A stretch of DNA of 64,000 nt from a virus. Position 1 is the first letter of the stretch. Each line of letters begins with the position of its first letter. Made by a program: the position numbers and the translations under genes. Shown here piece by piece: positions 1 through 64,000 of the stretch. The notes below the pieces were generated by a model. That model ran no database searches. It saw only the letters and a list, made by a program, of their open reading frames with translations, and was not told where the DNA came from. The stretch is from positions 62,001 to 126,000 of IMG/VR virus record IMGVR_UViG_3300034152_000478, one strand, 5' to 3'.

Positions 1-330
1 CATGACAAATTTGGACGGACTGGCTCTGACTACACGAAAATTACTGCTATGTCAGGAGATATTGGTGTTCCATACATTTCACTAAGTGGAATTCCACGTT
101 TTGGCACCACTCCTCCTCCTTTAGCGGTAGATTTTGGCGTTCAAGTATCTGGCGTTGACGGAGCATATACAATATTCTGGGATTATGGCAATGGAGTCAC
201 CTACTACAATCAGGCACTAAATCAAAGCACACAATATGCGCTGCCAGGTGACTATATCCCCTACGTCAGAATACGTGACCAAAGACAGATCAACGTTTGC
301 GATACATTGCGAGTAGGATTTAATAAGTAA
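1..330 (+). CDS. C-terminal end of a virion PKD/Ig-like protein (partial)
   Basis: The reading frame is open from the first base and stops with TAA at 328-330, so only the last ~109 residues are present. The segment begins DKFGR and contains GTTPPP, a WDYGNG motif and the ending DTLRVGFNK. All of these recur at the end of the downstream 810-residue protein (DKFGR, GTTPPP, WNYGNG, DTLRVGFNQ), so the two are paralogous at their C-termini. The stop overlaps the next start as TAATG, which implies translational coupling. A role as a tail or fibre-associated virion protein is inferred from this paralogy and from the run of structural-type genes; no enzyme motif is seen. Confidence 0.7.
   Translation, partial: HDKFGRTGSDYTKITAMSGDIGVPYISLSGIPRFGTTPPPLAVDFGVQVSGVDGAYTIFWDYGNGVTYYNQALNQSTQYALPGDYIPYVRIRDQRQINVCDTLRVGFNK
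4..327 (+). repeat. First copy of a ~107-residue C-terminal module
   Basis: Protein-level repeat with the module at 2440-2759. Shared landmarks in the same order are DKFGR, LPYI/VPYI, PR(F/L)GTTPPP, a W(D/N)YGNG turn, QYALPGDYIPYVRI and DTLRVGFN. The DNA is diverged, so this is an old duplication. Confidence 0.75.
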
Positions 331-2762
331 TGAGTTGGTGGGACACAAGGTGGGCGGCCAGACACGCCATTCACACACGAACAGACGGTGACGCCTATAG
401 CTCTGGTGTTCACTTTCTGCATGTAGATTGTGACTTGGATGGTCTTGTTTCAAACGGCCTGCTGCGTGCTGACTATAAAGACCTGCGTGTTGTCTATCAA
501 AGTGGCACAACCGTTTCCATAAATTCTCCTTACTTTATAGCCTCTGGTCGCAGTCCGCATCGCATATTCTTTCCAGCCCACAATGAGATTCCAAGAGGGG
601 TAGACATTGGTGGACATGGCTCAGGTTGGGGTTATTATCTGTATTTTGGATATGATGATGGCAACACATCTGGTCTACCTCCTGAGTATGTGAATCGTAA
701 TTTCCCACAAGCTCCATATAGTGCAACTACCACCTGGTATAAGCCAACCGGAGCTACTTCTGGATATCGCGACAAATTCCTATACCGCCTCAATGATGAT
801 CCATCTATAGGAAGTCCAAGTGGTTTTGAAGATGCTACAGGATTCACGAGCGGTCTGGCAGTTTACGACACTGGGAACACAAGCGGGGTGATTAAGGGGC
901 AACCAGGGAGATTGGATCTTTCTACTGAAATTGAACGATCACAACGCTGCTCAATTCTTGCGATTGACGGCAATGATGGCACCACAGTGCCAAGTGGTGA
1001 TTGGTGTATTGATTTTTGGGTTTATCCATATGCCACTGCTGGTACCAGCTACTGGTTTGTTAAGAAGGATAATACAAATAGTACCACTACCTTTGCCTGG
1101 CCGATAAAAGCCCGAATGATTTATGATGCTACAGATGATGGATTCAATAGTTATTGCACCCAAAAAAGAACGGCATTTTCTGACACCTATAATCAATACG
1201 ACAAGACATCTACTGCTGGTATCGCTGAGAATGAATGGTCTCATTTGCGATTCTATCTTGGTAAGAAATACTACAATGCATGGTCTTGTTTGTTTTGCTA
1301 TCATAACGGCCAACGAAAAGGTATAACAGGCAATTGTGGACCGCCACCTGAACCTTATAAAACACAAATGGAAAGCGGCCATTGTTGTATTGGGGGGCCA
1401 GTTTATGGATTCTCTGCCGAAATTGATGGTAGACTTGAGCAATTCCGATATTCAACTTATCCATGGTTTGCACAAGAAAATTTCAATGAACAAAACAGCA
1501 ATAGCAGATTCTGTCCTCCAGATTGGGTCGACAACGAATATACCACCTACTTGAGTAACATCCAATTGTACGAGCCGACTGCTTCTGGTTCATTCGGTGG
1601 ATGTACATCGGCCACTACCGCATTCGTGACAGTCAGCGGCATCTTTGGCGGCTACATGTTTGGCGGAGTTCTGGGCTATGGAGAATTTGGTGGTTTTGCT
1701 TTTGCACGCCTTGCGATTACCTCTTACTTCGGAGGCTATACTCAGGTAGCCCGTGGAACTGTCAGAGCAGATTTTGGTGGCTTTGTTTTGGGTTTTGCTC
1801 CTGGTGGTGGCACTTGTGTTTTCGGTGCGGTGACCAGCGGAATAGGCACTTTTGTTGATTTTGGCTTGGGAGGATTCGCAAACGCACAAGAGCGCACATG
1901 GAAAAGTGATACTATGGGCTCTAACACTCTCTCATATGCTGGTGATACGCAAGAAGCATTCCGTGGATATGTGATAGGAACATGGACCAGCCCAGATACA
2001 ATCGTAGAGAACGGTTCGCGTGGTCTGGTGAAATCTTTGGCAGATACGCAGCATCGTCAGAAGTTTACCATCGACGGCGAAGTCTCACTGTATGCAACAG
2101 AGGAAGCTGAATTTGATGCTGCTGTTGACATTATCAAGAGAGAGCCCGTGGGGTTTGACTCGTTGCTGATGGTGAGTCGAACGCGCAAAAACCCGTTCAT
2201 ACAAGTCATAGACACCAATATTGCTGGCACTGGCCCATGGACCGTAACTATTACAGCTTCTGGTTATGCTTTTGATAAGAATAACGTGGCTATTGACAAT
2301 GCCATTCACAATGCTTCTGTCGACTGGACCGATGGAGATTATGAGTCTCTGCCGAATACGACAGCCAGCGGCGAAATCTTCAAGTTCACACACGTTTATA
2401 CAGCCAGTGGGCTTTATAAGCCCGTAGTGTCTGTGCAAGACAAGTTCGGCCGCCATGGAGCCGATGATACGACAGTTAATCTGGCCTCCGGACTTAGTCT
2501 TCCGTATATTAAGTTGTTGGCTACACCTCGGCTGGGCACAACACCACCACCGTTCTATGCGGACATCGGAGTAGTGCTTTCTGGCGTACAGAATCCTTAC
2601 AATCTATTCTGGAACTACGGTAACGGAATTCGCTTCTATAATAACGCCACAAGCGGAACTGCCCAGTATGCTTTACCAGGTGATTATATTCCATATGTAA
2701 GAATCAAGGACGCACGAAAAATCTTCGTAGTGGATACACTGCGGGTTGGTTTCAACCAATAG
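330..2762 (+). CDS. Putative virion adhesin/fibre protein with LamG-like and PKD-like parts
   Basis: This 810-residue protein starts at the TAATG overlap with the preceding gene. The N-terminus (about 1-110, opening WWDTRW) resembles DUF2341-type domains found with concanavalin-like folds. Residues ~205-390 look like a LamG/concanavalin A-like sandwich (DFWVYP, WSHLRFYL, YHNGQ, GRLEQFRYS). Residues ~420-515 are glycine and aromatic rich with repeated FGG units. About 640-720 reads as a PKD/Ig-like domain (WTVTI, FTHVYTASGLYKPVVSV). The last ~107 residues duplicate the end of the preceding protein. No catalytic motif is visible. I infer a surface-exposed, possibly carbohydrate-binding virion component; its exact place in the particle is unknown. 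Confidence 0.6.
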   Translation: MSWWDTRWAARHAIHTRTDGDAYSSGVHFLHVDCDLDGLVSNGLLRADYKDLRVVYQSGTTVSINSPYFIASGRSPHRIFFPAHNEIPRGVDIGGHGSGWGYYLYFGYDDGNTSGLPPEYVNRNFPQAPYSATTTWYKPTGATSGYRDKFLYRLNDDPSIGSPSGFEDATGFTSGLAVYDTGNTSGVIKGQPGRLDLSTEIERSQRCSILAIDGNDGTTVPSGDWCIDFWVYPYATAGTSYWFVKKDNTNSTTTFAWPIKARMIYDATDDGFNSYCTQKRTAFSDTYNQYDKTSTAGIAENEWSHLRFYLGKKYYNAWSCLFCYHNGQRKGITGNCGPPPEPYKTQMESGHCCIGGPVYGFSAEIDGRLEQFRYSTYPWFAQENFNEQNSNSRFCPPDWVDNEYTTYLSNIQLYEPTASGSFGGCTSATTAFVTVSGIFGGYMFGGVLGYGEFGGFAFARLAITSYFGGYTQVARGTVRADFGGFVLGFAPGGGTCVFGAVTSGIGTFVDFGLGGFANAQERTWKSDTMGSNTLSYAGDTQEAFRGYVIGTWTSPDTIVENGSRGLVKSLADTQHRQKFTIDGEVSLYATEEAEFDAAVDIIKREPVGFDSLLMVSRTRKNPFIQVIDTNIAGTGPWTVTITASGYAFDKNNVAIDNAIHNASVDWTDGDYESLPNTTASGEIFKFTHVYTASGLYKPVVSVQDKFGRHGADDTTVNLASGLSLPYIKLLATPRLGTTPPPFYADIGVVLSGVQNPYNLFWNYGNGIRFYNNATSGTAQYALPGDYIPYVRIKDARKIFVVDTLRVGFNQ
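1590..1880 (+). repeat. FGG/FGGY-rich low-complexity coding stretch
   Basis: Codes for residues ~420-515 of the 810-residue protein. FGG appears at irregular spacing with SG, GY and GF neighbours, giving a glycine-aromatic-rich segment unlike the flanking globular domains. It is probably a flexible or beta-solenoid-like linker between the lectin-like and PKD-like parts. Confidence 0.6.
2440..2759 (+). repeat. Second copy of the ~107-residue C-terminal module
   Basis: Partner of the module at 4-327, sharing DKFGR, GTTPPP, YGNG, QYALPGDYIPYVRI and DTLRVGFN in order. Both copies close their genes, so the module may be a conserved attachment or oligomerisation end of two successive virion proteins. 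Confidence 0.75.
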
Positions 2763-2776
2763 GCAAGGAGTAGCAG

Positions 2777-5700
2777 ATGAGCCATCCATATATTTATGTT
2801 AGCGGCGTGGGTGAGCCACTGATTTTCAATGATAGCGCCAGGATAGATGCTGACTTGGGGCTTCCTGATAGCTTTGGTCAGGTTTGGATAGCGAGCATCA
2901 ATGCCAGCTTTGGCTTTAATAGCACGCCACACACTGTGGAAATGGAGCTTGTTAGCAGAGAGCGCATTACTGTCACAGAAGACCTTATTGAGAATGATTG
3001 TTCTATACAGATTGGTGAGCTGTATTTCATGGGCAAAATAGCCCATATTGACAGCAGTGTGGGAACCAACGGCTTTGTAACTCGCATGCGCTGCGAAGAC
3101 AACAGGGTCAGGCTGCTTAATGAATACCTGGTACATACTGAACCTCTACTGGAGAGCAATATTGATAAATTACTCGTGGTACCACAGGTGCTGGGTACTG
3201 CGGGAACCCTTTACCAGATCAATTCTCCTTTGTATATGATGTCTCGATACGGGGCAACTTATGCTGAGTTGTACCAGGCAATCAACACACTTGGTATCGT
3301 TACGCTACCTCCTCCTGGAGCTATAGCCAACAAACTTGGAAACCAAAAGGCATACCGTTGGGCCTTTAATTTGACGCCGCTATTTGATGCTATATTGCAA
3401 GTATTCGATGACACTGGATATGATGTCTATTTCTACAACAATGAAATTAAACTGATTGATCGCAGTAAATCAATCGAGGTCGATAGCACCTTTTTCGATG
3501 GTCAACACAAAATAGATTACCGTAGCGGCTATGACAACACGATGCGGCCAGACTCCTACTTCATCCTTGGAGCCAGGAAAGAAGGTGGTGTAGGCACAGT
3601 CTCTGGCGTTGTACAATACCAAAATCTTGTGAGTCTTGGCGCAACCTCACTGTCTCCTGCTTGGAATGATATTACTGTTAGCTATCATGATTCAGAAGGT
3701 CGACTACAAACCTACTATCCTACAGATGATGAACTAAAGATGGCACTAAAAAGCATTGAGCACTGGGTATACTTCAAGCGACAGGAGCTGGAAGCAGCCG
3801 GTGACCGAGTGTCAGAAGGCTGGATGGAGTCGAGAATAGATCCTGACGCCTTTGGCCTCCAGGGTAGCTTGTTGGAGTCGGCAATTTCATTCGGTGGTGG
3901 TCGAGACGATGTGTATCGCGTAATCCACAATAGACGATCAGAGAAATTCAATTGGGTGTGTGCTTGGTACGAGGCAGTTGCGCGTCACGCCAGGACATAT
4001 TATGGTAAATTATACTCATGTAGACCAGGCGAAAACTTCTTGCGAAAATGTGAAGTGATTGATGATACCTGGGTGCATGATAATATCGACAATCAGGTGG
4101 TGCCAGATGCGTATTCTCCATTCTATAAAGATGGCAGAATGAGCGCTTTTGCAAAATTCAGCAATACACAAGTTAAAGGGTTTGGTCCGGATGGAACAGC
4201 AACGCCGCTTGCTTTTACTGAATGGAACGAAGATGATAATTTCATCTACATGCCCGTGACTGTTACAATACACTCTCCTACAAGCGAGAAGGATACTCTG
4301 TTCCCTGGTATTACAGAAACACGCATGTTTGTTTCTCTGCCAGAGATTATAGTGGCTGACATTGAACCACATCCTCTGCTGAATAATCTGGGCACAATGG
4401 GCTTTGTCAATCAGTATGATCTGAGCAATCTTGCTACCAGCGGTAGCATTGAGGATCGATTCCAGTTGTATCTATCCAGCAAAGATATGAATGATCCACG
4501 ATTAACCATGGTGCCACTGAGTGGTGTTGACAATTTCTTTATTCCGGTACGTTACAACATTCGCTATGGGGACGATGGTAGTGCTTTGGCTGGAAGCACC
4601 AGTGGTCTTTATGGGGCAGAAATCGATGAGAAATACGCTCCATGGACCAAAACGAATCCTGCCAACCCTGAATCAGACATGTTGGTAAAAGCTCAAAAGA
4701 TAGTAGGGGATGATACAGTAGATGATTTCATAGAGGCGACCATAGTGGGTCTGCCAGAAACCAACTTCTTTGCAAACTTCTCAGATGAGAATTATGCACC
4801 GATTCATCCTTTTACCTCTATCAATGTAACAATCGGCTCAAATGGACTAACAACTCGCTATTCAGCTAAGTCTCAGATCGTTGAATTGGTAAGAGCAAAT
4901 GCTATTGAGTACAGCCGCTTCCAGTCTCGACTTAGCAGAATCCAGCATTGGGCCAACTTTTCTAAGCTTTCTTCTGACTTCAATCTGAATATTGATCTCA
5001 GCCGTGGTGGTATTTTATATGTGAGTCGTCCACCTGCTGGGAAAACGATCACTTCTACAATCGAATCTCGAAAGCCGGAAGAAGAAGTGGTCGAAGTTGA
5101 ACAGAGAAACTTTATCAAAACTGTAGAGATTATAGACGTAAAGCAGGCATCTGTAGCTGATCCTAATGGTGGCACCTCCAATATCACCATGGAGTTTTAC
5201 GCCGGAAAGGATGATAAGGGCTCTTACTGGCCAGCAAATTGGCAGGAAGTAGAGGACACACAATCTGCAGACCCAGGAGAAGAGGAAGAGGATAAGAGAA
5301 ATATTAGGGTTGTATTGGCTGGATTTGGAGTAAGTAAGACGCGAACCAAAATGCGTAAGCGAGGCTTTGCTCCATGCGTGGATGGCTACCTAAGAAAAGG
5401 TATGACTGCCCAATATCACCATGAAGATATCGAGGGTACTATCTACACCTATTTTACAGGCGGGATTGACCTCGCAGATACCAAATATGTGCGCATGATT
5501 ACTGAGGTGCAGAAAGACGAAACCAGTGGGCGCTGGTATGCGGATCTGGAAACTGTATCGCAGGTGCCAAATGTAGATCCTTTCAGGTTCAAGAAGGTGC
5601 CATTTCTCAATAACGATACTGTGGCTGGTCAAAGTTATGCAACTGGTGACAAGGTTGTCGTAGTGTGCAGTAAAGAATTCAAGGGTGGTTCAGCGAACGC

Positions 5701-6115
5701 CACAGCGGACAGTGCGAATGTGGCCAATGAAAATCAGGTATTTCCAACATGGGAAAAAGGCATTGTAAGACCAGAAGGTGATTTCCTGGATTCTGATGGC
5801 CAGCCTAACAATCTCATGTTTATAGATAATCCAAACATGATAGCGGCACTTGCAGTATATGTCGTAGAGCCACCTGATCCAATTACTGGTGTAGGAGGTA
5901 TTGTCGCCGTGGTGAACAATCCATCTAATCAATTCGGAAAGCTGCAAGGTAATGATTCCGAAGAGGGTGAAGACTTAACATTTGTTGGTGTGTCACCCGA
6001 TGTTATTCTTGAGGGTGATTATGGCATCCTCACAAAAGGTCTGAGTAATGAGTGGATTGTGATTATGCAGAAGCCTCTATTCAGCCCATATAATGAATTC
6101 AATCCGAGTGCATAA
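2777..6115 (+). CDS. Large tail or baseplate-like virion protein
   Basis: This 1112-residue protein begins at an ATG 6 bases after AAGGAG (2765-2770). The N-terminal ~230 residues are beta-rich and similar in layout to tail-tip/hub proteins, with strings such as DCSIQIGELYFMGKI and later a YDVYFYNNEIKLIDRS segment typical of baseplate hub OB/hub folds, but I do not recognise a definite family. The middle is long and featureless. About residues 820-840 form an acidic linker (EEEEDKR), and the C-terminal ~270 residues look like a separate beta-rich domain. Its position between two other virion-type genes supports a structural role. Assignment to hub, tail tip or tape-associated protein is inference only. 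Confidence 0.5.
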   Translation: MSHPYIYVSGVGEPLIFNDSARIDADLGLPDSFGQVWIASINASFGFNSTPHTVEMELVSRERITVTEDLIENDCSIQIGELYFMGKIAHIDSSVGTNGFVTRMRCEDNRVRLLNEYLVHTEPLLESNIDKLLVVPQVLGTAGTLYQINSPLYMMSRYGATYAELYQAINTLGIVTLPPPGAIANKLGNQKAYRWAFNLTPLFDAILQVFDDTGYDVYFYNNEIKLIDRSKSIEVDSTFFDGQHKIDYRSGYDNTMRPDSYFILGARKEGGVGTVSGVVQYQNLVSLGATSLSPAWNDITVSYHDSEGRLQTYYPTDDELKMALKSIEHWVYFKRQELEAAGDRVSEGWMESRIDPDAFGLQGSLLESAISFGGGRDDVYRVIHNRRSEKFNWVCAWYEAVARHARTYYGKLYSCRPGENFLRKCEVIDDTWVHDNIDNQVVPDAYSPFYKDGRMSAFAKFSNTQVKGFGPDGTATPLAFTEWNEDDNFIYMPVTVTIHSPTSEKDTLFPGITETRMFVSLPEIIVADIEPHPLLNNLGTMGFVNQYDLSNLATSGSIEDRFQLYLSSKDMNDPRLTMVPLSGVDNFFIPVRYNIRYGDDGSALAGSTSGLYGAEIDEKYAPWTKTNPANPESDMLVKAQKIVGDDTVDDFIEATIVGLPETNFFANFSDENYAPIHPFTSINVTIGSNGLTTRYSAKSQIVELVRANAIEYSRFQSRLSRIQHWANFSKLSSDFNLNIDLSRGGILYVSRPPAGKTITSTIESRKPEEEVVEVEQRNFIKTVEIIDVKQASVADPNGGTSNITMEFYAGKDDKGSYWPANWQEVEDTQSADPGEEEEDKRNIRVVLAGFGVSKTRTKMRKRGFAPCVDGYLRKGMTAQYHHEDIEGTIYTYFTGGIDLADTKYVRMITEVQKDETSGRWYADLETVSQVPNVDPFRFKKVPFLNNDTVAGQSYATGDKVVVVCSKEFKGGSANATADSANVANENQVFPTWEKGIVRPEGDFLDSDGQPNNLMFIDNPNMIAALAVYVVEPPDPITGVGGIVAVVNNPSNQFGKLQGNDSEEGEDLTFVGVSPDVILEGDYGILTKGLSNEWIVIMQKPLFSPYNEFNPSA

Positions 6116-6117
6116 TA

Positions 6118-8010
6118 ATGGCTAACGAAGAAAAACTCATAGAAGAATTAGAGGCAGCCCGACGCGCTGCTGGTGGAGGCCAAACAGAGCGTTTGAAATT
6201 GCGCTATGCCTATGGTCAGCCTGACCCATTTGTTCTTCCTTTGAATAACTTCGGTGATAAACACTTTGTGGTGCCATTTGATGGCCGCTATATCGAAGAG
6301 GTTATGTTCTACATCAACCTATACAGGCAAAATATGCTTGGTTGGTTGCCGCGATCTTTCAATCTTTATGATGCACATGGTAATCCTACAGAACAACATA
6401 TTCCCAAGGCTTCCTACATCACAAACTCCAGGTTGAATAACGTTGGCTCAATTGTCAATTTTGTACAATATGTAGAAGACCTCAAGGAAGCTGTCGAAGA
6501 AATCATTGTTGAGCCAGATACACTGGCGGCACATTTTGGTCGTTGCTTCAATAGACCACACTTTGATGATCCATATGTATTCATAAGTGAGGGATTACAT
6601 GAACGACGCCCAGTCGAAGTAGAAGCACGACTGACACACCGTGGTGAAGTGTTGCCGTTCTACAATTTCCCTGATACGATCAGCGAAGAGACACTGTATA
6701 ATGCGTTTAACAAGTTCCAATATTACACGCCTTCGCCAAGTCATCCGGCGCGGCAGATTTTGATTGATGCCTTCAAGACAGCCAGCAGACAGTTGCCAAC
6801 TATTCCGATGTTCCAACGTATGGAGAATGGCGAGTGGCCCATAACACGTAATGAATTACTCACAATGCTCGGCCTGGCCATCTACGGCAAACATCCTGAT
6901 CCCATCTATCGACCAGCAGAGCGTGAAGGATACACCAGCGAAACAAATAGATACACTATATCTGATCATAAGCGAATATTCTTGGCGGCCATCTCATTCG
7001 TGATGCAAGCGTTGCGCTTCCAGCCGCCTTTGATAGAAAGATTTCGCCCAGGCCATCCTCAAGTTGATACAAAATGGTGGACAAGTCGCTGGTATTGGAG
7101 AGTTGGTGAAATAGCATACGAGAAAGAAGACTGGTTTATCGAAGAGTTCCCACGCCAGGGCGTCAACAAGATGTGGCGCTTTGAAAATGGCTATTATCAT
7201 ATGATCGGACATGGCTCTGCGCCGGGACAAGGTTTCACCATTGACATGCCATTAGATCGATATGGTAAATCAACTCGCCAGAGAAATTATGATGATGGCT
7301 TAATCGGGCTGGGGCCTGGGCTACTTGGTATCGTGCTGGAGGAAGCTCGCGGAGTAGTGTCACACTTTGAAGAAACACTGCTGACATGGTTTGCTGGCAC
7401 TGCTTTTACTGACATCTATGGCCCGAATGCTCACCGGGAAAGCCAACCGGACAAAAACCACTACTTTTTCCATAAGTACAGTAATATGTTAATAGGTGGT
7501 TCTGCCGGTGTCTATCCTGGCGCTGGAGCCTCAGAAGGGCAAGGTGTTAGCGTGGTAATCCGCATCGATGATGGCAATAATGAGCCGTTCAGTATTTATG
7601 CTTATCATAATGCAGATAGTCAGCCGGGGATTATTTCGCTGCAAGGACTACCAGTTAATATCAATCTATACAATGAATTCCGTGCTCTTGGCCCGCAATA
7701 CGTCAATGCAGCAGACAATTGGCTGAAGATGGTCGGCATTAGGTTGGCAGCACATAGAAACAAAACTGTGACTACACCAATAACAAGTGCCTGGTGTGGT
7801 GGTTTTTACAAAGACTGTGGGCGTTTTTGCGAGAAGCTGCCCGCATCATGTTGCGATGTATATACGCCGTTTCATCATCCTTGTGGGCCAGCATATGATT
7901 TTTGGCGAAGTGGTGGCGGAATTTGGAGACCAGCGCCATCGGTCAATATACCGTACATCGCTATTATCGATGAGAAAATACACAAACCGGAAGACTTCTT
8001 AGACGATTAG
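6118..8010 (+). CDS. Virion-associated protein of unknown fold, Cys-rich C-terminus
   Basis: This 630-residue protein begins 2 bases after the previous stop. The first ~20 residues are a short charged helix (EEKLIEELEAARRAA). The body is aromatic-rich and globular, without a motif I recognise. The C-terminal ~90 residues carry six clustered cysteines (AWCGG, YKDCGRFCEK, PASCCDVY, HPCGP), which suggests a metal site or disulfides in an exported or particle-bound domain. It belongs to the rightward virion operon. Nothing in the sequence identifies an enzymatic role. Confidence 0.5.
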   Translation: MANEEKLIEELEAARRAAGGGQTERLKLRYAYGQPDPFVLPLNNFGDKHFVVPFDGRYIEEVMFYINLYRQNMLGWLPRSFNLYDAHGNPTEQHIPKASYITNSRLNNVGSIVNFVQYVEDLKEAVEEIIVEPDTLAAHFGRCFNRPHFDDPYVFISEGLHERRPVEVEARLTHRGEVLPFYNFPDTISEETLYNAFNKFQYYTPSPSHPARQILIDAFKTASRQLPTIPMFQRMENGEWPITRNELLTMLGLAIYGKHPDPIYRPAEREGYTSETNRYTISDHKRIFLAAISFVMQALRFQPPLIERFRPGHPQVDTKWWTSRWYWRVGEIAYEKEDWFIEEFPRQGVNKMWRFENGYYHMIGHGSAPGQGFTIDMPLDRYGKSTRQRNYDDGLIGLGPGLLGIVLEEARGVVSHFEETLLTWFAGTAFTDIYGPNAHRESQPDKNHYFFHKYSNMLIGGSAGVYPGAGASEGQGVSVVIRIDDGNNEPFSIYAYHNADSQPGIISLQGLPVNINLYNEFRALGPQYVNAADNWLKMVGIRLAAHRNKTVTTPITSAWCGGFYKDCGRFCEKLPASCCDVYTPFHHPCGPAYDFWRSGGGIWRPAPSVNIPYIAIIDEKIHKPEDFLDD

Positions 8011-8035
8011 ACGTATCTATAAGTAGGAGGATATC

Positions 8036-8674
8036 ATGGCTGTAAGTGGTATTGTGACATTCCATGCTTGCCACAATAGTGGCATCATGATAAGCCAGCT
8101 TGGCTCAGGAACCTACGATCATATGGGTTTCTTTGGGGCTAATGGTGCTTCTGATGCCATTATCGTAGGTAGTTATAACGACACCACTCTGGTGGTAGAT
8201 GCTTCAGGAAATCCACGCACTCCTGTGGCTAACAGTGTCTTGGTCAACAACAAGTATATCCACAGTAGCGGTGTTTCTATATCAGGCTCACCGACTCTGA
8301 TTATCAACAATATCCAAGATGAAGTGCACCTGTCTTCTGGCACGCTTCTGATTTGGTTCCGAACGACTAACAGCGCAAAGGTTAATACCTACAATGCCAA
8401 ACTGTTTGTCTATGATAATACAGCCGATATATATACAGCACCTACAGATGTTGAAGTGGAAGGATATGAGATCAATGCTTCTGGAGTAGGTGTTGGTGGT
8501 TGGTACTCAATGAATGGGTTTGCGGCGGGTGTTAATTTTGTAGATCACGCCCCATCAACAAATTATGCTTTCAATGACACAGAACATAGATGGTATGCTG
8601 GAATTTCACTCAAGCCAATCAGCGTTGGTTTCCTCGATGATTTTGACTTTGTATTCCGATTCCAGTTTGCATAA
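8036..8674 (+). CDS. Small virion protein, last gene of the rightward operon
   Basis: This 212-residue protein has a strong ribosome site (AGGAGG, 8024-8029) seven bases before the ATG. Composition is rich in G, S, N, V and aromatics with alternating polarity, as in beta-sandwich virion decoration or fibre-tip proteins. It contains SG-rich turns (IHSSGVSISGSP) that resemble the SG-rich style of the upstream fibre-like proteins. There are no transmembrane or catalytic signals. It is followed within ~60 bases by an intrinsic terminator, which marks it as the end of the transcription unit. Confidence 0.5.
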   Translation: MAVSGIVTFHACHNSGIMISQLGSGTYDHMGFFGANGASDAIIVGSYNDTTLVVDASGNPRTPVANSVLVNNKYIHSSGVSISGSPTLIINNIQDEVHLSSGTLLIWFRTTNSAKVNTYNAKLFVYDNTADIYTAPTDVEVEGYEINASGVGVGGWYSMNGFAAGVNFVDHAPSTNYAFNDTEHRWYAGISLKPISVGFLDDFDFVFRFQFA

Positions 8675-8716
8675 TCCGTATATTACTAATAGACATTCCT
8701 CCTAACTCAACGTAGT

Positions 8717-8917
8717 TCAGGTTCTCCTCTCTCGCCCTCGGACGTTTCCGGGGGCTTTTTTATTGCGTAGATCCTCGCACTCACCTTTCCAGTACTGTGC
8801 TTCTCGATACAGCCTACATTGTGAGAGTTTGTACTTTAAAAACCAAGCAACACCGTAGCCACCCGTCAGTAGGCCAATGATAACGCCAAATAGAAACTCA
8901 AGCATTCTCTTAAACAT
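8717..8917 (-). CDS. Small single-pass membrane protein
   Basis: A 66-residue protein with a hydrophobic segment at about residues 5-27 (containing FLFGVIIGLLTGGYG) followed by a basic, hydrophilic tail. It overlaps the start of the 70-residue gene upstream by a few bases and is the last leftward gene before the convergent junction. No lysis-family motif is recognised. It could be a membrane-anchored accessory protein. Confidence 0.5.
   Translation of the reverse strand: MFKRMLEFLFGVIIGLLTGGYGVAWFLKYKLSQCRLYREAQYWKGECEDLRNKKAPGNVRGRERRT
8734..8763 (+). terminator. Intrinsic terminator closing the rightward virion operon
   Basis: A 9-bp stem (GCCCTCGGA at 8734-8742 pairing with TCCGGGGGC at 8747-8755, one G-T pair) with loop CGTT is followed by six T residues from 8756. 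On the reverse strand no T-run follows the stem, so it acts mainly on rightward transcripts. It lies in the convergent junction and overlaps the 3' end of the last leftward gene. Confidence 0.85.
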
Positions 8918-9122
8918 CTCCTGCCTCCTCCAATTCTTGTCTAATGGCAGCCAATTCGTTAGCTACTTCGCACAACTTACGCCGTAGCTTGCTACGCTGT
9001 TTGCGTTCTTCATCGTTTTTGGGTTGTGGGAAATTGTTCACTTGCAGTTGTAGCGATCGAGCATAGTTCTCCATGCGCATTTTCTTAGTACGCAGCCGTT
9101 TAAGCTGAGCTAAATCCATCAT
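8910..9122 (-). CDS. Short coiled-coil protein
   Basis: A 70-residue, highly charged, helix-forming sequence with heptad-like spacing (LAQLKRLRTKKMRM ... LAAIRQELEEAG). The start ATG overlaps the stop of the upstream SDR gene, and its own stop overlaps the following membrane gene, so the three genes are translationally coupled. The function is unknown; it could be a scaffold or small DNA-associated protein. Confidence 0.5.
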   Translation of the reverse strand: MMDLAQLKRLRTKKMRMENYARSLQLQVNNFPQPKNDEERKQRSKLRRKLCEVANELAAIRQELEEAGDV

Positions 9123-10072
9123 TCCTCCAAGAGTTTTTCAAAATACTGACGCGTAGCAATCAGGCCGCCAGCTAATCCTACCTTAGGCTCCCATTTCAGA
9201 ATCTTTTTCGCTCGTGTTACATCTGGCATTCTTTGTTGTGGATCATGCTTGTCGCGTCCTTTGTGTTCAATCTTGATTGGCTTATCTACGGAGAACATGT
9301 TTTGGATAATCTTAGCAAAATCAGTGATTGTTTCTCCATGAGTAGAACCGAGATTTGTAGGACCAGGATAGCGCGAAGCCATAGCCAGCTTAAGGCCAAT
9401 TACCATGTCATTGACGTAACAGAAGCATCGCATTTGCCCCCCACCAAATATTGGTAGAGACCTGCCCTGGATTGCTCTCACAAGAAACTCTGACACCACA
9501 CGACCATCATCGACCCGCATGCCTGGGCCATATGTGTTGAATATTCTAACGATTGTAGTTTTGATATCATACAGAAGACGAGCATTTTCTACGATGGTTT
9601 CTGCTGTTCGTTTAGACTCATCATAGCATGCACGATCCGAAAGTACGTTCACATTGCCGCAGTATTCTTCCTTCTGTGGAATTTGTTCTGGGTCGCCATA
9701 TACTTCCGAAGTGGAAGTCAATAGCAGCTTGGCACCATGAACTCTTGCCAGCTCACACATGGCCATTGTGCCCATTACATTAGTGGTGATTGTTTCCATG
9801 GGATATTGCTTGTACCATACCGGACTTGCTATAGAAGCCAGATAATAGATTTCATGAAAGACAGTGTTGTTTGTGCGTGTCGCTATGGCTTTAGGCGTGA
9901 TTAACTCTACGCTTCCCTGTAGGAAATTAACTCTGGGATCATCTCGAATCATAATGGGCGATGGACAGCGCATATTATCCAGACACCAAACTTTGTGACC
10001 ATCATCGGCCAAGCTTTTACAAAGATTGACGCCGATAAACCCTTGACCACCAGTAACAAGTATATTTTTCAT
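9119..10072 (-). CDS. NAD-dependent SDR, UDP-glucuronate decarboxylase (UDP-xylose synthase)-like
   Basis: About 317 residues when started at the MKNILVTGG methionine, which has GGGAGA eight bases upstream and overlaps the previous stop as ATGA. The Rossmann motif is TGGQGFIG near residue 7. The catalytic signature shows TSTSEVYG followed by CYDESKR (YxxxK). GNVN, IFNTYGPGM, DDGRVVSEF and RCFCYVND follow the pattern known for UDP-glucuronate decarboxylases (Uxs) rather than GalE or RmlB. The expected reaction is UDP-glucuronate to UDP-xylose plus CO2. A UDP-glucose dehydrogenase-like gene at 49919-50869 could supply the substrate. Bifunctional or related 4-epimerase activity cannot be excluded from sequence. 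Confidence 0.75.
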   Translation of the reverse strand: MKNILVTGGQGFIGVNLCKSLADDGHKVWCLDNMRCPSPIMIRDDPRVNFLQGSVELITPKAIATRTNNTVFHEIYYLASIASPVWYKQYPMETITTNVMGTMAMCELARVHGAKLLLTSTSEVYGDPEQIPQKEEYCGNVNVLSDRACYDESKRTAETIVENARLLYDIKTTIVRIFNTYGPGMRVDDGRVVSEFLVRAIQGRSLPIFGGGQMRCFCYVNDMVIGLKLAMASRYPGPTNLGSTHGETITDFAKIIQNMFSVDKPIKIEHKGRDKHDPQQRMPDVTRAKKILKWEPKVGLAGGLIATRQYFEKLLEE

Positions 10073-10530
10073 TCGTCTTTCTCCCATGGCCAAACTACCC
10101 AATCAGTTGTACCATAGACGTAATAATCTGGCTCCCAATACCAAGGCTTCCAAATCAAGGTTGCGAAGATGAAATGACGCGGTCCTCCAGCATTCATATG
10201 GAAATCGAGCAACTCTTTCGTTTTGCCTGTGTCTATGATATCGTCAACCATCAGGATCTCATGTGGTAGCACTTCGATTTCAGTCGGATTGTAAGGGTCG
10301 ACCACAATCAGAGGCACCTCAAACTCATAGCTCAACATGGTGGCTGGTATAAGCCCTCCTCTGTTGACTCCAGCTATTACCTCGAAATGGGACTTGCCCG
10401 ATCGGATTTTTTCAGCCAGAGCCTGCACCATATGATCTACATTATCCCATGTTATTACCCGCTTGGTATTCGATGGGCTCCGGAATCGAGACTGAGACTT
10501 GTGTGTATGGAAATCAGACACTTTAGCCAC
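10069..10530 (-). CDS. Purine-type phosphoribosyltransferase
   Basis: A 153-residue type I phosphoribosyltransferase. The PRPP-binding loop is visible as ILMVDDIIDTGKT around residues 91-103, and the C-terminal DWVVWPWE resembles the base-binding end of xanthine-guanine phosphoribosyltransferases of the Gpt kind. The N-terminal ~20 residues are basic and probably disordered. It would join a purine base to PRPP to make the nucleoside monophosphate, a salvage step that fits the other nucleotide genes here. The stop overlaps the SDR start. Base specificity (guanine, xanthine or hypoxanthine) cannot be settled by eye. Confidence 0.75.
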   Translation of the reverse strand: MAKVSDFHTHKSQSRFRSPSNTKRVITWDNVDHMVQALAEKIRSGKSHFEVIAGVNRGGLIPATMLSYEFEVPLIVVDPYNPTEIEVLPHEILMVDDIIDTGKTKELLDFHMNAGGPRHFIFATLIWKPWYWEPDYYVYGTTDWVVWPWEKDE

Positions 10531-11344
10531 GTTTTACCAAAATCGCCTGAGAGGCGCTCAGCGGCCTTCTCCTGCGATCTGCCGTGTACTTGACTCCTAC
10601 GTCATGTTTGTCCCAGCCGTCCCAAGAGGAGGCCATAGCGGCGCTCAGAGAGACGATTACAGTTGCTCCGAAGGCGTGCATGGCATTACACCATTTTTGG
10701 AGCATTTTTGCGTCGTCCATGTCGAATTCTGTTGAGTATTCAGCGTGTGTATCGCAGTAGGGTGGATCAACGTATATTACATGTCCAGTGAGATCGCCGA
10801 TGTCTATTAACTTCTTGAAATATTCCTGGTAGTCGCAACTCCAGATTTCCGTATTATCCAAGATACTTCCGGCTGCCATAAGGTGGTTCTTGTTGTACAG
10901 ATTCTTGAGAGGCTTCCCATAGGGCACATTGTAACGATAGGCTGCGCCAGAACGGCTTTCCACCAGCTTGAAACGCATCATGGAATTATAGGACAATTTA
11001 TTCATATAATAGAACTTGGCTACTAAGGCAGGACTAAGCTCCCAGGTGTCTGTTGGAAATATAGCTTCACTACGAATGCGGAGATAGTCCTCTTTTGCCT
11101 GTTGGGTGCTTAGCGTATCTAACAAATTGATCACAGCACAGAGATGTTTTGGAAGCTGGGAGTAGAAGGCCATCAAAAGTCTGAATTGGTCATTGATGGT
11201 CGCGTGTTTGGGCATTAAATCAAAGAATACTGCACCGCCGCCAAAAAACGGCTCATGGTACCATTCAAAGTCTTTGGGTATATGTGGTCGAATGTGTTTG
11301 AGTTGGCGCTGCTTTCCGCCAAGCCATCTAAGTATCGGTTTCAT
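10523..11344 (-). CDS. dam: D12-class DNA adenine N6-methyltransferase (Dam-like)
   Basis: About 273 residues from MKPILRWLGGK, chosen because GGAG lies six bases upstream. Two earlier in-frame ATGs sit 6 and 12 bases upstream. The order of motifs is the alpha-class one: PILRWLGGK at the N-terminus, SAM-binding motif I EPFFGGGAVFF near residue 35, and catalytic motif IV VDPPYC near 196. It should methylate adenine N6, probably in a short palindromic site. In phages this can protect DNA from host restriction or mark the viral genome. No cognate restriction endonuclease lies beside it, so it is an orphan. Its start overlaps the end of the 67-residue gene. Confidence 0.85.
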   Translation of the reverse strand: MKPILRWLGGKQRQLKHIRPHIPKDFEWYHEPFFGGGAVFFDLMPKHATINDQFRLLMAFYSQLPKHLCAVINLLDTLSTQQAKEDYLRIRSEAIFPTDTWELSPALVAKFYYMNKLSYNSMMRFKLVESRSGAAYRYNVPYGKPLKNLYNKNHLMAAGSILDNTEIWSCDYQEYFKKLIDIGDLTGHVIYVDPPYCDTHAEYSTEFDMDDAKMLQKWCNAMHAFGATVIVSLSAAMASSWDGWDKHDVGVKYTADRRRRPLSASQAILVKRG

Positions 11345-11531
11345 TGTCATCTCCATTAAGGTCTACACCCATTGCTCGTAAAACTATACGAATATCCTCC
11401 CAGGCTTTTCTCCAGTCATCTGGATTATCTGAGTATGTTACTATGTCCATATTAAGACAGGCTTCGATCAATTCATCTACGTGCTGCATTTTTTTACAGA
11501 CCCGCTTGAAGTCGTCATTTATTGGGTCCAT
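11328..11531 (-). CDS. Small acidic hypothetical protein
   Basis: A 67-residue soluble protein, acidic at its C-terminus (GDDNETDT), with no recognised motif. It is sandwiched by overlaps: its start lies within the end of the glycosyltransferase gene and its end covers the ribosome site of the Dam gene. This supports it being a real coupled cistron rather than a chance frame. Confidence 0.45.
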   Translation of the reverse strand: MDPINDDFKRVCKKMQHVDELIEACLNMDIVTYSDNPDDWRKAWEDIRIVLRAMGVDLNGDDNETDT

Positions 11532-12520
11532 ATTGCATTCTCCACATAATCAAGCAGTTTGCGCATACGTGCCTCATATGTGTGATGTTTTCGTAGTGAT
11601 CTTACTTTCTGTGTCACATGCCACAGTGCTCCTGCATTATGGTTGAAATGGTTTAGTAATGCATCAAAGTTATAATTGTCGTAATAAATAATATTTTGTC
11701 CACCCTCAAACATTGCAAGCTGTTCAGGAGTCTCATGCAGATCGGCTGGTCGATGGGTCATGCATGGAATACCAGCCCCCATTGCCTCGAAAATTCTCTG
11801 CTGAAATGCATAAGAACCGAGACGCTCCGGGGGTCCCAACTCTTTGTGATATAGTCCCAAGTTTAAGACAAGATGGTGCTTCTGATATATCTCGTTCACC
11901 AGCTTCGCACCGAAAATTGTATGTACACTCAGTTGATCGCCGAGAATCTTCTTGGCCCTATCAATCATGTGAATGCGATTACACCATTTACCTCCAACCG
12001 ACCCAACAAAACATGCGAGCTTTTTCTCGATTTTAGTTTCTGGGAATTTTAGAATTGGAGAGTACCATTTCGGATTGAACGCCTGCGGTAGAAAGATACA
12101 CTTCTTAGCTCCGTTGTCAAGGTATAAGGGGATTTCACCCTCGTCAAATGTAGCCCACAGATCGAAATGCTCAGCTTGAGATTTGAATCGCTGCATGTAG
12201 CTGCCAAGCCTGATCGGCTCACTATTCCAACACACCGTGAAGCTTCGCTTGAGTCCCTCGCCTACCAGGCGATGATCGAACGCTTTCGGCGGTAAACCTG
12301 GACCTACTACCAGCACGATCTTATGCCGCACCACAGAGAGTATATCACCCACATCTTTCCAGGTGAAGTTATTCTTTTGAGGATGGCGATTACTCATTCG
12401 AATGTAGGGAGGATCGAGAATGTCTACCTGATGCCCCAGAGTCTCTAAGGCATCCACTATGCCGCATTCAGCAGCATGGCCAGCATTATTGAAGTATTTG
12501 CCTATTACGCATATGTTCAT
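11519..12520 (-). CDS. CgeB-like glycosyltransferase (GT-B fold)
   Basis: A 333-residue protein beginning MNICVIGKYFNNAGHA, with a Rossmann-like start, a central CFVGSVGG and the C-terminal donor-site signature FEAMGAGIPCMTH followed by DNYNFDALLNHF. That signature is the pattern of CgeB/spore-protein-YkvP-type GT-B glycosyltransferases. It probably transfers a sugar from a nucleotide donor to an unknown acceptor. It opens the downstream glycosyltransferase/SDR/Dam cluster. The donor could be one of the nucleotide sugars made by the SDR, UGDH and HldE-like genes, but the sequence does not say which. Confidence 0.7.
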   Translation of the reverse strand: MNICVIGKYFNNAGHAAECGIVDALETLGHQVDILDPPYIRMSNRHPQKNNFTWKDVGDILSVVRHKIVLVVGPGLPPKAFDHRLVGEGLKRSFTVCWNSEPIRLGSYMQRFKSQAEHFDLWATFDEGEIPLYLDNGAKKCIFLPQAFNPKWYSPILKFPETKIEKKLACFVGSVGGKWCNRIHMIDRAKKILGDQLSVHTIFGAKLVNEIYQKHHLVLNLGLYHKELGPPERLGSYAFQQRIFEAMGAGIPCMTHRPADLHETPEQLAMFEGGQNIIYYDNYNFDALLNHFNHNAGALWHVTQKVRSLRKHHTYEARMRKLLDYVENAIWTQ

Positions 12521-12544
12521 TTATAGCAACCTTACTGTAGTTTA

Positions 12545-12736
12545 CTATGATTTATCGCCGAAAAACTCATCCAAAAGCTCCTCCAACATACAGACTCGTC
12601 CCAAAGCAGACATCTTCAAGTTGCGGTAGAGCACTGCTTCCATGTTGGTTTCTGCGTCTTCTTGCGCTTCTTCCAATCTCGCGTATTCAGACTTGTAGTC
12701 TTTCAGCAGCTCTCGTAGTCGTTTCTTGGTTATCAT
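12545..12736 (-). CDS. Short helical hypothetical protein
   Basis: A 63-residue charged, mostly helical sequence (KKRLRELLKDYKSEYARLEEAQEDAE) likely to form a coiled coil. The start overlaps the preceding stop as TAATG with no evident Shine-Dalgarno site, so expression probably depends on coupling. No function can be assigned. Confidence 0.45.
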   Translation of the reverse strand: MITKKRLRELLKDYKSEYARLEEAQEDAETNMEAVLYRNLKMSALGRVCMLEELLDEFFGDKS

Positions 12737-12993
12737 TAATCTGGTGGCATTTCATCAAGGGGCTCAAGAGGCATTTGACGGGGTGGCAATTCGTACTCCA
12801 TCGGTGTGTAAGAATGGAATACTTCTACAGAAACGATAATAGCTGCTATCGCCTGCCTTGATCTAATATAGCCACCGCATTTTCTTACAAGCCTGTCGGC
12901 TTCGCGCACTCTTGCAAGCACTGCCTGCTTGAATGCTTCATCATGGTTTTCGTCCTTTAACATTGCATGGGCAATCGCTTCAGCTTCGCTCAT
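12736..12993 (-). CDS. Hypothetical protein with proline-rich tail
   Basis: 85 residues: a helical N-terminal half ([25 protein letters not shown]), a short hydrophobic stretch (AIAAIIVSVEVF), then a proline- and acid-rich tail (ELPPRQMPLEPLDEMPPD). It overlaps the end of the 580-residue glycosyltransferase gene by 14 bases. The family is not recognised. Confidence 0.45.
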   Translation of the reverse strand: MSEAEAIAHAMLKDENHDEAFKQAVLARVREADRLVRKCGGYIRSRQAIAAIIVSVEVFHSYTPMEYELPPRQMPLEPLDEMPPD

Positions 12994-14722
12994 TGTTAGT
13001 CTTCTCCATTAAGGCTTCAAACTTAGAAATCACCATTTCTACTGGCACATTAAGACAGCCGCGCTGTGAACAGTTCTTCCATTCGCCATGTTGGCAACGC
13101 ATACGCTTATCGCACGGCAACATTGCTATTGCGAGGTTTTTGTTAAGCGGCATATTCTTGATAGGATTTGTAAATGTCCAGACAGCAACGGTCGGTATTG
13201 CGAAACAGGCTCCAATGTGAAGTAATCCCCCGTCATTACCAATGAGACCTTTCCCTCCTGCAATAACTGCGGCAGATTCTTTAATACTGAGTCTTCCGCA
13301 GAGGTTAACGATTTTTCCTTCGCACAATGAATGTCCGGCAGCATGAAGAATTTCTTCGGCTTCTTCTTTGTCATCTTGATCTCCAAGCAAAGCGATGTTA
13401 TAGTTGGGCAATAGATGTTGAATCAATTGGGCATAGTTATTATTGCCCCAATGCTTCAAACTCCAATGTTCTTCGTGCAAATATCCTGCTGCTATACAAA
13501 TGTAATCGCGCTCTGGCACCAGGCCAAGCTCAACGCCAGCTATTTCTCGGTTCTCCTGCGTGATAAAACACTCAACAGAAGGAAACCTCTTGGGCGGATC
13601 ACAATTCATGGCATATGCCAAATCCATGTTGTAGTGAGCTTCGTGCTTGGCCCATACTCCTCCCTTTTCGGATGGCCTAATAATCTCTTTGGACAACTGC
13701 ATTGCCGCCGAATAGTAAATCGATGCAGTCGGAGAGAGTAGTAGATAATCAAATCCTCCTATTGAATGCACAAAATGATTGTGGTGTCTTGTTATCAGAT
13801 CATCTATAACTGGCCAACCTTGCAAAATGTCGCTGCCGCGTGGCCATGTTAATACTGAGATTCTCGCATCCGGATAATGATAGCGCAGAGTCTTTAACAT
13901 CGGAGTTGTCAGAATCAAATTGCCCATACCGGAATTGATAATGAAACCAATTTTCAGGCGTTCCTTGTGTTCAAAAGCTTCCGCAGGAGCCTTGGCCTGT
14001 AAAAGTGGATGATCCTTGACTATTTCTGGAATATGGCTTGTGGTGTGGAATTTGACACCGGGACGCTTCATATGCTCGCCATGTAGCTCCCACTTGAATT
14101 CCCCATGAGTCTCAGTTCTGTCGCGTATTTTGGTTAACATGCGGCTGGGGTTGCGCACATAGGAGTAGTGATAGAATTGGGCTATTGATCCTCGTGCGTG
14201 TTTAAGTACCTCGCCAGTCGGCTTGACCAAGTGGTTGGGGTCGGTGAATCTATATCCCTTGTCGACCAGAAATAAACGAGGGAAATCAATCGTGACATAA
14301 TGGAAGGCGTCATTGACAAACGTAAGCGATGTAGCGTCAAAGAATTCTGCATCCGTTCTCTGCGTAGCTGCAACAATCTTCTCCACCTCTTCAGGTTCAT
14401 AGATTTCATCAGAATCCACAATCCACATAAAGCACTTGCCAGGCACAAAATCAAAGAAGCGACTTCGTTGTTGAAGTTGGGTTGGCTCGTTGAGTAAATG
14501 AAGTTCGAGACGATCTGTTCCAAATTCATTTTGTAATCTCTGCAGAATTTCTATTGTGCCATCGGTAGAGCGAAGTTTGCCACAAGTTTTTGCGCATGTT
14601 CCCCACGATCCTTCGAAAACAATTATCTTGTCAACATAATTTATAACGCTACGAATTGATGGCTCTATAAAGGCAGACTCCTCAAAAGCAACCATGTGAA
14701 CAATCAAGGGAAATTTAGACAT
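12980..14722 (-). CDS. Two-domain glycosyltransferase: GT2-type plus GT9-type
   Basis: A 580-residue fusion preceded by GGAG eight bases before the ATG. Residues ~1-235 are a GT-A-like domain (opening [20 protein letters not shown]) with the metal-binding VDSDEIY near residue 103. From ~255 ([21 protein letters not shown]) it is a GT9/heptosyltransferase-like GT-B domain with the nucleotide-binding signature [13 protein letters not shown] near residue 490. A late Cys cluster ([21 protein letters not shown]) resembles that in some heptosyltransferases. Together with the HldE-like pair at 35.5-36.9 kb this points to transfer of heptose or a related sugar onto a glycan chain. Donors and acceptors remain inferred. 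Confidence 0.75.
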
Positions 14723-15183
14723 GCAAATTCTCCAAAGTGATGTTTGGCTGCTTTATCATATGCTAATGCCGCTTCTTTTGCTGAATCAAAATATCCGAGA
14801 AATAGATGTTGTTTTGGTAAACTAATGAATGCTTCCCATTTGTTGTGTGATTGTTTCCAGCTCACTCCTTTAAACTTGGAGCTTTTTGATTTTGTGGTTT
14901 TTCTTTTTCTCCGTATATTATTTTGTGGTGTTATGATTCTTATATTGTGTCTTCTGTTGTCAAGACCATTGCAATTAACATGATCTACATGCCGACTATC
15001 TCCAGGCATTAATCCCAAAAGAAATCTGTGCATATAGATATATGGCCCATTTTTACCTTGGCGTCTTGCCGCATAAAAATGGTTTTTTGTTGCTATAGTG
15101 TGCCAACTGTGTTCAATCAATACACTATAGTCTTCATCATCTACGAGTGCAAATTTATTCTTGGTTAAGGGGATTTTCTTCAC
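14704..15183 (-). CDS. HNH homing-type endonuclease with AP2 DNA-binding domain
   Basis: 159 residues from a GTG start preceded by GAGGAG. The HNH core is [18 protein letters not shown] around residues 65-83. Residues ~101-159 form an AP2/ERF-type DNA-binding domain ([33 protein letters not shown]). This HNH-AP2 combination is typical of free-standing homing endonucleases in phages. The gene is visibly more AT-rich than its neighbours, consistent with recent acquisition. It inserts between a small gene and the 580-residue glycosyltransferase, overlaps the latter's start by ~19 bases, and has its own copy of the conserved 40-bp regulatory motif just upstream. Confidence 0.85.
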
Positions 15184-15192
15184 AACAGCATG

Positions 15193-15235
15193 CTCCTCTC
15201 TATATAAATATCGGTCTAATATGAAATGAAATTAC
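15193..15235 (-). promoter_or_regulatory. Copy E of the conserved 40-bp motif (divergent)
   Basis: Read on the minus strand: GTAAT, six bases, TCATATTAGACCGATA, then TTTATATAG and AGAGGAG. It keeps the spacing of the other four copies and the GACCGATA core but differs in the left half. It sits exactly in the 53-base gap upstream of the HNH-AP2 gene; the AGAGGAG at its end is also that gene's ribosome-binding site. Probably a promoter or operator for the leftward unit 15.2 to 8.7 kb. Confidence 0.65.
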
Positions 15236-15236
15236 A

Positions 15237-15656
15237 TTAATTTTGCTTAATGTCTATGATTTCTATTTGATGATGATCACATGTCTGAACATATTCCGGA
15301 ATATAGTAGCCTTTATAATCAAGCTTACCATTTTCATCTGCAACCCACCAACCTGGACACGGCCCAGAAGCTGCTACTGGATCTTTAGTCATATCGTAGG
15401 TACCAAGCCAGGTAGTGCATATTTTGCAGCGATGTACATAGCATGCTATTTTTGACTCTGCTCTACGATCTCTGAAAATTCGCCGCAAGTCTGCCAGTTC
15501 TTCTGTTAGATTATGCAATATAGTATCAGGACATTCTTCAAGCTTATTGTTTTCTACGTAATATTTTGCTATCTCACATAACCATTGCATTTCTCTTTTG
15601 ACTGCTGCAATTTTGCCCACGAAATGCTGGAAACTATCTTCATTTATATACTGCAT
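15237..15656 (-). CDS. Hypothetical protein with possible zinc site
   Basis: 139 residues. The first ~75 are helical and charged. The rest contains CYVHRCKICTTW, a further cysteine at GPCPGWW and a late TCDHH, a set of Cys/His that could bind zinc. AGGAG lies eight bases before the ATG. The start overlaps the 3' end of the giant glycosyltransferase gene by 13 bases. I recognise no family. Confidence 0.45.
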   Translation of the reverse strand: MQYINEDSFQHFVGKIAAVKREMQWLCEIAKYYVENNKLEECPDTILHNLTEELADLRRIFRDRRAESKIACYVHRCKICTTWLGTYDMTKDPVAASGPCPGWWVADENGKLDYKGYYIPEYVQTCDHHQIEIIDIKQN

Positions 15657-18600
15657 TTGAATGCTCCTTTCAGCGGGTGTTGCATATCCACCTGGAGAAT
15701 CAACTCCTTATCTTCTTTGATTCTTTCTTCGATATCTTCAGTCGTATTATGAGTCCAACTGTTGCGGCCATGATAAGTGCTGCTCCAGAATCCACCGCGC
15801 TTTTTCTTGGTCTCCAAATCGGCCCAGCTATAATGCACAATATGTGGCATAGCCTCTGAAATCTGTTGCATCATAGTTTTGTAGTTTTCCAGAAATTCAG
15901 CCGGAACCTCCTGGCCTTCACGGAATAGCTTTACCACCTCAATGTGTAGCTTAGCAGCTTGTGGCGGCAGAATAGAAACATGTGGCGCAATTGCCAATGT
16001 GTCCCTATCGATATACTCGCAGCCATCGCTCTTGCGCTTGTCGAACACCACTTGCATGGTTTCCGGATCGAAATCACGTGCTTCGCCATATACGCCATGG
16101 ATAATTTTTGGATCGTTTTTGCTCAATCTCCACTTCCAGATAGAATCATCCACTCTGATGGTGTTGTCGCCACCATACATGTTGATTACTGGGAAGTCGA
16201 AAATCGGCACCTTGCGATTAGCTCGTATCAGGTCGCGTATCTGTCCCGGATGTGGTTCAACCAGCATTTCATCAGCATCAAGCTGTATCAGATACTCACC
16301 CGTGCACTGCTGACGTGCCCATGTCTTCTCGTTGCCCATGAGCATTGGATCGTCCATGTCCCACTCATGCTGCAATACCTTGAGTTTTGGCTCATTCTTT
16401 GCAAGAAACTGCAGGTCTTCGAAGGTGCCGTCAGTAGATCCACCATCGACTATCACAAATTCGTCTGCAACTTTCAGTGCCTCCTTAATACATGCTATAT
16501 ATGGAAAGCGATTTTCATTGCCATTCTTGATGATGCAATATGCTGATATGTTAATAGGCTTGGGTGGCTTAATGTGTTCATTACCAAGCTCTTCGCGCAT
16601 TGCATCAACAATAGTGTCGGGAACAATATTGTCGATACACTTTGGCTTGCCCTGCTTCTTCTGGATACATTCGACAAGATGGCAGCTTGTGTAGCAGCCA
16701 CTGCGATTCTCTGGCTCAATAGCCTTGCTATTCTGTATGCCCCCCTGGCGAGCATAGGTACCACCATATACGACAATGGATCGAGTATTCACTGCAGAGG
16801 CAACATGCGCAGGAAATGAATCAAGTCCTACGTGTAATGCCGCATTCTCAATAAGATAGGCAAGCTGCTGTGGTGTGGTCTCTCCGCGCATGTCCACCAC
16901 ATCGGGATGCTCTAATAGCGGTTCATCTTTGCTCCCTATTTGTACTATCTTAACACCATGGACACGAGAAAACACCTCTTCCCAGTTGCTATAGTCTTTA
17001 GGATCTTGAGTAGTCTTGGCATGGAAGGTAATGTATTTGCCTTCAAAGGGTAGTTCGACTGGCTCTTTCCCGATTCTTATCTTCTTACGCACCTCGTCAT
17101 CGGTTAGGGACAGCCCACACAAGTGTCCGTATGTTACAGCTAAAGAGTCGCCTTTGCCACCATGAATCCAGTGAGGTATTCTCTGTGTCACAATGAATGG
17201 ACAGAAGCACAAATCCACAAACCCACGAGCCGGACCGAATGGCTCTGCTGATCTGTAGTTCAATAGATTGTCATCGTATTCAAACACCTTGGAGATGACA
17301 GGATTATCTTTCAGAATGGGAAAATAGCGCTTTTCTGTGGCGAAATAGATAGTTGCCTCTGGATACTTTTCTTTCAGTGCCTTAATGACTGCTGTAGACA
17401 ATAGCACATCGCCAGCAGTTTGAGGCATGCAATACATGATCCTAAACTTGTCATCTGGATTCATTTCTTCTGCTATTTGCTCAAGCGGATTCTTAGATAT
17501 TACAACCTCTCCAGGCTTCTTGTCTTTTGATCCCTTGATCATTTCAATAGCGTGATTTTTAGCTTCAGTAATATTGCGGAAGTACTTTTCGATTTCTTCT
17601 CTTGGTTGTCCACGCTCTATGTTGCCAAGCCAGTTGGTCATGCCTTCTTCATCAGGCTCACGACCCAGTAGTTGTTTGTAGCATTCTACAATGAACTCCC
17701 TGTCGTTCAATCCTTCTTTTTCAGCCAGGCTTTCCTCTGGCATACTTAGTGGCTCTTCATCGGTGTCCCAGGTTTCATTGCGGTCTTTGATCTCTATGCT
17801 GTCGAGAATCCACTCCCACTTCTTAGCAGTCAAATCCCAGTTGTAATGTGTCTCGATGCATTCGCGGGCGGCACGACCGAGCTTTTCTATCATGCCTTTT
17901 TTCCTGAATAGCTTAGTGAGCTTTTCGACAAAAACTTCTCTGTCAAACCAATGCCTCCATTGCATTGTCTCACTCTCAGTTTCCAGGTCGCCTCTTACTG
18001 GGATGCCGCCGCCATTACGTGCCTTCTCATAAAGCGCCGCATAATCACTCATGATAACTGGCACGCCACAAGCTTTTGCGTTTTGCACTGGCATTCCATC
18101 ACCTTCGGCGATGCTCATTTGGATATATACATCCATCAGTCCGAAGATATTAGCAAAGTGCTCGTCTGGTAGTCCCACTTGTGTATTCGGAGTATCAAAC
18201 GTGGAATTTTTGCAGTTCGGACATTGGGCGGGTGAGCCTATAAAAGTACTAACACCAAACGTGCCACACTTAGTACACAGATAGGTGAAGTAAACCTCAC
18301 CCTCAAGTCCTTCTCTTCTGATGGCTTCTGGGATATCAAACCCAACATCCCTGACTCCGGTGTGTAGCAACAGCTTGATGTTATCAATATCTTTAATGCG
18401 CTTCTTTTGAGGGTCAGGATGCATCCAGCCATTGGCGTCTTTGAACATCCTAAAGGACTCAATGATTCTTGGAAACAGCTTTCGCTTCTGGTTGCGCATA
18501 ACTGTGCCGACAAAGCGAACTCGTGGGTCGATGTTGAATCTCGCCTTAATCTGGTTCTTGTCCATCGGCTTGAATGTTTCAATGTCAATGCCAGGCTGAC

Positions 18601-19291
18601 ATACAGCCTTAACATCTAAGGGAGGTAGCTTAATGCGCCCTGCCAGTTCACAACGGGATTGCTCCTCCAAGACGCGCTTGCCAAAATTACTGTAGGCGAT
18701 CAACGTGTCTGTCTGACTATAGGTGTTCAGCCACTTCCACTGCTGTGGATACGAGTCCACACAAGCCATGATAATCCAGTGAAATTTGTCACGCAGAATA
18801 CTGTCCTGCTGCCAAAACACCATCCACCAATCGCGGATATCGATAACTACATCGGGGCGAAAATCAAGCAGTACAGCCTCAAAGCGCCACTTGCCAAACT
18901 GATTGTACTGGTAGCGGGCCTGTTGTTCTGGAGTGCCTCGCGGATTGCCATACGCGTTTTGACCATGTTGATCATTAGGATCTGGGAGATTGCCATAATA
19001 TCTCCATGGCAGTTGTTGTCCGCGTGGATCGCTCTGTGCTGCATATGAGCCAAACTCTGCCAGCTCATATTTCCCTGTTTGAGCCAGCCTTGTCAGAACG
19101 TGGCGACAATAAGTAGAGAAGCCAGTTTGCAGGAAGCTGGCTTCTGAAACAAACAGCATACGCAGCTTTTCTTTGCGTTTCGGCAGCTTGTCTATTTCGT
19201 TCTGGAGTTTTTCGATAGTCCAAGGTTCTTGAAAGTCAGCTCCGCTTATCTTGGGGAGCTTACCAGGCTTATTGGTTTCTTCGTTCTTCAC
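15644..19291 (-). CDS. Giant three-domain glycosyltransferase (GT4 + DUF4214 + GT9 + GT2)
   Basis: 1215 residues from a GTG start (GGAG six bases upstream). Residues ~40-480 form a GT4-like GT-B domain (LFVSEASFLQTGFSTYC; donor-site region SIAEGDGMPVQNAKACGVPVI) interrupted near 338-362 by a four-cysteine zinc-ribbon (CTKC ... CPNC). About 529-590 matches DUF4214 (LLGREPDEEGMTNWL). About 617-900 is a GT9-like heptosyltransferase domain (MYCMPQTAGDVLLSTAVI; late HVGLDSFPAHVAS). About 915-1215 is a GT2 GT-A domain (VIVDGGSTDGTF; LDADEML near 1005). Such a fusion could build a defined oligosaccharide without releasing intermediates. It follows ssb, separated by a structured leader. Each domain call is strong; the product is unknown. 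Confidence 0.8.
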   Translation of the reverse strand: MKNEETNKPGKLPKISGADFQEPWTIEKLQNEIDKLPKRKEKLRMLFVSEASFLQTGFSTYCRHVLTRLAQTGKYELAEFGSYAAQSDPRGQQLPWRYYGNLPDPNDQHGQNAYGNPRGTPEQQARYQYNQFGKWRFEAVLLDFRPDVVIDIRDWWMVFWQQDSILRDKFHWIIMACVDSYPQQWKWLNTYSQTDTLIAYSNFGKRVLEEQSRCELAGRIKLPPLDVKAVCQPGIDIETFKPMDKNQIKARFNIDPRVRFVGTVMRNQKRKLFPRIIESFRMFKDANGWMHPDPQKKRIKDIDNIKLLLHTGVRDVGFDIPEAIRREGLEGEVYFTYLCTKCGTFGVSTFIGSPAQCPNCKNSTFDTPNTQVGLPDEHFANIFGLMDVYIQMSIAEGDGMPVQNAKACGVPVIMSDYAALYEKARNGGGIPVRGDLETESETMQWRHWFDREVFVEKLTKLFRKKGMIEKLGRAARECIETHYNWDLTAKKWEWILDSIEIKDRNETWDTDEEPLSMPEESLAEKEGLNDREFIVECYKQLLGREPDEEGMTNWLGNIERGQPREEIEKYFRNITEAKNHAIEMIKGSKDKKPGEVVISKNPLEQIAEEMNPDDKFRIMYCMPQTAGDVLLSTAVIKALKEKYPEATIYFATEKRYFPILKDNPVISKVFEYDDNLLNYRSAEPFGPARGFVDLCFCPFIVTQRIPHWIHGGKGDSLAVTYGHLCGLSLTDDEVRKKIRIGKEPVELPFEGKYITFHAKTTQDPKDYSNWEEVFSRVHGVKIVQIGSKDEPLLEHPDVVDMRGETTPQQLAYLIENAALHVGLDSFPAHVASAVNTRSIVVYGGTYARQGGIQNSKAIEPENRSGCYTSCHLVECIQKKQGKPKCIDNIVPDTIVDAMREELGNEHIKPPKPINISAYCIIKNGNENRFPYIACIKEALKVADEFVIVDGGSTDGTFEDLQFLAKNEPKLKVLQHEWDMDDPMLMGNEKTWARQQCTGEYLIQLDADEMLVEPHPGQIRDLIRANRKVPIFDFPVINMYGGDNTIRVDDSIWKWRLSKNDPKIIHGVYGEARDFDPETMQVVFDKRKSDGCEYIDRDTLAIAPHVSILPPQAAKLHIEVVKLFREGQEVPAEFLENYKTMMQQISEAMPHIVHYSWADLETKKKRGGFWSSTYHGRNSWTHNTTEDIEERIKEDKELILQVDMQHPLKGAFKCSI

Positions 19292-19389
19292 ATCCCTCTC
19301 CGAAAAAAAAGAGGGACGCTGCCAGTTTGATTATTCGTTGTACAAAGCTGCGGCAACGAGTGAGGAGCTATAATAGGAGAGTGGCAGCG
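19292..19389 (-). promoter_or_regulatory. Structured leader between ssb and the giant glycosyltransferase
   Basis: On the minus strand CGCTGCCA (19382-19389) can pair with TGGCAGCG (19317-19324) around a ~57-base loop that itself holds a small CGTTG/CAACG stem. Immediately after comes a 7-bp perfect stem TCCCTCT/AGAGGGA whose loop is mostly a T-run (A8 on the plus strand, 19303-19310). The right arm of that second stem covers the Shine-Dalgarno region (GGAGAGGGAT) of the GTG-started gene. It may work as a partial terminator after ssb, as a translational lock on the glycosyltransferase, or both. Confidence 0.5.
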
Positions 19390-19419
19390 CCCCCGTGTCC
19401 CAACCCATCCTTTTCTGTC

Positions 19420-19857
19420 TTAGAACGGTATCTCGTTATCGTTCTCAGGTTCGTCTGCTGCTACTGGTCGTGCGGGCTCTGCCCTGATCTCGGTTGGTGG
19501 CGCAGGCTCAGTCCGTGCTGGCGGGGCTGCACTGTCACTACTTTCCTCATACACAGGACTTTCAACAAGCAGAAAGCGGTTAGATTTGATGTACAGCTTT
19601 GTGCGCTTCTGACCTTCATTGTTCTCCCAGCGATCCTGGCGAAGAACTCCCTCAAGCAAGACACGACATTTGTCAGTCATCATCTTGTCTGCTTGTTCCG
19701 CAATCTTCCCCCACATTACCACGTCGAGCATGGTCAGCGGTGTTTTAGCGTTGTCTTTTACGCCGACTCGAAGATTCAGAACAGCGTTGCCGTTCTTTGT
19801 GTAGCGAAGTTCCTTTTCGTAAACTCGGCCAACGATTGAAACGTGATTGTCGATCAT
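19420..19857 (-). CDS. ssb: Single-stranded DNA-binding protein
   Basis: 145 residues from MIDNHVSIVGRVYEKELRYTK, chosen over an in-frame ATG 42 bases upstream because GGGAGG lies just before it and the OB-fold begins there. Residues 1-105 are the bacterial-type SSB OB domain. A proline/alanine/acid-rich linker follows, and the C-terminal tip ENDNEIPF matches the acidic hook (DDDIPF type) that recruits replication partners. Its role is to coat ssDNA at the fork and in recombination. It is the first gene after conserved motif copy A and comes directly after dnaE, fitting a separately boosted, abundant product. Confidence 0.93.
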   Translation of the reverse strand: MIDNHVSIVGRVYEKELRYTKNGNAVLNLRVGVKDNAKTPLTMLDVVMWGKIAEQADKMMTDKCRVLLEGVLRQDRWENNEGQKRTKLYIKSNRFLLVESPVYEESSDSAAPPARTEPAPPTEIRAEPARPVAADEPENDNEIPF

Positions 19858-19902
19858 TAAAATACCTCCCTTGTCTCTAAATGGTACACCGTTGAACAAT
19901 CA

Positions 19903-19940
19903 CTCTACTATACTATCGGTCCGATTTGCAGAAAAACTAC
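19903..19940 (-). promoter_or_regulatory. Copy A of the conserved 40-bp motif, upstream of ssb
   Basis: Minus strand: GTAGT, six bases, GCAAATCGGACCGATA, then GTATAGTAG. It lies in the 84-base gap between the dnaE stop and the ssb start. The inner ATCGGACCGAT is an odd-length perfect palindrome, and TATAGT could serve as a -10 element. No TTGACA-like -35 is seen at 17 bases, so a host sigma70 promoter is not obvious here. Interpreted as a phage-specific promoter or operator for ssb and the giant glycosyltransferase. Confidence 0.75.
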
Positions 19941-19941
19941 A

Positions 19942-22900
19942 CTATTTTAATAGTTTTTCTGGGATTTCGCACCTATTAACTACAAAAGAGCCGTATCCTG
20001 ATATCTGACCAGTTAATAACAGGACTGGCATATGCTTCATCATTTGGTAATACTGTTCAAATGCTTCTGAGAACATCGCAGCAGGAAACATGCCTTCATT
20101 GTCGTACACCTGAAACATGGCAAAAGTTTTGTCGCCTTTCTCGATAACCCTAATGTCGCTTGGGCAAGCTAATACCTCATAGTCGACTTTGCGTCTGCCT
20201 CCACGTTGCAGTGTCCCCACATTGACTGTCCGGTTGCTTCCCTGATAAGCCATGGTTCTACAGTATTTGATCGAGATTCCGAGCAGCTCATGTTCGATCT
20301 GAGCCATTTTCTCCATATCCATTTTGGGCTCTTCATCCAATAGCTGCTTGATCTTGTCATTGCGTACTTTCTCTCGGTGTTCCTCCAGCCATTCGCGTGC
20401 TGCTTCTATGAATGATTTGCCTTCTGTATTGGCAAGATAGTTATCATGAATCATTTCCCGTCTTTTGGGCGTCAGCGCATAGAACACTTCAAACTCTCGC
20501 GCCATGTGCAACCTGCTTTCATAATGATCCTTAACCATCCAGTCGTAAGCTCCTGCCATTATCAACGTATCTAACAGGGCACGACCGATATTGCGGGTAT
20601 TGATCATATGCTGTAGGTCGGCCGGTGTGTCTGCAGCTTGTAAAAACTGTATCTGCTTTTTGGCTGACTTCCCGATTCCTTTGATGTGTCCAAGACCGTA
20701 GTAGATTGCATCATCATGTATCTCGAAATCAAAATTGGCCATCTTGATATTGGGTGGCTGTACCGTAATTCCGTAGTTTTTGGCATCGTAATACAGCTCC
20801 GCAACTTCTTCGTGAGGCTTCTGTTCCTGAACGCTCATTTGCAACATGGCCAGGAAGAACTCCAAAGGATAATGTCTCTTGTAATAAGCCATCACGTAGC
20901 CAAGCATGGCATAGCCGACTGAGTGCGACTTGTTGAATGAATAGCCAGCTCCAGCTTCCAATAGGGTCCACAGCTTTTCAGTTTCTTCCTGTGAATATCC
21001 GTGCGTCTCCATGCCCTTGGCAAACTTGTCTTTGTGTTGTGCCATTACTTCTGGCAGCTTCTTGCCAATAGCCTTACGCAAATTGTCTGCCTCGCTCAGA
21101 CTGTAGCCCGCAAGCTGTTTGACCATTTCAATGGCCTGCTCTTGATACAACAGAATGCCATAGGTTGTAGCCAGCACAGAGGCAAGATCGTTGTGCACAT
21201 ACTCAATTGAGCCGCTGTTTTTATTGGCAACATAAGTATCGGCCATGCCCGTATCGAGTACGGCTGGCCTAATCATTGCGATAATGTCTGACCATTCTTC
21301 CAAAGAATGCGGTCGTACTTTTTGACACCAGGCTTTACCTAAGTAAGATTCTATCTGGAAGATTCCTTTTGTAAAACCCCTGGTTACCATGCGAAAAACA
21401 TCTGGGCTATCAAAGCGTTCAGACTCTAATGGATCATGTATAGCTTCACGTGCTTCGAGAATATCACGAATGCGGTTGACAACTGTAACTGACTTAACGC
21501 CTAAGATATCCAACTTCAGAAAGCCAAGCTTCTCCAATGTGTACATGTCCCAGCCAGTTAGCTGTTTCTTGTGTGTGGCATCATAGCTGATCGGGACCTT
21601 GCCTTCAATCGGTTTATCAGAAACAAGTATGGCGCATGCGTGGCTACTACGCTGTCTTCTGCAGCCTTCCAGGCGCAAGGCGTGCTTAAAGAGCATTTTC
21701 AACATGCGACTGCGATGGCGGATCTTTTTGTTCAACTCGGCTCTTAAGGCTTGACTATCCGCTGTCTCCAGCTCTGCCTCCCATGCTTCTATGTCGCTAT
21801 CGCGCCCCTCTGACATTTCGTGGATCTCTTTAGATTGTCCGATAGCATCTTTGACTGTATTGCACTTATGTGGGAAACAGGCAGTAATACGATTGAGATA
21901 ATTGAATTGCATACCTATGCCGCGCCCAACATCTTTCAGGGCAGCCTTACCGGCCAGCTTTGAAACTGTGGCCATTGGAAAAATCTTGTCTTCGCCGAAT
22001 GTCTTTCTTAGATAGGAGATAATATGTTCGCGGCGCAAGACGCAGAAGTCAAGGTCGATATCTGGCATGCTGCCTTTGCGACCCCGGTTATAGAAGCGCT
22101 CCCAAAAGAGACCATACTTGATGGGATCGATGCGGGTGATATCCAATACATAAGAAACCAGACTTCCTCCAGCGGAACCGCGACTATATCCTCTTGGTAT
22201 GCCATGTCTGTCTCCGTCCTTGACAACGTCATGAACAATCATGAAGTAGTGCTGTAGGTTGGCTTCTTTAATATCTGCCAGCTCAGTTTTGATTCTCTCT
22301 ACATATTCTGTATCGGCCTTGGTGAACATTTTACGGCGCATGACTTCTTTGCGACAGCGATCCACCAACAATTCATATACTTCGTCGTCACTCATGTCTT
22401 GACGATATCGTGGCATGTGCGCTGTGGCATCGAAGCTGATGGTCACGTTGCATCTTTCGGCTATTTCGAGCGATCGAGTTATCTCATCTGGCTCAAAGCG
22501 CACAAGCATTTCATCGTATGTTTGGACATAATAATCTTCGCCGCTGAACTTAATCCTTCCGGCTTTATTGCTGTCGGTCTTAACAGGGTCAAGTATAGAC
22601 TTCTTGCTCGATATTGCTTTCCAAATTTCATGCGAGAACGCGTCCTCCTTGAGAACATAATGGACATCATTAGTTGCCACAAGAGGAACACCAAGGCGCT
22701 TACTAAAATCCCGGCTAACATCTATGATTACCTCTTGCTCTGGTATGTGTTTAACATGTCTTCGATTGACATTCTGTATTTCCAGGTAAAACCTATCGCC
22801 AAAAGCTTCCTTGAATTGTAATGTCAGCGCTTCTGCCTTCTTGACATCATGCAGCATCCAGTGTGGTATTAATCCATGCATACATGCGGTAAGCACAATA

Positions 22901-23298
22901 ATGCCTTCGTTATGCCTAAATAATTGGTCAACATCGATTCTGGCACTATAATAGAAGCCTCCACCTTGGTCTATGGGGGTGTTGGCATAACTCATCAGTT
23001 TGATGATGTTTTCCCAGCCAGTATTGTTTTCGGCCAGTAGAACAACATGCTTGGCTGAGCGTTCTTTATCTGCTGTACGCTCGACGATGTATGCCTCTAC
23101 TCCAAGAATGGGCTTGACTTCTTGCTTGCGACATTCCTGGTAGAACTCGATTGCACCCATAATGTGGCCATGGTCAGTAATGGAAAGCGCCGGATATCCA
23201 AGCTCTTTAGCTCGTTTTACCAACTCTGGTATCTGGGCAATAGAATCCTGATATGAAAAGTCAGTGTGGTTGTGAAGGCTAACGTATTGACTACTCAT
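19942..23298 (-). CDS. dnaE: DNA polymerase III alpha subunit (DnaE type)
   Basis: 1118 residues, close to the bacterial DnaE length (~1160). The N-terminal PHP domain starts VSLHNHTDFSYQDS and keeps TDHGHIMG, a VEAYIVE strand and VATNDVHY, so its metal-binding residues look intact. Catalytic aspartates appear in MPDIDLDF near residue 410 and KLDILGVKSV near 597. The tandem HhH region and a C-terminal OB-like domain follow. It is the replicative polymerase; no separate epsilon exonuclease, clamp or loader is visible here, so it may use the host clamp and PHP proofreading. The start ATG overlaps the stop of the PD-(D/E)XK nuclease gene. Confidence 0.95.
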   Translation of the reverse strand: MSSQYVSLHNHTDFSYQDSIAQIPELVKRAKELGYPALSITDHGHIMGAIEFYQECRKQEVKPILGVEAYIVERTADKERSAKHVVLLAENNTGWENIIKLMSYANTPIDQGGGFYYSARIDVDQLFRHNEGIIVLTACMHGLIPHWMLHDVKKAEALTLQFKEAFGDRFYLEIQNVNRRHVKHIPEQEVIIDVSRDFSKRLGVPLVATNDVHYVLKEDAFSHEIWKAISSKKSILDPVKTDSNKAGRIKFSGEDYYVQTYDEMLVRFEPDEITRSLEIAERCNVTISFDATAHMPRYRQDMSDDEVYELLVDRCRKEVMRRKMFTKADTEYVERIKTELADIKEANLQHYFMIVHDVVKDGDRHGIPRGYSRGSAGGSLVSYVLDITRIDPIKYGLFWERFYNRGRKGSMPDIDLDFCVLRREHIISYLRKTFGEDKIFPMATVSKLAGKAALKDVGRGIGMQFNYLNRITACFPHKCNTVKDAIGQSKEIHEMSEGRDSDIEAWEAELETADSQALRAELNKKIRHRSRMLKMLFKHALRLEGCRRQRSSHACAILVSDKPIEGKVPISYDATHKKQLTGWDMYTLEKLGFLKLDILGVKSVTVVNRIRDILEAREAIHDPLESERFDSPDVFRMVTRGFTKGIFQIESYLGKAWCQKVRPHSLEEWSDIIAMIRPAVLDTGMADTYVANKNSGSIEYVHNDLASVLATTYGILLYQEQAIEMVKQLAGYSLSEADNLRKAIGKKLPEVMAQHKDKFAKGMETHGYSQEETEKLWTLLEAGAGYSFNKSHSVGYAMLGYVMAYYKRHYPLEFFLAMLQMSVQEQKPHEEVAELYYDAKNYGITVQPPNIKMANFDFEIHDDAIYYGLGHIKGIGKSAKKQIQFLQAADTPADLQHMINTRNIGRALLDTLIMAGAYDWMVKDHYESRLHMAREFEVFYALTPKRREMIHDNYLANTEGKSFIEAAREWLEEHREKVRNDKIKQLLDEEPKMDMEKMAQIEHELLGISIKYCRTMAYQGSNRTVNVGTLQRGGRRKVDYEVLACPSDIRVIEKGDKTFAMFQVYDNEGMFPAAMFSEAFEQYYQMMKHMPVLLLTGQISGYGSFVVNRCEIPEKLLK

Positions 23299-24086
23299 GT
23301 AACCAGCTCTTTACCTACCTGCAAATCTCTCCAAAGTTCGTCACATCTGGTACGGTCGCACAGCTTATCGCATATCCAGTTGGCTGGCTCAATCCTGGTA
23401 GGCATATCCATGCCATGAATAGTGCGCCAGTAGCGCCCCAGAGCCTTCTTGGTGCCTTCGGCGTGCTTGTCTGTCAAGGCAACAGTAATTGGTCTGCGCT
23501 GTATGTAATCCAGCGTCACAAAGATGTACTTGTACTGCGGAAACATCAACCGAGCTGCCAGGTCATAAATACGGACCTGCGGATCTTTCTTGGCTTCCCT
23601 ATAGGAAAGAGTCCATGTGCCTGTCTTCCAGTCGTGGATTTCCAGTGTTTCTGAATCATGCTCAAGCAATAGATCGATATATCCTTTGATTAAAATGCCC
23701 CCGCCTATATCCAGCAAGAATTCTTTTTCTGCACCAATGATCTTGCGGTTAAGCGGATTGTGTTGTGGTGCTCGACCCAATACGAGACTAACAAGATTCT
23801 CAGTATCAGCCCAAACTTGAACTTTAACCTCGTCGGCTGACAGCTCCGGGTATTTGGTGGCAGCTATGCTATATAATGAATCTATTTCTTCCTTGGCAAA
23901 TCTGGGCCAATTTTGAGCATTCAATTCTCCCAGAGCCATGCCCTCAAAAATGGAGTGCACGAAAGTGCCAAGGTTTGCTGCATAGTTTTCCTTCATTCTG
24001 ATGCGCAGCACATACTCCAGGTAAAACTTGAAGGGGCATTGTTTGAAACATTTTATACAGCTTGCTGACAAGTGTTTACAGTCCAT
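23295..24086 (-). CDS. PD-(D/E)XK nuclease of the RecB/Cas4-like family
   Basis: 263 residues from MDCKHLSASCIKCFKQCPFKF, chosen because GGAG lies nine bases upstream. The N-terminal cysteines (C3, C11, C14, C18) and the family's opening SxSxxxxFxxCPxKF pattern are seen. The nuclease core reads LGTFVHSIFEG, then GYIDLLLE (catalytic D) and LEIHDWKTG (D-x-K). A terminal set of cysteines (WICDKLCDRTRC) could complete an iron-sulfur cluster as in AddB/Cas4-type nucleases. Likely role: DNA end resection or recombination processing. It is translationally coupled to dnaE downstream and lies in the replication block. Confidence 0.8.
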   Translation of the reverse strand: MDCKHLSASCIKCFKQCPFKFYLEYVLRIRMKENYAANLGTFVHSIFEGMALGELNAQNWPRFAKEEIDSLYSIAATKYPELSADEVKVQVWADTENLVSLVLGRAPQHNPLNRKIIGAEKEFLLDIGGGILIKGYIDLLLEHDSETLEIHDWKTGTWTLSYREAKKDPQVRIYDLAARLMFPQYKYIFVTLDYIQRRPITVALTDKHAEGTKKALGRYWRTIHGMDMPTRIEPANWICDKLCDRTRCDELWRDLQVGKELVT

Positions 24087-24087
24087 G

Positions 24088-24354
24088 CTATTTCTCCAGG
24101 ATCGCTTTGCCCAGTTGCGAATCTTTCCACGCTGCTGAAATATTGTCTCCATTCTCCAGAATCTGACGCGCCTCTTCGTATGCTACCACACGTAGAATGA
24201 TCTTAGCGCCAGTTACATCATCAAAAACTACATGATCGCCATCTTGTTGTTGGTCCTCGGGTATTTCTTTGAAGAAGATCGAATCGCCAGCATCATGCAT
24301 TGTTTGTAGGCAGGCAAGATTCTCCCTGATCTGTTCCCGATTGTTTTTTGGCAT
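24088..24354 (-). CDS. Hypothetical protein, 88 residues
   Basis: A soluble acidic protein with no recognised motif. The start at 24354 is supported by GGAAGG nine bases upstream, even though it lies 62 bases inside the end of the previous gene. A later ATG at 24300 lacks a ribosome site. It is followed after a 1-base gap by the nuclease gene. Confidence 0.5.
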   Translation of the reverse strand: MPKNNREQIRENLACLQTMHDAGDSIFFKEIPEDQQQDGDHVVFDDVTGAKIILRVVAYEEARQILENGDNISAAWKDSQLGKAILEK

Positions 24355-24991
24355 TTTTCAGTTCCTTCCTCTCGATATCTAAATAGCGCTGTACACAGTC
24401 TCTTAGACGCAACGCAATGCCTTCTGGCACTTTGATGTTCTCGCTGTCAGTTAACCATTCTGCCGTGGCCACTATAAAGGCATGACACTCATCACGAACT
24501 ACATGTTCACCATAACCTTGATCTCTGACGTATTCCTCCAGGGCACTGAGGTCATGTTCGGCCATTATAGCATCCACCTCAGCCTTATAGGATTCATTAG
24601 TGAAGTACAGGCCGTGCGCAGTTTCATGAACCTCTACATCTGGATCGCTACCCTCGTATGCTCCAATCACATAGAACTTATCTGTGCGATAACGAATAGC
24701 CTCGATTAGCTCGGCTTCTTCTTCTGTGAGCGGATTGAAGAGCCCTTGGATGAACGGGGCGAAGGTCCATGACGGGACATTATATCCCTGAGTGTCCTCA
24801 GTATACGTTGCTCCTCCGGACTCATATTCAGAATACCACGATAAATATTGTCCAATGGTGAAGATTGTCTTCGCGAATTCCGGTGACTCATAATACTCCT
24901 GGACTCTCAAGAACGCTTTTGCCGCTTCTTCCTTCGTGTCGTATCTGAAGAAGATGATGTGCCTTGTGATTTGCTTGACTGTAAATCCCAT
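24293..24991 (-). CDS. Putative zincin metallopeptidase (HETAH)
   Basis: 232 residues with GGGGGAG before the ATG. The only strong motif is VEVHETAHGLYF near residues 118-129, an HExxH zinc-site signature in a typical helix context, with a candidate third ligand in VVRDECHAF about 45 residues later. The rest is unfamiliar. It is one of three HExxH proteins in the window that share no obvious sequence beyond the motif. It overlaps both neighbours by unusually long stretches (85 and 62 bases). Peptidase activity is inferred from the motif alone. Confidence 0.5.
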   Translation of the reverse strand: MGFTVKQITRHIIFFRYDTKEEAAKAFLRVQEYYESPEFAKTIFTIGQYLSWYSEYESGGATYTEDTQGYNVPSWTFAPFIQGLFNPLTEEEAELIEAIRYRTDKFYVIGAYEGSDPDVEVHETAHGLYFTNESYKAEVDAIMAEHDLSALEEYVRDQGYGEHVVRDECHAFIVATAEWLTDSENIKVPEGIALRLRDCVQRYLDIERKELKNAKKQSGTDQGESCLPTNNA

Positions 24992-25365
24992 ATGTTCTCC
25001 CCCTCATCATTGGGTATAGAAAAATCCTTGACTCTATCATCAAAGTTTTCCGCAAACTTTGGGTCCATTTCCGCCATTAGCTCAAACTGCAAAAGCGTCA
25101 TTGCACACCACAAAACAGACGACAAATGATGTTGTCCATCTGTAGCATCAAATCGATGTCCCACCTTCCATTTTTCAAGGTGTCTTTGAAGTGCCGCTAT
25201 AACACGACCAAACTTCATTCCTTTGCGCCAATTGTTGTCGTCGTACTTCTTGGCTCCAATGGTGTAGACTCTTGCCAGCTCATTCAGTGGCATGACTGGA
25301 ATCAGGTCGTACCGCATTTTACCTTGATCGTACTTGACTCCTTCCTTCAACTTCTCCTTGCTCAT
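24907..25365 (-). CDS. dATP/dGTP pyrophosphohydrolase-like protein (DUF5664 type)
   Basis: 152 residues starting at MSKEKLKEGVKYDQGK; AGGGGG lies just upstream. The sequence YDQGKMRYDLIP, then ARVYTIGAKKYDDNNWRKG, ALQRHLEKW and HLSSVLWCAMTLLQFE follows the pattern of DUF5664/dATP-dGTP diphosphohydrolase N-terminal proteins, a MazG-like all-alpha fold. It probably adjusts the dNTP pool. The C-terminal ~30 residues are Ser/Lys/Arg rich and overlap the next gene by 85 bases. Substrate identity is inference from family resemblance. Confidence 0.6.
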   Translation of the reverse strand: MSKEKLKEGVKYDQGKMRYDLIPVMPLNELARVYTIGAKKYDDNNWRKGMKFGRVIAALQRHLEKWKVGHRFDATDGQHHLSSVLWCAMTLLQFELMAEMDPKFAENFDDRVKDFSIPNDEGENIWDLQSSKSQGTSSSSDTTRRKKRQKRS

Positions 25366-25373
25366 TCTACCCC

Positions 25374-26360
25374 CTAAATATCCTCGGTTAACTGCCATTG
25401 ATTTCTGCGCAAGCTGTATATGGGGATCTCTCCAATGTCGTTATACCTTGTACTCCATCTCATGCGCAGAACATTGTATTCATGATCGCGTAAAAGTTTG
25501 GCGGCCTTTCTTGCGCCACTTTCTCCTGCTTTATCGTTGTCGTATGCTATAATCACATTCTCTATCTTAAGATTGCCAAGCAGCAATATCTGCTCCTGAG
25601 AAATGCTACTTCCCAATGTGGCCATGCTGTGGTGTATGTTGGCCGACTCAAAGCGCAAAACATCCAGCGGTCCTTCTACCAGTATAATAGCGCCCTTTTT
25701 GGGTTTGACCGCATGTATGTTATACAGGTTGACATTAGACTTGAACCCGATTGGTAGGTGTAGCCACTTAGGTCCGCTATCGCTTTCGATTACTTTACGC
25801 GCACTGAGACCGACTACCCTGCCATGGATATCGAATATCGGGACGCTGAATCGATGCAAGCCTGCTACGCTGTGTGTGCCCACCAGATATTTTTGTTGTA
25901 CATGTGCCGGTATGCCGCGAGAAGTTGCATACGAACTAAACATAACCTTCTGGGGGTCCATATCCAGCTTCTTTTGTGAGTTGTGTGTAGTCCGTTTGTA
26001 ATTACGACGCATCTCTTGGCGTCTTTCGATTGCTACGTCTTTATTAGCTTCGACTATTTGATTAGCTATCTCACGAGCCTCTTCTCTTGTGCAATCCTCC
26101 ATGGCCATAATGAAGGCCAATGCATCGTTACCATGAACATCATGACATCGATGAGAGAAACAATGCCACGTCAAGAATTGGCAACTCCACACAAATGCTG
26201 TCTTATTATCTCCTTTGTGCACTGGGCATGGGAGTCTAAGCTGCTGATCATCCCAGCGAAATGCATCGCCAGGACCATAACCATAATATTGCAAAACTTC
26301 TGGGAAAAGCAACCCAATGCGCTTGTAGGCTTTAGGGCTGAGTGTCTTCTTGGTCGTCAT
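25374..26360 (-). CDS. dnaG: DNA primase (DnaG/Toprim type)
   Basis: 328 residues, shorter than cellular DnaG (~580) because the C-terminal helicase-binding domain is missing, as in many phage primases. The N-terminal zinc-binding part shows CPVHKGD, then WHCFSHRCHD. The core has GRVVGLSARKV, and the Toprim signature IILVEGPLDVLRF followed by IIAYDNDKAGESGARKAA (DxD-type metal site). It would lay RNA primers for lagging-strand synthesis with the adjacent DnaB. Its start overlaps the dnaB stop by 29 bases, which ties expression of the two proteins. Confidence 0.88.
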   Translation of the reverse strand: MTTKKTLSPKAYKRIGLLFPEVLQYYGYGPGDAFRWDDQQLRLPCPVHKGDNKTAFVWSCQFLTWHCFSHRCHDVHGNDALAFIMAMEDCTREEAREIANQIVEANKDVAIERRQEMRRNYKRTTHNSQKKLDMDPQKVMFSSYATSRGIPAHVQQKYLVGTHSVAGLHRFSVPIFDIHGRVVGLSARKVIESDSGPKWLHLPIGFKSNVNLYNIHAVKPKKGAIILVEGPLDVLRFESANIHHSMATLGSSISQEQILLLGNLKIENVIIAYDNDKAGESGARKAAKLLRDHEYNVLRMRWSTRYNDIGEIPIYSLRRNQWQLTEDI

Positions 26361-27702
26361 CGCTAAGTAATCTCCATACTCCCATGTCTCTGAAGTGTCC
26401 GCACGATTTGTCTGCTTCTACACTGACATATGAATTTGAACCAGCGCCCGCTCCATAGCGCGACTTTTCCACTACAAACATATGATTTCCCTGATCTCTA
26501 CCAAGATTCATTTCTTCTGGAGTTTTCATCAGGAATTTTACGGCAGCATCAGCCGGGTGTGTAATGCGATCGGTAATAGCGAAATCCATTTCTCGATTGA
26601 GCTGGCCGGTGACGATCATTGCAATGTTATACTTGGCAGCCAGATTGTGCAGTGCGTCTGCCTGTTTGCCAGCCGCCTCATATTCCTTGGTTCCTCTCTC
26701 ACTGTGTATTGCTTTGAAGTAGTCGTAGATAACCAGACTTCTTTTGTATTTGCCATCGTCATCAAAGCCAACTTCTTTGTTAATAAAGCGGTGCACCAAT
26801 CCAGTGATTTGCTCCACAGGCATATTACCGACGTAAGTCCAAAACAAAGGCAGCTTGGCCAGTTGCTCTTGTGCTTTCTTATATTTCCTGACTGAACTCT
26901 CTACGCGCTGCCAACGACCAGTTTCCAAATCTTCGAATCTGAGCTGAGTCATGGTGGCTATCATGCGTATTGTCTGTACTTCGTGAGGCAATTCTGTATC
27001 CAGATATAATACCGGAATACCTTTCATGGCATTATGGATAGCGGCGAACATGGACAGCAGGGATTTGCCAACGCCTGTACGCGCCCCCAGAAGCGTCACA
27101 GTGCCTCCTCGACAACCCCCACCCAAGAGCTTATCCAGGGAGGGGAAGCCCGTTGAGAGCCCTCTGACGGGCTCTGAAGCCATGAGAGCCAGTACGTCTT
27201 CAACACACTGCCCCAGGTTGTACATAGTGTCGTCTTTGACTTTGCGGGAAACAAAGTCGTATATCATCTTCTCAACAGCATACACCGAGGCCAGAGCGGT
27301 CGGGGCTTCTACCATGGCAGTTTTGGCTTTGCCGATAATATGGAGCAGCTCCCTCTTAAATGAATAATTCTTAATAATCCCAGCATAGACCAGGACATTC
27401 TCCTCATCCACTTCTTCCTTGCTCAGTTCAGTTGCAAGATTGATCGCGCTATTAGCGCCGACGCTTTTAGCATCCAGGTCGAAGCCGAGTTCTTGGCCTT
27501 TGGCTACCACACTGAGAGGTTCAACCTTGTGGTTGTTGTAGTGCAACTCTTTGATGATCTGGTAGATATCGCTATGGCACCCCGCATGGAAATCAGAATA
27601 ATCCAAATAGATATTGTCTATCTCCGCGATTAACTCAGGATGCTGGATGAGAATAGCCAAAAGAGCATGCTCTACGCCAGTGTCGTGCAGGTCTTTCTTC
27701 AT
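26332..27702 (-). CDS. dnaB: Replicative DNA helicase (DnaB family)
   Basis: 456 residues, the usual length. The N-terminal domain begins EHALLAILIQHPEL. A linker leads to the RecA-like motor starting at GLSTGFPSLDKLLGG, with Walker A LLGARTGVGKS near residue 210, LYLDTELP after it (motif H2-like), Walker B SLVIYDYFKA, and VTGQLNRE as sensor motif H3. It unwinds the fork as a hexamer and should pair with the downstream primase. The start overlaps the previous stop, within a replication operon. Confidence 0.92.
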   Translation of the reverse strand: MKKDLHDTGVEHALLAILIQHPELIAEIDNIYLDYSDFHAGCHSDIYQIIKELHYNNHKVEPLSVVAKGQELGFDLDAKSVGANSAINLATELSKEEVDEENVLVYAGIIKNYSFKRELLHIIGKAKTAMVEAPTALASVYAVEKMIYDFVSRKVKDDTMYNLGQCVEDVLALMASEPVRGLSTGFPSLDKLLGGGCRGGTVTLLGARTGVGKSLLSMFAAIHNAMKGIPVLYLDTELPHEVQTIRMIATMTQLRFEDLETGRWQRVESSVRKYKKAQEQLAKLPLFWTYVGNMPVEQITGLVHRFINKEVGFDDDGKYKRSLVIYDYFKAIHSERGTKEYEAAGKQADALHNLAAKYNIAMIVTGQLNREMDFAITDRITHPADAAVKFLMKTPEEMNLGRDQGNHMFVVEKSRYGAGAGSNSYVSVEADKSCGHFRDMGVWRLLSDDDQEDTQP

Positions 27703-28160
27703 CGGCGTTCACCTACCCTACGCTTTAGAATATCGCGCAGAATGCTGGCATGCATATTGATTGATACAGGCAAGCCCTCAATGCGTTCAGCCTTCATTTG
27801 ATATTCTTCCACCTTCTCTCGTAGGCCATTTAGCTCTTGATCTTTTTGACAGGCTACCAGAGCCCTCTCCTCTTTGCTTCTTCCTTCAATTTTGTGCGCC
27901 ACAAACACCTTGGCCAGTCTGTCATTATATAGCATGTTGAAGTACTTGTAGCGTGACCTTGCCTTGTTGTACTCGTTTGTGAGGAACATTGAATAGCGAG
28001 ACAGAACTAAAATAGCCTCTTCAAGTTCTGCAAGATCGATTGTTAGATAGGTCTTCTCCTCTCTGGCCATTATCTGATGTACGTAAGTCGGATCGCCAGA
28101 CACATAAACCAACGTGCGCTTAGTCCACGTCTTCAGTTCTTCACCTATTCGCTCAGACAT
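27699..28160 (-). CDS. Hypothetical helical protein in the replication operon
   Basis: 153 residues from MSERIGEELK, preceded by GGAGG five bases upstream. It is charged and largely helical (LEEAILVLSRYSMFLTNEYNKARSRYKYF; coiled-coil-like KDQELNGLREKVEEYQMKAERI). No motif is recognised. Being coupled to dnaB on one side and to a Vsr-like nuclease on the other, it is a candidate helicase loader or recombination accessory, but nothing in the sequence proves that. Confidence 0.5.
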   Translation of the reverse strand: MSERIGEELKTWTKRTLVYVSGDPTYVHQIMAREEKTYLTIDLAELEEAILVLSRYSMFLTNEYNKARSRYKYFNMLYNDRLAKVFVAHKIEGRSKEERALVACQKDQELNGLREKVEEYQMKAERIEGLPVSINMHASILRDILKRRVGERR

Positions 28161-28560
28161 CGAAACCTCCACGAATTAATCCTATCACTGATGATACGTC
28201 ACGCGCCTCTGCATCCTTGATCCGTATAAGCGTAAAATCATTAAGCTCACACAGGCTTTCTTTCTTGCCATCGTTGCGCTTGTATCTTCCAAAGATTGCA
28301 GCATTCTTGTGAAAGTGCTCTACGAATTCATCATGCTGCCTGCCATCCACTTCTATCGCAATATTCAACAGTGGTATTAGAAAGTCGAAATACACACCGT
28401 CGATGTAAACCTCTGCATATATGTCCACACACGGGAACAGTTGCTGCAGGGCTTTCAGTGTCAGCCGCTGCGGACGAGACATATTGATAGCGCGTCCAGT
28501 CTCTGCCGCTTTCACCAGGCTGATATTAACTAATCTCCCGCAAGTATCCTTAAACTTCAA
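28153..28560 (-). CDS. Small PD-(D/E)XK (Vsr/DUF559-like) endonuclease
   Basis: Up to 135 residues if started at TTG 28560, 10 bases inside recA; a later ATG at 28482 is the alternative start. The core YIDGVYFDFLIPLLNIAIEVDGRQH shows the spaced D and ExD acidic residues plus QH seen in very-short-patch-repair and DUF559 nucleases. It continues with KKESLCELNDFTLIRI, the helix and strand that usually follow. A role in repair or in resolving recombination intermediates fits its position between recA and dnaB. The cut site or structure is not predictable. Confidence 0.65.
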   Translation of the reverse strand: MKFKDTCGRLVNISLVKAAETGRAINMSRPQRLTLKALQQLFPCVDIYAEVYIDGVYFDFLIPLLNIAIEVDGRQHDEFVEHFHKNAAIFGRYKRNDGKKESLCELNDFTLIRIKDAEARDVSSVIGLIRGGFDV

Positions 28561-29548
28561 GATGCTCTTTCAGGTCTTTCATAAACTGCTGATAAAGCTC
28601 TGCGTCTTGATACAGAGCATTAACAAACCTGGCTTCACCTTGGAACTTTTGGTCGGCATATTCATACCAGGCTCCCTTGGTTTTTACCAGGTTAAACTGC
28701 ATAGCAAGATGCATCGCATCCCAACGACCATCAATACCACGTCCGTATATCAACGGAATTTCTGTCTCTTGAAACGGGGCTGCGTATCCTGTCTTCATTG
28801 TCTTTACGCGAATATAATGACCAACAGGCTTTCCACCTCCGCTTCCCTTGATTATCGTTCCACGTTTGAATCTGATTATATTATCAGAATAGAATTTGAT
28901 TGCCTCACCACCGGGGGCGCTTTCCGGGTCTCCATAGCTGACCATTTTCATGCGTATTTGATTCATGAGAATCAAAGCAACGTTGTTCTCCTCTAAGAAT
29001 CCAGCTATCTTAGGCAGAAAGGTGCTGAACAGTTTTGGTATAGGTGCATAGAAATCTTTCTCTGTGCTTTCTTTTAGCTGTGCTGAACTAATACAAGCAG
29101 GAATTGAGTCAAGGACCACAATGCTATTTGGCGACTGCTTGACGATAATCTCAATCACATCGGCTGCTTGTTGTCCGTGCTCCGGGCGAAACACTTTCCC
29201 TTCCAGCTTGCTCACATCCAGGCCGTGTATCGTCTCCAGCAATGATCGTCTCAGCCTACGCTCTTGATCAACATAATAGCCGACTATTCCTTTCTGTTGA
29301 CCCTGTGCAATAATACTGAGGCCCATTGAGGTTTTACCTGCACCATGGCTACCGAATATCTGAGTCACCCCAGGTGCTATGCCGCCACCTATAATATGGT
29401 CCAGAGAAACACTCCCCGTGCTCACCATAAACGATGGCGCAAGAGCCTCAATCGAACGAGCAATGCGCTCGCCGCACTTTTGCTTTACCAGGTCTACGAC
29501 AGCGATTGCTTCATCAATCTCGTCAGGCGTCTTCTTCCTTCGTCCCAT
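28550..29548 (-). CDS. recA: RecA-family recombinase
   Basis: 332 residues from the ATG at 29548, which has AGGAG six bases upstream. Motifs are clear: SLDHIIGGGIAPG, Walker A GSHGAGKTS near residue 69, YYVDQE, Walker B VVLDSIPA, and the L2-region sequence LILMNQIRMKM ... ESAPGGEAIKFYSD, closely matching bacterial RecA. It lacks the long acidic C-terminal extension of cellular RecA. It catalyses strand exchange for repair and recombination-dependent replication, with SSB and the neighbouring nucleases as likely partners. Confidence 0.92.
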   Translation of the reverse strand: MGRRKKTPDEIDEAIAVVDLVKQKCGERIARSIEALAPSFMVSTGSVSLDHIIGGGIAPGVTQIFGSHGAGKTSMGLSIIAQGQQKGIVGYYVDQERRLRRSLLETIHGLDVSKLEGKVFRPEHGQQAADVIEIIVKQSPNSIVVLDSIPACISSAQLKESTEKDFYAPIPKLFSTFLPKIAGFLEENNVALILMNQIRMKMVSYGDPESAPGGEAIKFYSDNIIRFKRGTIIKGSGGGKPVGHYIRVKTMKTGYAAPFQETEIPLIYGRGIDGRWDAMHLAMQFNLVKTKGAWYEYADQKFQGEARFVNALYQDAELYQQFMKDLKEHLEV

Positions 29549-30023
29549 CACCTTCTCCTAAGTGCTGTGTAGCTTGGAAGACATTGGCTGGCTTCTGCTT
29601 CGTAGTAAGCTCTATCAGGGCTTCTTCAGCGAACGTATCTCCATTCGCATTTTCTTCTTCTGCGTTTACCAGCACTTGTTCAACTTCTTCTTCTTTGATT
29701 AGGCACTTGTATTGCTTCAATACTGGGATAATAAGTTGGAATGCAGTAATTCCTGGCTTACGTTTTATCATCCCAAACATCATTTTCTTGATTGCCAAAA
29801 ACTCATTGCGCAGACGCGACACTTTGGCCTTCTTTGTCCAGAAGTACGGCGGCACATTCTTAAATCCGTAGCGCTGCACTATTATCCATTCCGCAATAGC
29901 ATCCATAAGATACCATTCACGTTTGGGGGTTGTAATAGACCGCAGCTTTAGAGTTGTTCCGTCGCCAACTTGATTTTTAGGAGGTTCCCATCTTGGTCGC
30001 TTTGATCCCGATTTCACTTTCAT
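29523..30023 (-). CDS. Hypothetical basic protein upstream of recA
   Basis: About 166 residues if started at MKVKSGSKRPRWEPPKNQ; two earlier in-frame ATG clusters exist, and an AGGAG lies 12 bases before the chosen ATG, so the start is uncertain. The N-terminal half is basic and aromatic, and the C-terminal half is acidic (IKEEEVEQVLVNAEEENANGD). It overlaps recA by ~26 bases. It could be a recombination mediator or DNA-binding partner, by position only. Confidence 0.45.
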   Translation of the reverse strand: MKVKSGSKRPRWEPPKNQVGDGTTLKLRSITTPKREWYLMDAIAEWIIVQRYGFKNVPPYFWTKKAKVSRLRNEFLAIKKMMFGMIKRKPGITAFQLIIPVLKQYKCLIKEEEVEQVLVNAEEENANGDTFAEEALIELTTKQKPANVFQATQHLGEGDGTKEEDA

Positions 30024-30396
30024 AAAAAGGCTCTGCTCCTCTCTTGACTTCATTCTGTAGGAAGTGTCCATCATCACTAAACCAAGTGCAATATGTTTTC
30101 GTCACGCCTTTTGGATGCCTGGCAGTCACCCCATAGCATTTGCGCATAGTCTGCTTGCCGGTTCTGAGTGAAGCTGCCACATCATAAAAGACAAAGAAGT
30201 AGCATTGATTGTTTCGCTTGATTTGATGCGCTTCTCCATCTTGGGAATAGACTGTCATTTTACTAACAGTCAGGCCATGCTCTATGCAGTAATCACGCAA
30301 CTCACGCCATGCGCTGATCTTGTTTTTCTCATAATGGACGCTGCCATCTGAAAGCGTGGTCTCAAAATGCACCGCTGGTACGCTGATGCTTGCCAT
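29977..30396 (-). CDS. Hypothetical protein, 139 residues
   Basis: GGGGGA precedes the ATG. The protein is compact and mixed alpha/beta (ISAWRELRDYCIEHGLTVSKM, QCYFFVFYDVAAS, GVTKTYCTWFSDDG). The family is not recognised. It lies between phoH and the gene upstream of recA and overlaps the latter. Confidence 0.5.
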   Translation of the reverse strand: MASISVPAVHFETTLSDGSVHYEKNKISAWRELRDYCIEHGLTVSKMTVYSQDGEAHQIKRNNQCYFFVFYDVAASLRTGKQTMRKCYGVTARHPKGVTKTYCTWFSDDGHFLQNEVKRGAEPFYESEIGIKATKMGTS

Positions 30397-30410
30397 ATAT
30401 TCCCCCGTTG

Positions 30411-31091
30411 CTACTCAGTCTTTTTCCTGTATGCCAGGATAATCTCCCTTACTAATCCTGCTCGCATAATATCATCTTCTGTGAACTCTACGACGCCTAC
30501 TTCTCTCAGATTACGCAGGCGATCTAATGCATCTGCCATACCATTGATGTGTTTACGAATGTCCGATTGATCAAGGTCTCCGCAGATTATTATCTTCGAT
30601 CGATCATCCATTCTGGTTAATACACATTGCATCTGACTTGGCTGTGTATTTTGTGCTTCATCGACAATAACAAACGCGTTGCGGAATGTGACACCCCTCA
30701 TGAAAGCGAGAGGCATGACATGGATGATGTCTTTGTTGATTAGCTCTTCGACTACTTCCTTAGGTAGCAATTGACAGAAGTTGTCATAGATCGGCCACAT
30801 GTATGGGCTAATTTTCTCGGCGACATCTCCTGGTAGGCTCCCTAACTTTTCACCTGCGCATTCAACAGCAGGGCGAGTTACGATGATCTGTTTGACGCCA
30901 CCCTTGCCGTTTTTCAGAAAGTAGTAATCAAGCGCTTTACAAACTGCCAGAAAGGTCTTCCCCGTTCCAGCAGGCCCAAGTCCGAACACAATTCTATTCT
31001 TGTCTATTTCCTCCAGGTATGTTTGCTGTGTTTTTGTTCTCGCGTCATATTCATAGTTCGGTCTCTTTGGGGCCGACTTTTTTTTGCTCAT
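30411..31091 (-). CDS. phoH: PhoH-like ATPase
   Basis: 226 residues covering just the PhoH/helicase-1-type P-loop domain. It has Walker A FGLGPAGTGKTFLAV near residues 36-50, then VTRPAVECAGEKLGSLPGD, Walker B AFVIVDEAQNTQ, and ICGDLDQSD, all diagnostic of PhoH. The N-terminus is lysine-rich. PhoH proteins are common in phages and are thought to act on RNA or in nucleotide stress; the precise role in infection is unsettled. It is the first recognisable gene of the recombination/replication run. Confidence 0.9.
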   Translation of the reverse strand: MSKKKSAPKRPNYEYDARTKTQQTYLEEIDKNRIVFGLGPAGTGKTFLAVCKALDYYFLKNGKGGVKQIIVTRPAVECAGEKLGSLPGDVAEKISPYMWPIYDNFCQLLPKEVVEELINKDIIHVMPLAFMRGVTFRNAFVIVDEAQNTQPSQMQCVLTRMDDRSKIIICGDLDQSDIRKHINGMADALDRLRNLREVGVVEFTEDDIMRAGLVREIILAYRKKTE

Positions 31092-31154
31092 GCACGTACC
31101 TTCAGAATAGTACCCAATTCATGAACAGTAAACAACGAAAACAGCTTGCTTAGA

Positions 31155-31442
31155 TTAGATATCTTCTCGATATGTCTTAGTTACGTTGTCTTTGTCCAGT
31201 GTCGACGCGCCCACTCGTGGGTACGTTGCTGTCACTTCGCGGCCATCCAGTTCGACGGTGTGATCATGTTCATTCTCATTCCACACAACACCACTGGTTG
31301 GTAAAGCATCCGCTGGCCACTGCCCTGTTGGTTCAGGATCATATCCGTAGTCTTCGTCCTTGCTATGCACAGTCACATAGGCTGGCGTAGACACAGGATA
31401 TTTGTAACTATTGTAGTCTCTACTTACCCATATCTGAGGCAT
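31155..31442 (-). CDS. Hypothetical protein, 95 residues
   Basis: AAAGGAG precedes the ATG. The protein is acidic, rich in tyrosine, proline and glycine (WVSRDYNSYKYPVSTPAY, DEDYGYDPEPTGQWP), with few hydrophobic core positions. It is probably a small partly disordered protein. No family is recognised. A 63-base gap separates it from phoH. Confidence 0.45.
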   Translation of the reverse strand: MPQIWVSRDYNSYKYPVSTPAYVTVHSKDEDYGYDPEPTGQWPADALPTSGVVWNENEHDHTVELDGREVTATYPRVGASTLDKDNVTKTYREDI

Positions 31443-31445
31443 TGT

Positions 31446-31937
31446 TCACTCCTTTGTCGTTGGTAGAGAGTTCCAAAAATCTTGAGTTTCTGCATAAATC
31501 TTGACGGCCTCCTTCAACTGTTCTGGGTTTCCACGGATAGCGTTGGGTTTTATAACAGCTTGGACCCAGATGTGAAGGTCTTCATCTTTAAGTACGTCAT
31601 CTGCGAAGTATGCTACTACTGGTTTTCCACAGTAATGAGCAAAGGCAATCTCGGTTGACGTACCAAATCCAGTATGCTGATTCAATATTGCTAATAGCAA
31701 ATCACAATCAGCGACCGCCCTAAGGTCTTGGCAGAGAACAGTTTTCGCCAACTCCTCCCAATCGTCATCGTAGCGTTTAGCCTCACTCAGGCTTTTGTAT
31801 TGGCTGTTAATATCGAAGTCGCAGGGGTCTATTAGCTTTACTGGCAAGTCTGATAATACAGCCTTCACATTCTCCCTAATCGACCTACCTCCATCCGGCG
31901 ACTTCTCAATCGCACCGGCCAGGTAGACTTTAATCAT
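31446..31937 (-). CDS. Nucleoside 2-deoxyribosyltransferase-like protein
   Basis: About 163 residues from MIKVYLAGAIE; an in-frame GTG lies 9 bases upstream. The opening KVYLAGAIEKS, the DPCDF strand, the DLRAVADCDLLLAIL segment and the helix GFGTSTEIAFAHYCGKPVVAYF are the family pattern (glutamate in the TxxEIA helix as the nucleophile position). It may exchange bases on deoxynucleosides or hydrolyse nucleotides. A second, diverged relative lies at 37356-37847. Its start overlaps the phosphoesterase stop. Confidence 0.65.
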   Translation of the reverse strand: MIKVYLAGAIEKSPDGGRSIRENVKAVLSDLPVKLIDPCDFDINSQYKSLSEAKRYDDDWEELAKTVLCQDLRAVADCDLLLAILNQHTGFGTSTEIAFAHYCGKPVVAYFADDVLKDEDLHIWVQAVIKPNAIRGNPEQLKEAVKIYAETQDFWNSLPTTKE

Positions 31938-32616
31938 ATCGTTCACACTCCCTCAAATGTGGTCTAATGAATCCTCCGCAAATTTCTATTAAGCCATGCT
32001 GCCAGTCAGGCATTGCCACATAGTCCTGGACCATCTTGCACAAGCAGCCACTCTCAGCCGCTGTAATCACCTTCTTGTTGCCGAGTGTCCTGTGTTTAAT
32101 GGCAAGACGATGGCTGTGCCCTTGGACAGTAGAGACGCCGTAGCGACCCAAATTGTAGCTGCATGTGCTTTGCCCATACTTGACACCATGGAAAACGAGT
32201 ACATCCTGCTCATGGTAATACTCGCCATCTGCCACGATCTCCCAGTTCTTAGGGACTCTTAATAGTTCAGCGAAGGTGAATTCCATAAGGTCGGCAAATT
32301 CTGGGGCATTGCGCCATAGGTATTTCTGCAATCGCCGCTCGTGATTACCTTCCAAATAGACCACCTGGCAATGCTTGAGCCGCTTGGCGAACATGGCTAT
32401 AAAATCCCTGGCTTTTGCTATCTCTTCCTTAAAAAGCACCCGCTTGCTGGGATGTTTAAGAAACCTACTAATAGCATTGAAATCAACCAGGTCTCCAAGA
32501 AGTATTACCTTATAGGGACGCAATCTTGCCACAGTACGCAACGCCCACTCAACTGCTGCTGGGTCGTGGTCTGGGCAATGGGCATCACCCAGAACAATAG
32601 CTCTCTTGTTTGACAT
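31930..32616 (-). CDS. Calcineurin-like metallophosphoesterase
   Basis: 228 residues. The five metallophosphoesterase motifs are in order: VLGDAHCPDH near residue 8, LLGDLVDF, YLEGNHERRL, VFHG and VQGHSHRL. These supply the dimetal site. It probably hydrolyses phosphomonoesters, phosphodiesters or cyclic nucleotides; substrate cannot be read from the motifs. AGAGG precedes the ATG. Its neighbours are nucleotide-handling genes, which would fit a nucleotide or nucleic-acid end substrate. Confidence 0.85.
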   Translation of the reverse strand: MSNKRAIVLGDAHCPDHDPAAVEWALRTVARLRPYKVILLGDLVDFNAISRFLKHPSKRVLFKEEIAKARDFIAMFAKRLKHCQVVYLEGNHERRLQKYLWRNAPEFADLMEFTFAELLRVPKNWEIVADGEYYHEQDVLVFHGVKYGQSTCSYNLGRYGVSTVQGHSHRLAIKHRTLGNKKVITAAESGCLCKMVQDYVAMPDWQHGLIEICGGFIRPHLRECERYD

Positions 32617-32630
32617 GTAGTGAACCTCTG

Positions 32631-32927
32631 TTAGTCTTGACCTTTTTCAATCGTCTTCACATCATCACGTCGTTTTACTGCGATGTGAAACTTCTTGTTA
32701 GGCTTCATCTGGTCAGGCATTGGGCCAACATTCGGGTCCCATGTATCATTCCCCAGCTCTTCCTGGGTAGGCTTTTGGGGCTCTGCCTTATCTCCAGCAA
32801 TCAGGGTCAAAATCGATCGCAATTCAGCTACTTCCTCTCTTAGGGTTGCTACTTCTTCTTCCAGTTCATCTAACTTTTTTAGTCTCTTTTGCACTGCGGT
32901 TGCACTGATAATGTTCCTCTTAGCCAT
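32631..32927 (-). CDS. Coiled-coil hypothetical protein
   Basis: 98 residues with a strong leucine/isoleucine heptad stretch near residues 14-45 (VQKRLKKLDELEEEVATLREEV) and a hydrophilic, proline-rich tail. GGAGG precedes the ATG. It is likely a small oligomeric adaptor; function unknown. Confidence 0.5.
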   Translation of the reverse strand: MAKRNIISATAVQKRLKKLDELEEEVATLREEVAELRSILTLIAGDKAEPQKPTQEELGNDTWDPNVGPMPDQMKPNKKFHIAVKRRDDVKTIEKGQD

Positions 32928-33757
32928 TAAGTTCCTCCGAGAATCTTCTTTCCTAACTCAACTTGCTTAAGCTCTTTAATTATCGATGTTACAGGAATTA
33001 CGCCTGCAACAAAATATCCTGGGTCCCATGTGATAACTGCGAGACCGATTAGTTTGCCAGTCTTCTTGTCGTATACTCCAGCTCCAGACACCCCACCAAC
33101 CAAATCCATAGTGATCAATATGGTGTCTATATACTTTCCTATATGGCTGTCTTGATGTCGACAATTAAACCGGGCAACATTGCCTGACAAATATACTGGT
33201 GGGAGACCATAAGGACAACCAATACAGAATGTCTCTTCTCCCACTCTTATATTATCAAACTCTTTTACTGTAGCCAACTCAATAGTCGGCATATTAAGCA
33301 AGAGCTTGGTTGGTTTCTTGACTGACAATTTCAGTATTGCCAGGTCGTTTTGCTCAAATCTCAGCCAGCCTTGACATTTGTAGTCTTCATGGCCCGTTCT
33401 TCTATCGCTTCGATCATACTGCCAGCAACACAGCTTCATTTCGACATTGCGAATATGTCTGTATTTCCCTACTTTGACTAAGCCCAGATCAACTACATCC
33501 TTCTGGCGTGTAATATGATCCGCCGTTAGGAAGTATAAGACTAATACCCCGTCTTTCGTAGTCTCTTTGTAAATACACGTTGCTGTACCACAATTGCCGG
33601 TTTGTATGTTGGTGGCCTTAACGACAGCTTGTAATACGAGCTGTGAATGTGGTCGAAAGTTAGGTTTCTGAGTTGTTACCTGCGGACATTCCTGACAACA
33701 GGACATAAGTAATAGAACCGGCACCACCAATCCAATGGCCAGGTGCTTGGCTATCAT
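32927..33757 (-). CDS. Secreted trypsin-like serine protease, lipoprotein
   Basis: 276 residues. The N-terminus is a lipoprotein signal (hydrophobic AIGLVVPVLLLMSCC with the lipobox cysteine at ~20-21). The catalytic triad of the chymotrypsin/HtrA fold is visible: His in LTADH near residue 80, Asp in NDLAILKL near 136, Ser in GGVSGAGVYD near 222. No PDZ domain follows. Four extra cysteines suggest disulfides outside the cytoplasm. A membrane-anchored exported protease is unusual in a phage. It sits beside another lipoprotein and a holin-like gene, so it may act on the host envelope during infection or release. Confidence 0.75.
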   Translation of the reverse strand: MIAKHLAIGLVVPVLLLMSCCQECPQVTTQKPNFRPHSQLVLQAVVKATNIQTGNCGTATCIYKETTKDGVLVLYFLTADHITRQKDVVDLGLVKVGKYRHIRNVEMKLCCWQYDRSDRRTGHEDYKCQGWLRFEQNDLAILKLSVKKPTKLLLNMPTIELATVKEFDNIRVGEETFCIGCPYGLPPVYLSGNVARFNCRHQDSHIGKYIDTILITMDLVGGVSGAGVYDKKTGKLIGLAVITWDPGYFVAGVIPVTSIIKELKQVELGKKILGGT

Positions 33758-34017
33758 TTAACTTCCTTTCGATAGGGACATTGTCGCACGTCACTAACTT
33801 TCCATGCGTTGTTTTTAGTGTACATGACATAGCAGGCGTGCTTTTTGTACGTACATTCATAGCCTTGATCGAAGCAGTGTTTCGGGCTATCTTTTAGCAC
33901 CGCTCGTACTAAGTCTACGAGGGTGTGTAATAGCCCTATGTCTTCTGGATTAAGATGATTCTTGCGCTTCAAGAACAAGCGCAACAGATTGATCGCTACT
34001 GGTAACCACTGATGCAT
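33754..34017 (-). CDS. Hypothetical Cys-containing protein
   Basis: 87 residues. Four cysteines in the C-terminal half (HCFDQGYECTYKKHACYV, RQCPY) could form disulfides if exported. The N-terminal ~18 residues are hydrophobic (WLPVAINLLRLFLKRK) but lack a clean signal peptide. It overlaps the upstream lipoprotein gene by 68 bases, with GGAGG nine bases before its ATG. Its place between two lipoprotein genes resembles the nested arrangement of spanin genes, though no spanin motif is certain. Confidence 0.45.
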   Translation of the reverse strand: MHQWLPVAINLLRLFLKRKNHLNPEDIGLLHTLVDLVRAVLKDSPKHCFDQGYECTYKKHACYVMYTKNNAWKVSDVRQCPYRKEVK

Positions 34018-34456
34018 CTTCCAGCCCTCCGAGAATCCAATCGCAACCTTCGATTATACCCTGGAAGAATGCCCTGATAAGAATGACAGCCTCTGGGCTG
34101 AGTACGTCATCATCAAGAACCTTGTAACCGATAAGAATGTCAAATGCATCCTTTAGAAATGGTCTCAAAAACGGCGGGACTTTCGCAAACAGTAGATTCG
34201 CCGTCGAAGGATTCAACACAACTTCCTCGTTGTCTAAGAACGCGAGGACATTAGTGGAGATATCATCCTTCAGTAATCTGGCGATCCTCTGGCGGTCTTC
34301 CTCGCTGTCGAGCAATTCTGTGATGCACGCCATCGTACCAGTTCTTGCCGCTGCTTTGACAAGGATTTTACCTTGATGAACGTTAATTTGTTCGAATAGT
34401 GCACAACTGGGCAACAGCGCCAAGATTAATAGTAAACTGATAATACGAGTTCTCAT
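33950..34456 (-). CDS. Lipoprotein of unknown function
   Basis: 168 residues beginning with a type II signal peptide: RIISLLLILALLPSC, lipobox cysteine at residue 18. The mature part is mostly helical and acidic. GGGGGG precedes the ATG. It lies directly downstream of the holin-like gene and has another gene nested in its 3' end. A role in lysis (o-spanin-like) or in envelope modification is inference from location. Confidence 0.6.
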   Translation of the reverse strand: MRTRIISLLLILALLPSCALFEQINVHQGKILVKAAARTGTMACITELLDSEEDRQRIARLLKDDISTNVLAFLDNEEVVLNPSTANLLFAKVPPFLRPFLKDAFDILIGYKVLDDDVLSPEAVILIRAFFQGIIEGCDWILGGLEDASVVTSSDQSVALVLEAQESS

Positions 34457-34465
34457 TGTTCCCCC

Positions 34466-34804
34466 CTAAATCTGATACTGCAGCAAGGCCGCTTCCACAC
34501 GAGCCTTTAATACTTCTGCTGCCATTTCGGTTAGACCAAGACGATTCATTTCATTCCTAATATATGATATTGCCTTAGCCAACTTTTCACCGCTCTCAAG
34601 TCTCTGTGAGTGTTTGGTCTCTAATGTGCGAGCCAGTTTTTCTACAGAAGTAACTGCCGTAACCACCAGTCTATCAATCAGCTCCTCTTGGTTGATGTAT
34701 TCTTCCAACTTGTACTTTTTGACAAGCTGCCTAACCACCCAACCAATAAGGGCAACCAGTACTGGAACGGCAATTTCAAGGATAACAGGAAGTGCTCCCT
34801 CCAT
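34466..34804 (-). CDS. Holin-like membrane protein (LLH type)
   Basis: 112 residues: one N-terminal membrane segment (PVILEIAVPVLVALIGWVV), then a charged helical domain with INQEELIDRLVVTAVTSVEKLA and a late EVLKARVEAALLQYQ, a layout typical of phage holins of the LL-H family (one membrane span, helical cytoplasmic part ending in an amphipathic alanine/valine-rich helix). AAAGGAGG precedes the ATG. No endolysin lies next to it in this window; nearby lipoproteins and the exported protease could form an unusual lysis or envelope module. Confidence 0.6.
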   Translation of the reverse strand: MEGALPVILEIAVPVLVALIGWVVRQLVKKYKLEEYINQEELIDRLVVTAVTSVEKLARTLETKHSQRLESGEKLAKAISYIRNEMNRLGLTEMAAEVLKARVEAALLQYQI

Positions 34805-34805
34805 T

Positions 34806-35522
34806 TTAGCCTCCTTTAAGCTTTTTCTTGTTCACTTTCTTGGTAAGAGTCTCGATTGCGTTGGCGGCTTCTTCCTCAGTGAGGACATCCACCTTGTCGA
34901 TAGCCCTTCCTACTACTTTAGATACGTCATCCAGCGTAAATAGCCCATTATCTATGAATTTTACCTTAATATGTTGCTTCTGAATCGGCGTCAAAGGCCC
35001 TGTGCGATCCCTAACCTCCTCAAGGGTGCACATTTCAATCCCCAACGCACGCCGCAATGCTCGGCCGAGAGCCCGCGTTTCCGCCAATGCTGTTGTGTAC
35101 CGATGAAATCCGTCTCTGGCATTGCCAAGCCGACAATCAGCAGCGCCGCACCAGCTTTGACCATTTCTGAAATAAACAGTCGCCACCACAGTAGCACTCC
35201 ATTGATTTTCTTTCTGAGGTGATTGCACCACCTCAACGTCATAGCCATTCATTCCGGCATGCTCTCTTGCGATACGAACCAGGGCATTTACAGTAATGTA
35301 GTCGCTACCGTCGTCACCCTGCTGAATGTCATCATCCCGTAGGAATTCACTATAATCTACTCTGTTTTTTGGCTCTTTCTTAATCTCTTTAGATCGAGCC
35401 TCAAAGTCATTTTTGATTTCTTCCAAGACGGCTTTTTGTTTGGCCGGGTCGAGTTGACTGAACTTCTCAAAGTTCACAGCAATTGTTTCCAGCCGAAGGA
35501 TCGGGTCGTCGCTTTTTTCCAT
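34806..35522 (-). CDS. Candidate Rad52/Sak-like single-strand annealing protein
   Basis: 238 residues from MEKSDDPILRLE (GAGGTG just upstream). The centre DYITVNALVRIAREHAG followed by a beta meander (WSATVVATVYFRNGQSW) and the helix TTALAETRALGRALRRALGIEM resembles phage annealing proteins in which a TRA.xRALR helix is conserved. The C-terminal ~60 residues look like a separate helical tail. If correct it anneals ssDNA together with SSB and the RecA-like protein. The family call is by eye and moderate; a generic DNA-binding role is the alternative. Confidence 0.5.
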   Translation of the reverse strand: MEKSDDPILRLETIAVNFEKFSQLDPAKQKAVLEEIKNDFEARSKEIKKEPKNRVDYSEFLRDDDIQQGDDGSDYITVNALVRIAREHAGMNGYDVEVVQSPQKENQWSATVVATVYFRNGQSWCGAADCRLGNARDGFHRYTTALAETRALGRALRRALGIEMCTLEEVRDRTGPLTPIQKQHIKVKFIDNGLFTLDDVSKVVGRAIDKVDVLTEEEAANAIETLTKKVNKKKLKGG

Positions 35523-35529
35523 TTTCACC

Positions 35530-36495
35530 TCACCGAGTAAAAGGTAATCCAAAAACTCCAGTTATCTCATCTGCAGTCAAAACATAACTGCCCCTATGTC
35601 GCACAGTTCGCGAAGCAGCGTAGTTAGCATGTCGCATTGCATGATACATGCCAAGCCCATCTGCTTTATAACCACTGCGTGCTAAGGATAGCGCCAGAAA
35701 TGATATTACTGTATCTCCAGCACCACAAGTATCTGCCACCTCTACTGTGTGTGCCTCTTGATGCTGTAGTAGTTCGCCTCTTTGGTATAGGTCCATACCG
35801 GCAGCCCCTTTTGTGTGTAGTAGGAATGTATCTTCCAGTTGTTCCGAGAGTTCATTGGGCTCCAGGATGGTCTTTTCCATCTCTGCCTGATTAGGGGTAA
35901 CAATGGTCAAGCCCTTGATAGATCGATACGTAGGTCGCTTGGGATCAAGTATTGTGAGAACGCCGCGAGCATTGCACAAATCCACTACGGACTGTATAAA
36001 GTCATCGTCAAGAGTACCCTTGTTGTAGTCTGAAAGAATAACCAGGCGCACATTCCACTCAGTTAATAGATGGCCAATTGCTTCAATCCACTGATCACGC
36101 ATTAGATCATCGACATTGATTTCATGCGGCTCCAGCTCTTTGTCGAGACGACAGACTTGCTGCCCTGCCCAAACGCGTATCTTAGTCGGAATAATGTAGT
36201 CTGGACAACCGAAGAGGCCACGATCGACAATATTTTGTTCGCGCAACATGAGGCTAAGCTGGGTTTCTTTTAGCGCCAAGTCGGGCGCTATGTGTCGTTC
36301 TTCATCCAGATATATAAAAACACACTGTTGGTCGCGGGCGATCTGGGCTGCGACATTGGCTGCTCCTCCAAGACTGTATTCGTCTTTGTTGAACAGGCAG
36401 ACTGGTACCGGCGCTTCTGGACTAATGCGTGTGCTTTTGCAATCCCACTTAACGTCCAGCATGGCATCGCCGATTACCATAATACTACTGTCCAT
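35530..36495 (-). CDS. PfkB-family sugar kinase, HldE kinase-domain type
   Basis: 321 residues from MDSSIMVIGDAMLDVKW, with GGGGAG just upstream. The opening IGDAMLDVKW, TRISPEAPVPVC, YSLGGAANVA and the C-terminal ADTCGAGDTVISFLAL (catalytic Asp in GAGD) are the pattern of the kinase half of HldE (D-glycero-beta-D-manno-heptose 7-phosphate kinase, RfaE domain I). In bacteria that half is normally fused to a nucleotidyltransferase; here that half appears to be the next gene upstream. Product: heptose 1,7-bisphosphate. This fits the GT9/heptosyltransferase-like domains elsewhere in the window. Confidence 0.8.
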   Translation of the reverse strand: MDSSIMVIGDAMLDVKWDCKSTRISPEAPVPVCLFNKDEYSLGGAANVAAQIARDQQCVFIYLDEERHIAPDLALKETQLSLMLREQNIVDRGLFGCPDYIIPTKIRVWAGQQVCRLDKELEPHEINVDDLMRDQWIEAIGHLLTEWNVRLVILSDYNKGTLDDDFIQSVVDLCNARGVLTILDPKRPTYRSIKGLTIVTPNQAEMEKTILEPNELSEQLEDTFLLHTKGAAGMDLYQRGELLQHQEAHTVEVADTCGAGDTVISFLALSLARSGYKADGLGMYHAMRHANYAASRTVRHRGSYVLTADEITGVFGLPFTR

Positions 36496-36922
36496 CTTTA
36501 CTCCCCTTGATTGCTCTAAACACATCGCTGACACTGGTGCCGTTCATGTTCTCAATCATCATGATTTCATCAGCGTATCCAGCACCGGGCAGATGCGCGA
36601 CCTGCGTATGTTTAAGTTCGTGTGAGTGAAAAACAATAAGGGAGTTTTCCGAATCTTTAATGCAGCGCTCAAAGAAGTCTTCAGCGTATCGGTCGAGGTC
36701 TGGATCAGAAACAATCTTAACACTATCGACACAACCCAGCTCCAACAGTATCTCACGCCGCTCCATCGCGGTTAGCGGCAGACATCCCTTTTTCTTGATG
36801 GTGTAGTCGTCGTCATTGATTAGGACGATAAGCGTGTCACAATGTTCCCTACAAACCTGAAGAGTCTTCACATGATGTGGCATGAGTAGGGCAAAGCAGC
36901 CCATCTTGATTCCGTATCTCAT
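36485..36922 (-). CDS. Cytidylyltransferase-like nucleotidyltransferase, HldE C-domain type
   Basis: 145 residues. The fold is suggested by the N-terminal MGCFALLMPHHVKTL (diverged from GxFDxxHxGHxxLL), INDDDYTIKKKG, LTAMERREILLELGCVDSV and a late ENMNGTSVSDVF, where HldE/RfaE2 and TagD proteins have a substrate loop and TSxxI. The usual HxGH appears here as MPHHVK, so catalysis needs testing. With the adjacent kinase it would make ADP-heptose-like donors. The two genes overlap by 11 bases. Confidence 0.65.
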   Translation of the reverse strand: MRYGIKMGCFALLMPHHVKTLQVCREHCDTLIVLINDDDYTIKKKGCLPLTAMERREILLELGCVDSVKIVSDPDLDRYAEDFFERCIKDSENSLIVFHSHELKHTQVAHLPGAGYADEIMMIENMNGTSVSDVFRAIKGSKDGQ

Positions 36923-37359
36923 CTGTTGTCAGGACTCCTGCTTTTAGTGAAGCGGTAGCTATCTGCCGGATCGTCGTGGGTAGATGCTTCGATAAAAACA
37001 TTCAACTGCCCAAGACCCGTAAAACGATGAGGAACAAGATGGTTAATATACACTGCAGCAGTGCCATATTTCTCATCTAAAACAAGAATTTGATCGGGCT
37101 TTGTTAGATCAACTCCATGAGCCTCTGGAACCAGCAAACCCTCCTCATCGCGCAACCCTGGAGGACAGACTAATTCCTCCCAGAGTTCTATCATAATAAC
37201 GCCTTTAGTGACAATGAACATCTCTTTCTTCACATGATGAAAATGCACACTACACTGAGCCCCTTGATCTACGCCCATTCTTTTAACACAAAATTCCTTG
37301 TTGCGTAGATGGCTCTCATAGCCCCATACTTTATCGACGTGTTTAGTTTCAGGCATCAT
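36919..37359 (-). CDS. Cupin, mannose-6-phosphate isomerase-like
   Basis: 146 residues forming one cupin barrel: KVWGYE, KRMGVDQGAQCSVHFHHVKKEMFIVTKG (two His, Glu metal ligands in HFHxxKxE) and a second motif PHRFTG. It resembles the C-terminal domain of GDP-mannose pyrophosphorylase/isomerase and small sugar isomerase cupins. It may isomerise or bind a sugar phosphate used by the HldE-like enzymes it precedes. Isomerase activity is inferred from fold and neighbours. Confidence 0.65.
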   Translation of the reverse strand: MMPETKHVDKVWGYESHLRNKEFCVKRMGVDQGAQCSVHFHHVKKEMFIVTKGVIMIELWEELVCPPGLRDEEGLLVPEAHGVDLTKPDQILVLDEKYGTAAVYINHLVPHRFTGLGQLNVFIEASTHDDPADSYRFTKSRSPDNR

Positions 37360-37847
37360 ACAGGATAAACCTCCAGGAGGTATTCCATGGCATCTTCAAG
37401 CGTAGGTACGACAAGCGAGGCCGCCTGCGTTACGAAGGCGTGGTCGTGGCAATTGCCCTTGTCTTCCATGATGACGAGACATATCTTGCCAAGCTTTTCG
37501 GCCCAGGCCAGCTCGAACATGGTTCCAATGCTGACAGTCTCAGCCTGAGCCAGATTGAAGATAACAATGTCAGCTCGCTCCACATCACACTTATCTCGAC
37601 GGTAGATAGCCTGGTCTGAGGAAATACCAAGTCGGTCACCGCCCGGCGTATTATCTTGCGGATGAGCCTTAAGCTTCCTCTTGCGACTTAGGAATTCTTT
37701 GCCACGCATGGGTGAGTATGCTTTGTAATGGCCGCTCTCTTCCAGCTCTTTCTTTACCTGCTGCCTCCAGCCAGTACAACCCTTATAGCTGAGTCCCGTA
37801 ATAGGACCGGCCAGATACACCATCAATCTTGCTTCTCTATCCAGCAT
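37356..37847 (-). CDS. Nucleoside deoxyribosyltransferase-like (DUF4406-type) protein
   Basis: 163 residues from MLDREARLMVYLAGPITGL (AAAGGAGG upstream). YLAGPITG, the ADIVIFNLAQAETVSIGTMFELAWAEKLGKICLVI region and the final helix follow the nucleoside 2-deoxyribosyltransferase/DUF4406 pattern, with Glu in TMFELAWA at the catalytic place. Diverged relative of the gene at 31446-31937. It lies next to a SLOG-type protein, another nucleotide-binding fold. Base exchange, base release or nucleotide sensing are all possible. Confidence 0.6.
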   Translation of the reverse strand: MLDREARLMVYLAGPITGLSYKGCTGWRQQVKKELEESGHYKAYSPMRGKEFLSRKRKLKAHPQDNTPGGDRLGISSDQAIYRRDKCDVERADIVIFNLAQAETVSIGTMFELAWAEKLGKICLVIMEDKGNCHDHAFVTQAASLVVPTLEDAMEYLLEVYPV

Positions 37848-37858
37848 GTTAGCCTCCT

Positions 37859-38272
37859 TTAGACTATAAACAGTTTCTCTTTCCAATCTTTTGGATTAAG
37901 GTCTCTGAATTTTCGACAAGTGTAATTCGTACCTCCGCTGGCCTTGATATCAAATGGCAATACAGCACATGCTATTAAGATATCGCAATAGGCCGCTATT
38001 TCATTGTTTCTCTCATAGTAGCGCTGAGGGCTCGGCTTATGATTACTTGGTGGAAATATGAGTTTCGGTATCCCATATTCATCTGCGATTTGCTCAGCAA
38101 ACTTGTCGCCTCCCTCAGGACAACCTCCGGAGCATATCCAATCACCTTCTTTGTAAAACTCCCAGAATTTCATTAGAATGCAAGTCAGATCCTTGCCTTC
38201 GTTACGTTTACGTGAACCAATGATGCCGATTACTTTACTTGCAGCATTCCTGGAGGAGATTAACAATATCAT
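37859..38272 (-). CDS. SLOG/DUF2493-type nucleotide-binding protein
   Basis: 137 residues. KVIGIIGSRKR near the start and SGGCPEGGDKFAEQIA are the signature of the SLOG superfamily (YspA/DUF2493, related to DprA and LOG proteins), which bind or process nucleotide-derived ligands. DILIACAVLP and SGGTNYTCRKF complete the fold. It begins immediately after the previous stop. It could act in nucleotide metabolism or in recognising signal nucleotides. No partner effector is obvious. Confidence 0.6.
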   Translation of the reverse strand: MILLISSRNAASKVIGIIGSRKRNEGKDLTCILMKFWEFYKEGDWICSGGCPEGGDKFAEQIADEYGIPKLIFPPSNHKPSPQRYYERNNEIAAYCDILIACAVLPFDIKASGGTNYTCRKFRDLNPKDWKEKLFIV

Positions 38273-38569
38273 TTAGCTATCGTCAGCAAAAATGCCAACG
38301 TCTCCGTTCTCTTCGATCTTCACATCTTCATAAGGGCCAGCCACCTTGCGGTAGACTTCCAGCTTGGCGCATTCCAGAACGCCTACAATCTGCTGAATGC
38401 GAGCATAGCGTACACCGGGAGTCAGGATCAGGCGGTGCACAATCTCAGTAATGACATAGTTCAGAACTCCGTCATACTGATCTTCAGGAATGGCTGTGGT
38501 GATTCTATTGACCAGCTCCTGGATCTCATCCTCTAAAACTGTTCGTTGGGTTTGTTTGATGTACGGCAT
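38273..38569 (-). CDS. DUF6899-type small phage protein
   Basis: 98 residues beginning MPYIKQTQR, with LNYVITEIVHRL, IVGVLECAKLEVYRK, PYEDVKIEENGDV. This pattern is one I recognise from small uncharacterised proteins widespread in phages and metagenomes (DUF6899). AAAGGAG precedes the ATG. The function is unknown. It is linked without a gap to the SLOG gene. Confidence 0.65.
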   Translation of the reverse strand: MPYIKQTQRTVLEDEIQELVNRITTAIPEDQYDGVLNYVITEIVHRLILTPGVRYARIQQIVGVLECAKLEVYRKVAGPYEDVKIEENGDVGIFADDS

Positions 38570-38572
38570 AAA

Positions 38573-38917
38573 CTACTCCTTTACTGGCTTTTCTTCTCGT
38601 AACAAATCTCCTCTATGCTCTAAACAGGCTATTGTAAGAGCAGCTACTTTTACTAAGTCTTTAAGCACTTCTTCTTCATGAACTATTTGAGCATTGGATG
38701 GATTTTCCTTGTAAGCATCTAATACGAGCCTTCCGCCAGCTCCTCCGAGAAACTTACTCTTAGCTCTATTAAGATAGGCTTCTATATAAAGAACCCATTG
38801 AGCTACATGGTTCAATTCGTCAAAAGACAGAGTATTTTCTGGTCTGTCACTATCATACATAGAATTTTGATAGGATCTTTCCTTATTGATTAATTCGAAC
38901 ACTTCTTCTCTTTTCAT
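38573..38917 (-). CDS. Helical protein, possibly MazG-like
   Basis: 114 residues from MKREEVFELINKERSYQN (TAGGAGA just upstream). Mostly alpha-helical; ERSYQ, FDELNHVAQWVLYIEAYLNRA and the late LKDLVKVAALTIACLEH recall the layout of phage MazG-like/all-alpha NTP pyrophosphatases, but the ExxE-12-ExxD metal motif is not clearly present. Function therefore uncertain. Located between the DUF6899 gene and a glycosyltransferase. Confidence 0.5.
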   Translation of the reverse strand: MKREEVFELINKERSYQNSMYDSDRPENTLSFDELNHVAQWVLYIEAYLNRAKSKFLGGAGGRLVLDAYKENPSNAQIVHEEEVLKDLVKVAALTIACLEHRGDLLREEKPVKE

Positions 38918-38925
38918 GTTTTCTC

Positions 38926-39771
38926 CTAAAAGTTCTGACTGATAACTGTACCGAACGGTGCCGTACCCCATTTGCCTGCTCTATTTCGTGCAACCACTGC
39001 TTCAATGTTCTTCAGCTTCTCCTCAAATATCTTGTGATTGCGAGCCGAGTTTCTTGCCATATTCATATGTGCTACACCATGCCAAAGATGAATGGCAGAA
39101 AAGTCTTCGTAGCAGGCTTTATAATCCTGGAGACCGACTTCACGCAAGGCATAAACCCACCAGTCCTCATCTCTCGCCCAGTTCTTTCCGGCGAAATCTT
39201 CATCGTATCCACCAGCTTCAATAGCCGCTTCTCTTGGGTAAGCTACGATCCAACCAGATTTTGGTGATCTTATTGGAATTTTGAATTGGTCGTACATTTC
39301 CAGGATGTTGGCTTCTCTGCATACTTTTTCGTGCAAAAGAAACTCATTCACTCTGGTCGGCTTGAATGCAGTGCTCTCTGAGGAATCCCACACCATGGCA
39401 AAGTTCAGGGCATTATCAACGCCCTCGCGGTATGGCTCCAAGGCATAGTATATAAAGTCTTCGCTGATCCAGTGATCGGCATCAGTAGTGCAACACACTT
39501 CTCCGATGGCGTGACGAAGGCAGATGTTACGAGGCAAGCTTGGATTAGTCCATCCATTGAATGGCACGAAGATGTAGTGTAATTTGAATGGCGCGGTGTT
39601 GAGATACCCCTCCATGAATTCCCTTGTTCCATCCGGGCTGTTGCCATCAAGCACGATACATTCAAAATCAATACCAGGATTGCGTATTTTGTTAAGCTCT
39701 AACCGAGCCAAGAATGCTTTTAGATGTGGTAGCCTATGATATGTCGTATGGATAATTGAAAGCTGTGTCAT
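38926..39771 (-). CDS. GT2-family glycosyltransferase
   Basis: 281 residues. The GT-A signatures are LSIIHTTYHRLPHLKAFL at the start, CIVLDGNSPDGTREFM, a donor/metal site TDADHWI (DxD) and a later EDFAGKNWARDEDWWV, as in chain-length-independent GT2 enzymes. It would act in the cytoplasm on a nucleotide sugar. The start overlaps the thyX stop as ATGA; its end lies 8 bases before the next start. The acceptor is unknown. Confidence 0.75.
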   Translation of the reverse strand: MTQLSIIHTTYHRLPHLKAFLARLELNKIRNPGIDFECIVLDGNSPDGTREFMEGYLNTAPFKLHYIFVPFNGWTNPSLPRNICLRHAIGEVCCTTDADHWISEDFIYYALEPYREGVDNALNFAMVWDSSESTAFKPTRVNEFLLHEKVCREANILEMYDQFKIPIRSPKSGWIVAYPREAAIEAGGYDEDFAGKNWARDEDWWVYALREVGLQDYKACYEDFSAIHLWHGVAHMNMARNSARNHKIFEEKLKNIEAVVARNRAGKWGTAPFGTVISQNF

Positions 39772-40424
39772 TCAGGAAACTCCAAGTTGAGAGGCGGTTG
39801 AAGCACCAGCATCTCTGGATTAAAAACAGTTGGCACATGCGCGTGGAGTAGGCCGTAGATAAATTGCGCTATCTGACGTATTTCCCATTGCGCATGCTTG
39901 TCGAGACGAAGGCGCAAAAAATCCCACCAGCCCTGCAATGTGCCGCTTACCACCATTTGTGTTTTGCATGCATTTGGCAGCACGAATCTGGCATCTTCTC
40001 TTTTGAATTTTTCTCTTAGCTCATTATAGAATTGCCAAAGCCTCAGCATACATCGGTGGAATAGCTCTGGCATAGCGCCCTTGTCAGTTCTTATACTATC
40101 AGGCAGAACATACTCTGGAAAGTCTTCTGCACACCAGCGCTGGCTGCGCTGAAGGTATCTAAGGTGGGCATGTCTGACAAGCTGATGGCTGCAGGCGCGA
40201 CTAATGCCGCTAATCACGAAGGAACAGTGAGCATGGCTGAGAATGGAGAAATGACCTTCTCTAAGTCTGGCGGGAAGGAATCGCTTATACGAATCCTCGG
40301 TCATTTTGTGCAGCGTATTGTAACAGAAGCGAGCACAATATTCGAGGTGTCGCTCAACATCGGGGGTGAGCCCACGAATGCTCACAGATGGGTCCATGAG
40401 CTGTAGATATCCACTTGTCTCCAT
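39768..40424 (-). CDS. thyX: Flavin-dependent thymidylate synthase
   Basis: 218 residues, typical length. Recognised by SILSHAHCSFVISGISRACSHQL and the signature region VRHAHLRYLQRSQRW, followed by a long helical C-terminal part. It converts dUMP to dTMP using FAD and methylene-tetrahydrofolate. In the classic RHR-x7-S motif the third residue is arginine; here it reads RHA, with the serine in the right place. Neighbouring dCMP deaminase (51988-52464) would supply dUMP. AAGGA precedes the ATG. Confidence 0.88.
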   Translation of the reverse strand: METSGYLQLMDPSVSIRGLTPDVERHLEYCARFCYNTLHKMTEDSYKRFLPARLREGHFSILSHAHCSFVISGISRACSHQLVRHAHLRYLQRSQRWCAEDFPEYVLPDSIRTDKGAMPELFHRCMLRLWQFYNELREKFKREDARFVLPNACKTQMVVSGTLQGWWDFLRLRLDKHAQWEIRQIAQFIYGLLHAHVPTVFNPEMLVLQPPLNLEFPE

Positions 40425-40447
40425 TTTCTATCCTTGCTGGCCGATTC

Positions 40448-40972
40448 TTACGGCTTTCGCCAGGTTATACATATCACCTTGGCTATAATGTCCTTCTTCT
40501 TGATCGGCCCATAGTCGCGTGAGTCCATGGACCTTTGACGATTATCCCCCATGACCCAGTATTCATTTGATCCCAGCGTATAAGTTCTCGATCGTACTTT
40601 TAGCGGCTTGTAGTCATAAAGGTATGGCTCCTCCAGAACCTTTTCTCGTCCTCGAATTGACTGAACGATAATACCACTCTTGTTGACCGTAACAGTTTCG
40701 CCAGGCAGCCCTATTACCCGCTTGATCACATCCACATCAGGACGATTGATCGTTATAATGTCTCCTCTATCCACATTGGTTGTGAGATAAGTGACACACA
40801 TGTCCCCATGATTCAAAGCAGGAAACATCGAAAAGCCTGATACCTGACAAAGACGAATCTTACATAGTATGAATATGGCCACGGAAAGCAGGATGGCCAA
40901 TCTGATCCATTGTGTGATGTTAGTTTTTGCGCGGCAGCCTTTTGAGTTGGTCGAGGATTTTTCCTGCATCAT
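40448..40972 (-). CDS. lepB: Signal peptidase I
   Basis: 174 residues from the ATG at 40972 (GGAGG eight bases upstream). One N-terminal membrane anchor (LAILLSVAIFILCKIRL) is followed by the catalytic serine in SGFSMFPAL near residue 47, the lysine in DVIKRVIGLPGE near 83, and the conserved GDNRQRSMDSRDYG near the end. These are all the diagnostic boxes of type I signal peptidases. It cleaves exported preproteins at the outer face of the cytoplasmic membrane. A viral copy is rare; candidate substrates are exported products of this or a linked region. Conserved motif copy B lies 209 bases upstream. Confidence 0.9.
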   Translation of the reverse strand: MMQEKSSTNSKGCRAKTNITQWIRLAILLSVAIFILCKIRLCQVSGFSMFPALNHGDMCVTYLTTNVDRGDIITINRPDVDVIKRVIGLPGETVTVNKSGIIVQSIRGREKVLEEPYLYDYKPLKVRSRTYTLGSNEYWVMGDNRQRSMDSRDYGPIKKKDIIAKVICITWRKP

Positions 40973-41696
40973 TTGCAAAGCCTCCCGTGTAACACGCAAC
41001 TGAACAACGGTTTAAATCTGCACTCCAATAAGCTTCTATCAATTGCGGCTCATGAAACAGGATAATGTTGGGTACGTTGTATATGAATGCCGCGTAGCCG
41101 AGTAGTCCATCGGGCGCTATAACTAAGCTGGCTCCCAGTGTGTATCGCAATGCTTCCAGCAGGGAAGTCTTGCCACGATGGTCCTCTATAATACTATCGG
41201 TCCAATTTGCTGGTCGACTACCAACTTTTTTCCCTAAAAGCACAATTTTTTTGCCGATAAATTCAGCCAGCTCATTAATACATTTGTTTGTGAGCCCCCT
41301 TGTGCCACCTCCGCCATCGGCCACCAGGGCCACGTAGTCGCCGCGTGATACTTCTACGATCGGCATGGGTACGTCAATACATAGAGCGTCCACGCACGTT
41401 GTGAGGGCTGTAGCGACGTTCCAGACGCGCTTAGGAACCACACTCCAGAACTGGCCATTTGGATAGCTATTGACAGTGTATTGTAAACATACACCATAGC
41501 CACGAGCAGCCTGAGAGACCAGTTGCCAATATTCTCTCAATGGCTCTTCGTATGTGCTGGCCCTACGCTCAGCCTCGAAGTGGTCGTAATAGACTCGCTG
41601 CCCAGGAGGTACGGTGCGACGGATGATGTTTAGTAGCTTGCAGCTTAAGATGACACTATCACCCAAGCCTCCGCTACCTATGAATCTCGTCTGCAT
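40920..41696 (-). CDS. GT9-like (heptosyltransferase-like) protein
   Basis: 258 residues. FIGSGGLGDSVILSCKLLNII at the start matches the GT9 opening (GxGDxxLxTP type). SLLEALRYTLGASLVIAPDGLLGYAAFIYNVPNIILF corresponds to the donor-site region SLxELxxLIxxAxLxIgxDSGpxHxA, with PDGLLGYAA in place of the usual DSGPMHLA. A transferase or a diverged sugar-binding relative is possible. The gene carries a conserved regulatory motif inside its reading frame (41181-41222). The start overlaps the methyltransferase stop. Confidence 0.65.
   Translation of the reverse strand: MQTRFIGSGGLGDSVILSCKLLNIIRRTVPPGQRVYYDHFEAERRASTYEEPLREYWQLVSQAARGYGVCLQYTVNSYPNGQFWSVVPKRVWNVATALTTCVDALCIDVPMPIVEVSRGDYVALVADGGGGTRGLTNKCINELAEFIGKKIVLLGKKVGSRPANWTDSIIEDHRGKTSLLEALRYTLGASLVIAPDGLLGYAAFIYNVPNIILFHEPQLIEAYWSADLNRCSVACYTGGFANDAGKILDQLKRLPRKN
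41181..41222 (-). promoter_or_regulatory. Copy B of the conserved 40-bp motif, inside a coding gene
   Basis: Minus strand: GTAGT, six bases, GCAAATTGGACCGATA, GTATTATAG, AGGAC. It matches copy C at 27 of 30 positions from GCAAAT to AGGAC, although here the bases also encode residues ANWTDSIIED of the GT9-like protein. It points toward signal peptidase I, whose start is 209 bases downstream. An internal promoter for the 41 to 20 kb unit is the simplest reading. Confidence 0.7.
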
Positions 41697-42340
41697 TATT
41701 CAAAGTACTCCAACTGAGGAAAAAGCGTCGTCGGATCTTCGTGGTAATGATAATGTATCTTGCCAACCCAGTAGTGACGGATCTCCCAAATGTGCCTGAA
41801 GCCTCTCTGTCCGTGTCCTTCCCACATGGCATTGAATACCGGATCTCGGAAAAGTTTCTGTTCAAACAGCTCTGCCATTCGCTGCAGAACGCTATATTGT
41901 GGTCGCTTTGCTATATGTAGTACGCCCTCTATCAGCCTACATAGATTCACATGGCCAAAATGTGGCTTGGCTGTCATGAATTCGAAGTCGCTACCAGGCA
42001 GCGCAAAGAAGCCTCGTTTGCATGTACGATTTATCTGCCTAATGGCCGCAGGTAGGTCTTCAATGTGCTCAAATGTGTGACTCGAATACATAAAGTCGAA
42101 GTAGTTGTCTGGATAATCACGCAGCACTGAGACTGCATCGCCCTCCAGCAACTCTCTATCTCCGACATTCAATCCACGTCTATGTCTCTGGGCGTTCGTG
42201 TCCACCATGTCGATGATGTGCGTCGCCTTCGGATATGGCTTATCACCTCCACCAATATCCACAACACGATCATTAGGCCCAATTCCGAAATCAATATGTA
42301 AAAGGCCAGCATATCGTCCGTCTCCTGTGAAGAGTTTCAT
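41696..42340 (-). CDS. SAM-dependent methyltransferase (class I, Methyltransf_11-like)
   Basis: 214 residues. Motif I is NDRVVDIGGGDKPYP near residue 24, acidic motif II THIIDMVDTNA, motif IV FDFMYSSHTFEHIED, then INRTCKRGFFALPG. These indicate a Rossmann class I methyltransferase of the glycan or small-molecule type rather than a DNA enzyme (no NPPY). The C-terminal ~90 residues are helical and His/aromatic-rich. Start and stop overlap both neighbours as ATGA. The acceptor is unknown; its neighbours suggest a sugar. Confidence 0.75.
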   Translation of the reverse strand: MKLFTGDGRYAGLLHIDFGIGPNDRVVDIGGGDKPYPKATHIIDMVDTNAQRHRRGLNVGDRELLEGDAVSVLRDYPDNYFDFMYSSHTFEHIEDLPAAIRQINRTCKRGFFALPGSDFEFMTAKPHFGHVNLCRLIEGVLHIAKRPQYSVLQRMAELFEQKLFRDPVFNAMWEGHGQRGFRHIWEIRHYWVGKIHYHYHEDPTTLFPQLEYFE

Positions 42341-43206
42341 TTAACTCTCCTCGATAGAAAATCTGGCAGAGTAGGCGATTGAAAACCTGCGGCTCCTTTG
42401 TGACCTCCTCCACCTCTTGCCTTGCACATTTCTCCGCACTCAACATGCTCTTTGTTGCTATACAGTGACATTGTGTATTGGTTGCCATCAAAGACGAATG
42501 AAACGCAGAGATCATACTCGTCCAGAAGACCACCAAAAGCCAGAGAAGAAGCTCGACCGAGATTTATTGCAAACACACTGTAGTCTTCCAACTCAGTTTC
42601 AAATCCCCACGATTTCACATATTCCTTGTAAAACTGACTCTGGAATTTCTGTGCGATTTTCCCAGCTTCTATACAGTCTGTCACTGCTTCCAGTGCTGCC
42701 TCTTGGCTGTAGTCAATAGCGAAAAGCTTGCTCCACACTTCCTCTTCGGGACCAGTTTCTCCCATCTCTATGCCCATTTTGAATGGAATAGTATCTTCAA
42801 TGGAATGAATCCAGCGATCCCAGTCATCAACGATTCTCAGCGCAAAAGGAATACTCACTTGCGGCATTATATATTGCCAGGTCAACAATGCGCCACATCC
42901 ATCTTCGCTGCGTACACCAGGTAGACTGTGTTGTACGCCTTCTGGATCACCCTTAATAGCTGTCTTATGATGGTCAATCCACGTTACATGTCGAGTTATA
43001 GCCAACAGCTTGTCCCAATCGCCGGGTTTTTGCAATGAGAAATCTATAATCCAAACTTCTTCGCCAGGCTCAATGTCATCAAATGGCACTTCCCTATTGT
43101 AATCCATTTCCACAAACTTAATTGTGTACTCTTGGTGGCTTAAGCTTAGGCGAACCACGGCAGCAGCCGCACGTCCATCAAGATCATTGTGATGTAGAAC
43201 TATCAT
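42337..43206 (-). CDS. DHH-family phosphoesterase
   Basis: 289 residues. DHH motifs: LHHNDLDGRAAAAVV (motif I), WIIDFSL (II), TWIDHHKTAIKG (III, DHH), a D-x2-D pattern in IVDDWDRWI (IV), and the C-terminal DHHA1 glycine-rich GGGGHKGAAGF. This is the layout of oligoribonuclease/pAp or cyclic-dinucleotide phosphodiesterases. It likely degrades short RNA or signal nucleotides, or pAp formed when PAPS donors are used; an APS kinase gene lies two genes upstream. GAGGA precedes the ATG. Confidence 0.8.
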   Translation of the reverse strand: MIVLHHNDLDGRAAAAVVRLSLSHQEYTIKFVEMDYNREVPFDDIEPGEEVWIIDFSLQKPGDWDKLLAITRHVTWIDHHKTAIKGDPEGVQHSLPGVRSEDGCGALLTWQYIMPQVSIPFALRIVDDWDRWIHSIEDTIPFKMGIEMGETGPEEEVWSKLFAIDYSQEAALEAVTDCIEAGKIAQKFQSQFYKEYVKSWGFETELEDYSVFAINLGRASSLAFGGLLDEYDLCVSFVFDGNQYTMSLYSNKEHVECGEMCKARGGGGHKGAAGFQSPTLPDFLSRRVK

Positions 43207-43534
43207 CTTGTTCCTCTCTCAGATTGTTTAGTAGATCATCCAGAATCATCTTTACTTCTTGTCCAGGTCCTTCGTTGGCTATTATCCAGTCCCGCTGTAG
43301 GACGATGGCTCGATCACTATGGTGTCGCTTCCAAAATGCGGCATCCATTTCGAAAGGCATCCAACCAAAGCAGCGTATGCGCAACAGCCTTCCCTCCTTG
43401 AAGAAGCCTGATGGTATATCTATTTTGCCATCCTCTGGAATCTCATCACAAAATATCAATTCGCTATTAACAGGCTTCTCAAAGTTAGGTTGCACGATAG
43501 CAATGATTGCACCCGGCAATGTTCGCACAATCAT
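43184..43534 (-). CDS. Hypothetical protein, 116 residues
   Basis: Soluble, mixed alpha/beta (IVRTLPGAIIAIVQPNF, GFFKEGRLLRIRCFGWMPF), ending in an acidic/serine-rich tail. No motif recognised. It overlaps the APS kinase gene by 4 bases and the DHH gene by 23 bases, so it is part of that coupled group. Confidence 0.5.
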   Translation of the reverse strand: MIVRTLPGAIIAIVQPNFEKPVNSELIFCDEIPEDGKIDIPSGFFKEGRLLRIRCFGWMPFEMDAAFWKRHHSDRAIVLQRDWIIANEGPGQEVKMILDDLLNNLREEQDDSSTSQ

Positions 43535-44265
43535 ATGATCTTCCTCTTTTTGAGATATTTAACAACTTGCTTTACGCACTGCTCAACAGTTTTCGATTCT
43601 GTATCTAATTTAAGCTCTGCTTCATAAGGTATTTCATATGGATCATCCACGCCAGTAAAACCCATTATTTCGCCACGTCTTGCTTTGGCGTACATACCTT
43701 TCACATCGCGACGCTCACATTCTTCAACTGAGCAATCAGCATAAACCTCAATGAAGTTGTACATGCGTTGGCGTAGTTCTTCACGTGCCTCGCGGAAAGG
43801 CGATATGAAAGTACATATAGTAACTACTCCATTGCGAGCTAAGCGCTCAGCCACAAAACGAATGCGTTGCAAGTTCTCTGCTCGATCTTCTTTTGAAAAG
43901 CCCAGATCAGATGTCAAGTCTTCCCGTACAATATCTCCATCCAGACGTTCAACTTTGACACCAGCTTGTCTTAGTCGTTCGGCTGTGGCATCTCCAACGG
44001 TAGTTTTGCCAGAACAAGGCAGTCCCGTGAACCAAAGCACACAGCCAGTATCTGTCGTCACCGAGAATAGCTTATTGAAAACGCAGTCGTATGCAAAGTA
44101 TACTCCAGTTTTTGCTGTTTCCATTAAAAGACTAAACGTCACAGCCACATGAACGCTGCCAGTCAGGATGAATGACCCAATGAATTGGAATATCAGTGCA
44201 AATATTCTGTAGAGCCCAGCTTTAGTGAGTAGAATTCTGGGCTGAAGTTTTCTCCAATTCTTCAT
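43531..44265 (-). CDS. cysC: Adenylyl-sulfate kinase with N-terminal membrane (DUF2061-like) domain
   Basis: 244 residues. Residues ~10-70 hold two hydrophobic segments (YRIFALIFQFIGSFILTG; HVAVTFSLLMET), the DUF2061 layout. From ~75 it is APS kinase: LWFTGLPCSGKTTVG (Walker A near 84), RLDGDIVRE, LGFSKEDRAENLQRI, FISPFREAREE and GVDDPYEIP, all signature boxes of CysC. It phosphorylates APS to PAPS, the universal sulfate donor. The membrane anchor suggests sulfation near the envelope. No sulfotransferase is recognised in the window, so the end use is open. Confidence 0.82.
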   Translation of the reverse strand: MKNWRKLQPRILLTKAGLYRIFALIFQFIGSFILTGSVHVAVTFSLLMETAKTGVYFAYDCVFNKLFSVTTDTGCVLWFTGLPCSGKTTVGDATAERLRQAGVKVERLDGDIVREDLTSDLGFSKEDRAENLQRIRFVAERLARNGVVTICTFISPFREAREELRQRMYNFIEVYADCSVEECERRDVKGMYAKARRGEIMGFTGVDDPYEIPYEAELKLDTESKTVEQCVKQVVKYLKKRKII

Positions 44266-44645
44266 ATGCTATCCTCCAACTCGTCAATGATTGCCTGTAC
44301 TTCACGCGGCACCTCGCTGGACAAGCCAGCCCTGATCTCAGTGCCGGAAATACGCTTGACATCTTCGGGTGCTTCCACAATGTAGTATCCGACTTGTCTG
44401 CCTATAATCACACCATCTATGTCAGGTATGATAATCACCTTTAACAACCCAGACCGCAGCTCGTCTTCATAGCAAGCTTCTATCATTCTCTTGCGTTGGA
44501 ATGCTGACCATTTTTCATGGCCGTCTCTAACTGCCACACAAACTGGCTTTTTGTTCATCAGGAAAGTGTCGATAATGTGTTTATGTCCACAGTGGAATGG
44601 ACTCCATCTGCCAATGAATAGATTATACTTCACAAACTCCCCCAT
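44262..44645 (-). CDS. HxGH nucleotidyltransferase (NMNAT/cytidylyltransferase-like)
   Basis: Up to 127 residues from ATG 44645; a GTG at 44633 overlapping the upstream stop as GTGA is an alternative start. The fold motifs FIGRWSPFHCGHKHII (HxGH) and ISGTEIRAGL match nicotinamide-mononucleotide adenylyltransferases and related adenylyl/cytidylyltransferases. In ATP sulfurylases the second motif is also ISGT-like, so an APS-forming role paired with the adjacent CysC is conceivable, but length and motif favour an NMNAT-type enzyme. Confidence 0.65.
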   Translation of the reverse strand: MGEFVKYNLFIGRWSPFHCGHKHIIDTFLMNKKPVCVAVRDGHEKWSAFQRKRMIEACYEDELRSGLLKVIIIPDIDGVIIGRQVGYYIVEAPEDVKRISGTEIRAGLSSEVPREVQAIIDELEDSI

Positions 44646-45520
44646 ACGATCCCATTGTGTGCTAAATCAGGCACGTCTAAAATCCTAATCTCGTGGCACT
44701 GATTCACTTTCTTGATTTCAGTTGTCCCAGTTACTCTTAGTTGATGGTTCAGCTCAGTGATGTGAATTGAATGGCTTCCTACGCCTCTTACTACTCGTGG
44801 ACAGTGCGTCGATGAGCCGACCAGTATTCTGTCCTTGCTAATAGCAAGTCCCCTTGTATATTTGCAATCCCCCTTATAGACCAACTCTTTGGCTCTTGCT
44901 CCACGTCGTTTCTGCATATTGTAGCGTCGTATCATAGACTTTGGCGAATGACAGAAGTACATAAAGTCGCCAACGATCGCCACATTGTGCAATTGTGAGC
45001 CGACATGGACATTGTCAAGCACCTTAGTGAACCCAACATCGACACATTTAATGTTGCTTGGAAACTGGTAATTATGCTCGACCACCCAGAAGTTTCCATC
45101 TTGTTTCCAGATTGAATTCAGGTGATTGTTCTTGTGGTTTTTATATCCTTTCTTGTCGTTCCATTTTCTGGCAAATCCCCAGGTGTATGGCTTAGCAAAA
45201 ACGCCGCTTGTCCGCATGCGTTCTATGCGACCACGATACGTATTTACTATGTACAGCATTGAAGTTTCTGGATCATAGTAAGCCTGATGTACGCCATGGA
45301 TCTTTGTCGGATATGTAGCTTCTACTTTGAATTTTTTGTTGAGTATAGCCACGGTGTCTGTTAGTTTTCTGTCACCGCTTCTTTGGCAGACGAACAAGAA
45401 ATCTTCACTCCAAGATACACCAAAACAGCTATCCTTAAAAACCTTTTTGTACCTTCCTTTATGCACCAAAAATAGACCGCAGGGTGTTGCTACCAGGTAT
45501 CTCAAATTTGAGGCTGCCAT
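44630..45520 (-). CDS. Beta-propeller protein, paralog 1 of 3
   Basis: About 296 residues from MAASNLRYLVATPCGLFLVHKG (weak AGG upstream; a GTG 21 bases earlier is possible). Repeated short strands such as FLFVCQ, MLYIVNT, FWVVEHN and FMYFCHS suggest a five- to six-bladed propeller. Landmarks shared with the other two copies: xATPxGLF at the start, HQAYYDPET, NT..(G/N)R(I/V)E, NHLNSIW, LHNV near the middle, RGLA, and the ending NQCHEIR ... DLAHNGI. No signal peptide. A ligand-binding or scaffold function in the glycan block is likely; catalytic activity is not evident. Confidence 0.7.
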   Translation of the reverse strand: MAASNLRYLVATPCGLFLVHKGRYKKVFKDSCFGVSWSEDFLFVCQRSGDRKLTDTVAILNKKFKVEATYPTKIHGVHQAYYDPETSMLYIVNTYRGRIERMRTSGVFAKPYTWGFARKWNDKKGYKNHKNNHLNSIWKQDGNFWVVEHNYQFPSNIKCVDVGFTKVLDNVHVGSQLHNVAIVGDFMYFCHSPKSMIRRYNMQKRRGARAKELVYKGDCKYTRGLAISKDRILVGSSTHCPRVVRGVGSHSIHITELNHQLRVTGTTEIKKVNQCHEIRILDVPDLAHNGIVWGSL

Positions 45521-46164
45521 ATCAATACACCTATTCCGCACCCTACTTTTCCATCAGGTCGCCTATGGCTGATTTCTCTTGTCTCAAACTGTCTCTTCAC
45601 TCCCTCCCAGACTCTCCAGACGCGGAACTTCGGCCCGTGCTTATTCTTGATATCATGGAACACGATAATACCGCCAGGTCTGACAAAACTTCGGTACATA
45701 CACCAATCCTTGCGGCAGCCAGCTTCCGTATGATCACCATCTATAAACAACAAATCAAGCTGACGACACTTTAGTGCAGTCTCTACGGCATCTTGGCTCT
45801 CAATCTTATGAGAATCACCTATTATGATTTCATGTTTGAAAGTCGGCTTATGTCTCGGAATTGCTGACACAACACTTTGACCCGTGCCTTCCCACTGTTT
45901 GGGAGTCGGCATATCCATCCCAATACCAAAAACATTCTCGCTTTGCCAGCTCAACACATTGCCTATCAGCACAAAGTTGGCACCATAGGCCAGCCCTATT
46001 TCCATGAAGTTAATCTGCTCAGTGCGATCTTTTAGATGGTTAGTGGCAAAATCCAGGAAGTCTACTATCTCCTTTTTGCGCTGCAATGAAGACTGAATCT
46101 TGCCTGTGACTTTCTTGAAATACTCAAGACGATCATATTCTGCAGCTATTAACTTCTTGTTCAC
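45502..46164 (-). CDS. Class I methyltransferase (Methyltransf_24/cephalosporin-hydroxylase-like), paralog 1 of 3
   Basis: 220 residues from a GTG that overlaps the upstream stop as GTGA and has GGAG eight bases before it. Motifs: FMEIGLAYGANFVLIGNVL (SAM loop), then DLLFIDGDHTEAGCRKDW and FVRPGGIIVFHDI. The same boxes occur in the genes at 48707 and 50873. This family methylates sugars in macrolide, cephalosporin-like and LPS pathways. It is nested between two beta-propeller genes, implying that the propeller and methyltransferase act on the same product. Confidence 0.72.
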   Translation of the reverse strand: MNKKLIAAEYDRLEYFKKVTGKIQSSLQRKKEIVDFLDFATNHLKDRTEQINFMEIGLAYGANFVLIGNVLSWQSENVFGIGMDMPTPKQWEGTGQSVVSAIPRHKPTFKHEIIIGDSHKIESQDAVETALKCRQLDLLFIDGDHTEAGCRKDWCMYRSFVRPGGIIVFHDIKNKHGPKFRVWRVWEGVKRQFETREISHRRPDGKVGCGIGVLIWQPQI

Positions 46165-47027
46165 TTGTGTGCTCCGAACGGAATGCCGTTGTGCGCCCAA
46201 TCCAATTCCGAAATGAGTCGCAGACAGAATACCTGGTTCACTTGTGGTAATCTGATTACGTCTCTGATTTCCAGCGTCTCCTGGTCGACAATGGTCACAT
46301 ATCCAGCTCGATCATCTTTCCTCTCTTGTGGGGTGCCCCAGCATGATTGGCCTATCACGAAGAAGTCTGAGCCCACTGCGAACCCACGAGGATAATCCTT
46401 GAAGTGTGGTTTGGGCAAATGAAACTCCTTGCGGCCGACTATTTGCTTGGTCGCCATGTCCATTTGAATCAGCGTGCGGTCCAATGACATTAGGCTGTAC
46501 AGCATGCCGTCTCTAATGAAGATGTTGTGACCCTCGTTTTCAAGCTGGTAGGTATTGATTGGATGTTCAAGATCACTGTCATAGAACTCTTGCACCCTGC
46601 AGTTGAAGTCACGCTTCCCATTCTGCTCACCGACATAGATACACTCGCCATATCTGTAGATCGAATTAATATGATTCCAGTTGTCGGATCGCCCGGTGTA
46701 GTTGAAGCTGGCAAATTCGTGCACCGCTGGGTCCCAAATCTCTACTCGGTTGCGGTCGGTATTAGTCATATAAAGTAGCTCGTGCTTGTCATCATACAGT
46801 GCTTGATGAACACGACACACGCTCTTTGCGGGCACTTTGTTAAGTAGCCGCAGACTGTGGTCAAACAGCCAAATTTCCGTATGTAGCGTTGGATGTCGAT
46901 GACAAACATACAGAGTGTATTCGTCCCAGCTAATGCCGTAGCAGGCTCCTCGCTGGACGAGGTGCACATTCTGACCGTCCACGAAAAAGAGGCCGCGTGC
47001 TGTTGTTACCAGTAGTTTAATACTCAT
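46161..47027 (-). CDS. Beta-propeller protein, paralog 2 of 3
   Basis: 288 residues beginning MSIKLLVTTARGLFFVDGQ. Shares with paralogs 1 and 3: SWDEYTLYVCHR, VHQALYDDKHELLYMTNT.RNRVEIWD, NHINSIYRYGECIYVGE, GHNIFIRDG, RGFAVG, and the C-terminal VNQVFCLR ... WAHNGIPFG. The sequence identity is moderate and spread along the whole length, so the duplications are ancient but kept side by side. Start and stop overlap both neighbours. No export signal. Confidence 0.7.
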   Translation of the reverse strand: MSIKLLVTTARGLFFVDGQNVHLVQRGACYGISWDEYTLYVCHRHPTLHTEIWLFDHSLRLLNKVPAKSVCRVHQALYDDKHELLYMTNTDRNRVEIWDPAVHEFASFNYTGRSDNWNHINSIYRYGECIYVGEQNGKRDFNCRVQEFYDSDLEHPINTYQLENEGHNIFIRDGMLYSLMSLDRTLIQMDMATKQIVGRKEFHLPKPHFKDYPRGFAVGSDFFVIGQSCWGTPQERKDDRAGYVTIVDQETLEIRDVIRLPQVNQVFCLRLISELDWAHNGIPFGAHK

Positions 47028-47869
47028 AGTACTATTCCGTTATGTGCCAGGTCAGGTTCTCCCAAGGCTCTCACTTCGTATACTTGGTTGCCTTTGGGGA
47101 TACAGACTGAGCCAATCTCTTTGAACTCTTCGTCCATCTTAATGATCCAGGCGTCAAATAGCTCCATGCGCTTCTCTCTGCCACAGTGCATTGAAGCTCC
47201 CATTAGGAAGTAGCCGTCGCAGCGAGCAAGTCCCCTGGAATATGTACGCGGAAAGGCATCTTCAAAGCTTCTGTTTTGTACAATACGATCTTCGACCATA
47301 GAGTACTTGGCTATCTCACTCGTCAATGATACGGTTGTATATATGAATTCGCCTTCAACGTACACATTGTGAATCTGACTTGCAACCACCCATGCTTGTG
47401 GACGACCCACTATCTCAGGAGGCATCTTAATTACCCTGGAAGGATGATGTTTCTTGTTGTGTTCACAGGACCACCAGCATTCGCCATCAAACCATACAGA
47501 GTTAATATGGTTGTAGTCGCAGCCTGCTACTGGGGTCCAGTTATTAACCAGTATCTTATTGCCAGCAATATCAAAAAAGTCAACACGATTCTGGTGTGTG
47601 TTGGTTACGGCGATTGTCTTGGTTTTTGGATCATAGTGTGCTTGATGATTGTCTTTCACTTGTGGCAAATGCACTTCATCCATCACGCCGAAATCTTCAG
47701 GGTGCAAGGAGACCATTTTAGTTTGAGTATTTTGATTTATCCGCTGAAAAGCAAAGATTCGAGTCTTGCTCCAGGTTAATCCGTAGACATGTCCCTCATA
47801 GACCAACTCACAGTCTCTACCATCTATGTAAAAGATGCCCCTTGGTGTCGTGGCTAAGCAGCGCATCAT
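47024..47869 (-). CDS. Beta-propeller protein, paralog 3 of 3
   Basis: 281 residues from MMRCLATTPRGIFYIDGR, chosen because GGAGG lies just upstream; an in-frame start 42 bases earlier lacks one and does not align with the paralogs. Shared landmarks: GLTWSKTRIFAF, DNHQAHYDPKTKTIAVTNT.QNRVDFFD, NHINSVWFDGECWWSCEHN, IHNVYVEGEF, SRGLARCD, and NQVYEVR ... DLAHNGIVL at the very end. A ligand or protein-interaction role in the glycan programme is inferred. Confidence 0.7.
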   Translation of the reverse strand: MMRCLATTPRGIFYIDGRDCELVYEGHVYGLTWSKTRIFAFQRINQNTQTKMVSLHPEDFGVMDEVHLPQVKDNHQAHYDPKTKTIAVTNTHQNRVDFFDIAGNKILVNNWTPVAGCDYNHINSVWFDGECWWSCEHNKKHHPSRVIKMPPEIVGRPQAWVVASQIHNVYVEGEFIYTTVSLTSEIAKYSMVEDRIVQNRSFEDAFPRTYSRGLARCDGYFLMGASMHCGREKRMELFDAWIIKMDEEFKEIGSVCIPKGNQVYEVRALGEPDLAHNGIVL

Positions 47870-48705
47870 ATTAAATACTCCCTCCAGTTGTCTCTGATTT
47901 CCGGCAACCAATCATCTGTAAAGTCCACAAGTTCGTTGGGTAGTGCGACAGGCTGATTTCTCAACGGCTCTGTTTGTCCTTCAGCAAATCCATCTATTGT
48001 ATTGCCCTGTGATGGCCAGCGTAAGAATCTCTCGTTGTACCATTTCGTTAGGCTTGGTCTATCAAACGTGAGCACTTTATCTCTTATAAGCCGGGGATGT
48101 TTTACCCAGCACAAGTGAGTCATTTGCGAACGCTTCCTTGACAGCGAGACACGCCTATCCTTTATGACATCTTTACCATCAACCAGAAAATGATTAGACG
48201 CAGTATAACGCCCGCCTTTCTGAAAGCGGATAAACCGTCCCAGGTGCGACGCAGGGAACCACCAGCGAAGATTGTAGGCATACTGATATTCTCCAATCTG
48301 TACGTGTTGAACCTCGTCATACATGCGGAAAATGCGCAAGATATCCCAGAGTCCCTCGCCCCCATAGAATTCGTCAGTGTCCATAAGATGAATCACATCA
48401 CCAGGCTCTATGTCTGAAAATTCCAGCAGGTAGTTCTTGTTAATGCCATGTTGAGCCTCTCTACTGTGCCCACGCATTCTTTCTATGGGAATAGGCGGTG
48501 CTATAAATATCTGATCAGGATACTTGGCCTCCATTTCCTTCAGTACAGCCATGGTGTTGTCGGTTGAGCGTTCTGGAAGATTCCGGTTGATAGCAAGCGA
48601 TCCTTCTGCAATCAGAATTCTGTCGATATGCTCTATCCGATTCTCTATTACTCGTCTTGCCAGGTCTTCTTCATTGTAGACTTCCATTAAGCCTATAACA
48701 CGCAT
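47866..48705 (-). CDS. Glycosyltransferase, GT2/GT17-like
   Basis: 279 residues from MRVIGLMEVYNEEDLARRVI (GGAGG upstream, spaced 5). GT-A features: VYNEEDLARR at the start, ILIAEGSL, RSTDNTMAVL and the metal-binding HLMDTDEFY near residue 110, similar to the GT2-like half of the 580-residue protein. The C-terminal part is basic (RDRRVSLSRKRSQ). It overlaps the third beta-propeller and follows the second methyltransferase paralog. Confidence 0.65.
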   Translation of the reverse strand: MRVIGLMEVYNEEDLARRVIENRIEHIDRILIAEGSLAINRNLPERSTDNTMAVLKEMEAKYPDQIFIAPPIPIERMRGHSREAQHGINKNYLLEFSDIEPGDVIHLMDTDEFYGGEGLWDILRIFRMYDEVQHVQIGEYQYAYNLRWWFPASHLGRFIRFQKGGRYTASNHFLVDGKDVIKDRRVSLSRKRSQMTHLCWVKHPRLIRDKVLTFDRPSLTKWYNERFLRWPSQGNTIDGFAEGQTEPLRNQPVALPNELVDFTDDWLPEIRDNWREYLI

Positions 48706-48706
48706 A

Positions 48707-49309
48707 TTATCCTCCAACGTACACTACACCAAAACCATGAAAGCCAGTGGTATGCTTACAGCGCTTACGGATTTTCTCCCAGGCTTTTTTCGGCTTGTTG
48801 TTAACATCATCGAACACTATCAGTCCACCCTTTCGGACCAATGGCCTATACATGGTATAATCTTCCAGACAGCCCTCAACACTGTGATTACCGTCTATGA
48901 ACAGGAGATCAATCCCACGACCCTGTAGATCATCCTTGAGTTTATTTAGCGTTTTCTTTTCGTGTGAGTCGCCCTCAATAATTCCCCATAGGAACTGTGG
49001 ATTTAAGGCTGCGACTGCTTGGTCTGGGGGTAGCGTAGTGTGCTTATCATATGTCATATTGAAGATATCTATGCCAATTGCCACTACTGTTTTGCCAGCT
49101 TGCAATAGACAGTTTCCAATCAACACAAAGCTGCCACCCATGTGAACGCCTATCTCTACAAAGACAACTTCTTTCTGTTCCTTGAAGTGCTGTAAGATAA
49201 AATCAACCAGCCTGCAGGCACCATGCTGTGTTTGCATAATGACTTCTCGGCGATCCTTACGCCCCTTGAGCAGTCGATTGAGTTCTTCCCTGATTTCTTT
49301 CTCGTTCAT
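48707..49309 (-). CDS. Class I methyltransferase (Methyltransf_24-like), paralog 2 of 3
   Basis: 200 residues. FVEIGVHMGGSFVLIGNCLL and LLFIDGNHSVEGCLEDYTMYRPLVRKGGLIVFDDV align with the same boxes in paralogs 1 and 3. QTQHGACRLVDFILQHF before motif I is also paralleled. It most likely methylates a sugar or lipid-linked intermediate. The start overlaps the FkbM-type gene. Confidence 0.72.
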   Translation of the reverse strand: MNEKEIREELNRLLKGRKDRREVIMQTQHGACRLVDFILQHFKEQKEVVFVEIGVHMGGSFVLIGNCLLQAGKTVVAIGIDIFNMTYDKHTTLPPDQAVAALNPQFLWGIIEGDSHEKKTLNKLKDDLQGRGIDLLFIDGNHSVEGCLEDYTMYRPLVRKGGLIVFDDVNNKPKKAWEKIRKRCKHTTGFHGFGVVYVGG

Positions 49310-49938
49310 GGCTTACTAAAGAAAGTGTCTCCCTGACATTTGCCCGTTGCTTTATAGCCGTATGGGCGCAGCAGGGCTAAGGCTTCTTCAGCCCCCACCT
49401 GATGGGTTTCGATGCAGAATACTCGCGGCAAGACCGGACAGTCCTGAATACCACGAAGCGCTGCCAGCTCATTGCCTTCGATATCCAAAACAAACAAGTC
49501 GACTTCTGTTATTCCATGTCTTTCTATTAGTGTCTTGTAGGTTATCGTGTTTACTTTATGGCGTTCTAATCGAAGCTCACCCCTCTTAAGTGTGTCCCAT
49601 ATCTCCCACTTGTGCTTGAAGACAATCGACCCTCGTCCTGTCATTTTGTTTTTGTTGTCTGATTCATTCAGAGGCAGCATGAATTCTACTTCTTCGTCGT
49701 CAGCATCACTCAGCGCATACTTAAGATTGAGACAGTTAGGCCGGTTCTTTTTCAGAGCACTGAAGCAATAGGGATTACATTCAATATTAATGCCGTGCCA
49801 CTCGTTCTTCGCCTCAAACCAGCGACAGGTGCTGATAAACTTTCCATCATTGGCACCACACTCTATGAAAGTGCCACCTTTATGCTTGCGTAGCCAAGGG
49901 AATCTCTTCAAAAGGGCTTCAGTCAGCTTTGTTTTCAT
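49306..49938 (-). CDS. FkbM-family methyltransferase
   Basis: 210 residues. GTFIECGANDGKFISTC is the SAM-binding motif I (FkbM type), ECNPYCFSALKKN follows as motif II, and VNTITYKTLIERHGITEVDLFVLDIEGNELAALRG is the family's hallmark segment. FkbM proteins O-methylate sugars or polyketides. The start lies 20 bases inside the end of the UDP-glucose dehydrogenase-like gene, linking precursor supply with decoration. Confidence 0.82.
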   Translation of the reverse strand: MKTKLTEALLKRFPWLRKHKGGTFIECGANDGKFISTCRWFEAKNEWHGINIECNPYCFSALKKNRPNCLNLKYALSDADDEEVEFMLPLNESDNKNKMTGRGSIVFKHKWEIWDTLKRGELRLERHKVNTITYKTLIERHGITEVDLFVLDIEGNELAALRGIQDCPVLPRVFCIETHQVGAEEALALLRPYGYKATGKCQGDTFFSKP

Positions 49939-50869
49939 TGCGATAGCGATTCTTTACCCAGTCTTGTTCTGGTCGATAGAATGTGTTCAAAGCCTGGACC
50001 ACCTGTAAGATGGCAGGGTCAAGCCCCAGCTCTTGACAACATGCCTCCAGCGCCCCAATGTCTTTCATGAAGCAGCTCCCACCGGCACCACGCAGGCCGT
50101 CTGGTCCTGGCACGTAGGTGTGCGAAGGACCAATGCGATCATCGAGAGCAATGCCTCGCCGCACTACATCGTAATTACATCCAAGCATGCCAGCGATATC
50201 GTAATAGAAGTTGAAGAGCATTAGCTTGGTAAACAATGTGACATTAGATCCATATTTGATTAGCTCGGCCGCCGTGTTAATGCAAAGAATCAGGCGATCA
50301 TCAAAATTACAGACATGTGGATTGGTGTTGATTCTGCGTAGGACATCCACCAGTCTCGTGTCATGCGCTTCATCGCTCCCAATTACAACCCTTGTGGCAT
50401 CCATTAGTGTTCCAACAGGATCAGCTTCGGTCAAGAATTCCGGGCTGAAGTGTAAATGTAGGCCACGAAATTGTGTAGCAAATTTACTTGTTGTGCCTGG
50501 TGGCACCGTAGACTTGATGCACACAGGTAGGCGTCCATTCGCTTCTATCGCGTGCAGAATGTTCAGCTTATTGAGAACATCCTTGACAATAGATAGATTG
50601 GCTTTCTCACATCGTCCATCTTCACAGTAAGCCAGTGGCGGAGTTGGCACACATACCAGTACGATATCTGCACGTTCTACTAAATGATTCAGCGAAGGAA
50701 CCGATAAAGGCAAATTCCATCCTGGAAATCTGCGTCCAAAATTAGGCTCTATATCATAGATAATGACGTTATGATATCCTCGATTTCTTAATGCCACATA
50801 GTGGGCAGCTCCCACAAAACCGCCACCAACAATTCCAATAACTGGCCCAGGGAAATCTTCGCAGCCCAT
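49919..50869 (-). CDS. UDP-glucose/GDP-mannose dehydrogenase family, short form
   Basis: 316 residues with GAGGTG before the ATG. IGIVGGGFVGAAH is the NAD site, VCVPTPP and STVPPGTTSKFA follow, then FSPEFLTEADP, and the catalytic cysteine in GAGGSCFMKDIGAL near residue 264. Usual members have ~390-450 residues; the C-terminal UDP-binding domain is missing or very short here. It should oxidise UDP-glucose to UDP-glucuronate or a similar sugar. With the decarboxylase-like SDR at 9119-10072 this would give UDP-xylose. The truncation leaves its activity an open question. Confidence 0.75.
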   Translation of the reverse strand: MGCEDFPGPVIGIVGGGFVGAAHYVALRNRGYHNVIIYDIEPNFGRRFPGWNLPLSVPSLNHLVERADIVLVCVPTPPLAYCEDGRCEKANLSIVKDVLNKLNILHAIEANGRLPVCIKSTVPPGTTSKFATQFRGLHLHFSPEFLTEADPVGTLMDATRVVIGSDEAHDTRLVDVLRRINTNPHVCNFDDRLILCINTAAELIKYGSNVTLFTKLMLFNFYYDIAGMLGCNYDVVRRGIALDDRIGPSHTYVPGPDGLRGAGGSCFMKDIGALEACCQELGLDPAILQVVQALNTFYRPEQDWVKNRYRNENKAD

Positions 50870-50872
50870 AGT

Positions 50873-51613
50873 TCACCTCACCATAATGCGATCAAAGCGT
50901 ACAACACCTACGCCACGGTCATGTCCGTTGCCAAATACCCAGTGTTTATAGAAATGTGAAATGCGGTTCCACAACATTACGCCTTTATTAACATAGCAGC
51001 CAGTAACATCATGAACAGCCACAAGGCCACCACTTTTAACCATGCCTGTATAGTAGTCCCAATCGTGATTGCAAGTTGGGCAATCGTGTCCGCCATCAAT
51101 GTAAAGCAAGTCAAGTCTCCGCCCTCCTCTAAGCGCTGCGATCTGTGCACCGTGTATGGTTTCCTTCTTGGTAGAATCACCCTTGACAAAATCCCAGGTG
51201 AACTTAGGCCCAAGATTCTTAATGCACTCATCAGCCCCCATCAGTTTCTGGTAGGCCCAGCCACGTCCAGGTCGCTCTGGAGTCGGTATCTCTGGCATGT
51301 CGACGGCAATCCCGTGCACCTTGCCAAAGGCTTTCATTAACATATTGCCCATCAAAACAAAGTTGCCGCCACGATTAGTACCTATCTCCATAAAGACAAT
51401 CTCGGAAGGATACTGATGGCGAAAGTAATCTATCATGAATTGCGTGCATGCCAGGGCTTCTCCTTTGCGCTGCATAATACAGTCAGCAGGAGGACATTTG
51501 TTACCCGTGAACTTCACGATCCGTTCATACTCAGCGGTAATATCCGGGATCATGCTTCCTTTGTTGATAATGCGCTTGATCAGCGCGTCACTTTGCTCTC
51601 TGGTGAAGTCCAT
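50873..51613 (-). CDS. Class I methyltransferase (Methyltransf_24-like), paralog 3 of 3
   Basis: 246 residues, GGGGGA before the ATG. FMEIGTNRGGNFVLMGNMLM and LLYIDGGHDCPTCNHDW with VKSGGLVAVHDV align with paralogs 1 and 2. The C-terminus (WVFGNGHDRGVGVVRFD) parallels the GCGIGVLIW and GFGVVYVG ends of the others. Probably a sugar methyltransferase. It is the first gene of the glycan block in transcription order. Confidence 0.72.
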   Translation of the reverse strand: MDFTREQSDALIKRIINKGSMIPDITAEYERIVKFTGNKCPPADCIMQRKGEALACTQFMIDYFRHQYPSEIVFMEIGTNRGGNFVLMGNMLMKAFGKVHGIAVDMPEIPTPERPGRGWAYQKLMGADECIKNLGPKFTWDFVKGDSTKKETIHGAQIAALRGGRRLDLLYIDGGHDCPTCNHDWDYYTGMVKSGGLVAVHDVTGCYVNKGVMLWNRISHFYKHWVFGNGHDRGVGVVRFDRIMVR

Positions 51614-51991
51614 CTATTCCCCCTTGACTCCTTTAGCTAATGCCTGTCTGTATTTGTCGACTTTGTCAGGATGTCTCTTCTTGTATTCCTGAAAGCTTTT
51701 CTTCCCCTTGCGGCGCTCGGCAAGAACTTCGTTGCTATTCTCTTGCTCTTGCTTTTTTTCTTCTGTGCGCTTTTCATGCGCCTCGATATCTCCAGGATGC
51801 TCGCCAGTTTTCTCGATCCGTATGTCTTTACCAGGCCAGCCCTCGCCTTTGAAGACTACATTGGTACTAAAAATACGGTTCATTTGCGTTTGACATTCTT
51901 CACAAATCATTTCCTCAGGCGGACCTACATCTATTGGTGCTGAGAAAGATTGCGTGTTGCCGCAATTGGCGCATTTCCATTCGTATATCAT
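51614..51991 (-). CDS. FmdB-type zinc-ribbon protein
   Basis: 125 residues from MIYEWKCANCGNTQS (GGAGG upstream). Two CxxC pairs, CANC and CEEC, form a zinc ribbon like FmdB-type regulators. The C-terminal ~80 residues are very charged and helical (EKRTEEKKQEQENS). The start overlaps the dCMP deaminase stop. Could be a small regulator or a protein-interaction factor; function unknown. Confidence 0.65.
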   Translation of the reverse strand: MIYEWKCANCGNTQSFSAPIDVGPPEEMICEECQTQMNRIFSTNVVFKGEGWPGKDIRIEKTGEHPGDIEAHEKRTEEKKQEQENSNEVLAERRKGKKSFQEYKKRHPDKVDKYRQALAKGVKGE

Positions 51992-52464
51992 TTTTCCTCC
52001 GGGTCCCATTGGCTCCAGCCATATGCGCCTTTGTGTGGACCTTCATATTCTTCAATGAGTATACCTGCTTCTGTCATTATTTCAGTCGACAAATCATATT
52101 TTGAATCTGGACGATCCGGTTTCTCCAGGTACACGAGCCGTTTAATGCCAGCTTGTATTAAGTCAGTAGCGCAACGCACACAAGGATAAAGAGTCAAGTA
52201 AAGAGTCCAGCCTTCCAAGTCTTCCTTGGCGTTTAGCAGCGCATTATCTTCAGCATGTATTACAAGATCGTACTTGTGTGGCCGCTTCCATCTTTCAACA
52301 GTATCTTTGACGCCTGCGGGAAATCCATTGTAGCCAACATAAACCTTCCGATTATCAGGACTGACAACAACTGAACCAACTTGTGTGTCTGGGTCTTTCG
52401 ATCGCTCTTTGATAACCAGAGCAACATTCATCCAAACCATATCCCAATCCCAAGGTTCTCTCAT
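51988..52464 (-). CDS. Deoxycytidylate deaminase
   Basis: 158 residues. Zinc and catalytic motifs are IHAEDNALLNA (HAE) and TLYPCVRCATDLI (PCxxC), with GSVVVSPDNR and GYNGFPAG upstream, the dCMP deaminase pattern. Converts dCMP to dUMP, the substrate for ThyX at 39768-40424. The start overlaps the stop of the YhaM-like gene. Allosteric control by dCTP/dTTP, known in the family, cannot be judged here. Confidence 0.9.
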   Translation of the reverse strand: MREPWDWDMVWMNVALVIKERSKDPDTQVGSVVVSPDNRKVYVGYNGFPAGVKDTVERWKRPHKYDLVIHAEDNALLNAKEDLEGWTLYLTLYPCVRCATDLIQAGIKRLVYLEKPDRPDSKYDLSTEIMTEAGILIEEYEGPHKGAYGWSQWDPEEK

Positions 52465-53405
52465 TCGTCCGCCTTTCTATACACCCTTGTCCCTAAGAAA
52501 TAGTTGGCCGACTTGCTCATGGTACCAGGCTCCAGCTCGCTAATAGCAGCGTCCATAATCCCAATGCGACTGTCTGCCATGTCGGCAATATGTAGTAGTT
52601 GTGCCTCTGGTGTCGCAGGCTCAACCGGAGAGCCCCATTCCATTTTACCATGATGCGCCAGCATACAGTGAGCCAACTGAATGAATTCCTCTTTTGTTAG
52701 TGTCAGATTGTTTTCTTCTATGCATTTGATTAACAGTTCATAGCCAATAACAATATGGTTGACGAGGCTCCCAATCAGCGTGTAGTCGATAGAAAACTGA
52801 TCCACTGTATAGGTGGGTACTTTACCTATGTCATGTAATAGTGCAGCAGTTAATAGCAGGCTACGATTGACATGGTTGCCATATACGTCTGCCATTTTAT
52901 CGCACAGCATAGCAACGTGAACAGTGTGTTTCAGAAGACCACCAAGACAAGCCTCGTGCACCTTTGCAGCGGCCGGTGTGCGACATAGATCCTCGCCATA
53001 CTTCTTAAGCATAGCAATTAGAACCGCCTTATAGCGCTCGTTCTTGATCTTGCGCATAAGCGCTCCCATCTCTTTTTTGTATTCAGCAATTTCTGCTGTG
53101 TCAAGAGAGAGTAGCATGTCTTCCATTAGCTCGGGAGACGGCTTTTCTATTCTGGTGACACGACTGGTATTGAGGCTTTTGTTGTTTTTGAATTCGTTCA
53201 CAGTCCCCGTAATAGAAACCACATCTTTGTGCTTCACACCACAGCGTTCAAGATCCGTATCCCACATGAAGCAACGGACACTCTTGCCGCCAGCAGATAC
53301 CAGAAGCTCAACGTATGTCTTCTGGGTTTTGGTTTTCTTTTCTTGGATGCTGTCAACAAACCCCTCGATAGTAACAACTTCGCCTGCATTCTTCTCAGAT
53401 AACAT
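52461..53405 (-). CDS. OB-fold plus HD-domain 3'-5' exoribonuclease (YhaM-like)
   Basis: 314 residues. The N-terminal ~95 residues are an OB fold (VTIEGFVDSIQEKKTKTQKTYVELLV). The HD domain runs from ~165: HEACLGGLLKHTVHVAM, LLLTAALLHDIGKV (HD near residue 210), LAHCMLAHHG and HIADMADSRIG. This order is that of YhaM, a 3'-5' exonuclease on RNA and ssDNA. Possible roles: RNA turnover during infection or ssDNA processing. AAGG precedes the ATG. Confidence 0.85.
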   Translation of the reverse strand: MLSEKNAGEVVTIEGFVDSIQEKKTKTQKTYVELLVSAGGKSVRCFMWDTDLERCGVKHKDVVSITGTVNEFKNNKSLNTSRVTRIEKPSPELMEDMLLSLDTAEIAEYKKEMGALMRKIKNERYKAVLIAMLKKYGEDLCRTPAAAKVHEACLGGLLKHTVHVAMLCDKMADVYGNHVNRSLLLTAALLHDIGKVPTYTVDQFSIDYTLIGSLVNHIVIGYELLIKCIEENNLTLTKEEFIQLAHCMLAHHGKMEWGSPVEPATPEAQLLHIADMADSRIGIMDAAISELEPGTMSKSANYFLGTRVYRKADE

Positions 53406-53407
53406 TT

Positions 53408-54442
53408 CTACGCCTTCCTCTTCATAAACTTCGCGTTTTTCTTAAGCTCGAACAAGTTTGTAGCGCCGACTAAGGATAGGCCAGACTTAATCTCGCCAGC
53501 CAGACGCCTGATAATAATTTCGCTTTTCTCCTTTACTGGGAGAATCTTGCTGCCTCCCTCTGGCGCTGTGCCAGGCTTGACCCCGCCTTTGCGTAGCTTT
53601 TGAGCCTGCTCAGAAGCCATGCCATAATACAGCGCTTTCAGCTCCCCGTTAATGACAGTGAATCCCTCGGGTGGACACCAGCTTGAACCCGCCAGGAGAC
53701 CACCTATCATGACTGCATCAGCTCCCAAGGCTAAAGCTTTGGTCATTGATCCACCAGCGACATGACTGCCGTCAGCTATAACAGTGACTATCCTGTCGCC
53801 AGTTTCTGCTATGCGTGCGCCATCTACACATTCCGCCAATGAGGTTGCAGTAGGAACACCTACGCCTGTTACTTTCAGCGTCCAGCATACAGAGCCTCCC
53901 CCATTGGTTGCTCTAATGCAATCAGCGCCAGCTTCAGCCAGGTCTTTTGCTCCCTCGTAGGTAGAAACATTGCCAGCTATTATCTGTAGCTTGGAGTAGT
54001 GTTTCTTGATGTATTTGATCATAGTGATGACGCGTGTGTAGTGCCCTATGTTGACATCAATACACACAATGCCAGCCAGTGAAGCCAGGGCTTTGAGTAC
54101 TTCTTTACCCTCAGCTCCCAGCCCGATAGCAAATGCTGCATATTTTTTGGGAACTCCACCTTTGCGGATCGCCTTCATTTCTGATACAAGAGTTTGGGTG
54201 TCGGCCCAGCGATGAAGGATGCCAAGGGCTCCGATCTTATACATTCGGATGCACATTTTGGAGCCACAAACAGTGGGCATGGGGGCAGCTATAATGGGGA
54301 TCTTCAGCGTAACGCCAGGTAGAATCTCGCTGTAAAGCTTGACGTGGCTACGCGAAACCACTTTTGATAGGCGGGGACGAACCGTCAGCTCGTCGTATGT
54401 GTATCCCCTTTGTAATCCCTCTAACTTGTCTCTTGCTCCCAT
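53408..54442 (-). CDS. GMP reductase/IMP dehydrogenase family enzyme
   Basis: 344 residues with no CBS insertion, as in GMP reductase. YTYDELTVRPRLS at the start, IIAAPMPTV, LGILHRW, IIAGNVSTYEGAKDLAEAGAD and VIADGSHVAGGSMTKALALGADAVMIGGLLAG are family boxes. The catalytic loop reads ATNGGGSVCWT, with the nucleophilic cysteine in place. Either GMP to IMP reduction or IMP oxidation is possible; lack of CBS and length favour GMP reductase. It balances purine nucleotides beside the other nucleotide genes. Confidence 0.82.
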   Translation of the reverse strand: MGARDKLEGLQRGYTYDELTVRPRLSKVVSRSHVKLYSEILPGVTLKIPIIAAPMPTVCGSKMCIRMYKIGALGILHRWADTQTLVSEMKAIRKGGVPKKYAAFAIGLGAEGKEVLKALASLAGIVCIDVNIGHYTRVITMIKYIKKHYSKLQIIAGNVSTYEGAKDLAEAGADCIRATNGGGSVCWTLKVTGVGVPTATSLAECVDGARIAETGDRIVTVIADGSHVAGGSMTKALALGADAVMIGGLLAGSSWCPPEGFTVINGELKALYYGMASEQAQKLRKGGVKPGTAPEGGSKILPVKEKSEIIIRRLAGEIKSGLSLVGATNLFELKKNAKFMKRKA

Positions 54443-54445
54443 AGG

Positions 54446-55063
54446 CTATCCTATTGCATCGATTAGATTGTATGCATGCTTGAAGATTTTTAGATAATCT
54501 TCCCGGCTTAATCCACCTCTCAATATATACGACGGATGGTATGTGGCAAAAACCATATACTCATAGCCGGTATAACCAGCTTGTATCCCAAACAGGCGAG
54601 CTTGTCTCAGCTCTCTGTAAGACATTTCCTTCACTTCATCAGTGATAGCGAATCGCTGGAAAAACTCACAGGCCGTAGCTCCCAACGCAACAATAGTAGC
54701 TGGATTAGTGACAGTAATCTCATTCCACAGATAGCCATTACACCTGGCAATCTCTGTAAAGTTGGGTTTCCTATTACCTGGCGGCCTACACTTTACCACA
54801 TTTGTAATAGCATAACTTTGAAAGCCTGCCTCCTCCATGGTTGCTCTCAGCAATTGGCCAGCTTTGCCGACAAATGGTATTCCTTGTTCATCTTCATCCG
54901 CGCCAGGAGCTTCGCCTACAAACATAACCACTTTGTTACGGATACCCATTCGTATTTCGCTTTCAAGATCCGAGCAGCCAACAAATCTGTAATCTATACC
55001 GACTACCTGTTTGCAGTGTGTGCAAAGATCGCAACAGTTACAATGGGCTATCTTAAAGTACAT
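54446..55063 (-). CDS. Uracil-DNA glycosylase, family 4-like
   Basis: About 205 residues from MYFKIAHCNCCDLC; a GTG at 55120 is an alternative but lies deep in the previous gene, so the start is uncertain. Motifs: MFVGEAPGADEDEQGIPFVGKAGQLL (water-activating region), ITNVVKCRPPGNRKP, IVALGATAC and FATYHPSYILRG. The four cysteines expected for the iron-sulfur cluster are visible (DLC, HC, KC, RC region). It removes uracil from DNA and so protects a genome made with a dUMP-producing pathway. Confidence 0.82.
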   Translation of the reverse strand: MYFKIAHCNCCDLCTHCKQVVGIDYRFVGCSDLESEIRMGIRNKVVMFVGEAPGADEDEQGIPFVGKAGQLLRATMEEAGFQSYAITNVVKCRPPGNRKPNFTEIARCNGYLWNEITVTNPATIVALGATACEFFQRFAITDEVKEMSYRELRQARLFGIQAGYTGYEYMVFATYHPSYILRGGLSREDYLKIFKHAYNLIDAIG

Positions 55064-56183
55064 GGGATAATCTTGATTTTCCTCTTTCGGTGCAGACGCG
55101 TCTGTTCGTATAGTCGTCACCGTTCTTATTGAGAATGCGAGCCTCGATCATCTTGTGCAGCGTTCGCTTCAGTCGAGTCGTAGTGGTCATATAACCATGA
55201 TCCTCGCAATGATTAGCAACCTGCGCAAAGGATGCTCTGTTGCCATTGGTTTCAATGAACTGATACACGTGCCGCTCAATCGGAGCCATTACGAGAAACT
55301 TGGCCGGGTTGCAATGCACAGTTTTGTCGACCAGATCCTTGGCGACAGCGAGCAAAGCATCGTCACCAAGCAGATCAGACACGTTACACAGACGCTTGAG
55401 AAACGTCAGGATATCTATTACGTCATTCGCCTGTCGATAGAGAGCCTTGCCCGGCTCCAAATTCTCAGCCGCCTTCTTCAGGAATAGTTGCTTGGCGTAC
55501 TCAGTCTCATCATCAGTGAGATTGTGGTCACACACAGAAAGCATGGCGTCCTGTAGTGCGTGCCACTCTTCCTGGGTCGGCTTCTGTCTGGTATCTGCAG
55601 TCGAGAAGAATGCCTCGTCGCTATCGTGCTGAGCCTCAATGTAACACAGTGTGAATCTCTCCAGCATGGCGACGATATGATCATTCAGAGCCTTCTTAAA
55701 AGGTATTCCGTTGGTGGCTCCCAGCAAAACACCCGTGAACGGAATCGAGCTGGTGTTGCCATGCTTCAACCGGGACAGCGCACCAGAGGCGATCTGCTTC
55801 AGGATGTTAATGTGCATAGCGGTATCTGCATCCAACTCATCTACAACTATTACGGCATCGTGATGTTCGACCAGCAACTCAAACAGTCCAGGACCAGTAG
55901 ATATACCAGACGGCACCCAGATTCCAAGCTGGTTGCCATACTGATCGACCTTGTGCAACTCCAGACCGTAGTAAATGCTCTTCAGGGTGCTCGTCTTGCC
56001 GCCGCCACCCTGGCCGACAGCCAGCACACCCTTGAATCCATTCTCAAACGACCTGCCGATACGAGGCGCATTGAATACACCTTGCAGTGTCAAATTGTAT
56101 TCTATGCGGGCACGCAATGCTTTCAGAATAGACAATGCGAACTCGAAGTTTTCAGTCTTCCTGATAATTTCCAGAATGTTCAT
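55053..56183 (-). CDS. AAA-type ATPase with C-terminal winged helix
   Basis: 376 residues, AAGGTG before the ATG. Walker A VGQGGGGKTSTLK near residue 61, Walker B AVIVVDELDADTA near 113 and a sensor-like GVLLGATNG define a AAA module. The C-terminal ~90 residues (YQFIETNGNRASFAQVANHCEDHGYMTTTTRLKRTLHKMIEARIL) look like a winged-helix DNA-binding domain. It could be a replication initiator/loader or a genome-handling motor. It is coupled to the uracil glycosylase gene by overlap. The exact family is not recognised. Confidence 0.65.
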   Translation of the reverse strand: MNILEIIRKTENFEFALSILKALRARIEYNLTLQGVFNAPRIGRSFENGFKGVLAVGQGGGGKTSTLKSIYYGLELHKVDQYGNQLGIWVPSGISTGPGLFELLVEHHDAVIVVDELDADTAMHINILKQIASGALSRLKHGNTSSIPFTGVLLGATNGIPFKKALNDHIVAMLERFTLCYIEAQHDSDEAFFSTADTRQKPTQEEWHALQDAMLSVCDHNLTDDETEYAKQLFLKKAAENLEPGKALYRQANDVIDILTFLKRLCNVSDLLGDDALLAVAKDLVDKTVHCNPAKFLVMAPIERHVYQFIETNGNRASFAQVANHCEDHGYMTTTTRLKRTLHKMIEARILNKNGDDYTNRRVCTERGKSRLSHVL

Positions 56184-56196
56184 GGCATCACACCTT

Positions 56197-56976
56197 TCAG
56201 ATGTGCAACTCCTGCAGTCGCAGGCTAAAACCTCTGTCCGTCCAGAACTTCATGTGCATCATGGTAGCATACAAACAATAGGCTGCATGCTCGTGTGCCA
56301 ACTCATGCCGCACGACTCCTGGCGTAATATATATCTCCTCCATGCTAAGGCGCTCAAGAGGACGGTGCCCGTTTACCAGGCGAGCCTTCAAGTCCTTAGA
56401 ATGGATGGCGACAAATGCATCGTACATTCTCTTTAATAACTTCTGTATTACCTCCTGCTTTAATGGCTCACGTCCAGAATGCACCGACAGGACTCGCTTA
56501 AACTCTCGCAGATCCATCGTTCCTCGAAACGCATGGAAGATCCTGCTTATGTCTAATGTCAAAGGAAAAACTATGTTGTGAGACTTGTCAGTTTTCACTA
56601 CAGGACCGAGCCCGTGCATCTTATCTGGCACCACATGATCGTAAAGATGAAAACAAAAGTAACCAGTCAGATAACCTCGCAGTGCCTTGGTGTCAACGAG
56701 CAGTTTAGATACAAGCTTTTTACCGAACCAGTATTTGTATGTTTGTACGACCTGACCACCATCCTCTGCATTATCCAGCAGCCACTTGTCGGCAGCTTCG
56801 TGCTTGCCTATTTGTGGTATTCCTAAGTAGGACGCCGGGTGTTCACAGCTATTAAGATACTCGCTCCACAGCATACAGTGGCGCATTAAGTCTCGATAGT
56901 TAGGATCATTCTTCGCATGAACCCGCACGTGACTCATTGCATCAAGTAAAGCTATGCACCTATCGGTGTCTTCCAT
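56197..56976 (-). CDS. Putative zincin metallopeptidase (HELAH)
   Basis: About 259 residues from MEDTDRCIALL, one base after the previous stop; an ATG 39 bases upstream is possible. The only signature is GVVRHELAHEHAAY near residues 220-233, an HExxH zinc motif close to the C-terminus. The body is helical with no other familiar motif. It sits next to a AAA ATPase, as many AAA-linked proteases do, but the pairing is only positional. Second of three HExxH proteins. Confidence 0.5.
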   Translation of the reverse strand: MEDTDRCIALLDAMSHVRVHAKNDPNYRDLMRHCMLWSEYLNSCEHPASYLGIPQIGKHEAADKWLLDNAEDGGQVVQTYKYWFGKKLVSKLLVDTKALRGYLTGYFCFHLYDHVVPDKMHGLGPVVKTDKSHNIVFPLTLDISRIFHAFRGTMDLREFKRVLSVHSGREPLKQEVIQKLLKRMYDAFVAIHSKDLKARLVNGHRPLERLSMEEIYITPGVVRHELAHEHAAYCLYATMMHMKFWTDRGFSLRLQELHI

Positions 56977-56977
56977 T

Positions 56978-57553
56978 TTAGGAAGGATGGTGATGAAGGG
57001 TCCTATGCTCCCCATTGAAAAACTTGAATGCCCTTATAGCTTGCGCGGGTCCAAGTGTGTTGTCATCAATCGTGATACCCGCATATGGTTTTATGGTCTC
57101 AGTCCAAATCTTGAAACGCTTAAGTCCGTACTTGTCGAGCAGTTTTTGTAGCTGCTTCTTATGCCATGCAGCTTCACATTGCCCGCCGACAGTCATAGGG
57201 TCAAGACGACATGTCCAAACGTATATCTCGTACTCTTCTGGTAGCTGTAATAGCCAGTTGATCAGCGGCCAATTCAATTTGCCGAACCAGGGATACTCAT
57301 TGACAGCCAGTGTATCGTCCATATCGACAAAGACACGCTTTTTACCCACCTCATAAAATTCATCAGGATAGACTGCATAATCATGAGAATTGATGTCATT
57401 GTGATCGTACAGGCTGGTTTCGTCGGAATCTTCTGAGCTTTCTATGCTAATGTTGCCACACTTACACGTCCAGTCTGATGGATAATGCGTGGCTTCTTTG
57501 CAACGCAGGCATTTAATAACACCATGACCTTCAAGAAGAGAAGTTTCTATCAT
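56978..57553 (-). CDS. HAD-superfamily hydrolase with N-terminal zinc ribbon
   Basis: 191 residues. Residues ~14-35 hold CLRCKE ... CKCGN, a small zinc ribbon. The HAD motif I is VFVDMDDTLAV near residue 73, with a threonine in IYVWTCRL (motif II) and GITIDDN (motif IV, DD). It resembles phage HAD phosphatases acting on nucleotides or polynucleotide 3' ends. A sugar-phosphate role, for example the missing heptose bisphosphatase step, is conceivable but unsupported. The start overlaps the next upstream gene. Confidence 0.68.
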   Translation of the reverse strand: MIETSLLEGHGVIKCLRCKEATHYPSDWTCKCGNISIESSEDSDETSLYDHNDINSHDYAVYPDEFYEVGKKRVFVDMDDTLAVNEYPWFGKLNWPLINWLLQLPEEYEIYVWTCRLDPMTVGGQCEAAWHKKQLQKLLDKYGLKRFKIWTETIKPYAGITIDDNTLGPAQAIRAFKFFNGEHRTLHHHPS

Positions 57554-57747
57554 TGCAAATCTACTCCGAAGCAGGCAAACGCATCGTTCTCGCCTTCGTG
57601 GAATTTGCGCCTTGACTTCTTAGCCAGCTTAGCCCAGGTTCGCATTTCCAAATCAGCGCTATGAATCCTTGCGTAACAATCCAAGCATACATCTTCGCGT
57701 ATGTCTTCGATCTCTACTTGATTGCCACAGTGCGGACACTGAATCAT
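57550..57747 (-). CDS. Small zinc-ribbon protein
   Basis: 65 residues. CPHC and CLDC pairs in the first 28 residues make a zinc ribbon; the rest is basic (KLAKKSRRKFHE). Overlaps both neighbours by 4 bases. Possibly a nucleic-acid or protein-binding accessory; function unknown. Confidence 0.6.
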   Translation of the reverse strand: MIQCPHCGNQVEIEDIREDVCLDCYARIHSADLEMRTWAKLAKKSRRKFHEGENDAFACFGVDLQ

Positions 57748-57941
57748 TCGACTTGCTCTTTCGGTTGTGTTAAAATATACAGCTCCAAGCCAGCCGCGCT
57801 CACAGTCTCATATGCACCGTGTATCATCGCAGCCAGCCTGGCGGAACATTCCACCAGCATTCCAGCCTTAAACCAAAGCAGATAAGTATTATTCACCAAA
57901 CGGTAAATCTCCAAAGTCCAATCCGTCGAACGGGCTCCCAT
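57744..57941 (-). CDS. Small hypothetical protein
   Basis: About 65 residues if started at MGARSTDWTLEIYRL. An upstream TTG start would double the overlap with the next gene and is less likely. The central part is hydrophobic-helical (YLLWFKAGMLVECSARLAAMIHGAYE). No Shine-Dalgarno of note. Real gene status is supported mainly by the 4-base overlap with the zinc-ribbon gene. Confidence 0.4.
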   Translation of the reverse strand: MGARSTDWTLEIYRLVNNTYLLWFKAGMLVECSARLAAMIHGAYETVSAAGLELYILTQPKEQVE

Positions 57942-58278
57942 GTTGTCCGTAAGACTGCAGGTTGGTGCCACCCTCCTCCGGGCTAAATCGCAAACAAATA
58001 TCAATGTTCGGTGATGTCAATACCTGACGAGGTATCTTTCCGATACAAGCCAGCAAGGTAGTAATGTGCTCCATGCTTTGTTGTACCGTCGAGTTAATTG
58101 CTGCTTCACCTCCAGCTCCCTCACTGAGAGTGTTTCTCAATAGCTCGCACAGCATTCTGCTGATATGCGCCTGTCCGTTTTTCACACCCACTGCAAGTGA
58201 CAGCAGGTTATAGACTGTGTAGAAAACTTTCAGCGGTATGTGGAGTGTTAGTTCGGTCTTGTAGTTTTCACCTTCCAC
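57889..58278 (-). CDS. Hypothetical protein, 129 residues
   Basis: GTG start with GAGG five bases upstream. The protein has a helical body (FYTVYNLLSLAVGVKNGQAHISRMLCELLRNTL) and an acidic, glycine-rich tail ending FDGLDFGDLPFGE, which is reminiscent of partner-binding tails such as that of SSB. No family is recognised. Confidence 0.5.
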   Translation of the reverse strand: MEGENYKTELTLHIPLKVFYTVYNLLSLAVGVKNGQAHISRMLCELLRNTLSEGAGGEAAINSTVQQSMEHITTLLACIGKIPRQVLTSPNIDICLRFSPEEGGTNLQSYGQHGSPFDGLDFGDLPFGE

Positions 58279-58477
58279 ACCAAACCTCTATCATAGTTCT
58301 GTCGTAGCCGCGCCCTTGTCCCAACTCCGTTCTATGTCGACGAATGAAGTAAGTGTGGTTCTTGATGCGCTCAACCACCTCGGCATACCAACGCATCCAA
58401 AAGTCTGTGCCTTTATACCCTTCCGCCTTTAGTAGTGTCGCTGTTCTGAAAGTACCGATCCAAGTGCGCTCGGACAT
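58268..58477 (-). CDS. Small basic hypothetical protein
   Basis: About 69 residues from MSERTWIGTFRTATLL (GAGG seven bases upstream). Basic, aromatic (FWMRWYAEVVERIKNHTYFIRRHR). It overlaps the membrane-protein gene by 65 bases and the next gene by 11. No motif known. Confidence 0.45.
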   Translation of the reverse strand: MSERTWIGTFRTATLLKAEGYKGTDFWMRWYAEVVERIKNHTYFIRRHRTELGQGRGYDRTMIEVWCGR

Positions 58478-58595
58478 GACGTACCTCTTTGAGAATGTCG
58501 CCAAGTCTGAAAAGACAAAGTGTCAATATAAAGACAGTAAGGACGCCAATAGGCATCACCCAACCAAGTATATCACGCACTTCGTTTGTTGTCAA
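58413..58595 (-). CDS. Small membrane protein
   Basis: 60 residues with one hydrophobic segment (VMPIGVLTVFILTLCLF) followed by a basic tail. The apparent start is TTG, seven bases after the previous stop and 11 bases after GAGG; an ATG 39 bases in is the alternative. Function unknown. Confidence 0.4.
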   Translation of the reverse strand: MTTNEVRDILGWVMPIGVLTVFILTLCLFRLGDILKEVRHVRAHLDRYFQNSDTTKGGRV

Positions 58596-58601
58596 GTGAT
58601 T

Positions 58602-58961
58602 TTATTCCTCTCGCGGATTAAATTGCTCTAAGATATCATCATAGGTGGCTTCTTCAACTTCGTCTTCGCCACAGCAAGAAGGATCGACAGCAACCTCTTC
58701 GTCAATAGCAGGGCCGTCAGGATCAACAGCAGGAACGTCGAGCACTGGTTCACCAGTGTCGGTAGCTCGGACTCCAGCGACTTCAGGAGCCTCAGGGGCG
58801 GGGGACGCCCCCACTTTCTTTTTGGGCGTTCGAGGGGCGCGTGTCTCACGCACGTTGTTTTCTCGATTGGCACGATAGAGACCCCAACAGCCTTCGCAGT
58901 CTGTGCGTGGCTTACGTAGTCCTTTATAAGTTGGGTGCTCAGAACACTTTACTTCACTCAT
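58602..58961 (-). CDS. Hypothetical protein with Cys/His N-terminus and acidic tail
   Basis: 119 residues. The N-terminus has CSEHPTYKG ... CEGC, a possible zinc site. Residues ~45-110 are proline-, valine- and acid-rich and probably disordered, ending in ILEQFNPREE. GGAGG precedes the ATG. As first gene behind a consensus sigma70 promoter and motif copy C it is expected to be made early and abundantly; a host-takeover or regulatory protein is a reasonable guess but unproven. Confidence 0.55.
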   Translation of the reverse strand: MSEVKCSEHPTYKGLRKPRTDCEGCWGLYRANRENNVRETRAPRTPKKKVGASPAPEAPEVAGVRATDTGEPVLDVPAVDPDGPAIDEEVAVDPSCCGEDEVEEATYDDILEQFNPREE

Positions 58962-59004
58962 TTCAATCCCTCCTTACAGTTGGATGTGTACACATAGGCA
59001 AAAT

Positions 59005-59045
59005 GTCCTCTATTATAATATCGGTCCGATTTGCCACTTGACTTT
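59005..59045 (-). promoter_or_regulatory. Copy C of the conserved 40-bp motif
   Basis: Minus strand: AAAGT, six bases, GCAAATCGGACCGATA, TTATAATAG, AGGAC. It is the copy with the best -10-like TATAAT. It lies ~50 bases downstream of a perfect sigma70 promoter and 44 bases before the 58961 start, so the two elements are in tandem for the same operon. The core palindrome ATCGGACCGAT is intact. Confidence 0.75.
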
Positions 59046-59065
59046 AATCTTTTTCCCTTTTTAAT

Positions 59066-59094
59066 ATTATACCATCTTTTCCCAGATTTGTCAA
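59066..59094 (-). promoter_or_regulatory. Consensus sigma70 promoter for the leftward 59 kb operon
   Basis: Minus strand TTGACA (59089-59094), 17-base spacer, TATAAT (59066-59071): exact matches to both bacterial consensus hexamers with ideal spacing. Transcription would begin near 59059 and enter the 58961 gene. It is the strongest host-type promoter I see in the window and suggests immediate recognition by host RNA polymerase on entry. Confidence 0.88.
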
Positions 59095-59180
59095 ATGTAT
59101 GGTTTTCAGACACCGTTCGTAGAAAGCTGTCAGATCGTCTGTATTGGCTTGTAATCGCACCCTACTCAGAACATTCGGGG

Positions 59181-59216
59181 AAAAACGAGAGCCCCCAGGG
59201 GCTGCCTGAGGGCTCT
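59181..59216 (-). terminator. Intrinsic terminator after the tRNA
   Basis: Minus strand: AGAGCCCTCAGG (59205-59216), loop of 5, CCTGGGGGCTCT (59188-59199), a 12-bp stem with a single G-T pair, followed by CGTTTTT. It ends the unit that contains tRNA-Gly and insulates it from the sigma70 promoter ~90 bases further on. Confidence 0.88.
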
Positions 59217-59256
59217 TGGCTGGAGGACTGCGGCCCTCGGACTTCTCATTGTGTAA

Positions 59257-59331
59257 TGGAGCGGCCAGCGGGACTCGAACCCGCATTGTCGACTTGGCAA
59301 GCCGATGCACTACCAGTTGTACTATGGCCGC
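59257..59331 (-). tRNA. tRNA-Gly (anticodon GCC), CCA encoded
   Basis: 75 nt. Acceptor arms GCGGCCA and TGGCCGC pair fully, followed by discriminator T and an encoded CCA (59257-59259). The anticodon stem TCGGC/GTCGA (one G-T pair) holds the loop TTGCCAA with anticodon GCC. The T arm is GCGGG-TTCGAGT-CCCGC. The D arm is short but standard. It reads GGC and GGU glycine codons; it may support glycine-rich late proteins such as the FGG-rich fibre-like protein. The only tRNA seen in the window. Confidence 0.95.
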
Positions 59332-59385
59332 CTTATTATCTGTAATACGTCACAGAACCAGTCCGGCTATTACTGACCCTGCTAA

Positions 59386-59964
59386 TTACTCAGACATATC
59401 CAGACTGATTAGTACCTTCCCAACGCGCAGCGGCTGGTCGCTGATATGCACGATCTGGCCACCACTAATATAGTGCTTGTGGAATGTGCCCTGCGGCGTC
59501 TTCCAGTACAGATACCTGATTGAGCTACCATAGGTGCCATCGTCCTGGATTACCTCGGTCGTGCGACGCATCTGTCCGCTGATCTCCACCGGGATACCAC
59601 GAAGCTCATAGCTACAACTCTGATTGTCCTGCGCTGCAACGCTGTAAGGCTTCAGTCGCTTCCCGGAAGATGTCACCTTGCCATCAACAGCCGAGTAGAG
59701 AATGACATCGCCACTAAAGGCAGAGATAACATACAGGTGCTTAATAGAGCCCGGCCTGTTGTCTTCCCTCAAGCGATGAACGATGTTGCGCTGTTCAGCC
59801 GTCATGCCCTTGGCATCAGTCTTAACAATGTCGTTGGTGACTGAAACCTGACGCACGCCAGACTCAGTAGTGGGCTTACTTTCCTCTCCACTGGGACAAC
59901 CAGTCAGAGTAAGCAGCACGATTACTGCCGCAAGAATAGCAAAAACAAACCAAACGTTTCTCAT
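59386..59964 (-). CDS. Lipoprotein of unknown function
   Basis: 192 residues. A type II signal peptide (WFVFAILAAVIVLLTLTGC, Cys at ~23) is followed by a Ser/Thr/Glu-rich linker and a beta-rich domain (HLYVISAFSGDVILYSAVDGKV; GIPVEISGQMRRTTEV). GGAGG precedes the ATG. It probably sits on the periplasmic face of a host membrane. No enzyme motif is visible. The last gene before the tRNA. Confidence 0.65.
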   Translation of the reverse strand: MRNVWFVFAILAAVIVLLTLTGCPSGEESKPTTESGVRQVSVTNDIVKTDAKGMTAEQRNIVHRLREDNRPGSIKHLYVISAFSGDVILYSAVDGKVTSSGKRLKPYSVAAQDNQSCSYELRGIPVEISGQMRRTTEVIQDDGTYGSSIRYLYWKTPQGTFHKHYISGGQIVHISDQPLRVGKVLISLDMSE

Positions 59965-59976
59965 AAGTGACCTCCT

Positions 59977-60447
59977 TTATCGAGTAAGGTAAGTAGCAAA
60001 CTTGCGAGGCAAAGGCTCCAGGTTAGCCGGTAGACCTGCAGGCATCTGTCCAGCATTACAAAATGCATAGTTGAACTTGGCCATTTGTGCATTGTAGTCG
60101 GCTGCCAGGTTGTTGAATTGTGACTTGACCGCGACAGTTTCTGCTCGACTCATAGCGTAATCCTGTCTCACATCTCGTGGCCAATCTTTGCGGTCCTCAC
60201 CATAGTTATCCACAAAAGACTTGACGTTCTCTTCAAAGACAGCGATCTTGGATCTCATACTGTCCAAAGCAGCAGCCTGATCCTTGAACCACTCGTACTT
60301 CTGGAGCAGCCTGGTCGGGCTAAACTCTTTCTTTGCTACGTTAATAGCATCCTTTGCGAACCAGCCGACAAGGCTGGCAACGCAACCGCCCGCCACCAGA
60401 ATGACCACACACATTGTGATGCCTAAACCTAAAGCGACTTTCTTCAT
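59977..60447 (-). CDS. Membrane-anchored or lipoprotein with helical domain
   Basis: 156 residues. The N-terminus MKKVALGLGITMCVVILVAGGCVAS is a signal or anchor with a possible lipobox (VAGGC). The rest is helical (FEENVKSFVDNYGEDRKDWPRDVRQDY; SRAETVAVKSQFNNLAADYNAQMAKFNY), somewhat like LemA-type helical proteins. GGAGG precedes the ATG. With the neighbouring lipoprotein it suggests an envelope-directed pair. Confidence 0.6.
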   Translation of the reverse strand: MKKVALGLGITMCVVILVAGGCVASLVGWFAKDAINVAKKEFSPTRLLQKYEWFKDQAAALDSMRSKIAVFEENVKSFVDNYGEDRKDWPRDVRQDYAMSRAETVAVKSQFNNLAADYNAQMAKFNYAFCNAGQMPAGLPANLEPLPRKFATYLTR

Positions 60448-60474
60448 GAAACTACCTCCGTAAAAGTGAAACTA

Positions 60475-60813
60475 CTACTCTTCTTTGAAAAAGGGATGTC
60501 GTTTACAAAAGAAGTCTGGCGGCGAGTGTCGATCATGCATTTGCATACCAGGCTCGTGACAGCAGCCAAGCCCAGCTTCTTCACGTGATATGTGTCGCTC
60601 TCCCCTGTCGTCCCAAATTGTACCAAAGTGTTCCCAATACTCACAGGTGCGACAGCAAACGTCCTCGCCAAGAGTAAGCTGTTTGCCTTCGGCAGCTTTG
60701 ACTATTAATCCGTAGAACTGGTCTGTAGCCCTCTTAAGCTTATACAAAGCTGGCAGATTTTCTTCTACCTCTTTCAGCAGCTTGACCATTGCGTCGAGGT
60801 CTTCTTGCTTCAT
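60475..60813 (-). CDS. Cys-rich hypothetical protein, possible zinc or Fe-S site
   Basis: About 112 residues from the ATG at 60813 (AGGAG five bases upstream). A helical N-terminus is followed by CCRTCEYWEHFG, LGCCHEPG and FFCKRHPFF: six cysteines plus histidines that could bind metal. CxxC-EYW...CxRHPF is a pattern I have seen in small phage proteins of unknown function. Confidence 0.55.
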   Translation of the reverse strand: MKQEDLDAMVKLLKEVEENLPALYKLKRATDQFYGLIVKAAEGKQLTLGEDVCCRTCEYWEHFGTIWDDRGERHISREEAGLGCCHEPGMQMHDRHSPPDFFCKRHPFFKEE

Positions 60814-60821
60814 GACCACTC

Positions 60822-61070
60822 CTAATCAGGTGGCAGCCAAGTCTCAATAAGTTTCGGCTTCGGTCCAGACAGATCGTATTCGCAACATTCGTTTTCTTCT
60901 GGCACGGTATCAAACAGGGCGCACACCCCGATACCGCACAAACATCGAAGTGTCAGGTGATTCAATCTGCTTGATATGTCCCAGGTTTGCTGCCCTTTAT
61001 ACCAACGTGGTTCGACAGTAAATACATCATAGTCGTCCCATTCTTTATTGTATGTCAACCAAACTATCAT
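60822..61070 (-). CDS. Hypothetical protein, 82 residues
   Basis: Aromatic and Cys-containing (LRCLCGIGVCALF, NECCEYDL). The N-terminus MIVWLTYNKEWDDYDVFTVEPRW reads as a small beta domain. GAGGA precedes the ATG. Unknown family. Confidence 0.45.
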   Translation of the reverse strand: MIVWLTYNKEWDDYDVFTVEPRWYKGQQTWDISSRLNHLTLRCLCGIGVCALFDTVPEENECCEYDLSGPKPKLIETWLPPD

Positions 61071-61073
61071 GGC

Positions 61074-61502
61074 CTATTCCTCGTCAAATGTCACAACGAA
61101 GCTAATCGAATTAGACTGGTCAGATTCAAGCCCGTTGCGGAAGTGTGTAGCGTACAGGTCGTATGTGCCTGCTGCCAGATTGTACTGTTCACGCAAGTCT
61201 TTGAATGGTACTCGTGTCGTGCCAGGCTCTACCTCCAGTGTGAATCCGTTTGAGAAGTATAAGTAGGTACCATCGATGTTGGTATCGCCCTCGTCCCAGG
61301 CAATCACACCGTGCCAAATAGATGCTCGCGTCGTTGCCACGATCTCCCCGGCCTTGTACACGTGCATGGTATAGACTAAATGGCCGTATTCTTCTGGTGT
61401 ATCTACAATGGTGCCATGGGTCGCACTGCCACCCACCACGATCCTTTCACCCTGCTTGACAACAAACGAATAGAGTAGCGGACTATGCCCATTCCAGGAC
61501 AC
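61074..61502 (-). CDS. Hypothetical beta-rich protein (start uncertain)
   Basis: Up to 142 residues from GTG 61502, which has no good ribosome site and lies 100 bases inside the previous gene. The C-terminal part, GTTRVPFKDLREQYNLAAGTYDLYATHF ... SISFVVTFDEE, looks like an Ig-like or carbohydrate-type sandwich. An internal ATG around 61367 or a frameshift from the upstream frame are alternatives. Confidence 0.45.
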   Translation of the reverse strand: MSWNGHSPLLYSFVVKQGERIVVGGSATHGTIVDTPEEYGHLVYTMHVYKAGEIVATTRASIWHGVIAWDEGDTNIDGTYLYFSNGFTLEVEPGTTRVPFKDLREQYNLAAGTYDLYATHFRNGLESDQSNSISFVVTFDEE

Positions 61503-61729
61503 TTCAATTCGCCTTCGGGCGTCAGAATAAAATCACACTCCTTGTTCTCATTGTATTCTTCACGGTATTCCTCTGCACTATCGTGGAACTCCATGTATTC
61601 CATGGGTGGCTGGTCTTCGCCACCGCAGTTTTCCATATAAGGCAGGAGAGCCTTGCGGACAGCCTCTTGCAGACCCAGCTCGTTTACCTTTTCGTTGGAA
61701 AGCTTAACCAGAACAGTAAAGTGTGACAT
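61403..61729 (-). CDS. MSHFTVLV-type small phage protein
   Basis: 108 residues; GAGGAG before the ATG. The opening MSHFTVLVKL is characteristic of a group of uncharacterised phage proteins. The C-terminal ~30 residues overlap the next gene in another frame, so this family member may be shorter than usual or joined to it by frameshifting. Function unknown. Confidence 0.5.
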   Translation of the reverse strand: MSHFTVLVKLSNEKVNELGLQEAVRKALLPYMENCGGEDQPPMEYMEFHDSAEEYREEYNENKECDFILTPEGELKCPGMGIVRYSIRLLSSRVKGSWWVAVRPMAPL

Positions 61730-61738
61730 GATTGCTCC

Positions 61739-62020
61739 TCAAGTTTTTCTTCTTGGCCTCTTACATTTCAAAAACGTCGGGCATTTTTTTGGTATTACAA
61801 ACGCTGTGAATCTTTCGCCCAAGCCCGCTTCCGGTTGATTCTTAACTGCCTCCGCCAGATCGCTATTGGCAAACCCCAGCGGGATAGCGTAGTCTCCCCA
61901 GTAGCAGGCATACAACTCGTCATCCAGATATTTTCCTCCGACTTTGCCGCATGAACACCATCTAATCTCCTGCGCCATTTTTATTACGTCGGAGCACTTC
62001 GCGCATAGCAGTAACTTCAT
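61739..62020 (-). CDS. Zinc-ribbon phage protein
   Basis: 93 residues. CAKC near the start pairs with CSCG about 14 residues later to form a zinc ribbon, followed by GGKYLDD, CYWGDYAIPLGFAN, a pattern recalled from small conserved phage proteins. Starting at MKLLLCAKC keeps the first CxxC, so the 59-base overlap with the upstream gene is accepted. Function unknown. Confidence 0.55.
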   Translation of the reverse strand: MKLLLCAKCSDVIKMAQEIRWCSCGKVGGKYLDDELYACYWGDYAIPLGFANSDLAEAVKNQPEAGLGERFTAFVIPKKCPTFLKCKRPRRKT

Positions 62021-62276
62021 CTTCTTCTATCTCCATTTCGCAAATCTCATGTATAAACACGAGCTTTGCCCGTGACAAATCTCTCTCTTGCAACAGTCTA
62101 CTCGTGGTTTTAGTTTTGACATCCTGGCTTACTTCAAGTGAAGCAACTTTGGCTTTGAGTTTCTTTTCTTTCTTCTGTGCCAGCAATAAGCTAATACCGA
62201 GTAGTATGTCGCATACAATCGCAACAATACCAGCACCAATAATGATGCCGAATATTCCTTCAGGTAGTGTTATCAT
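61962..62276 (-). CDS. Membrane protein with coiled coil
   Basis: 104 residues. One hydrophobic segment (IFGIIIGAGIVAIVCDILLGISLLL) is followed by a charged helical tail (KKEKKLKAKVASLEVS). GGAG precedes the ATG. Overlaps the zinc-ribbon gene by 59 bases. Unknown role in the host membrane. Confidence 0.5.
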   Translation of the reverse strand: MITLPEGIFGIIIGAGIVAIVCDILLGISLLLAQKKEKKLKAKVASLEVSQDVKTKTTSRLLQERDLSRAKLVFIHEICEMEIEEDEVTAMREVLRRNKNGAGD

Positions 62277-62491
62277 TATCTCACTCCATCGAATCCGTCT
62301 TTATAACCCATGAAGTATGTCAAAGCATCATGGGCATTGGCGAACTTTCTTTCCTGACCATATCTTACGAAGATCAGCACCACACTGAAGTCTCCGTCAC
62401 TTATTTCCGAGTGCACTTCCTCCAGTAACGGCACTCGTTCGTTGAATGCACTCAGCACTTCCTTTAGCGTTTGAATCGTGCTCTCACTCAT
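62276..62491 (-). CDS. Hypothetical protein, 71 residues
   Basis: Compact alpha/beta protein (IQTLKEVLSAFNERVPLLEEV, FSVVLIFVRYGQERKFANAHDALTYFMGY). GAGGAGG before the ATG. Stop overlaps the membrane gene start. No family recognised. Confidence 0.5.
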   Translation of the reverse strand: MSESTIQTLKEVLSAFNERVPLLEEVHSEISDGDFSVVLIFVRYGQERKFANAHDALTYFMGYKDGFDGVR

Positions 62492-62501
62492 GGCTGCCTC
62501 C

Positions 62502-63185
62502 TCACGTAATATTGAGATCGCTTTTACTTAGGCTAATCAATTTGTGATAGCGCCGCCAGTAGACTTTATCTGTCATGCCAGCGCCCTTTAGTTTGCCGTC
62601 CACTTGATTTTCAAGAATATAGCCTCGACCCAAACACTGCATAACGAGCTTACGGATTGCAGGCAAGTCCAAGCCCAATCGCTCTGCTTGTTTGTGTGCC
62701 CATTCCCATGCTTTCAATTCATGGTACAGGGTATAGTTGTCGTAGTTGAGTTTCGTGCCGAGATCAGTGACAATGTGTCCCGCCTCGTGCAGTGTCAATC
62801 CATATACCTGGTCCCGTGGTAGTGTGCCGGTGAAAGCCATTACTATCTGGCTGTTGAAAATCTCGATCCCCTCGAACGGCTTCCGCACTATGTCAATGTC
62901 TTCCTGTGCCAACTCCATCAGCATCATTGCAATCGGTGGATGTCCTTCGACGGCAATGAAGCACCAGCCGAAATTCTTGAAAAACTCCAGTATGGAAATT
63001 CCTATGTCGTTAAGGAAGTAATCAAGGTAGCTGCCGTGCCGGTAGATTATGATTGCGAAGAGGTTGTCCAGCTTCGCTCTTTCCAGCATGGCATCAAACA
63101 GGGCGTCGTCGTGATGCCCGTATACCTTGTCGCTTTCTTTGGAATCCCACTCCTGGAAATAATAGGCTATCTTGTACCTTTTCAT
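62502..63185 (-). CDS. Putative zincin metallopeptidase (HEAGH)
   Basis: 227 residues. VYGLTLHEAGHIVTDLG near residues 128-144 holds the HExxH motif; a likely third ligand Glu is in LYHELKAWEWA about 20 residues later, the spacing seen in ImmA/IrrE-like and related zincins. The N-terminal half has an unusual aromatic composition. It is the third HExxH protein in the window. It overlaps the zinc-ribbon gene by 4 bases. Proteolytic activity is inferred from the motif and the surrounding helices. Confidence 0.6.
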   Translation of the reverse strand: MKRYKIAYYFQEWDSKESDKVYGHHDDALFDAMLERAKLDNLFAIIIYRHGSYLDYFLNDIGISILEFFKNFGWCFIAVEGHPPIAMMLMELAQEDIDIVRKPFEGIEIFNSQIVMAFTGTLPRDQVYGLTLHEAGHIVTDLGTKLNYDNYTLYHELKAWEWAHKQAERLGLDLPAIRKLVMQCLGRGYILENQVDGKLKGAGMTDKVYWRRYHKLISLSKSDLNIT

Positions 63186-63358
63186 CTAATCTCGATTGGC
63201 TGTAGGTTCCGGTTAAAGTAGCCATGATTATCACAGCGCCAAACCATTCTCCCTCGCCCGCCTCGAATGCACAGACGCACGATCGGCATCTTGGCACTAC
63301 ACTTGGGACAGGGCTTTTCGACTCTCTGAATTGGTGTGCCAGCTTGTTTCTTAGCCAT
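63182..63358 (-). CDS. Small zinc-ribbon protein
   Basis: About 58 residues from MAKKQAGTPIQRVEKPCPKCSAKM. CPKC and a later RCDNHG could make one zinc ribbon. Basic overall, so nucleic-acid binding is possible. The start lies 8 bases inside the end of the membrane-protein gene. Confidence 0.5.
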   Translation of the reverse strand: MAKKQAGTPIQRVEKPCPKCSAKMPIVRLCIRGGRGRMVWRCDNHGYFNRNLQPIEIR

Positions 63359-63563
63359 TCTTAAACCCGCAGACAATAGCCGCGATGAAAATCACATTGA
63401 TGAACAGTAGTCCTATCACACCCATCATGATCGGGTCTATGTAGTCCGATAGAGTTTTGCCTTTAGAACGCTCTTCCTTAATGATGCCTACCAACATCTT
63501 AATCATGAAGAAGTTGGCTGCTACCACCAGTATAATTAATGCAATCACTACGATGATCTGCAC
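63351..63563 (-). CDS. Small two-span membrane protein
   Basis: 70 residues from a GTG start with GAGGAG upstream. Two hydrophobic segments (IIVVIALIILVVAANFFMI and PIMMGVIGLLFINVIFIAAIV) are separated by a charged loop (IKEERSKGKTLSDY). The topology suits a holin-like or other accessory membrane protein, but no motif assigns it. Confidence 0.5.
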   Translation of the reverse strand: MQIIVVIALIILVVAANFFMIKMLVGIIKEERSKGKTLSDYIDPIMMGVIGLLFINVIFIAAIVCGFKNG

Positions 63564-63564
63564 C

Positions 63565-63804
63565 TTACTTCTCCTCGTGATGGACTATCTTGTGACAGTT
63601 AGCACAGAGAACTATACACTTCTTCATTTCTTTCATAGCCGCCGTAAAAGACTGACGAGCCAGGACAGCTACGTTTGCTTTCTTCGTGTTTCCATCCACG
63701 TGATGATATTCGTGTGTCCTCCAGTCTCTATTGCCGCAACGTGAGCACACCTGCTGTATGCGCCAGTTGTGGAATTTTATCAGAGCTTTTCTGCGATTCG
63801 ACAT
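63565..63804 (-). CDS. HNH endonuclease
   Basis: 79 residues. A zinc-finger-supported HNH fold: CSRCGN, HEYHHVDGNTKKAN and CANCHKIVHHE give the Cys pairs and catalytic His residues. It resembles small phage HNH proteins that act with terminase in packaging or as homing nucleases. No Shine-Dalgarno lies between motif copy D and the ATG, so translation may start on a nearly leaderless message. Confidence 0.78.
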   Translation of the reverse strand: MSNRRKALIKFHNWRIQQVCSRCGNRDWRTHEYHHVDGNTKKANVAVLARQSFTAAMKEMKKCIVLCANCHKIVHHEEK

Positions 63805-63846
63805 CTTGTCTATCCTATTATCGGTCCAATTTTCCAGTAGACTACG
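63805..63846 (-). promoter_or_regulatory. Copy D of the conserved 40-bp motif
   Basis: Minus strand: GTAGT, six bases, GAAAATTGGACCGATA, ATAGGATAG, ACAAG directly followed by the HNH start codon. The palindrome is imperfect (ATTGG/CCGAT). If it is a promoter, the transcript would be nearly leaderless. Confidence 0.7.
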
Positions 63847-63857
63847 TTAATTTCCTT

Positions 63858-64000
63858 TCACCTTTCACTTTCTACCAGTTTGGCTTCTGCCAGCGCCTCG
63901 AACAGCTCCCTGTAAACTGCCTGTATTATGTCCAGTGGGTTCTTGTCTGCCCCGCTGTCGATAGTGCTCATAGCGGATTCGACCGCTGCCTTCAGGATAA
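63858..64000 (-). CDS. C-terminal end of a helical protein (partial)
   Basis: An open minus-strand frame enters at the right edge and stops with TGA at 63858-63860. The visible ~46 residues are helical (AMSTIDSGADKNPLDIIQA, YRELFEALAEAKLVE). No motif is visible. The stop lies 12 bases before motif copy D begins. Confidence 0.55.
   Translation of the reverse strand, partial: ILKAAVESAMSTIDSGADKNPLDIIQAVYRELFEALAEAKLVESER

What the first reader, a model, noticed from the sequence alone, without database searches (positions are those of the whole stretch)
41696..51613. Phage glycan block: UGDH, glycosyltransferase, five methyltransferases, APS kinase and propellers
In about 10 kb the virus encodes a UDP-glucose dehydrogenase-like enzyme, a glycosyltransferase (with a GT9-like gene just beyond), three Methyltransf_24-type, one FkbM-type and one class I methyltransferase, an APS kinase for PAPS, and three beta-propellers, all coupled by overlaps. 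Together with the UDP-xylose-synthase-like SDR and the HldE pair it looks like a program for a methylated, possibly sulfated, xylose/heptose-containing glycan. The target could be the virion, the host surface (superinfection exclusion) or DNA.
Basis: inference. Interest (0 to 1): 0.75.

Follow-up and report, generated by a model that had tools for sequence, protein, structure and literature searches.

The report
Phage sugar-making and methylation gene block
A large, previously unseen bacterial virus carries its own set of enzymes that look able to make the activated sugars glucuronic acid and xylose and to build and methylate a sugar chain, a known kind of phage gene cluster but here with an unusually compact sugar dehydrogenase and three related propeller proteins of unknown job.

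Summary
The genes are real. Window 40.4-51.6 kb is one gap-free minus-strand gene run in a 151-kb tailed-phage record. It holds UGDH-like, FkbM, Methyltransf_11 and APS-kinase genes, three paralogous Methyltransf_24 enzymes and three paralogous six-bladed propellers. The glycan set continues outside: a true UDP-xylose synthase, a GDP-mannose dehydratase, two multidomain GT9-containing transferases, CgeB-like and GT2 transferases, and a PfkB (HldE-like) kinase.

This compact form is widespread in phages and small-genome bacteria and archaea, often next to an enzyme that uses UDP-glucuronate and sometimes next to true UXS, so UDP-Glc to UDP-GlcA to UDP-Xyl remains the best reading. (2) The HldE-type adenylyltransferase has lost HxGH (MPHH), so heptose is weak. 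(3) No Pfam sulfotransferase or ATP sulfurylase was found, so sulfation is unsupported although the APS kinase is genuine. (4) The 'GT9-like' neighbour is not confirmed.

Phage glycan clusters of this sort are described in cyanophages (P-SSM2, S-SSM7), so this is a new variant of a known kind. The acceptor (envelope, virion or DNA) is not established; envelope modification is most likely.

The parts
50873..51613 (-). Methyltransf_24 paralog a
   Evidence: Pfam PF13578 39.1 bits; paralog of the other two
49919..50869 (-). Compact UGDH-like dehydrogenase: N-terminal + central domain, no C-terminal domain; catalytic T, E, K, N, C, D kept; VPGPDG insert
49306..49938 (-). FkbM-family methyltransferase
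   Evidence: Pfam PF05050 64.7 bits
48707..49309 (-). Methyltransf_24 / CmcI-like paralog b
   Evidence: Pfam PF13578 61.2 and RMNT_CmcI 38.4 bits; weak PDB match 6g7d methyltransferase
47866..48717 (-). Probable glycosyltransferase (GT17/GT2-like, DxDE motif)
   Evidence: subthreshold GT17; homologous to N-terminal GT domain of 12980-14722; AlphaFold2 model too poor to use
47024..47911 (-). Beta-propeller 1
   Evidence: AlphaFold2 pLDDT 79.8, 24 strands; Foldseek propellers
46161..47027 (-). Beta-propeller 2 (paralog)
45502..46200 (-). Methyltransf_24 paralog c
   Evidence: Pfam PF13578 48 bits
44630..45541 (-). Beta-propeller 3 (paralog)
44262..44645 (-). HxGH nucleotidyltransferase (NMNAT-like; HxGH and ISGTEIR intact), overlapping the APS kinase
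   Evidence: kinase+nucleotidyltransferase pairs recur in viral loci L018, L032, L036; both match one profile, phrog_10255
43531..44265 (-). APS kinase with N-terminal membrane DUF2061
   Evidence: Pfam 200.5 bits; TIGR00455 215.6 over cut-off 138.7
43184..43534 (-). 116-aa protein of unknown function
   Evidence: no family match
42337..43206 (-). DHH phosphoesterase inside the run (not glycan-related)
   Evidence: phrog_4771 148.7 bits
41696..42340 (-). Class I methyltransferase (Methyltransf_11)
   Evidence: Pfam 35.1 bits
40920..41696 (-). Unassigned; tentative GT9-like
   Evidence: no Pfam match; hhalign 39% to phage GT9 domains
40448..40999 (-). Signal peptidase I-like (Peptidase_S26)
   Evidence: Pfam 109.5 bits
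38926..39771 (-). GT2 glycosyltransferase
   Evidence: Pfam 57.2 bits
36919..37359 (-). Cupin (mannose-6-phosphate isomerase C-terminal type)
   Evidence: Pfam 26.3 bits
36485..36922 (-). HldE-type adenylyltransferase with HxGH replaced by MPHH
35530..36534 (-). PfkB sugar kinase, HldE/HldA-like
   Evidence: Pfam 66.5 bits; PDB 4e84 87.8 bits
15644..19291 (-). 1215-aa multidomain transferase: GT4-like + DUF4214 + GT9 + GT2
12980..14722 (-). GT2/GT17-like + GT9 fusion
11519..12520 (-). Glyco_trans_1_2 (CgeB-like) glycosyltransferase
   Evidence: Pfam 44.4 bits
9119..10102 (-). UDP-glucuronate decarboxylase (UDP-xylose synthase)
   Evidence: 245 bits to human UXS1; next family 109 bits

Best explanation
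The block is the core of a phage-encoded glycan module, encoded in the long minus-strand gene run that also holds replication and nucleotide-metabolism genes. A compact UDP-glucose dehydrogenase makes UDP-glucuronate, the phage's UXS decarboxylates it to UDP-xylose, and a GDP-mannose dehydratase opens a 6-deoxyhexose branch. Several glycosyltransferases build an oligosaccharide, and the FkbM, three Methyltransf_24 and one Methyltransf_11 enzymes O-methylate it. The propellers most likely bind or process the glycan or dock the methyltransferases (inferred). The product most likely decorates the envelope of the infected cell, where it would keep out competing phages. Shown by sequence: the families, catalytic residues, gene order, and linkage of the compact UGDH to UDP-GlcA-using enzymes in other genomes. 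Inferred: the substrates, the methylated product, the acceptor and the biological role.
For: Family assignments. Gap-free co-directional run. UGDH catalytic residues invariant across 82 aligned compact UGDHs. In 64 of 81 viral sequences an SDR directly abuts the compact UGDH; after clustering at 70% identity, 6 clusters show this and 3 clusters with upstream sequence do not. The one adjacent SDR searched against PDB (L050) matches UDP-glucuronate-epimerase-type enzymes best. In five bacterial or archaeal records the compact UGDH lies within 1.2 kb of a strong UXS homologue, 36-44% identical to the phage UXS. Propeller invariants recur near positions 44, 90, 135, 181, 226 and 276, at the start of one strand of each blade, which suggests a functional pocket. 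The genes lie with replication genes rather than with the + strand structural genes. A signal peptidase is in the run and the APS kinase has a membrane segment. Cyanophage precedent for surface-glycan clusters (PMC2984593, PMC3037559, PMC7824862).
Against: No flippase, polymerase or ligase was identified (not systematically searched). UXS and UGDH are about 40 kb apart. Nucleotide-metabolism genes are interspersed. The phage UGDH is a very long branch whose position is unresolved, so its substrate could have changed. Propeller function is unknown. PMC3037559 raises the possibility that such phage LPS genes are non-functional filler. The host is unknown.
Confidence: 0.5

Rival explanations
1. 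The glycan is built on virion proteins (capsid or tail), as in mycobacteriophages whose O-methyltransferase and glycosyltransferases modify capsid and tail tube.
For: Glycosyltransferase plus O-methyltransferase cassette of Corndog-type phages (PMC4351075, PMC11600133). UXS and three glycosyltransferases lie just beyond the + strand tail-type genes.
Against: In those phages the cassette sits inside the virion operon; here it is on the opposite strand with replication genes. The nucleotide-sugar synthesis genes go beyond a simple virion-decoration cassette.
Confidence: 0.25
2. The enzymes make a methylated sugar-containing small molecule (secondary metabolite) rather than a polymer.
For: CmcI/RMNT, FkbM and Methyltransf_24 families are common in natural-product tailoring (established knowledge; matches). 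A halogenated sugar/amino-acid metabolite cluster has been proposed for cyanophages (PMC7824862).
Against: No NRPS, PKS or halogenase was seen among the proteins examined; several glycosyltransferases with GT9 modules point to an oligosaccharide.
Confidence: 0.12
3. Unlinked metabolic genes collected in one run (NAD/PAPS/nucleotide supply and stray methyltransferases), with no single glycan product.
For: DHH phosphoesterase, NMNAT-like enzyme, ThyX, dCMP deaminase and UDG are interspersed. No sulfotransferase for the APS kinase.
Against: Two sets of retained paralogs (propellers, Methyltransf_24) interleaved with GT and UGDH, and the UGDH-UXS route, suggest one pathway.
Confidence: 0.08
4. The sugars hypermodify phage DNA.
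For: Bacillus phage SP-15 carries a UGDH in a sugar gene group next to replication genes, and its DNA is known to carry glucuronate (own knowledge). ThyX and dCMP deaminase occur nearby.
Against: No hypermodification hallmark (base hydroxylase, hydroxymethyl-dUMP kinase or DNA glucosyltransferase) was recognised among the proteins read, though no dedicated search was made. FkbM and CmcI-type methyltransferases act on sugars or small molecules (established knowledge).
Confidence: 0.05

Closest known systems
LPS / capsular polysaccharide gene clusters of T4-like cyanophages (P-SSM2, S-SSM7, S-SM2)
   Same: Phage-encoded sugar-nucleotide enzymes, PfkB kinase, HIGH nucleotidyltransferase, cupin, several glycosyltransferases and methyltransferases in runs; S-SSM7 has UGDH + epimerases + GTs + methyltransferase
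   Different: No propellers like these found in S-SSM7 (a search without positive control); its UGDH is longer (383 aa); here a true UXS, an APS kinase, GT9 fusions and three Methyltransf_24 paralogs, in a phage with no close relative in the collections
Virion-glycosylation cassette of cluster O mycobacteriophages (Corndog)
   Same: O-methyltransferase next to glycosyltransferases in a phage
   Different: Located among the virion genes there, and no nucleotide-sugar synthesis was described in the passages read
Compact UGDH + SDR pair of phages (C48C1 and IMG/VR contigs)
   Same: Two-domain UGDH of 257-343 aa with the VPGxDG insert; adjacent SDR
   Different: The SDR tested resembles UDP-GlcA 4-epimerases, not UXS; the window protein is a long branch outside that clade
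Mycobacterial sugar O-methyltransferase of PDB 6g7d (MeT1, name from own knowledge)
   Same: Same Methyltransf_24-type enzyme with the SAM and IDGxH motifs; only PDB sequence match
   Different: E=4e-4 only; acceptor unknown here

Membership tests
UDP-glucose dehydrogenase (canonical) | N-terminal NAD domain and central dimerisation domain | tested here: met
   PF03721 62.6 bits, PF00984 59 bits
UDP-glucose dehydrogenase (canonical) | Catalytic Cys, Lys, Asn, Asp, Glu, Thr | tested here: met
   C266, K205, N209, D270, E144/E148, T121; invariant or nearly so over 82 sequences
UDP-glucose dehydrogenase (canonical) | C-terminal UDP-binding domain PF03720 | tested here: not met
   absent from protein and record; 14/14 controls ring
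UDP-glucose dehydrogenase (canonical) | NCBIfam TIGR03026 cut-off | tested here: not met
   126.4 bits vs 189.8
UDP-xylose synthase | Best match to UXS and UXS sequence hallmarks (TSEVYGDP, YDExKR) | tested here: met
   245 bits to human UXS1, next family 109
UDP-xylose synthase | Decarboxylates UDP-GlcA to UDP-Xyl | not testable with these tools
   needs enzyme assay
APS kinase | Equivalog model cut-off and active-site motifs | tested here: met
   TIGR00455 215.6 vs 138.7; DGD, GFSKEDR, KGMYAKAR, FTGVDDPYE
Sulfated-glycan system | A sulfotransferase | tested here: not met
   no PF00685, PF13469 or PF03567 in the record; other families not searched
ADP-heptose pathway (HldE) | Kinase domain | tested here: met
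   PfkB 66.5 bits; 87.8 bits to 4e84
ADP-heptose pathway (HldE) | Adenylyltransferase HxGH motif | tested here: not met
   MPHH
Cyanophage-type polysaccharide cluster | Epimerase/dehydratases, sugar kinase, nucleotidyltransferase, several GTs in one phage | tested here: met
   against the description
Cyanophage-type polysaccharide cluster | Product alters the host surface | not testable with these tools
   needs infection experiment
GT9 (gene 40920-41696) | Pfam PF01075 match | tested here: not met
   no match at E<=10; hhalign 39%

The most novel reading that the evidence does not exclude
The three propellers, interleaved with the Methyltransf_24 paralogs and matched by no Pfam, NCBIfam or PHROG family, are a new glycan-tailoring or glycan-recognising family that works with those methyltransferases; and the compact two-domain UGDH is a functional UDP-sugar dehydrogenase that does without the canonical C-terminal UDP-binding domain.
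Probability: 0.2. Interest if true: 0.65.

Novelty: new variant of a known kind. Interest (0 to 1): 0.48.

Why it matters
Phage glycan clusters are known but rarely tied to a defined product; here the UDP-GlcA to UDP-xylose route gives a specific, testable one. The side result may matter more: a UGDH without its C-terminal domain is common in phages and in small-genome bacteria and archaea, often beside UDP-GlcA-using enzymes. If active, it shows the textbook third domain is dispensable and gives a minimal enzyme to study.

Tried and rejected
Searches for propeller relatives: viral contigs and genome contigs by pattern, INPHARED tblastn, Pfam/NCBIfam/PHROGs and PDB profile (its top hit is SAKe6DR, apparently a designed repeat propeller, with no single domain significant) all gave nothing; only a fold match to an uncultured Caudovirales phage protein (TM 0.71/0.73, 16% identity). 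Methyltransf_24 relatives in viral contigs: none. AlphaFold2 of the GT failed (pLDDT 45.8), so no fold search was run on it. The UGDH tree puts the phage protein with the two full-length UGDHs on a long branch; I treat this as unresolved, not as evidence that it lost the domain separately. Considered and dropped: a split or frameshifted C-terminal UGDH domain (no PF03720 in the record; no detached C-terminal piece beside the compact UGDHs except two hits in other ORFs, one a separate 481-aa protein); Campylobacter-type phosphoramidate synthesis for the kinase + nucleotidyltransferase pair (recalled, not tested; the phage kinase keeps the APS-kinase motifs).
Full report
WHERE IT LIES. The window is 62001-126000 of a 150,882-base virus record. 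Flanking stretches hold a terminase, portal, a 2220-aa tape-measure protein and further tail-type proteins on the + strand, so it is a tailed phage. It has no close relative in the collections searched: terminase at best about 24% identity over most of its length in INPHARED, no capsid match, one 40% terminase fragment in IMG/VR. The DnaE-type polymerase has only 28-34% matches among those listed. The host is unknown.

THE OBSERVATION. From 51613 down to 40448 the minus strand is one run of genes without intergenic space; all junctions to 40920 overlap except one 3-bp gap. The matches to UGDH, the five methyltransferases and the APS kinase are above curated Pfam cut-offs and are not chance. 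The three Methyltransf_24 enzymes are paralogs (31-36%), and so are the three propellers (26-30%).

THE REST OF THE PROGRAMME. Elsewhere in the record are a UDP-glucuronate decarboxylase (9119-10102, 245 bits to human UXS1 against 109 for the next family), a CgeB-like GT, a GT2+GT9 fusion and a 1215-aa GT4+DUF4214+GT9+GT2 protein, a GT2, a PfkB kinase with an HldE-type nucleotidyltransferase and a cupin, and a GDP-mannose 4,6-dehydratase (378 bits, genome 17016-17990).

THE COMPACT UGDH. The protein has the NAD and central domains but not PF03720, which is absent from the whole record although all 14 control genomes ring. Relatives show that the short form is not simple decay. Two-domain UGDHs of 257-343 aa are common in viral contigs (81 sequences; 10 clusters at 70% identity counting the window's own), with catalytic residues invariant and a VPGxDG insert in most. 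In 64 of 81 an SDR directly abuts it; counted by cluster, 6 clusters show this and 3 with upstream sequence do not. The one such SDR searched against PDB, from L050, matches UDP-glucuronate-epimerase-type enzymes best (that 6zl6 and MoeE5 are UDP-GlcA 4-epimerases is own knowledge). The compact form also occurs in cellular records: Patescibacteria, DPANN archaea, Marinimicrobia, SAR86 and Bacteroidetes, 78 with ORFs mostly 260-340 aa, 30 of them with a UXS-like SDR within 1.2 kb. In five the neighbour is a strong UXS homologue, 36-44% identical to the phage UXS. Some of these contigs are short metagenome pieces and could themselves be viral. Almost no detached C-terminal domain was found beside them (two hits in other ORFs), with a positive control at 1e-20. 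Association with enzymes that consume UDP-GlcA is the main reason to believe this short enzyme makes UDP-GlcA. Caveat: the window protein is a long branch (1.71) that falls outside the viral clade, with the two full-length UGDHs, so its exact ancestry and substrate are unsure.

PROPELLERS. AlphaFold2 on the three-sequence alignment gives a six-bladed propeller, 24 strands, pLDDT 79.8. Foldseek finds propellers of many functions at 8-13% identity, so the fold is clear and the function is not; the best viral match is a protein of an uncultured Caudovirales phage. Residues invariant in all three recur about every 45 positions (44, 90, 135, 181, 226, 276), one set per blade at the start of a strand. 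Periodicity of the polar invariants at 45.5 has p=0.0006 against random positions but only 0.05 against gap shuffling. This suggests a central pocket, so binding or catalysis rather than a plain scaffold.

SULFATION AND HEPTOSE. The APS kinase carries a DUF2061 membrane segment and keeps the active-site motifs, but no sulfotransferase (PF00685, PF13469, PF03567) or ATP sulfurylase (PF01747) was found. PAPS could serve a host enzyme; a sulfated phage glycan is not supported. Small P-loop kinase + HxGH nucleotidyltransferase pairs recur beside compact UGDHs in L018, L032 and L036, and the phage's kinase and nucleotidyltransferase match the two ends of one profile, phrog_10255, so the overlapping APS kinase and nucleotidyltransferase genes may be one functional unit. 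The HldE-type adenylyltransferase has MPHH in place of HxGH, so ADP-heptose synthesis by the phage is doubtful.

WHAT IT MOST LIKELY DOES. A glycan module feeding UDP-GlcA and UDP-xylose, and perhaps a 6-deoxyhexose, into an oligosaccharide that is then methylated. Placement with replication genes, a signal peptidase in the run, the membrane segment of the kinase and the cyanophage precedent (PMC2984593, PMC3037559, PMC7824862) favour the envelope of the infected cell. Virion decoration (PMC4351075, PMC11600133) is the main rival. None of the activities, the acceptor or the effect is shown.

NOVELTY. Phage polysaccharide clusters with epimerases, sugar kinase, nucleotidyltransferase, cupin, GTs and O-methyltransferases are already described. 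This is a new variant: compact UGDH plus true UXS, interleaved propeller and Methyltransf_24 paralogs, and GT9 fusions, in a phage without close relatives. I found no paper on the compact UGDH in the held library, which is a limited search.

Noticed in passing
window 49919-50869; L018-L097; L101-L180: UGDH without the C-terminal domain is a widespread compact form in phages and in small-genome bacteria and archaea, often beside UDP-GlcA-using SDRs; I found no description of it in the papers searched.
   Followed up: partly
window 36485-36922: HldE-type adenylyltransferase with the HxGH motif changed to MPHH beside an apparently intact PfkB kinase.
   Followed up: partly
window 15644-19291: 1215-aa glycosyltransferase joining GT4-like, DUF4214, GT9 and GT2 domains.
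   Followed up: no
L018, L032, L036, L050: Compact-UGDH viral contigs also carry KdsA/KdsB-like, cupin, HldE-type nucleotidyltransferase and kinase+nucleotidyltransferase genes next to replication genes (read from the translations).
   Followed up: partly
L007:12682-14265: Protein that looks like a TROVE/Ro60-type RNA-binding protein in the phage record (read from the translation only).
   Followed up: no
L003:16735-18361: IS607-like resolvase gene next to a C5 cytosine methyltransferase gene near one end of the record (read from the translation only).
   Followed up: no
window 53408-54442, 54446-55120, 52461-53405: Phage IMP dehydrogenase/GMP reductase-like, uracil-DNA glycosylase and OB+HD proteins just upstream of the block.
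   Followed up: no
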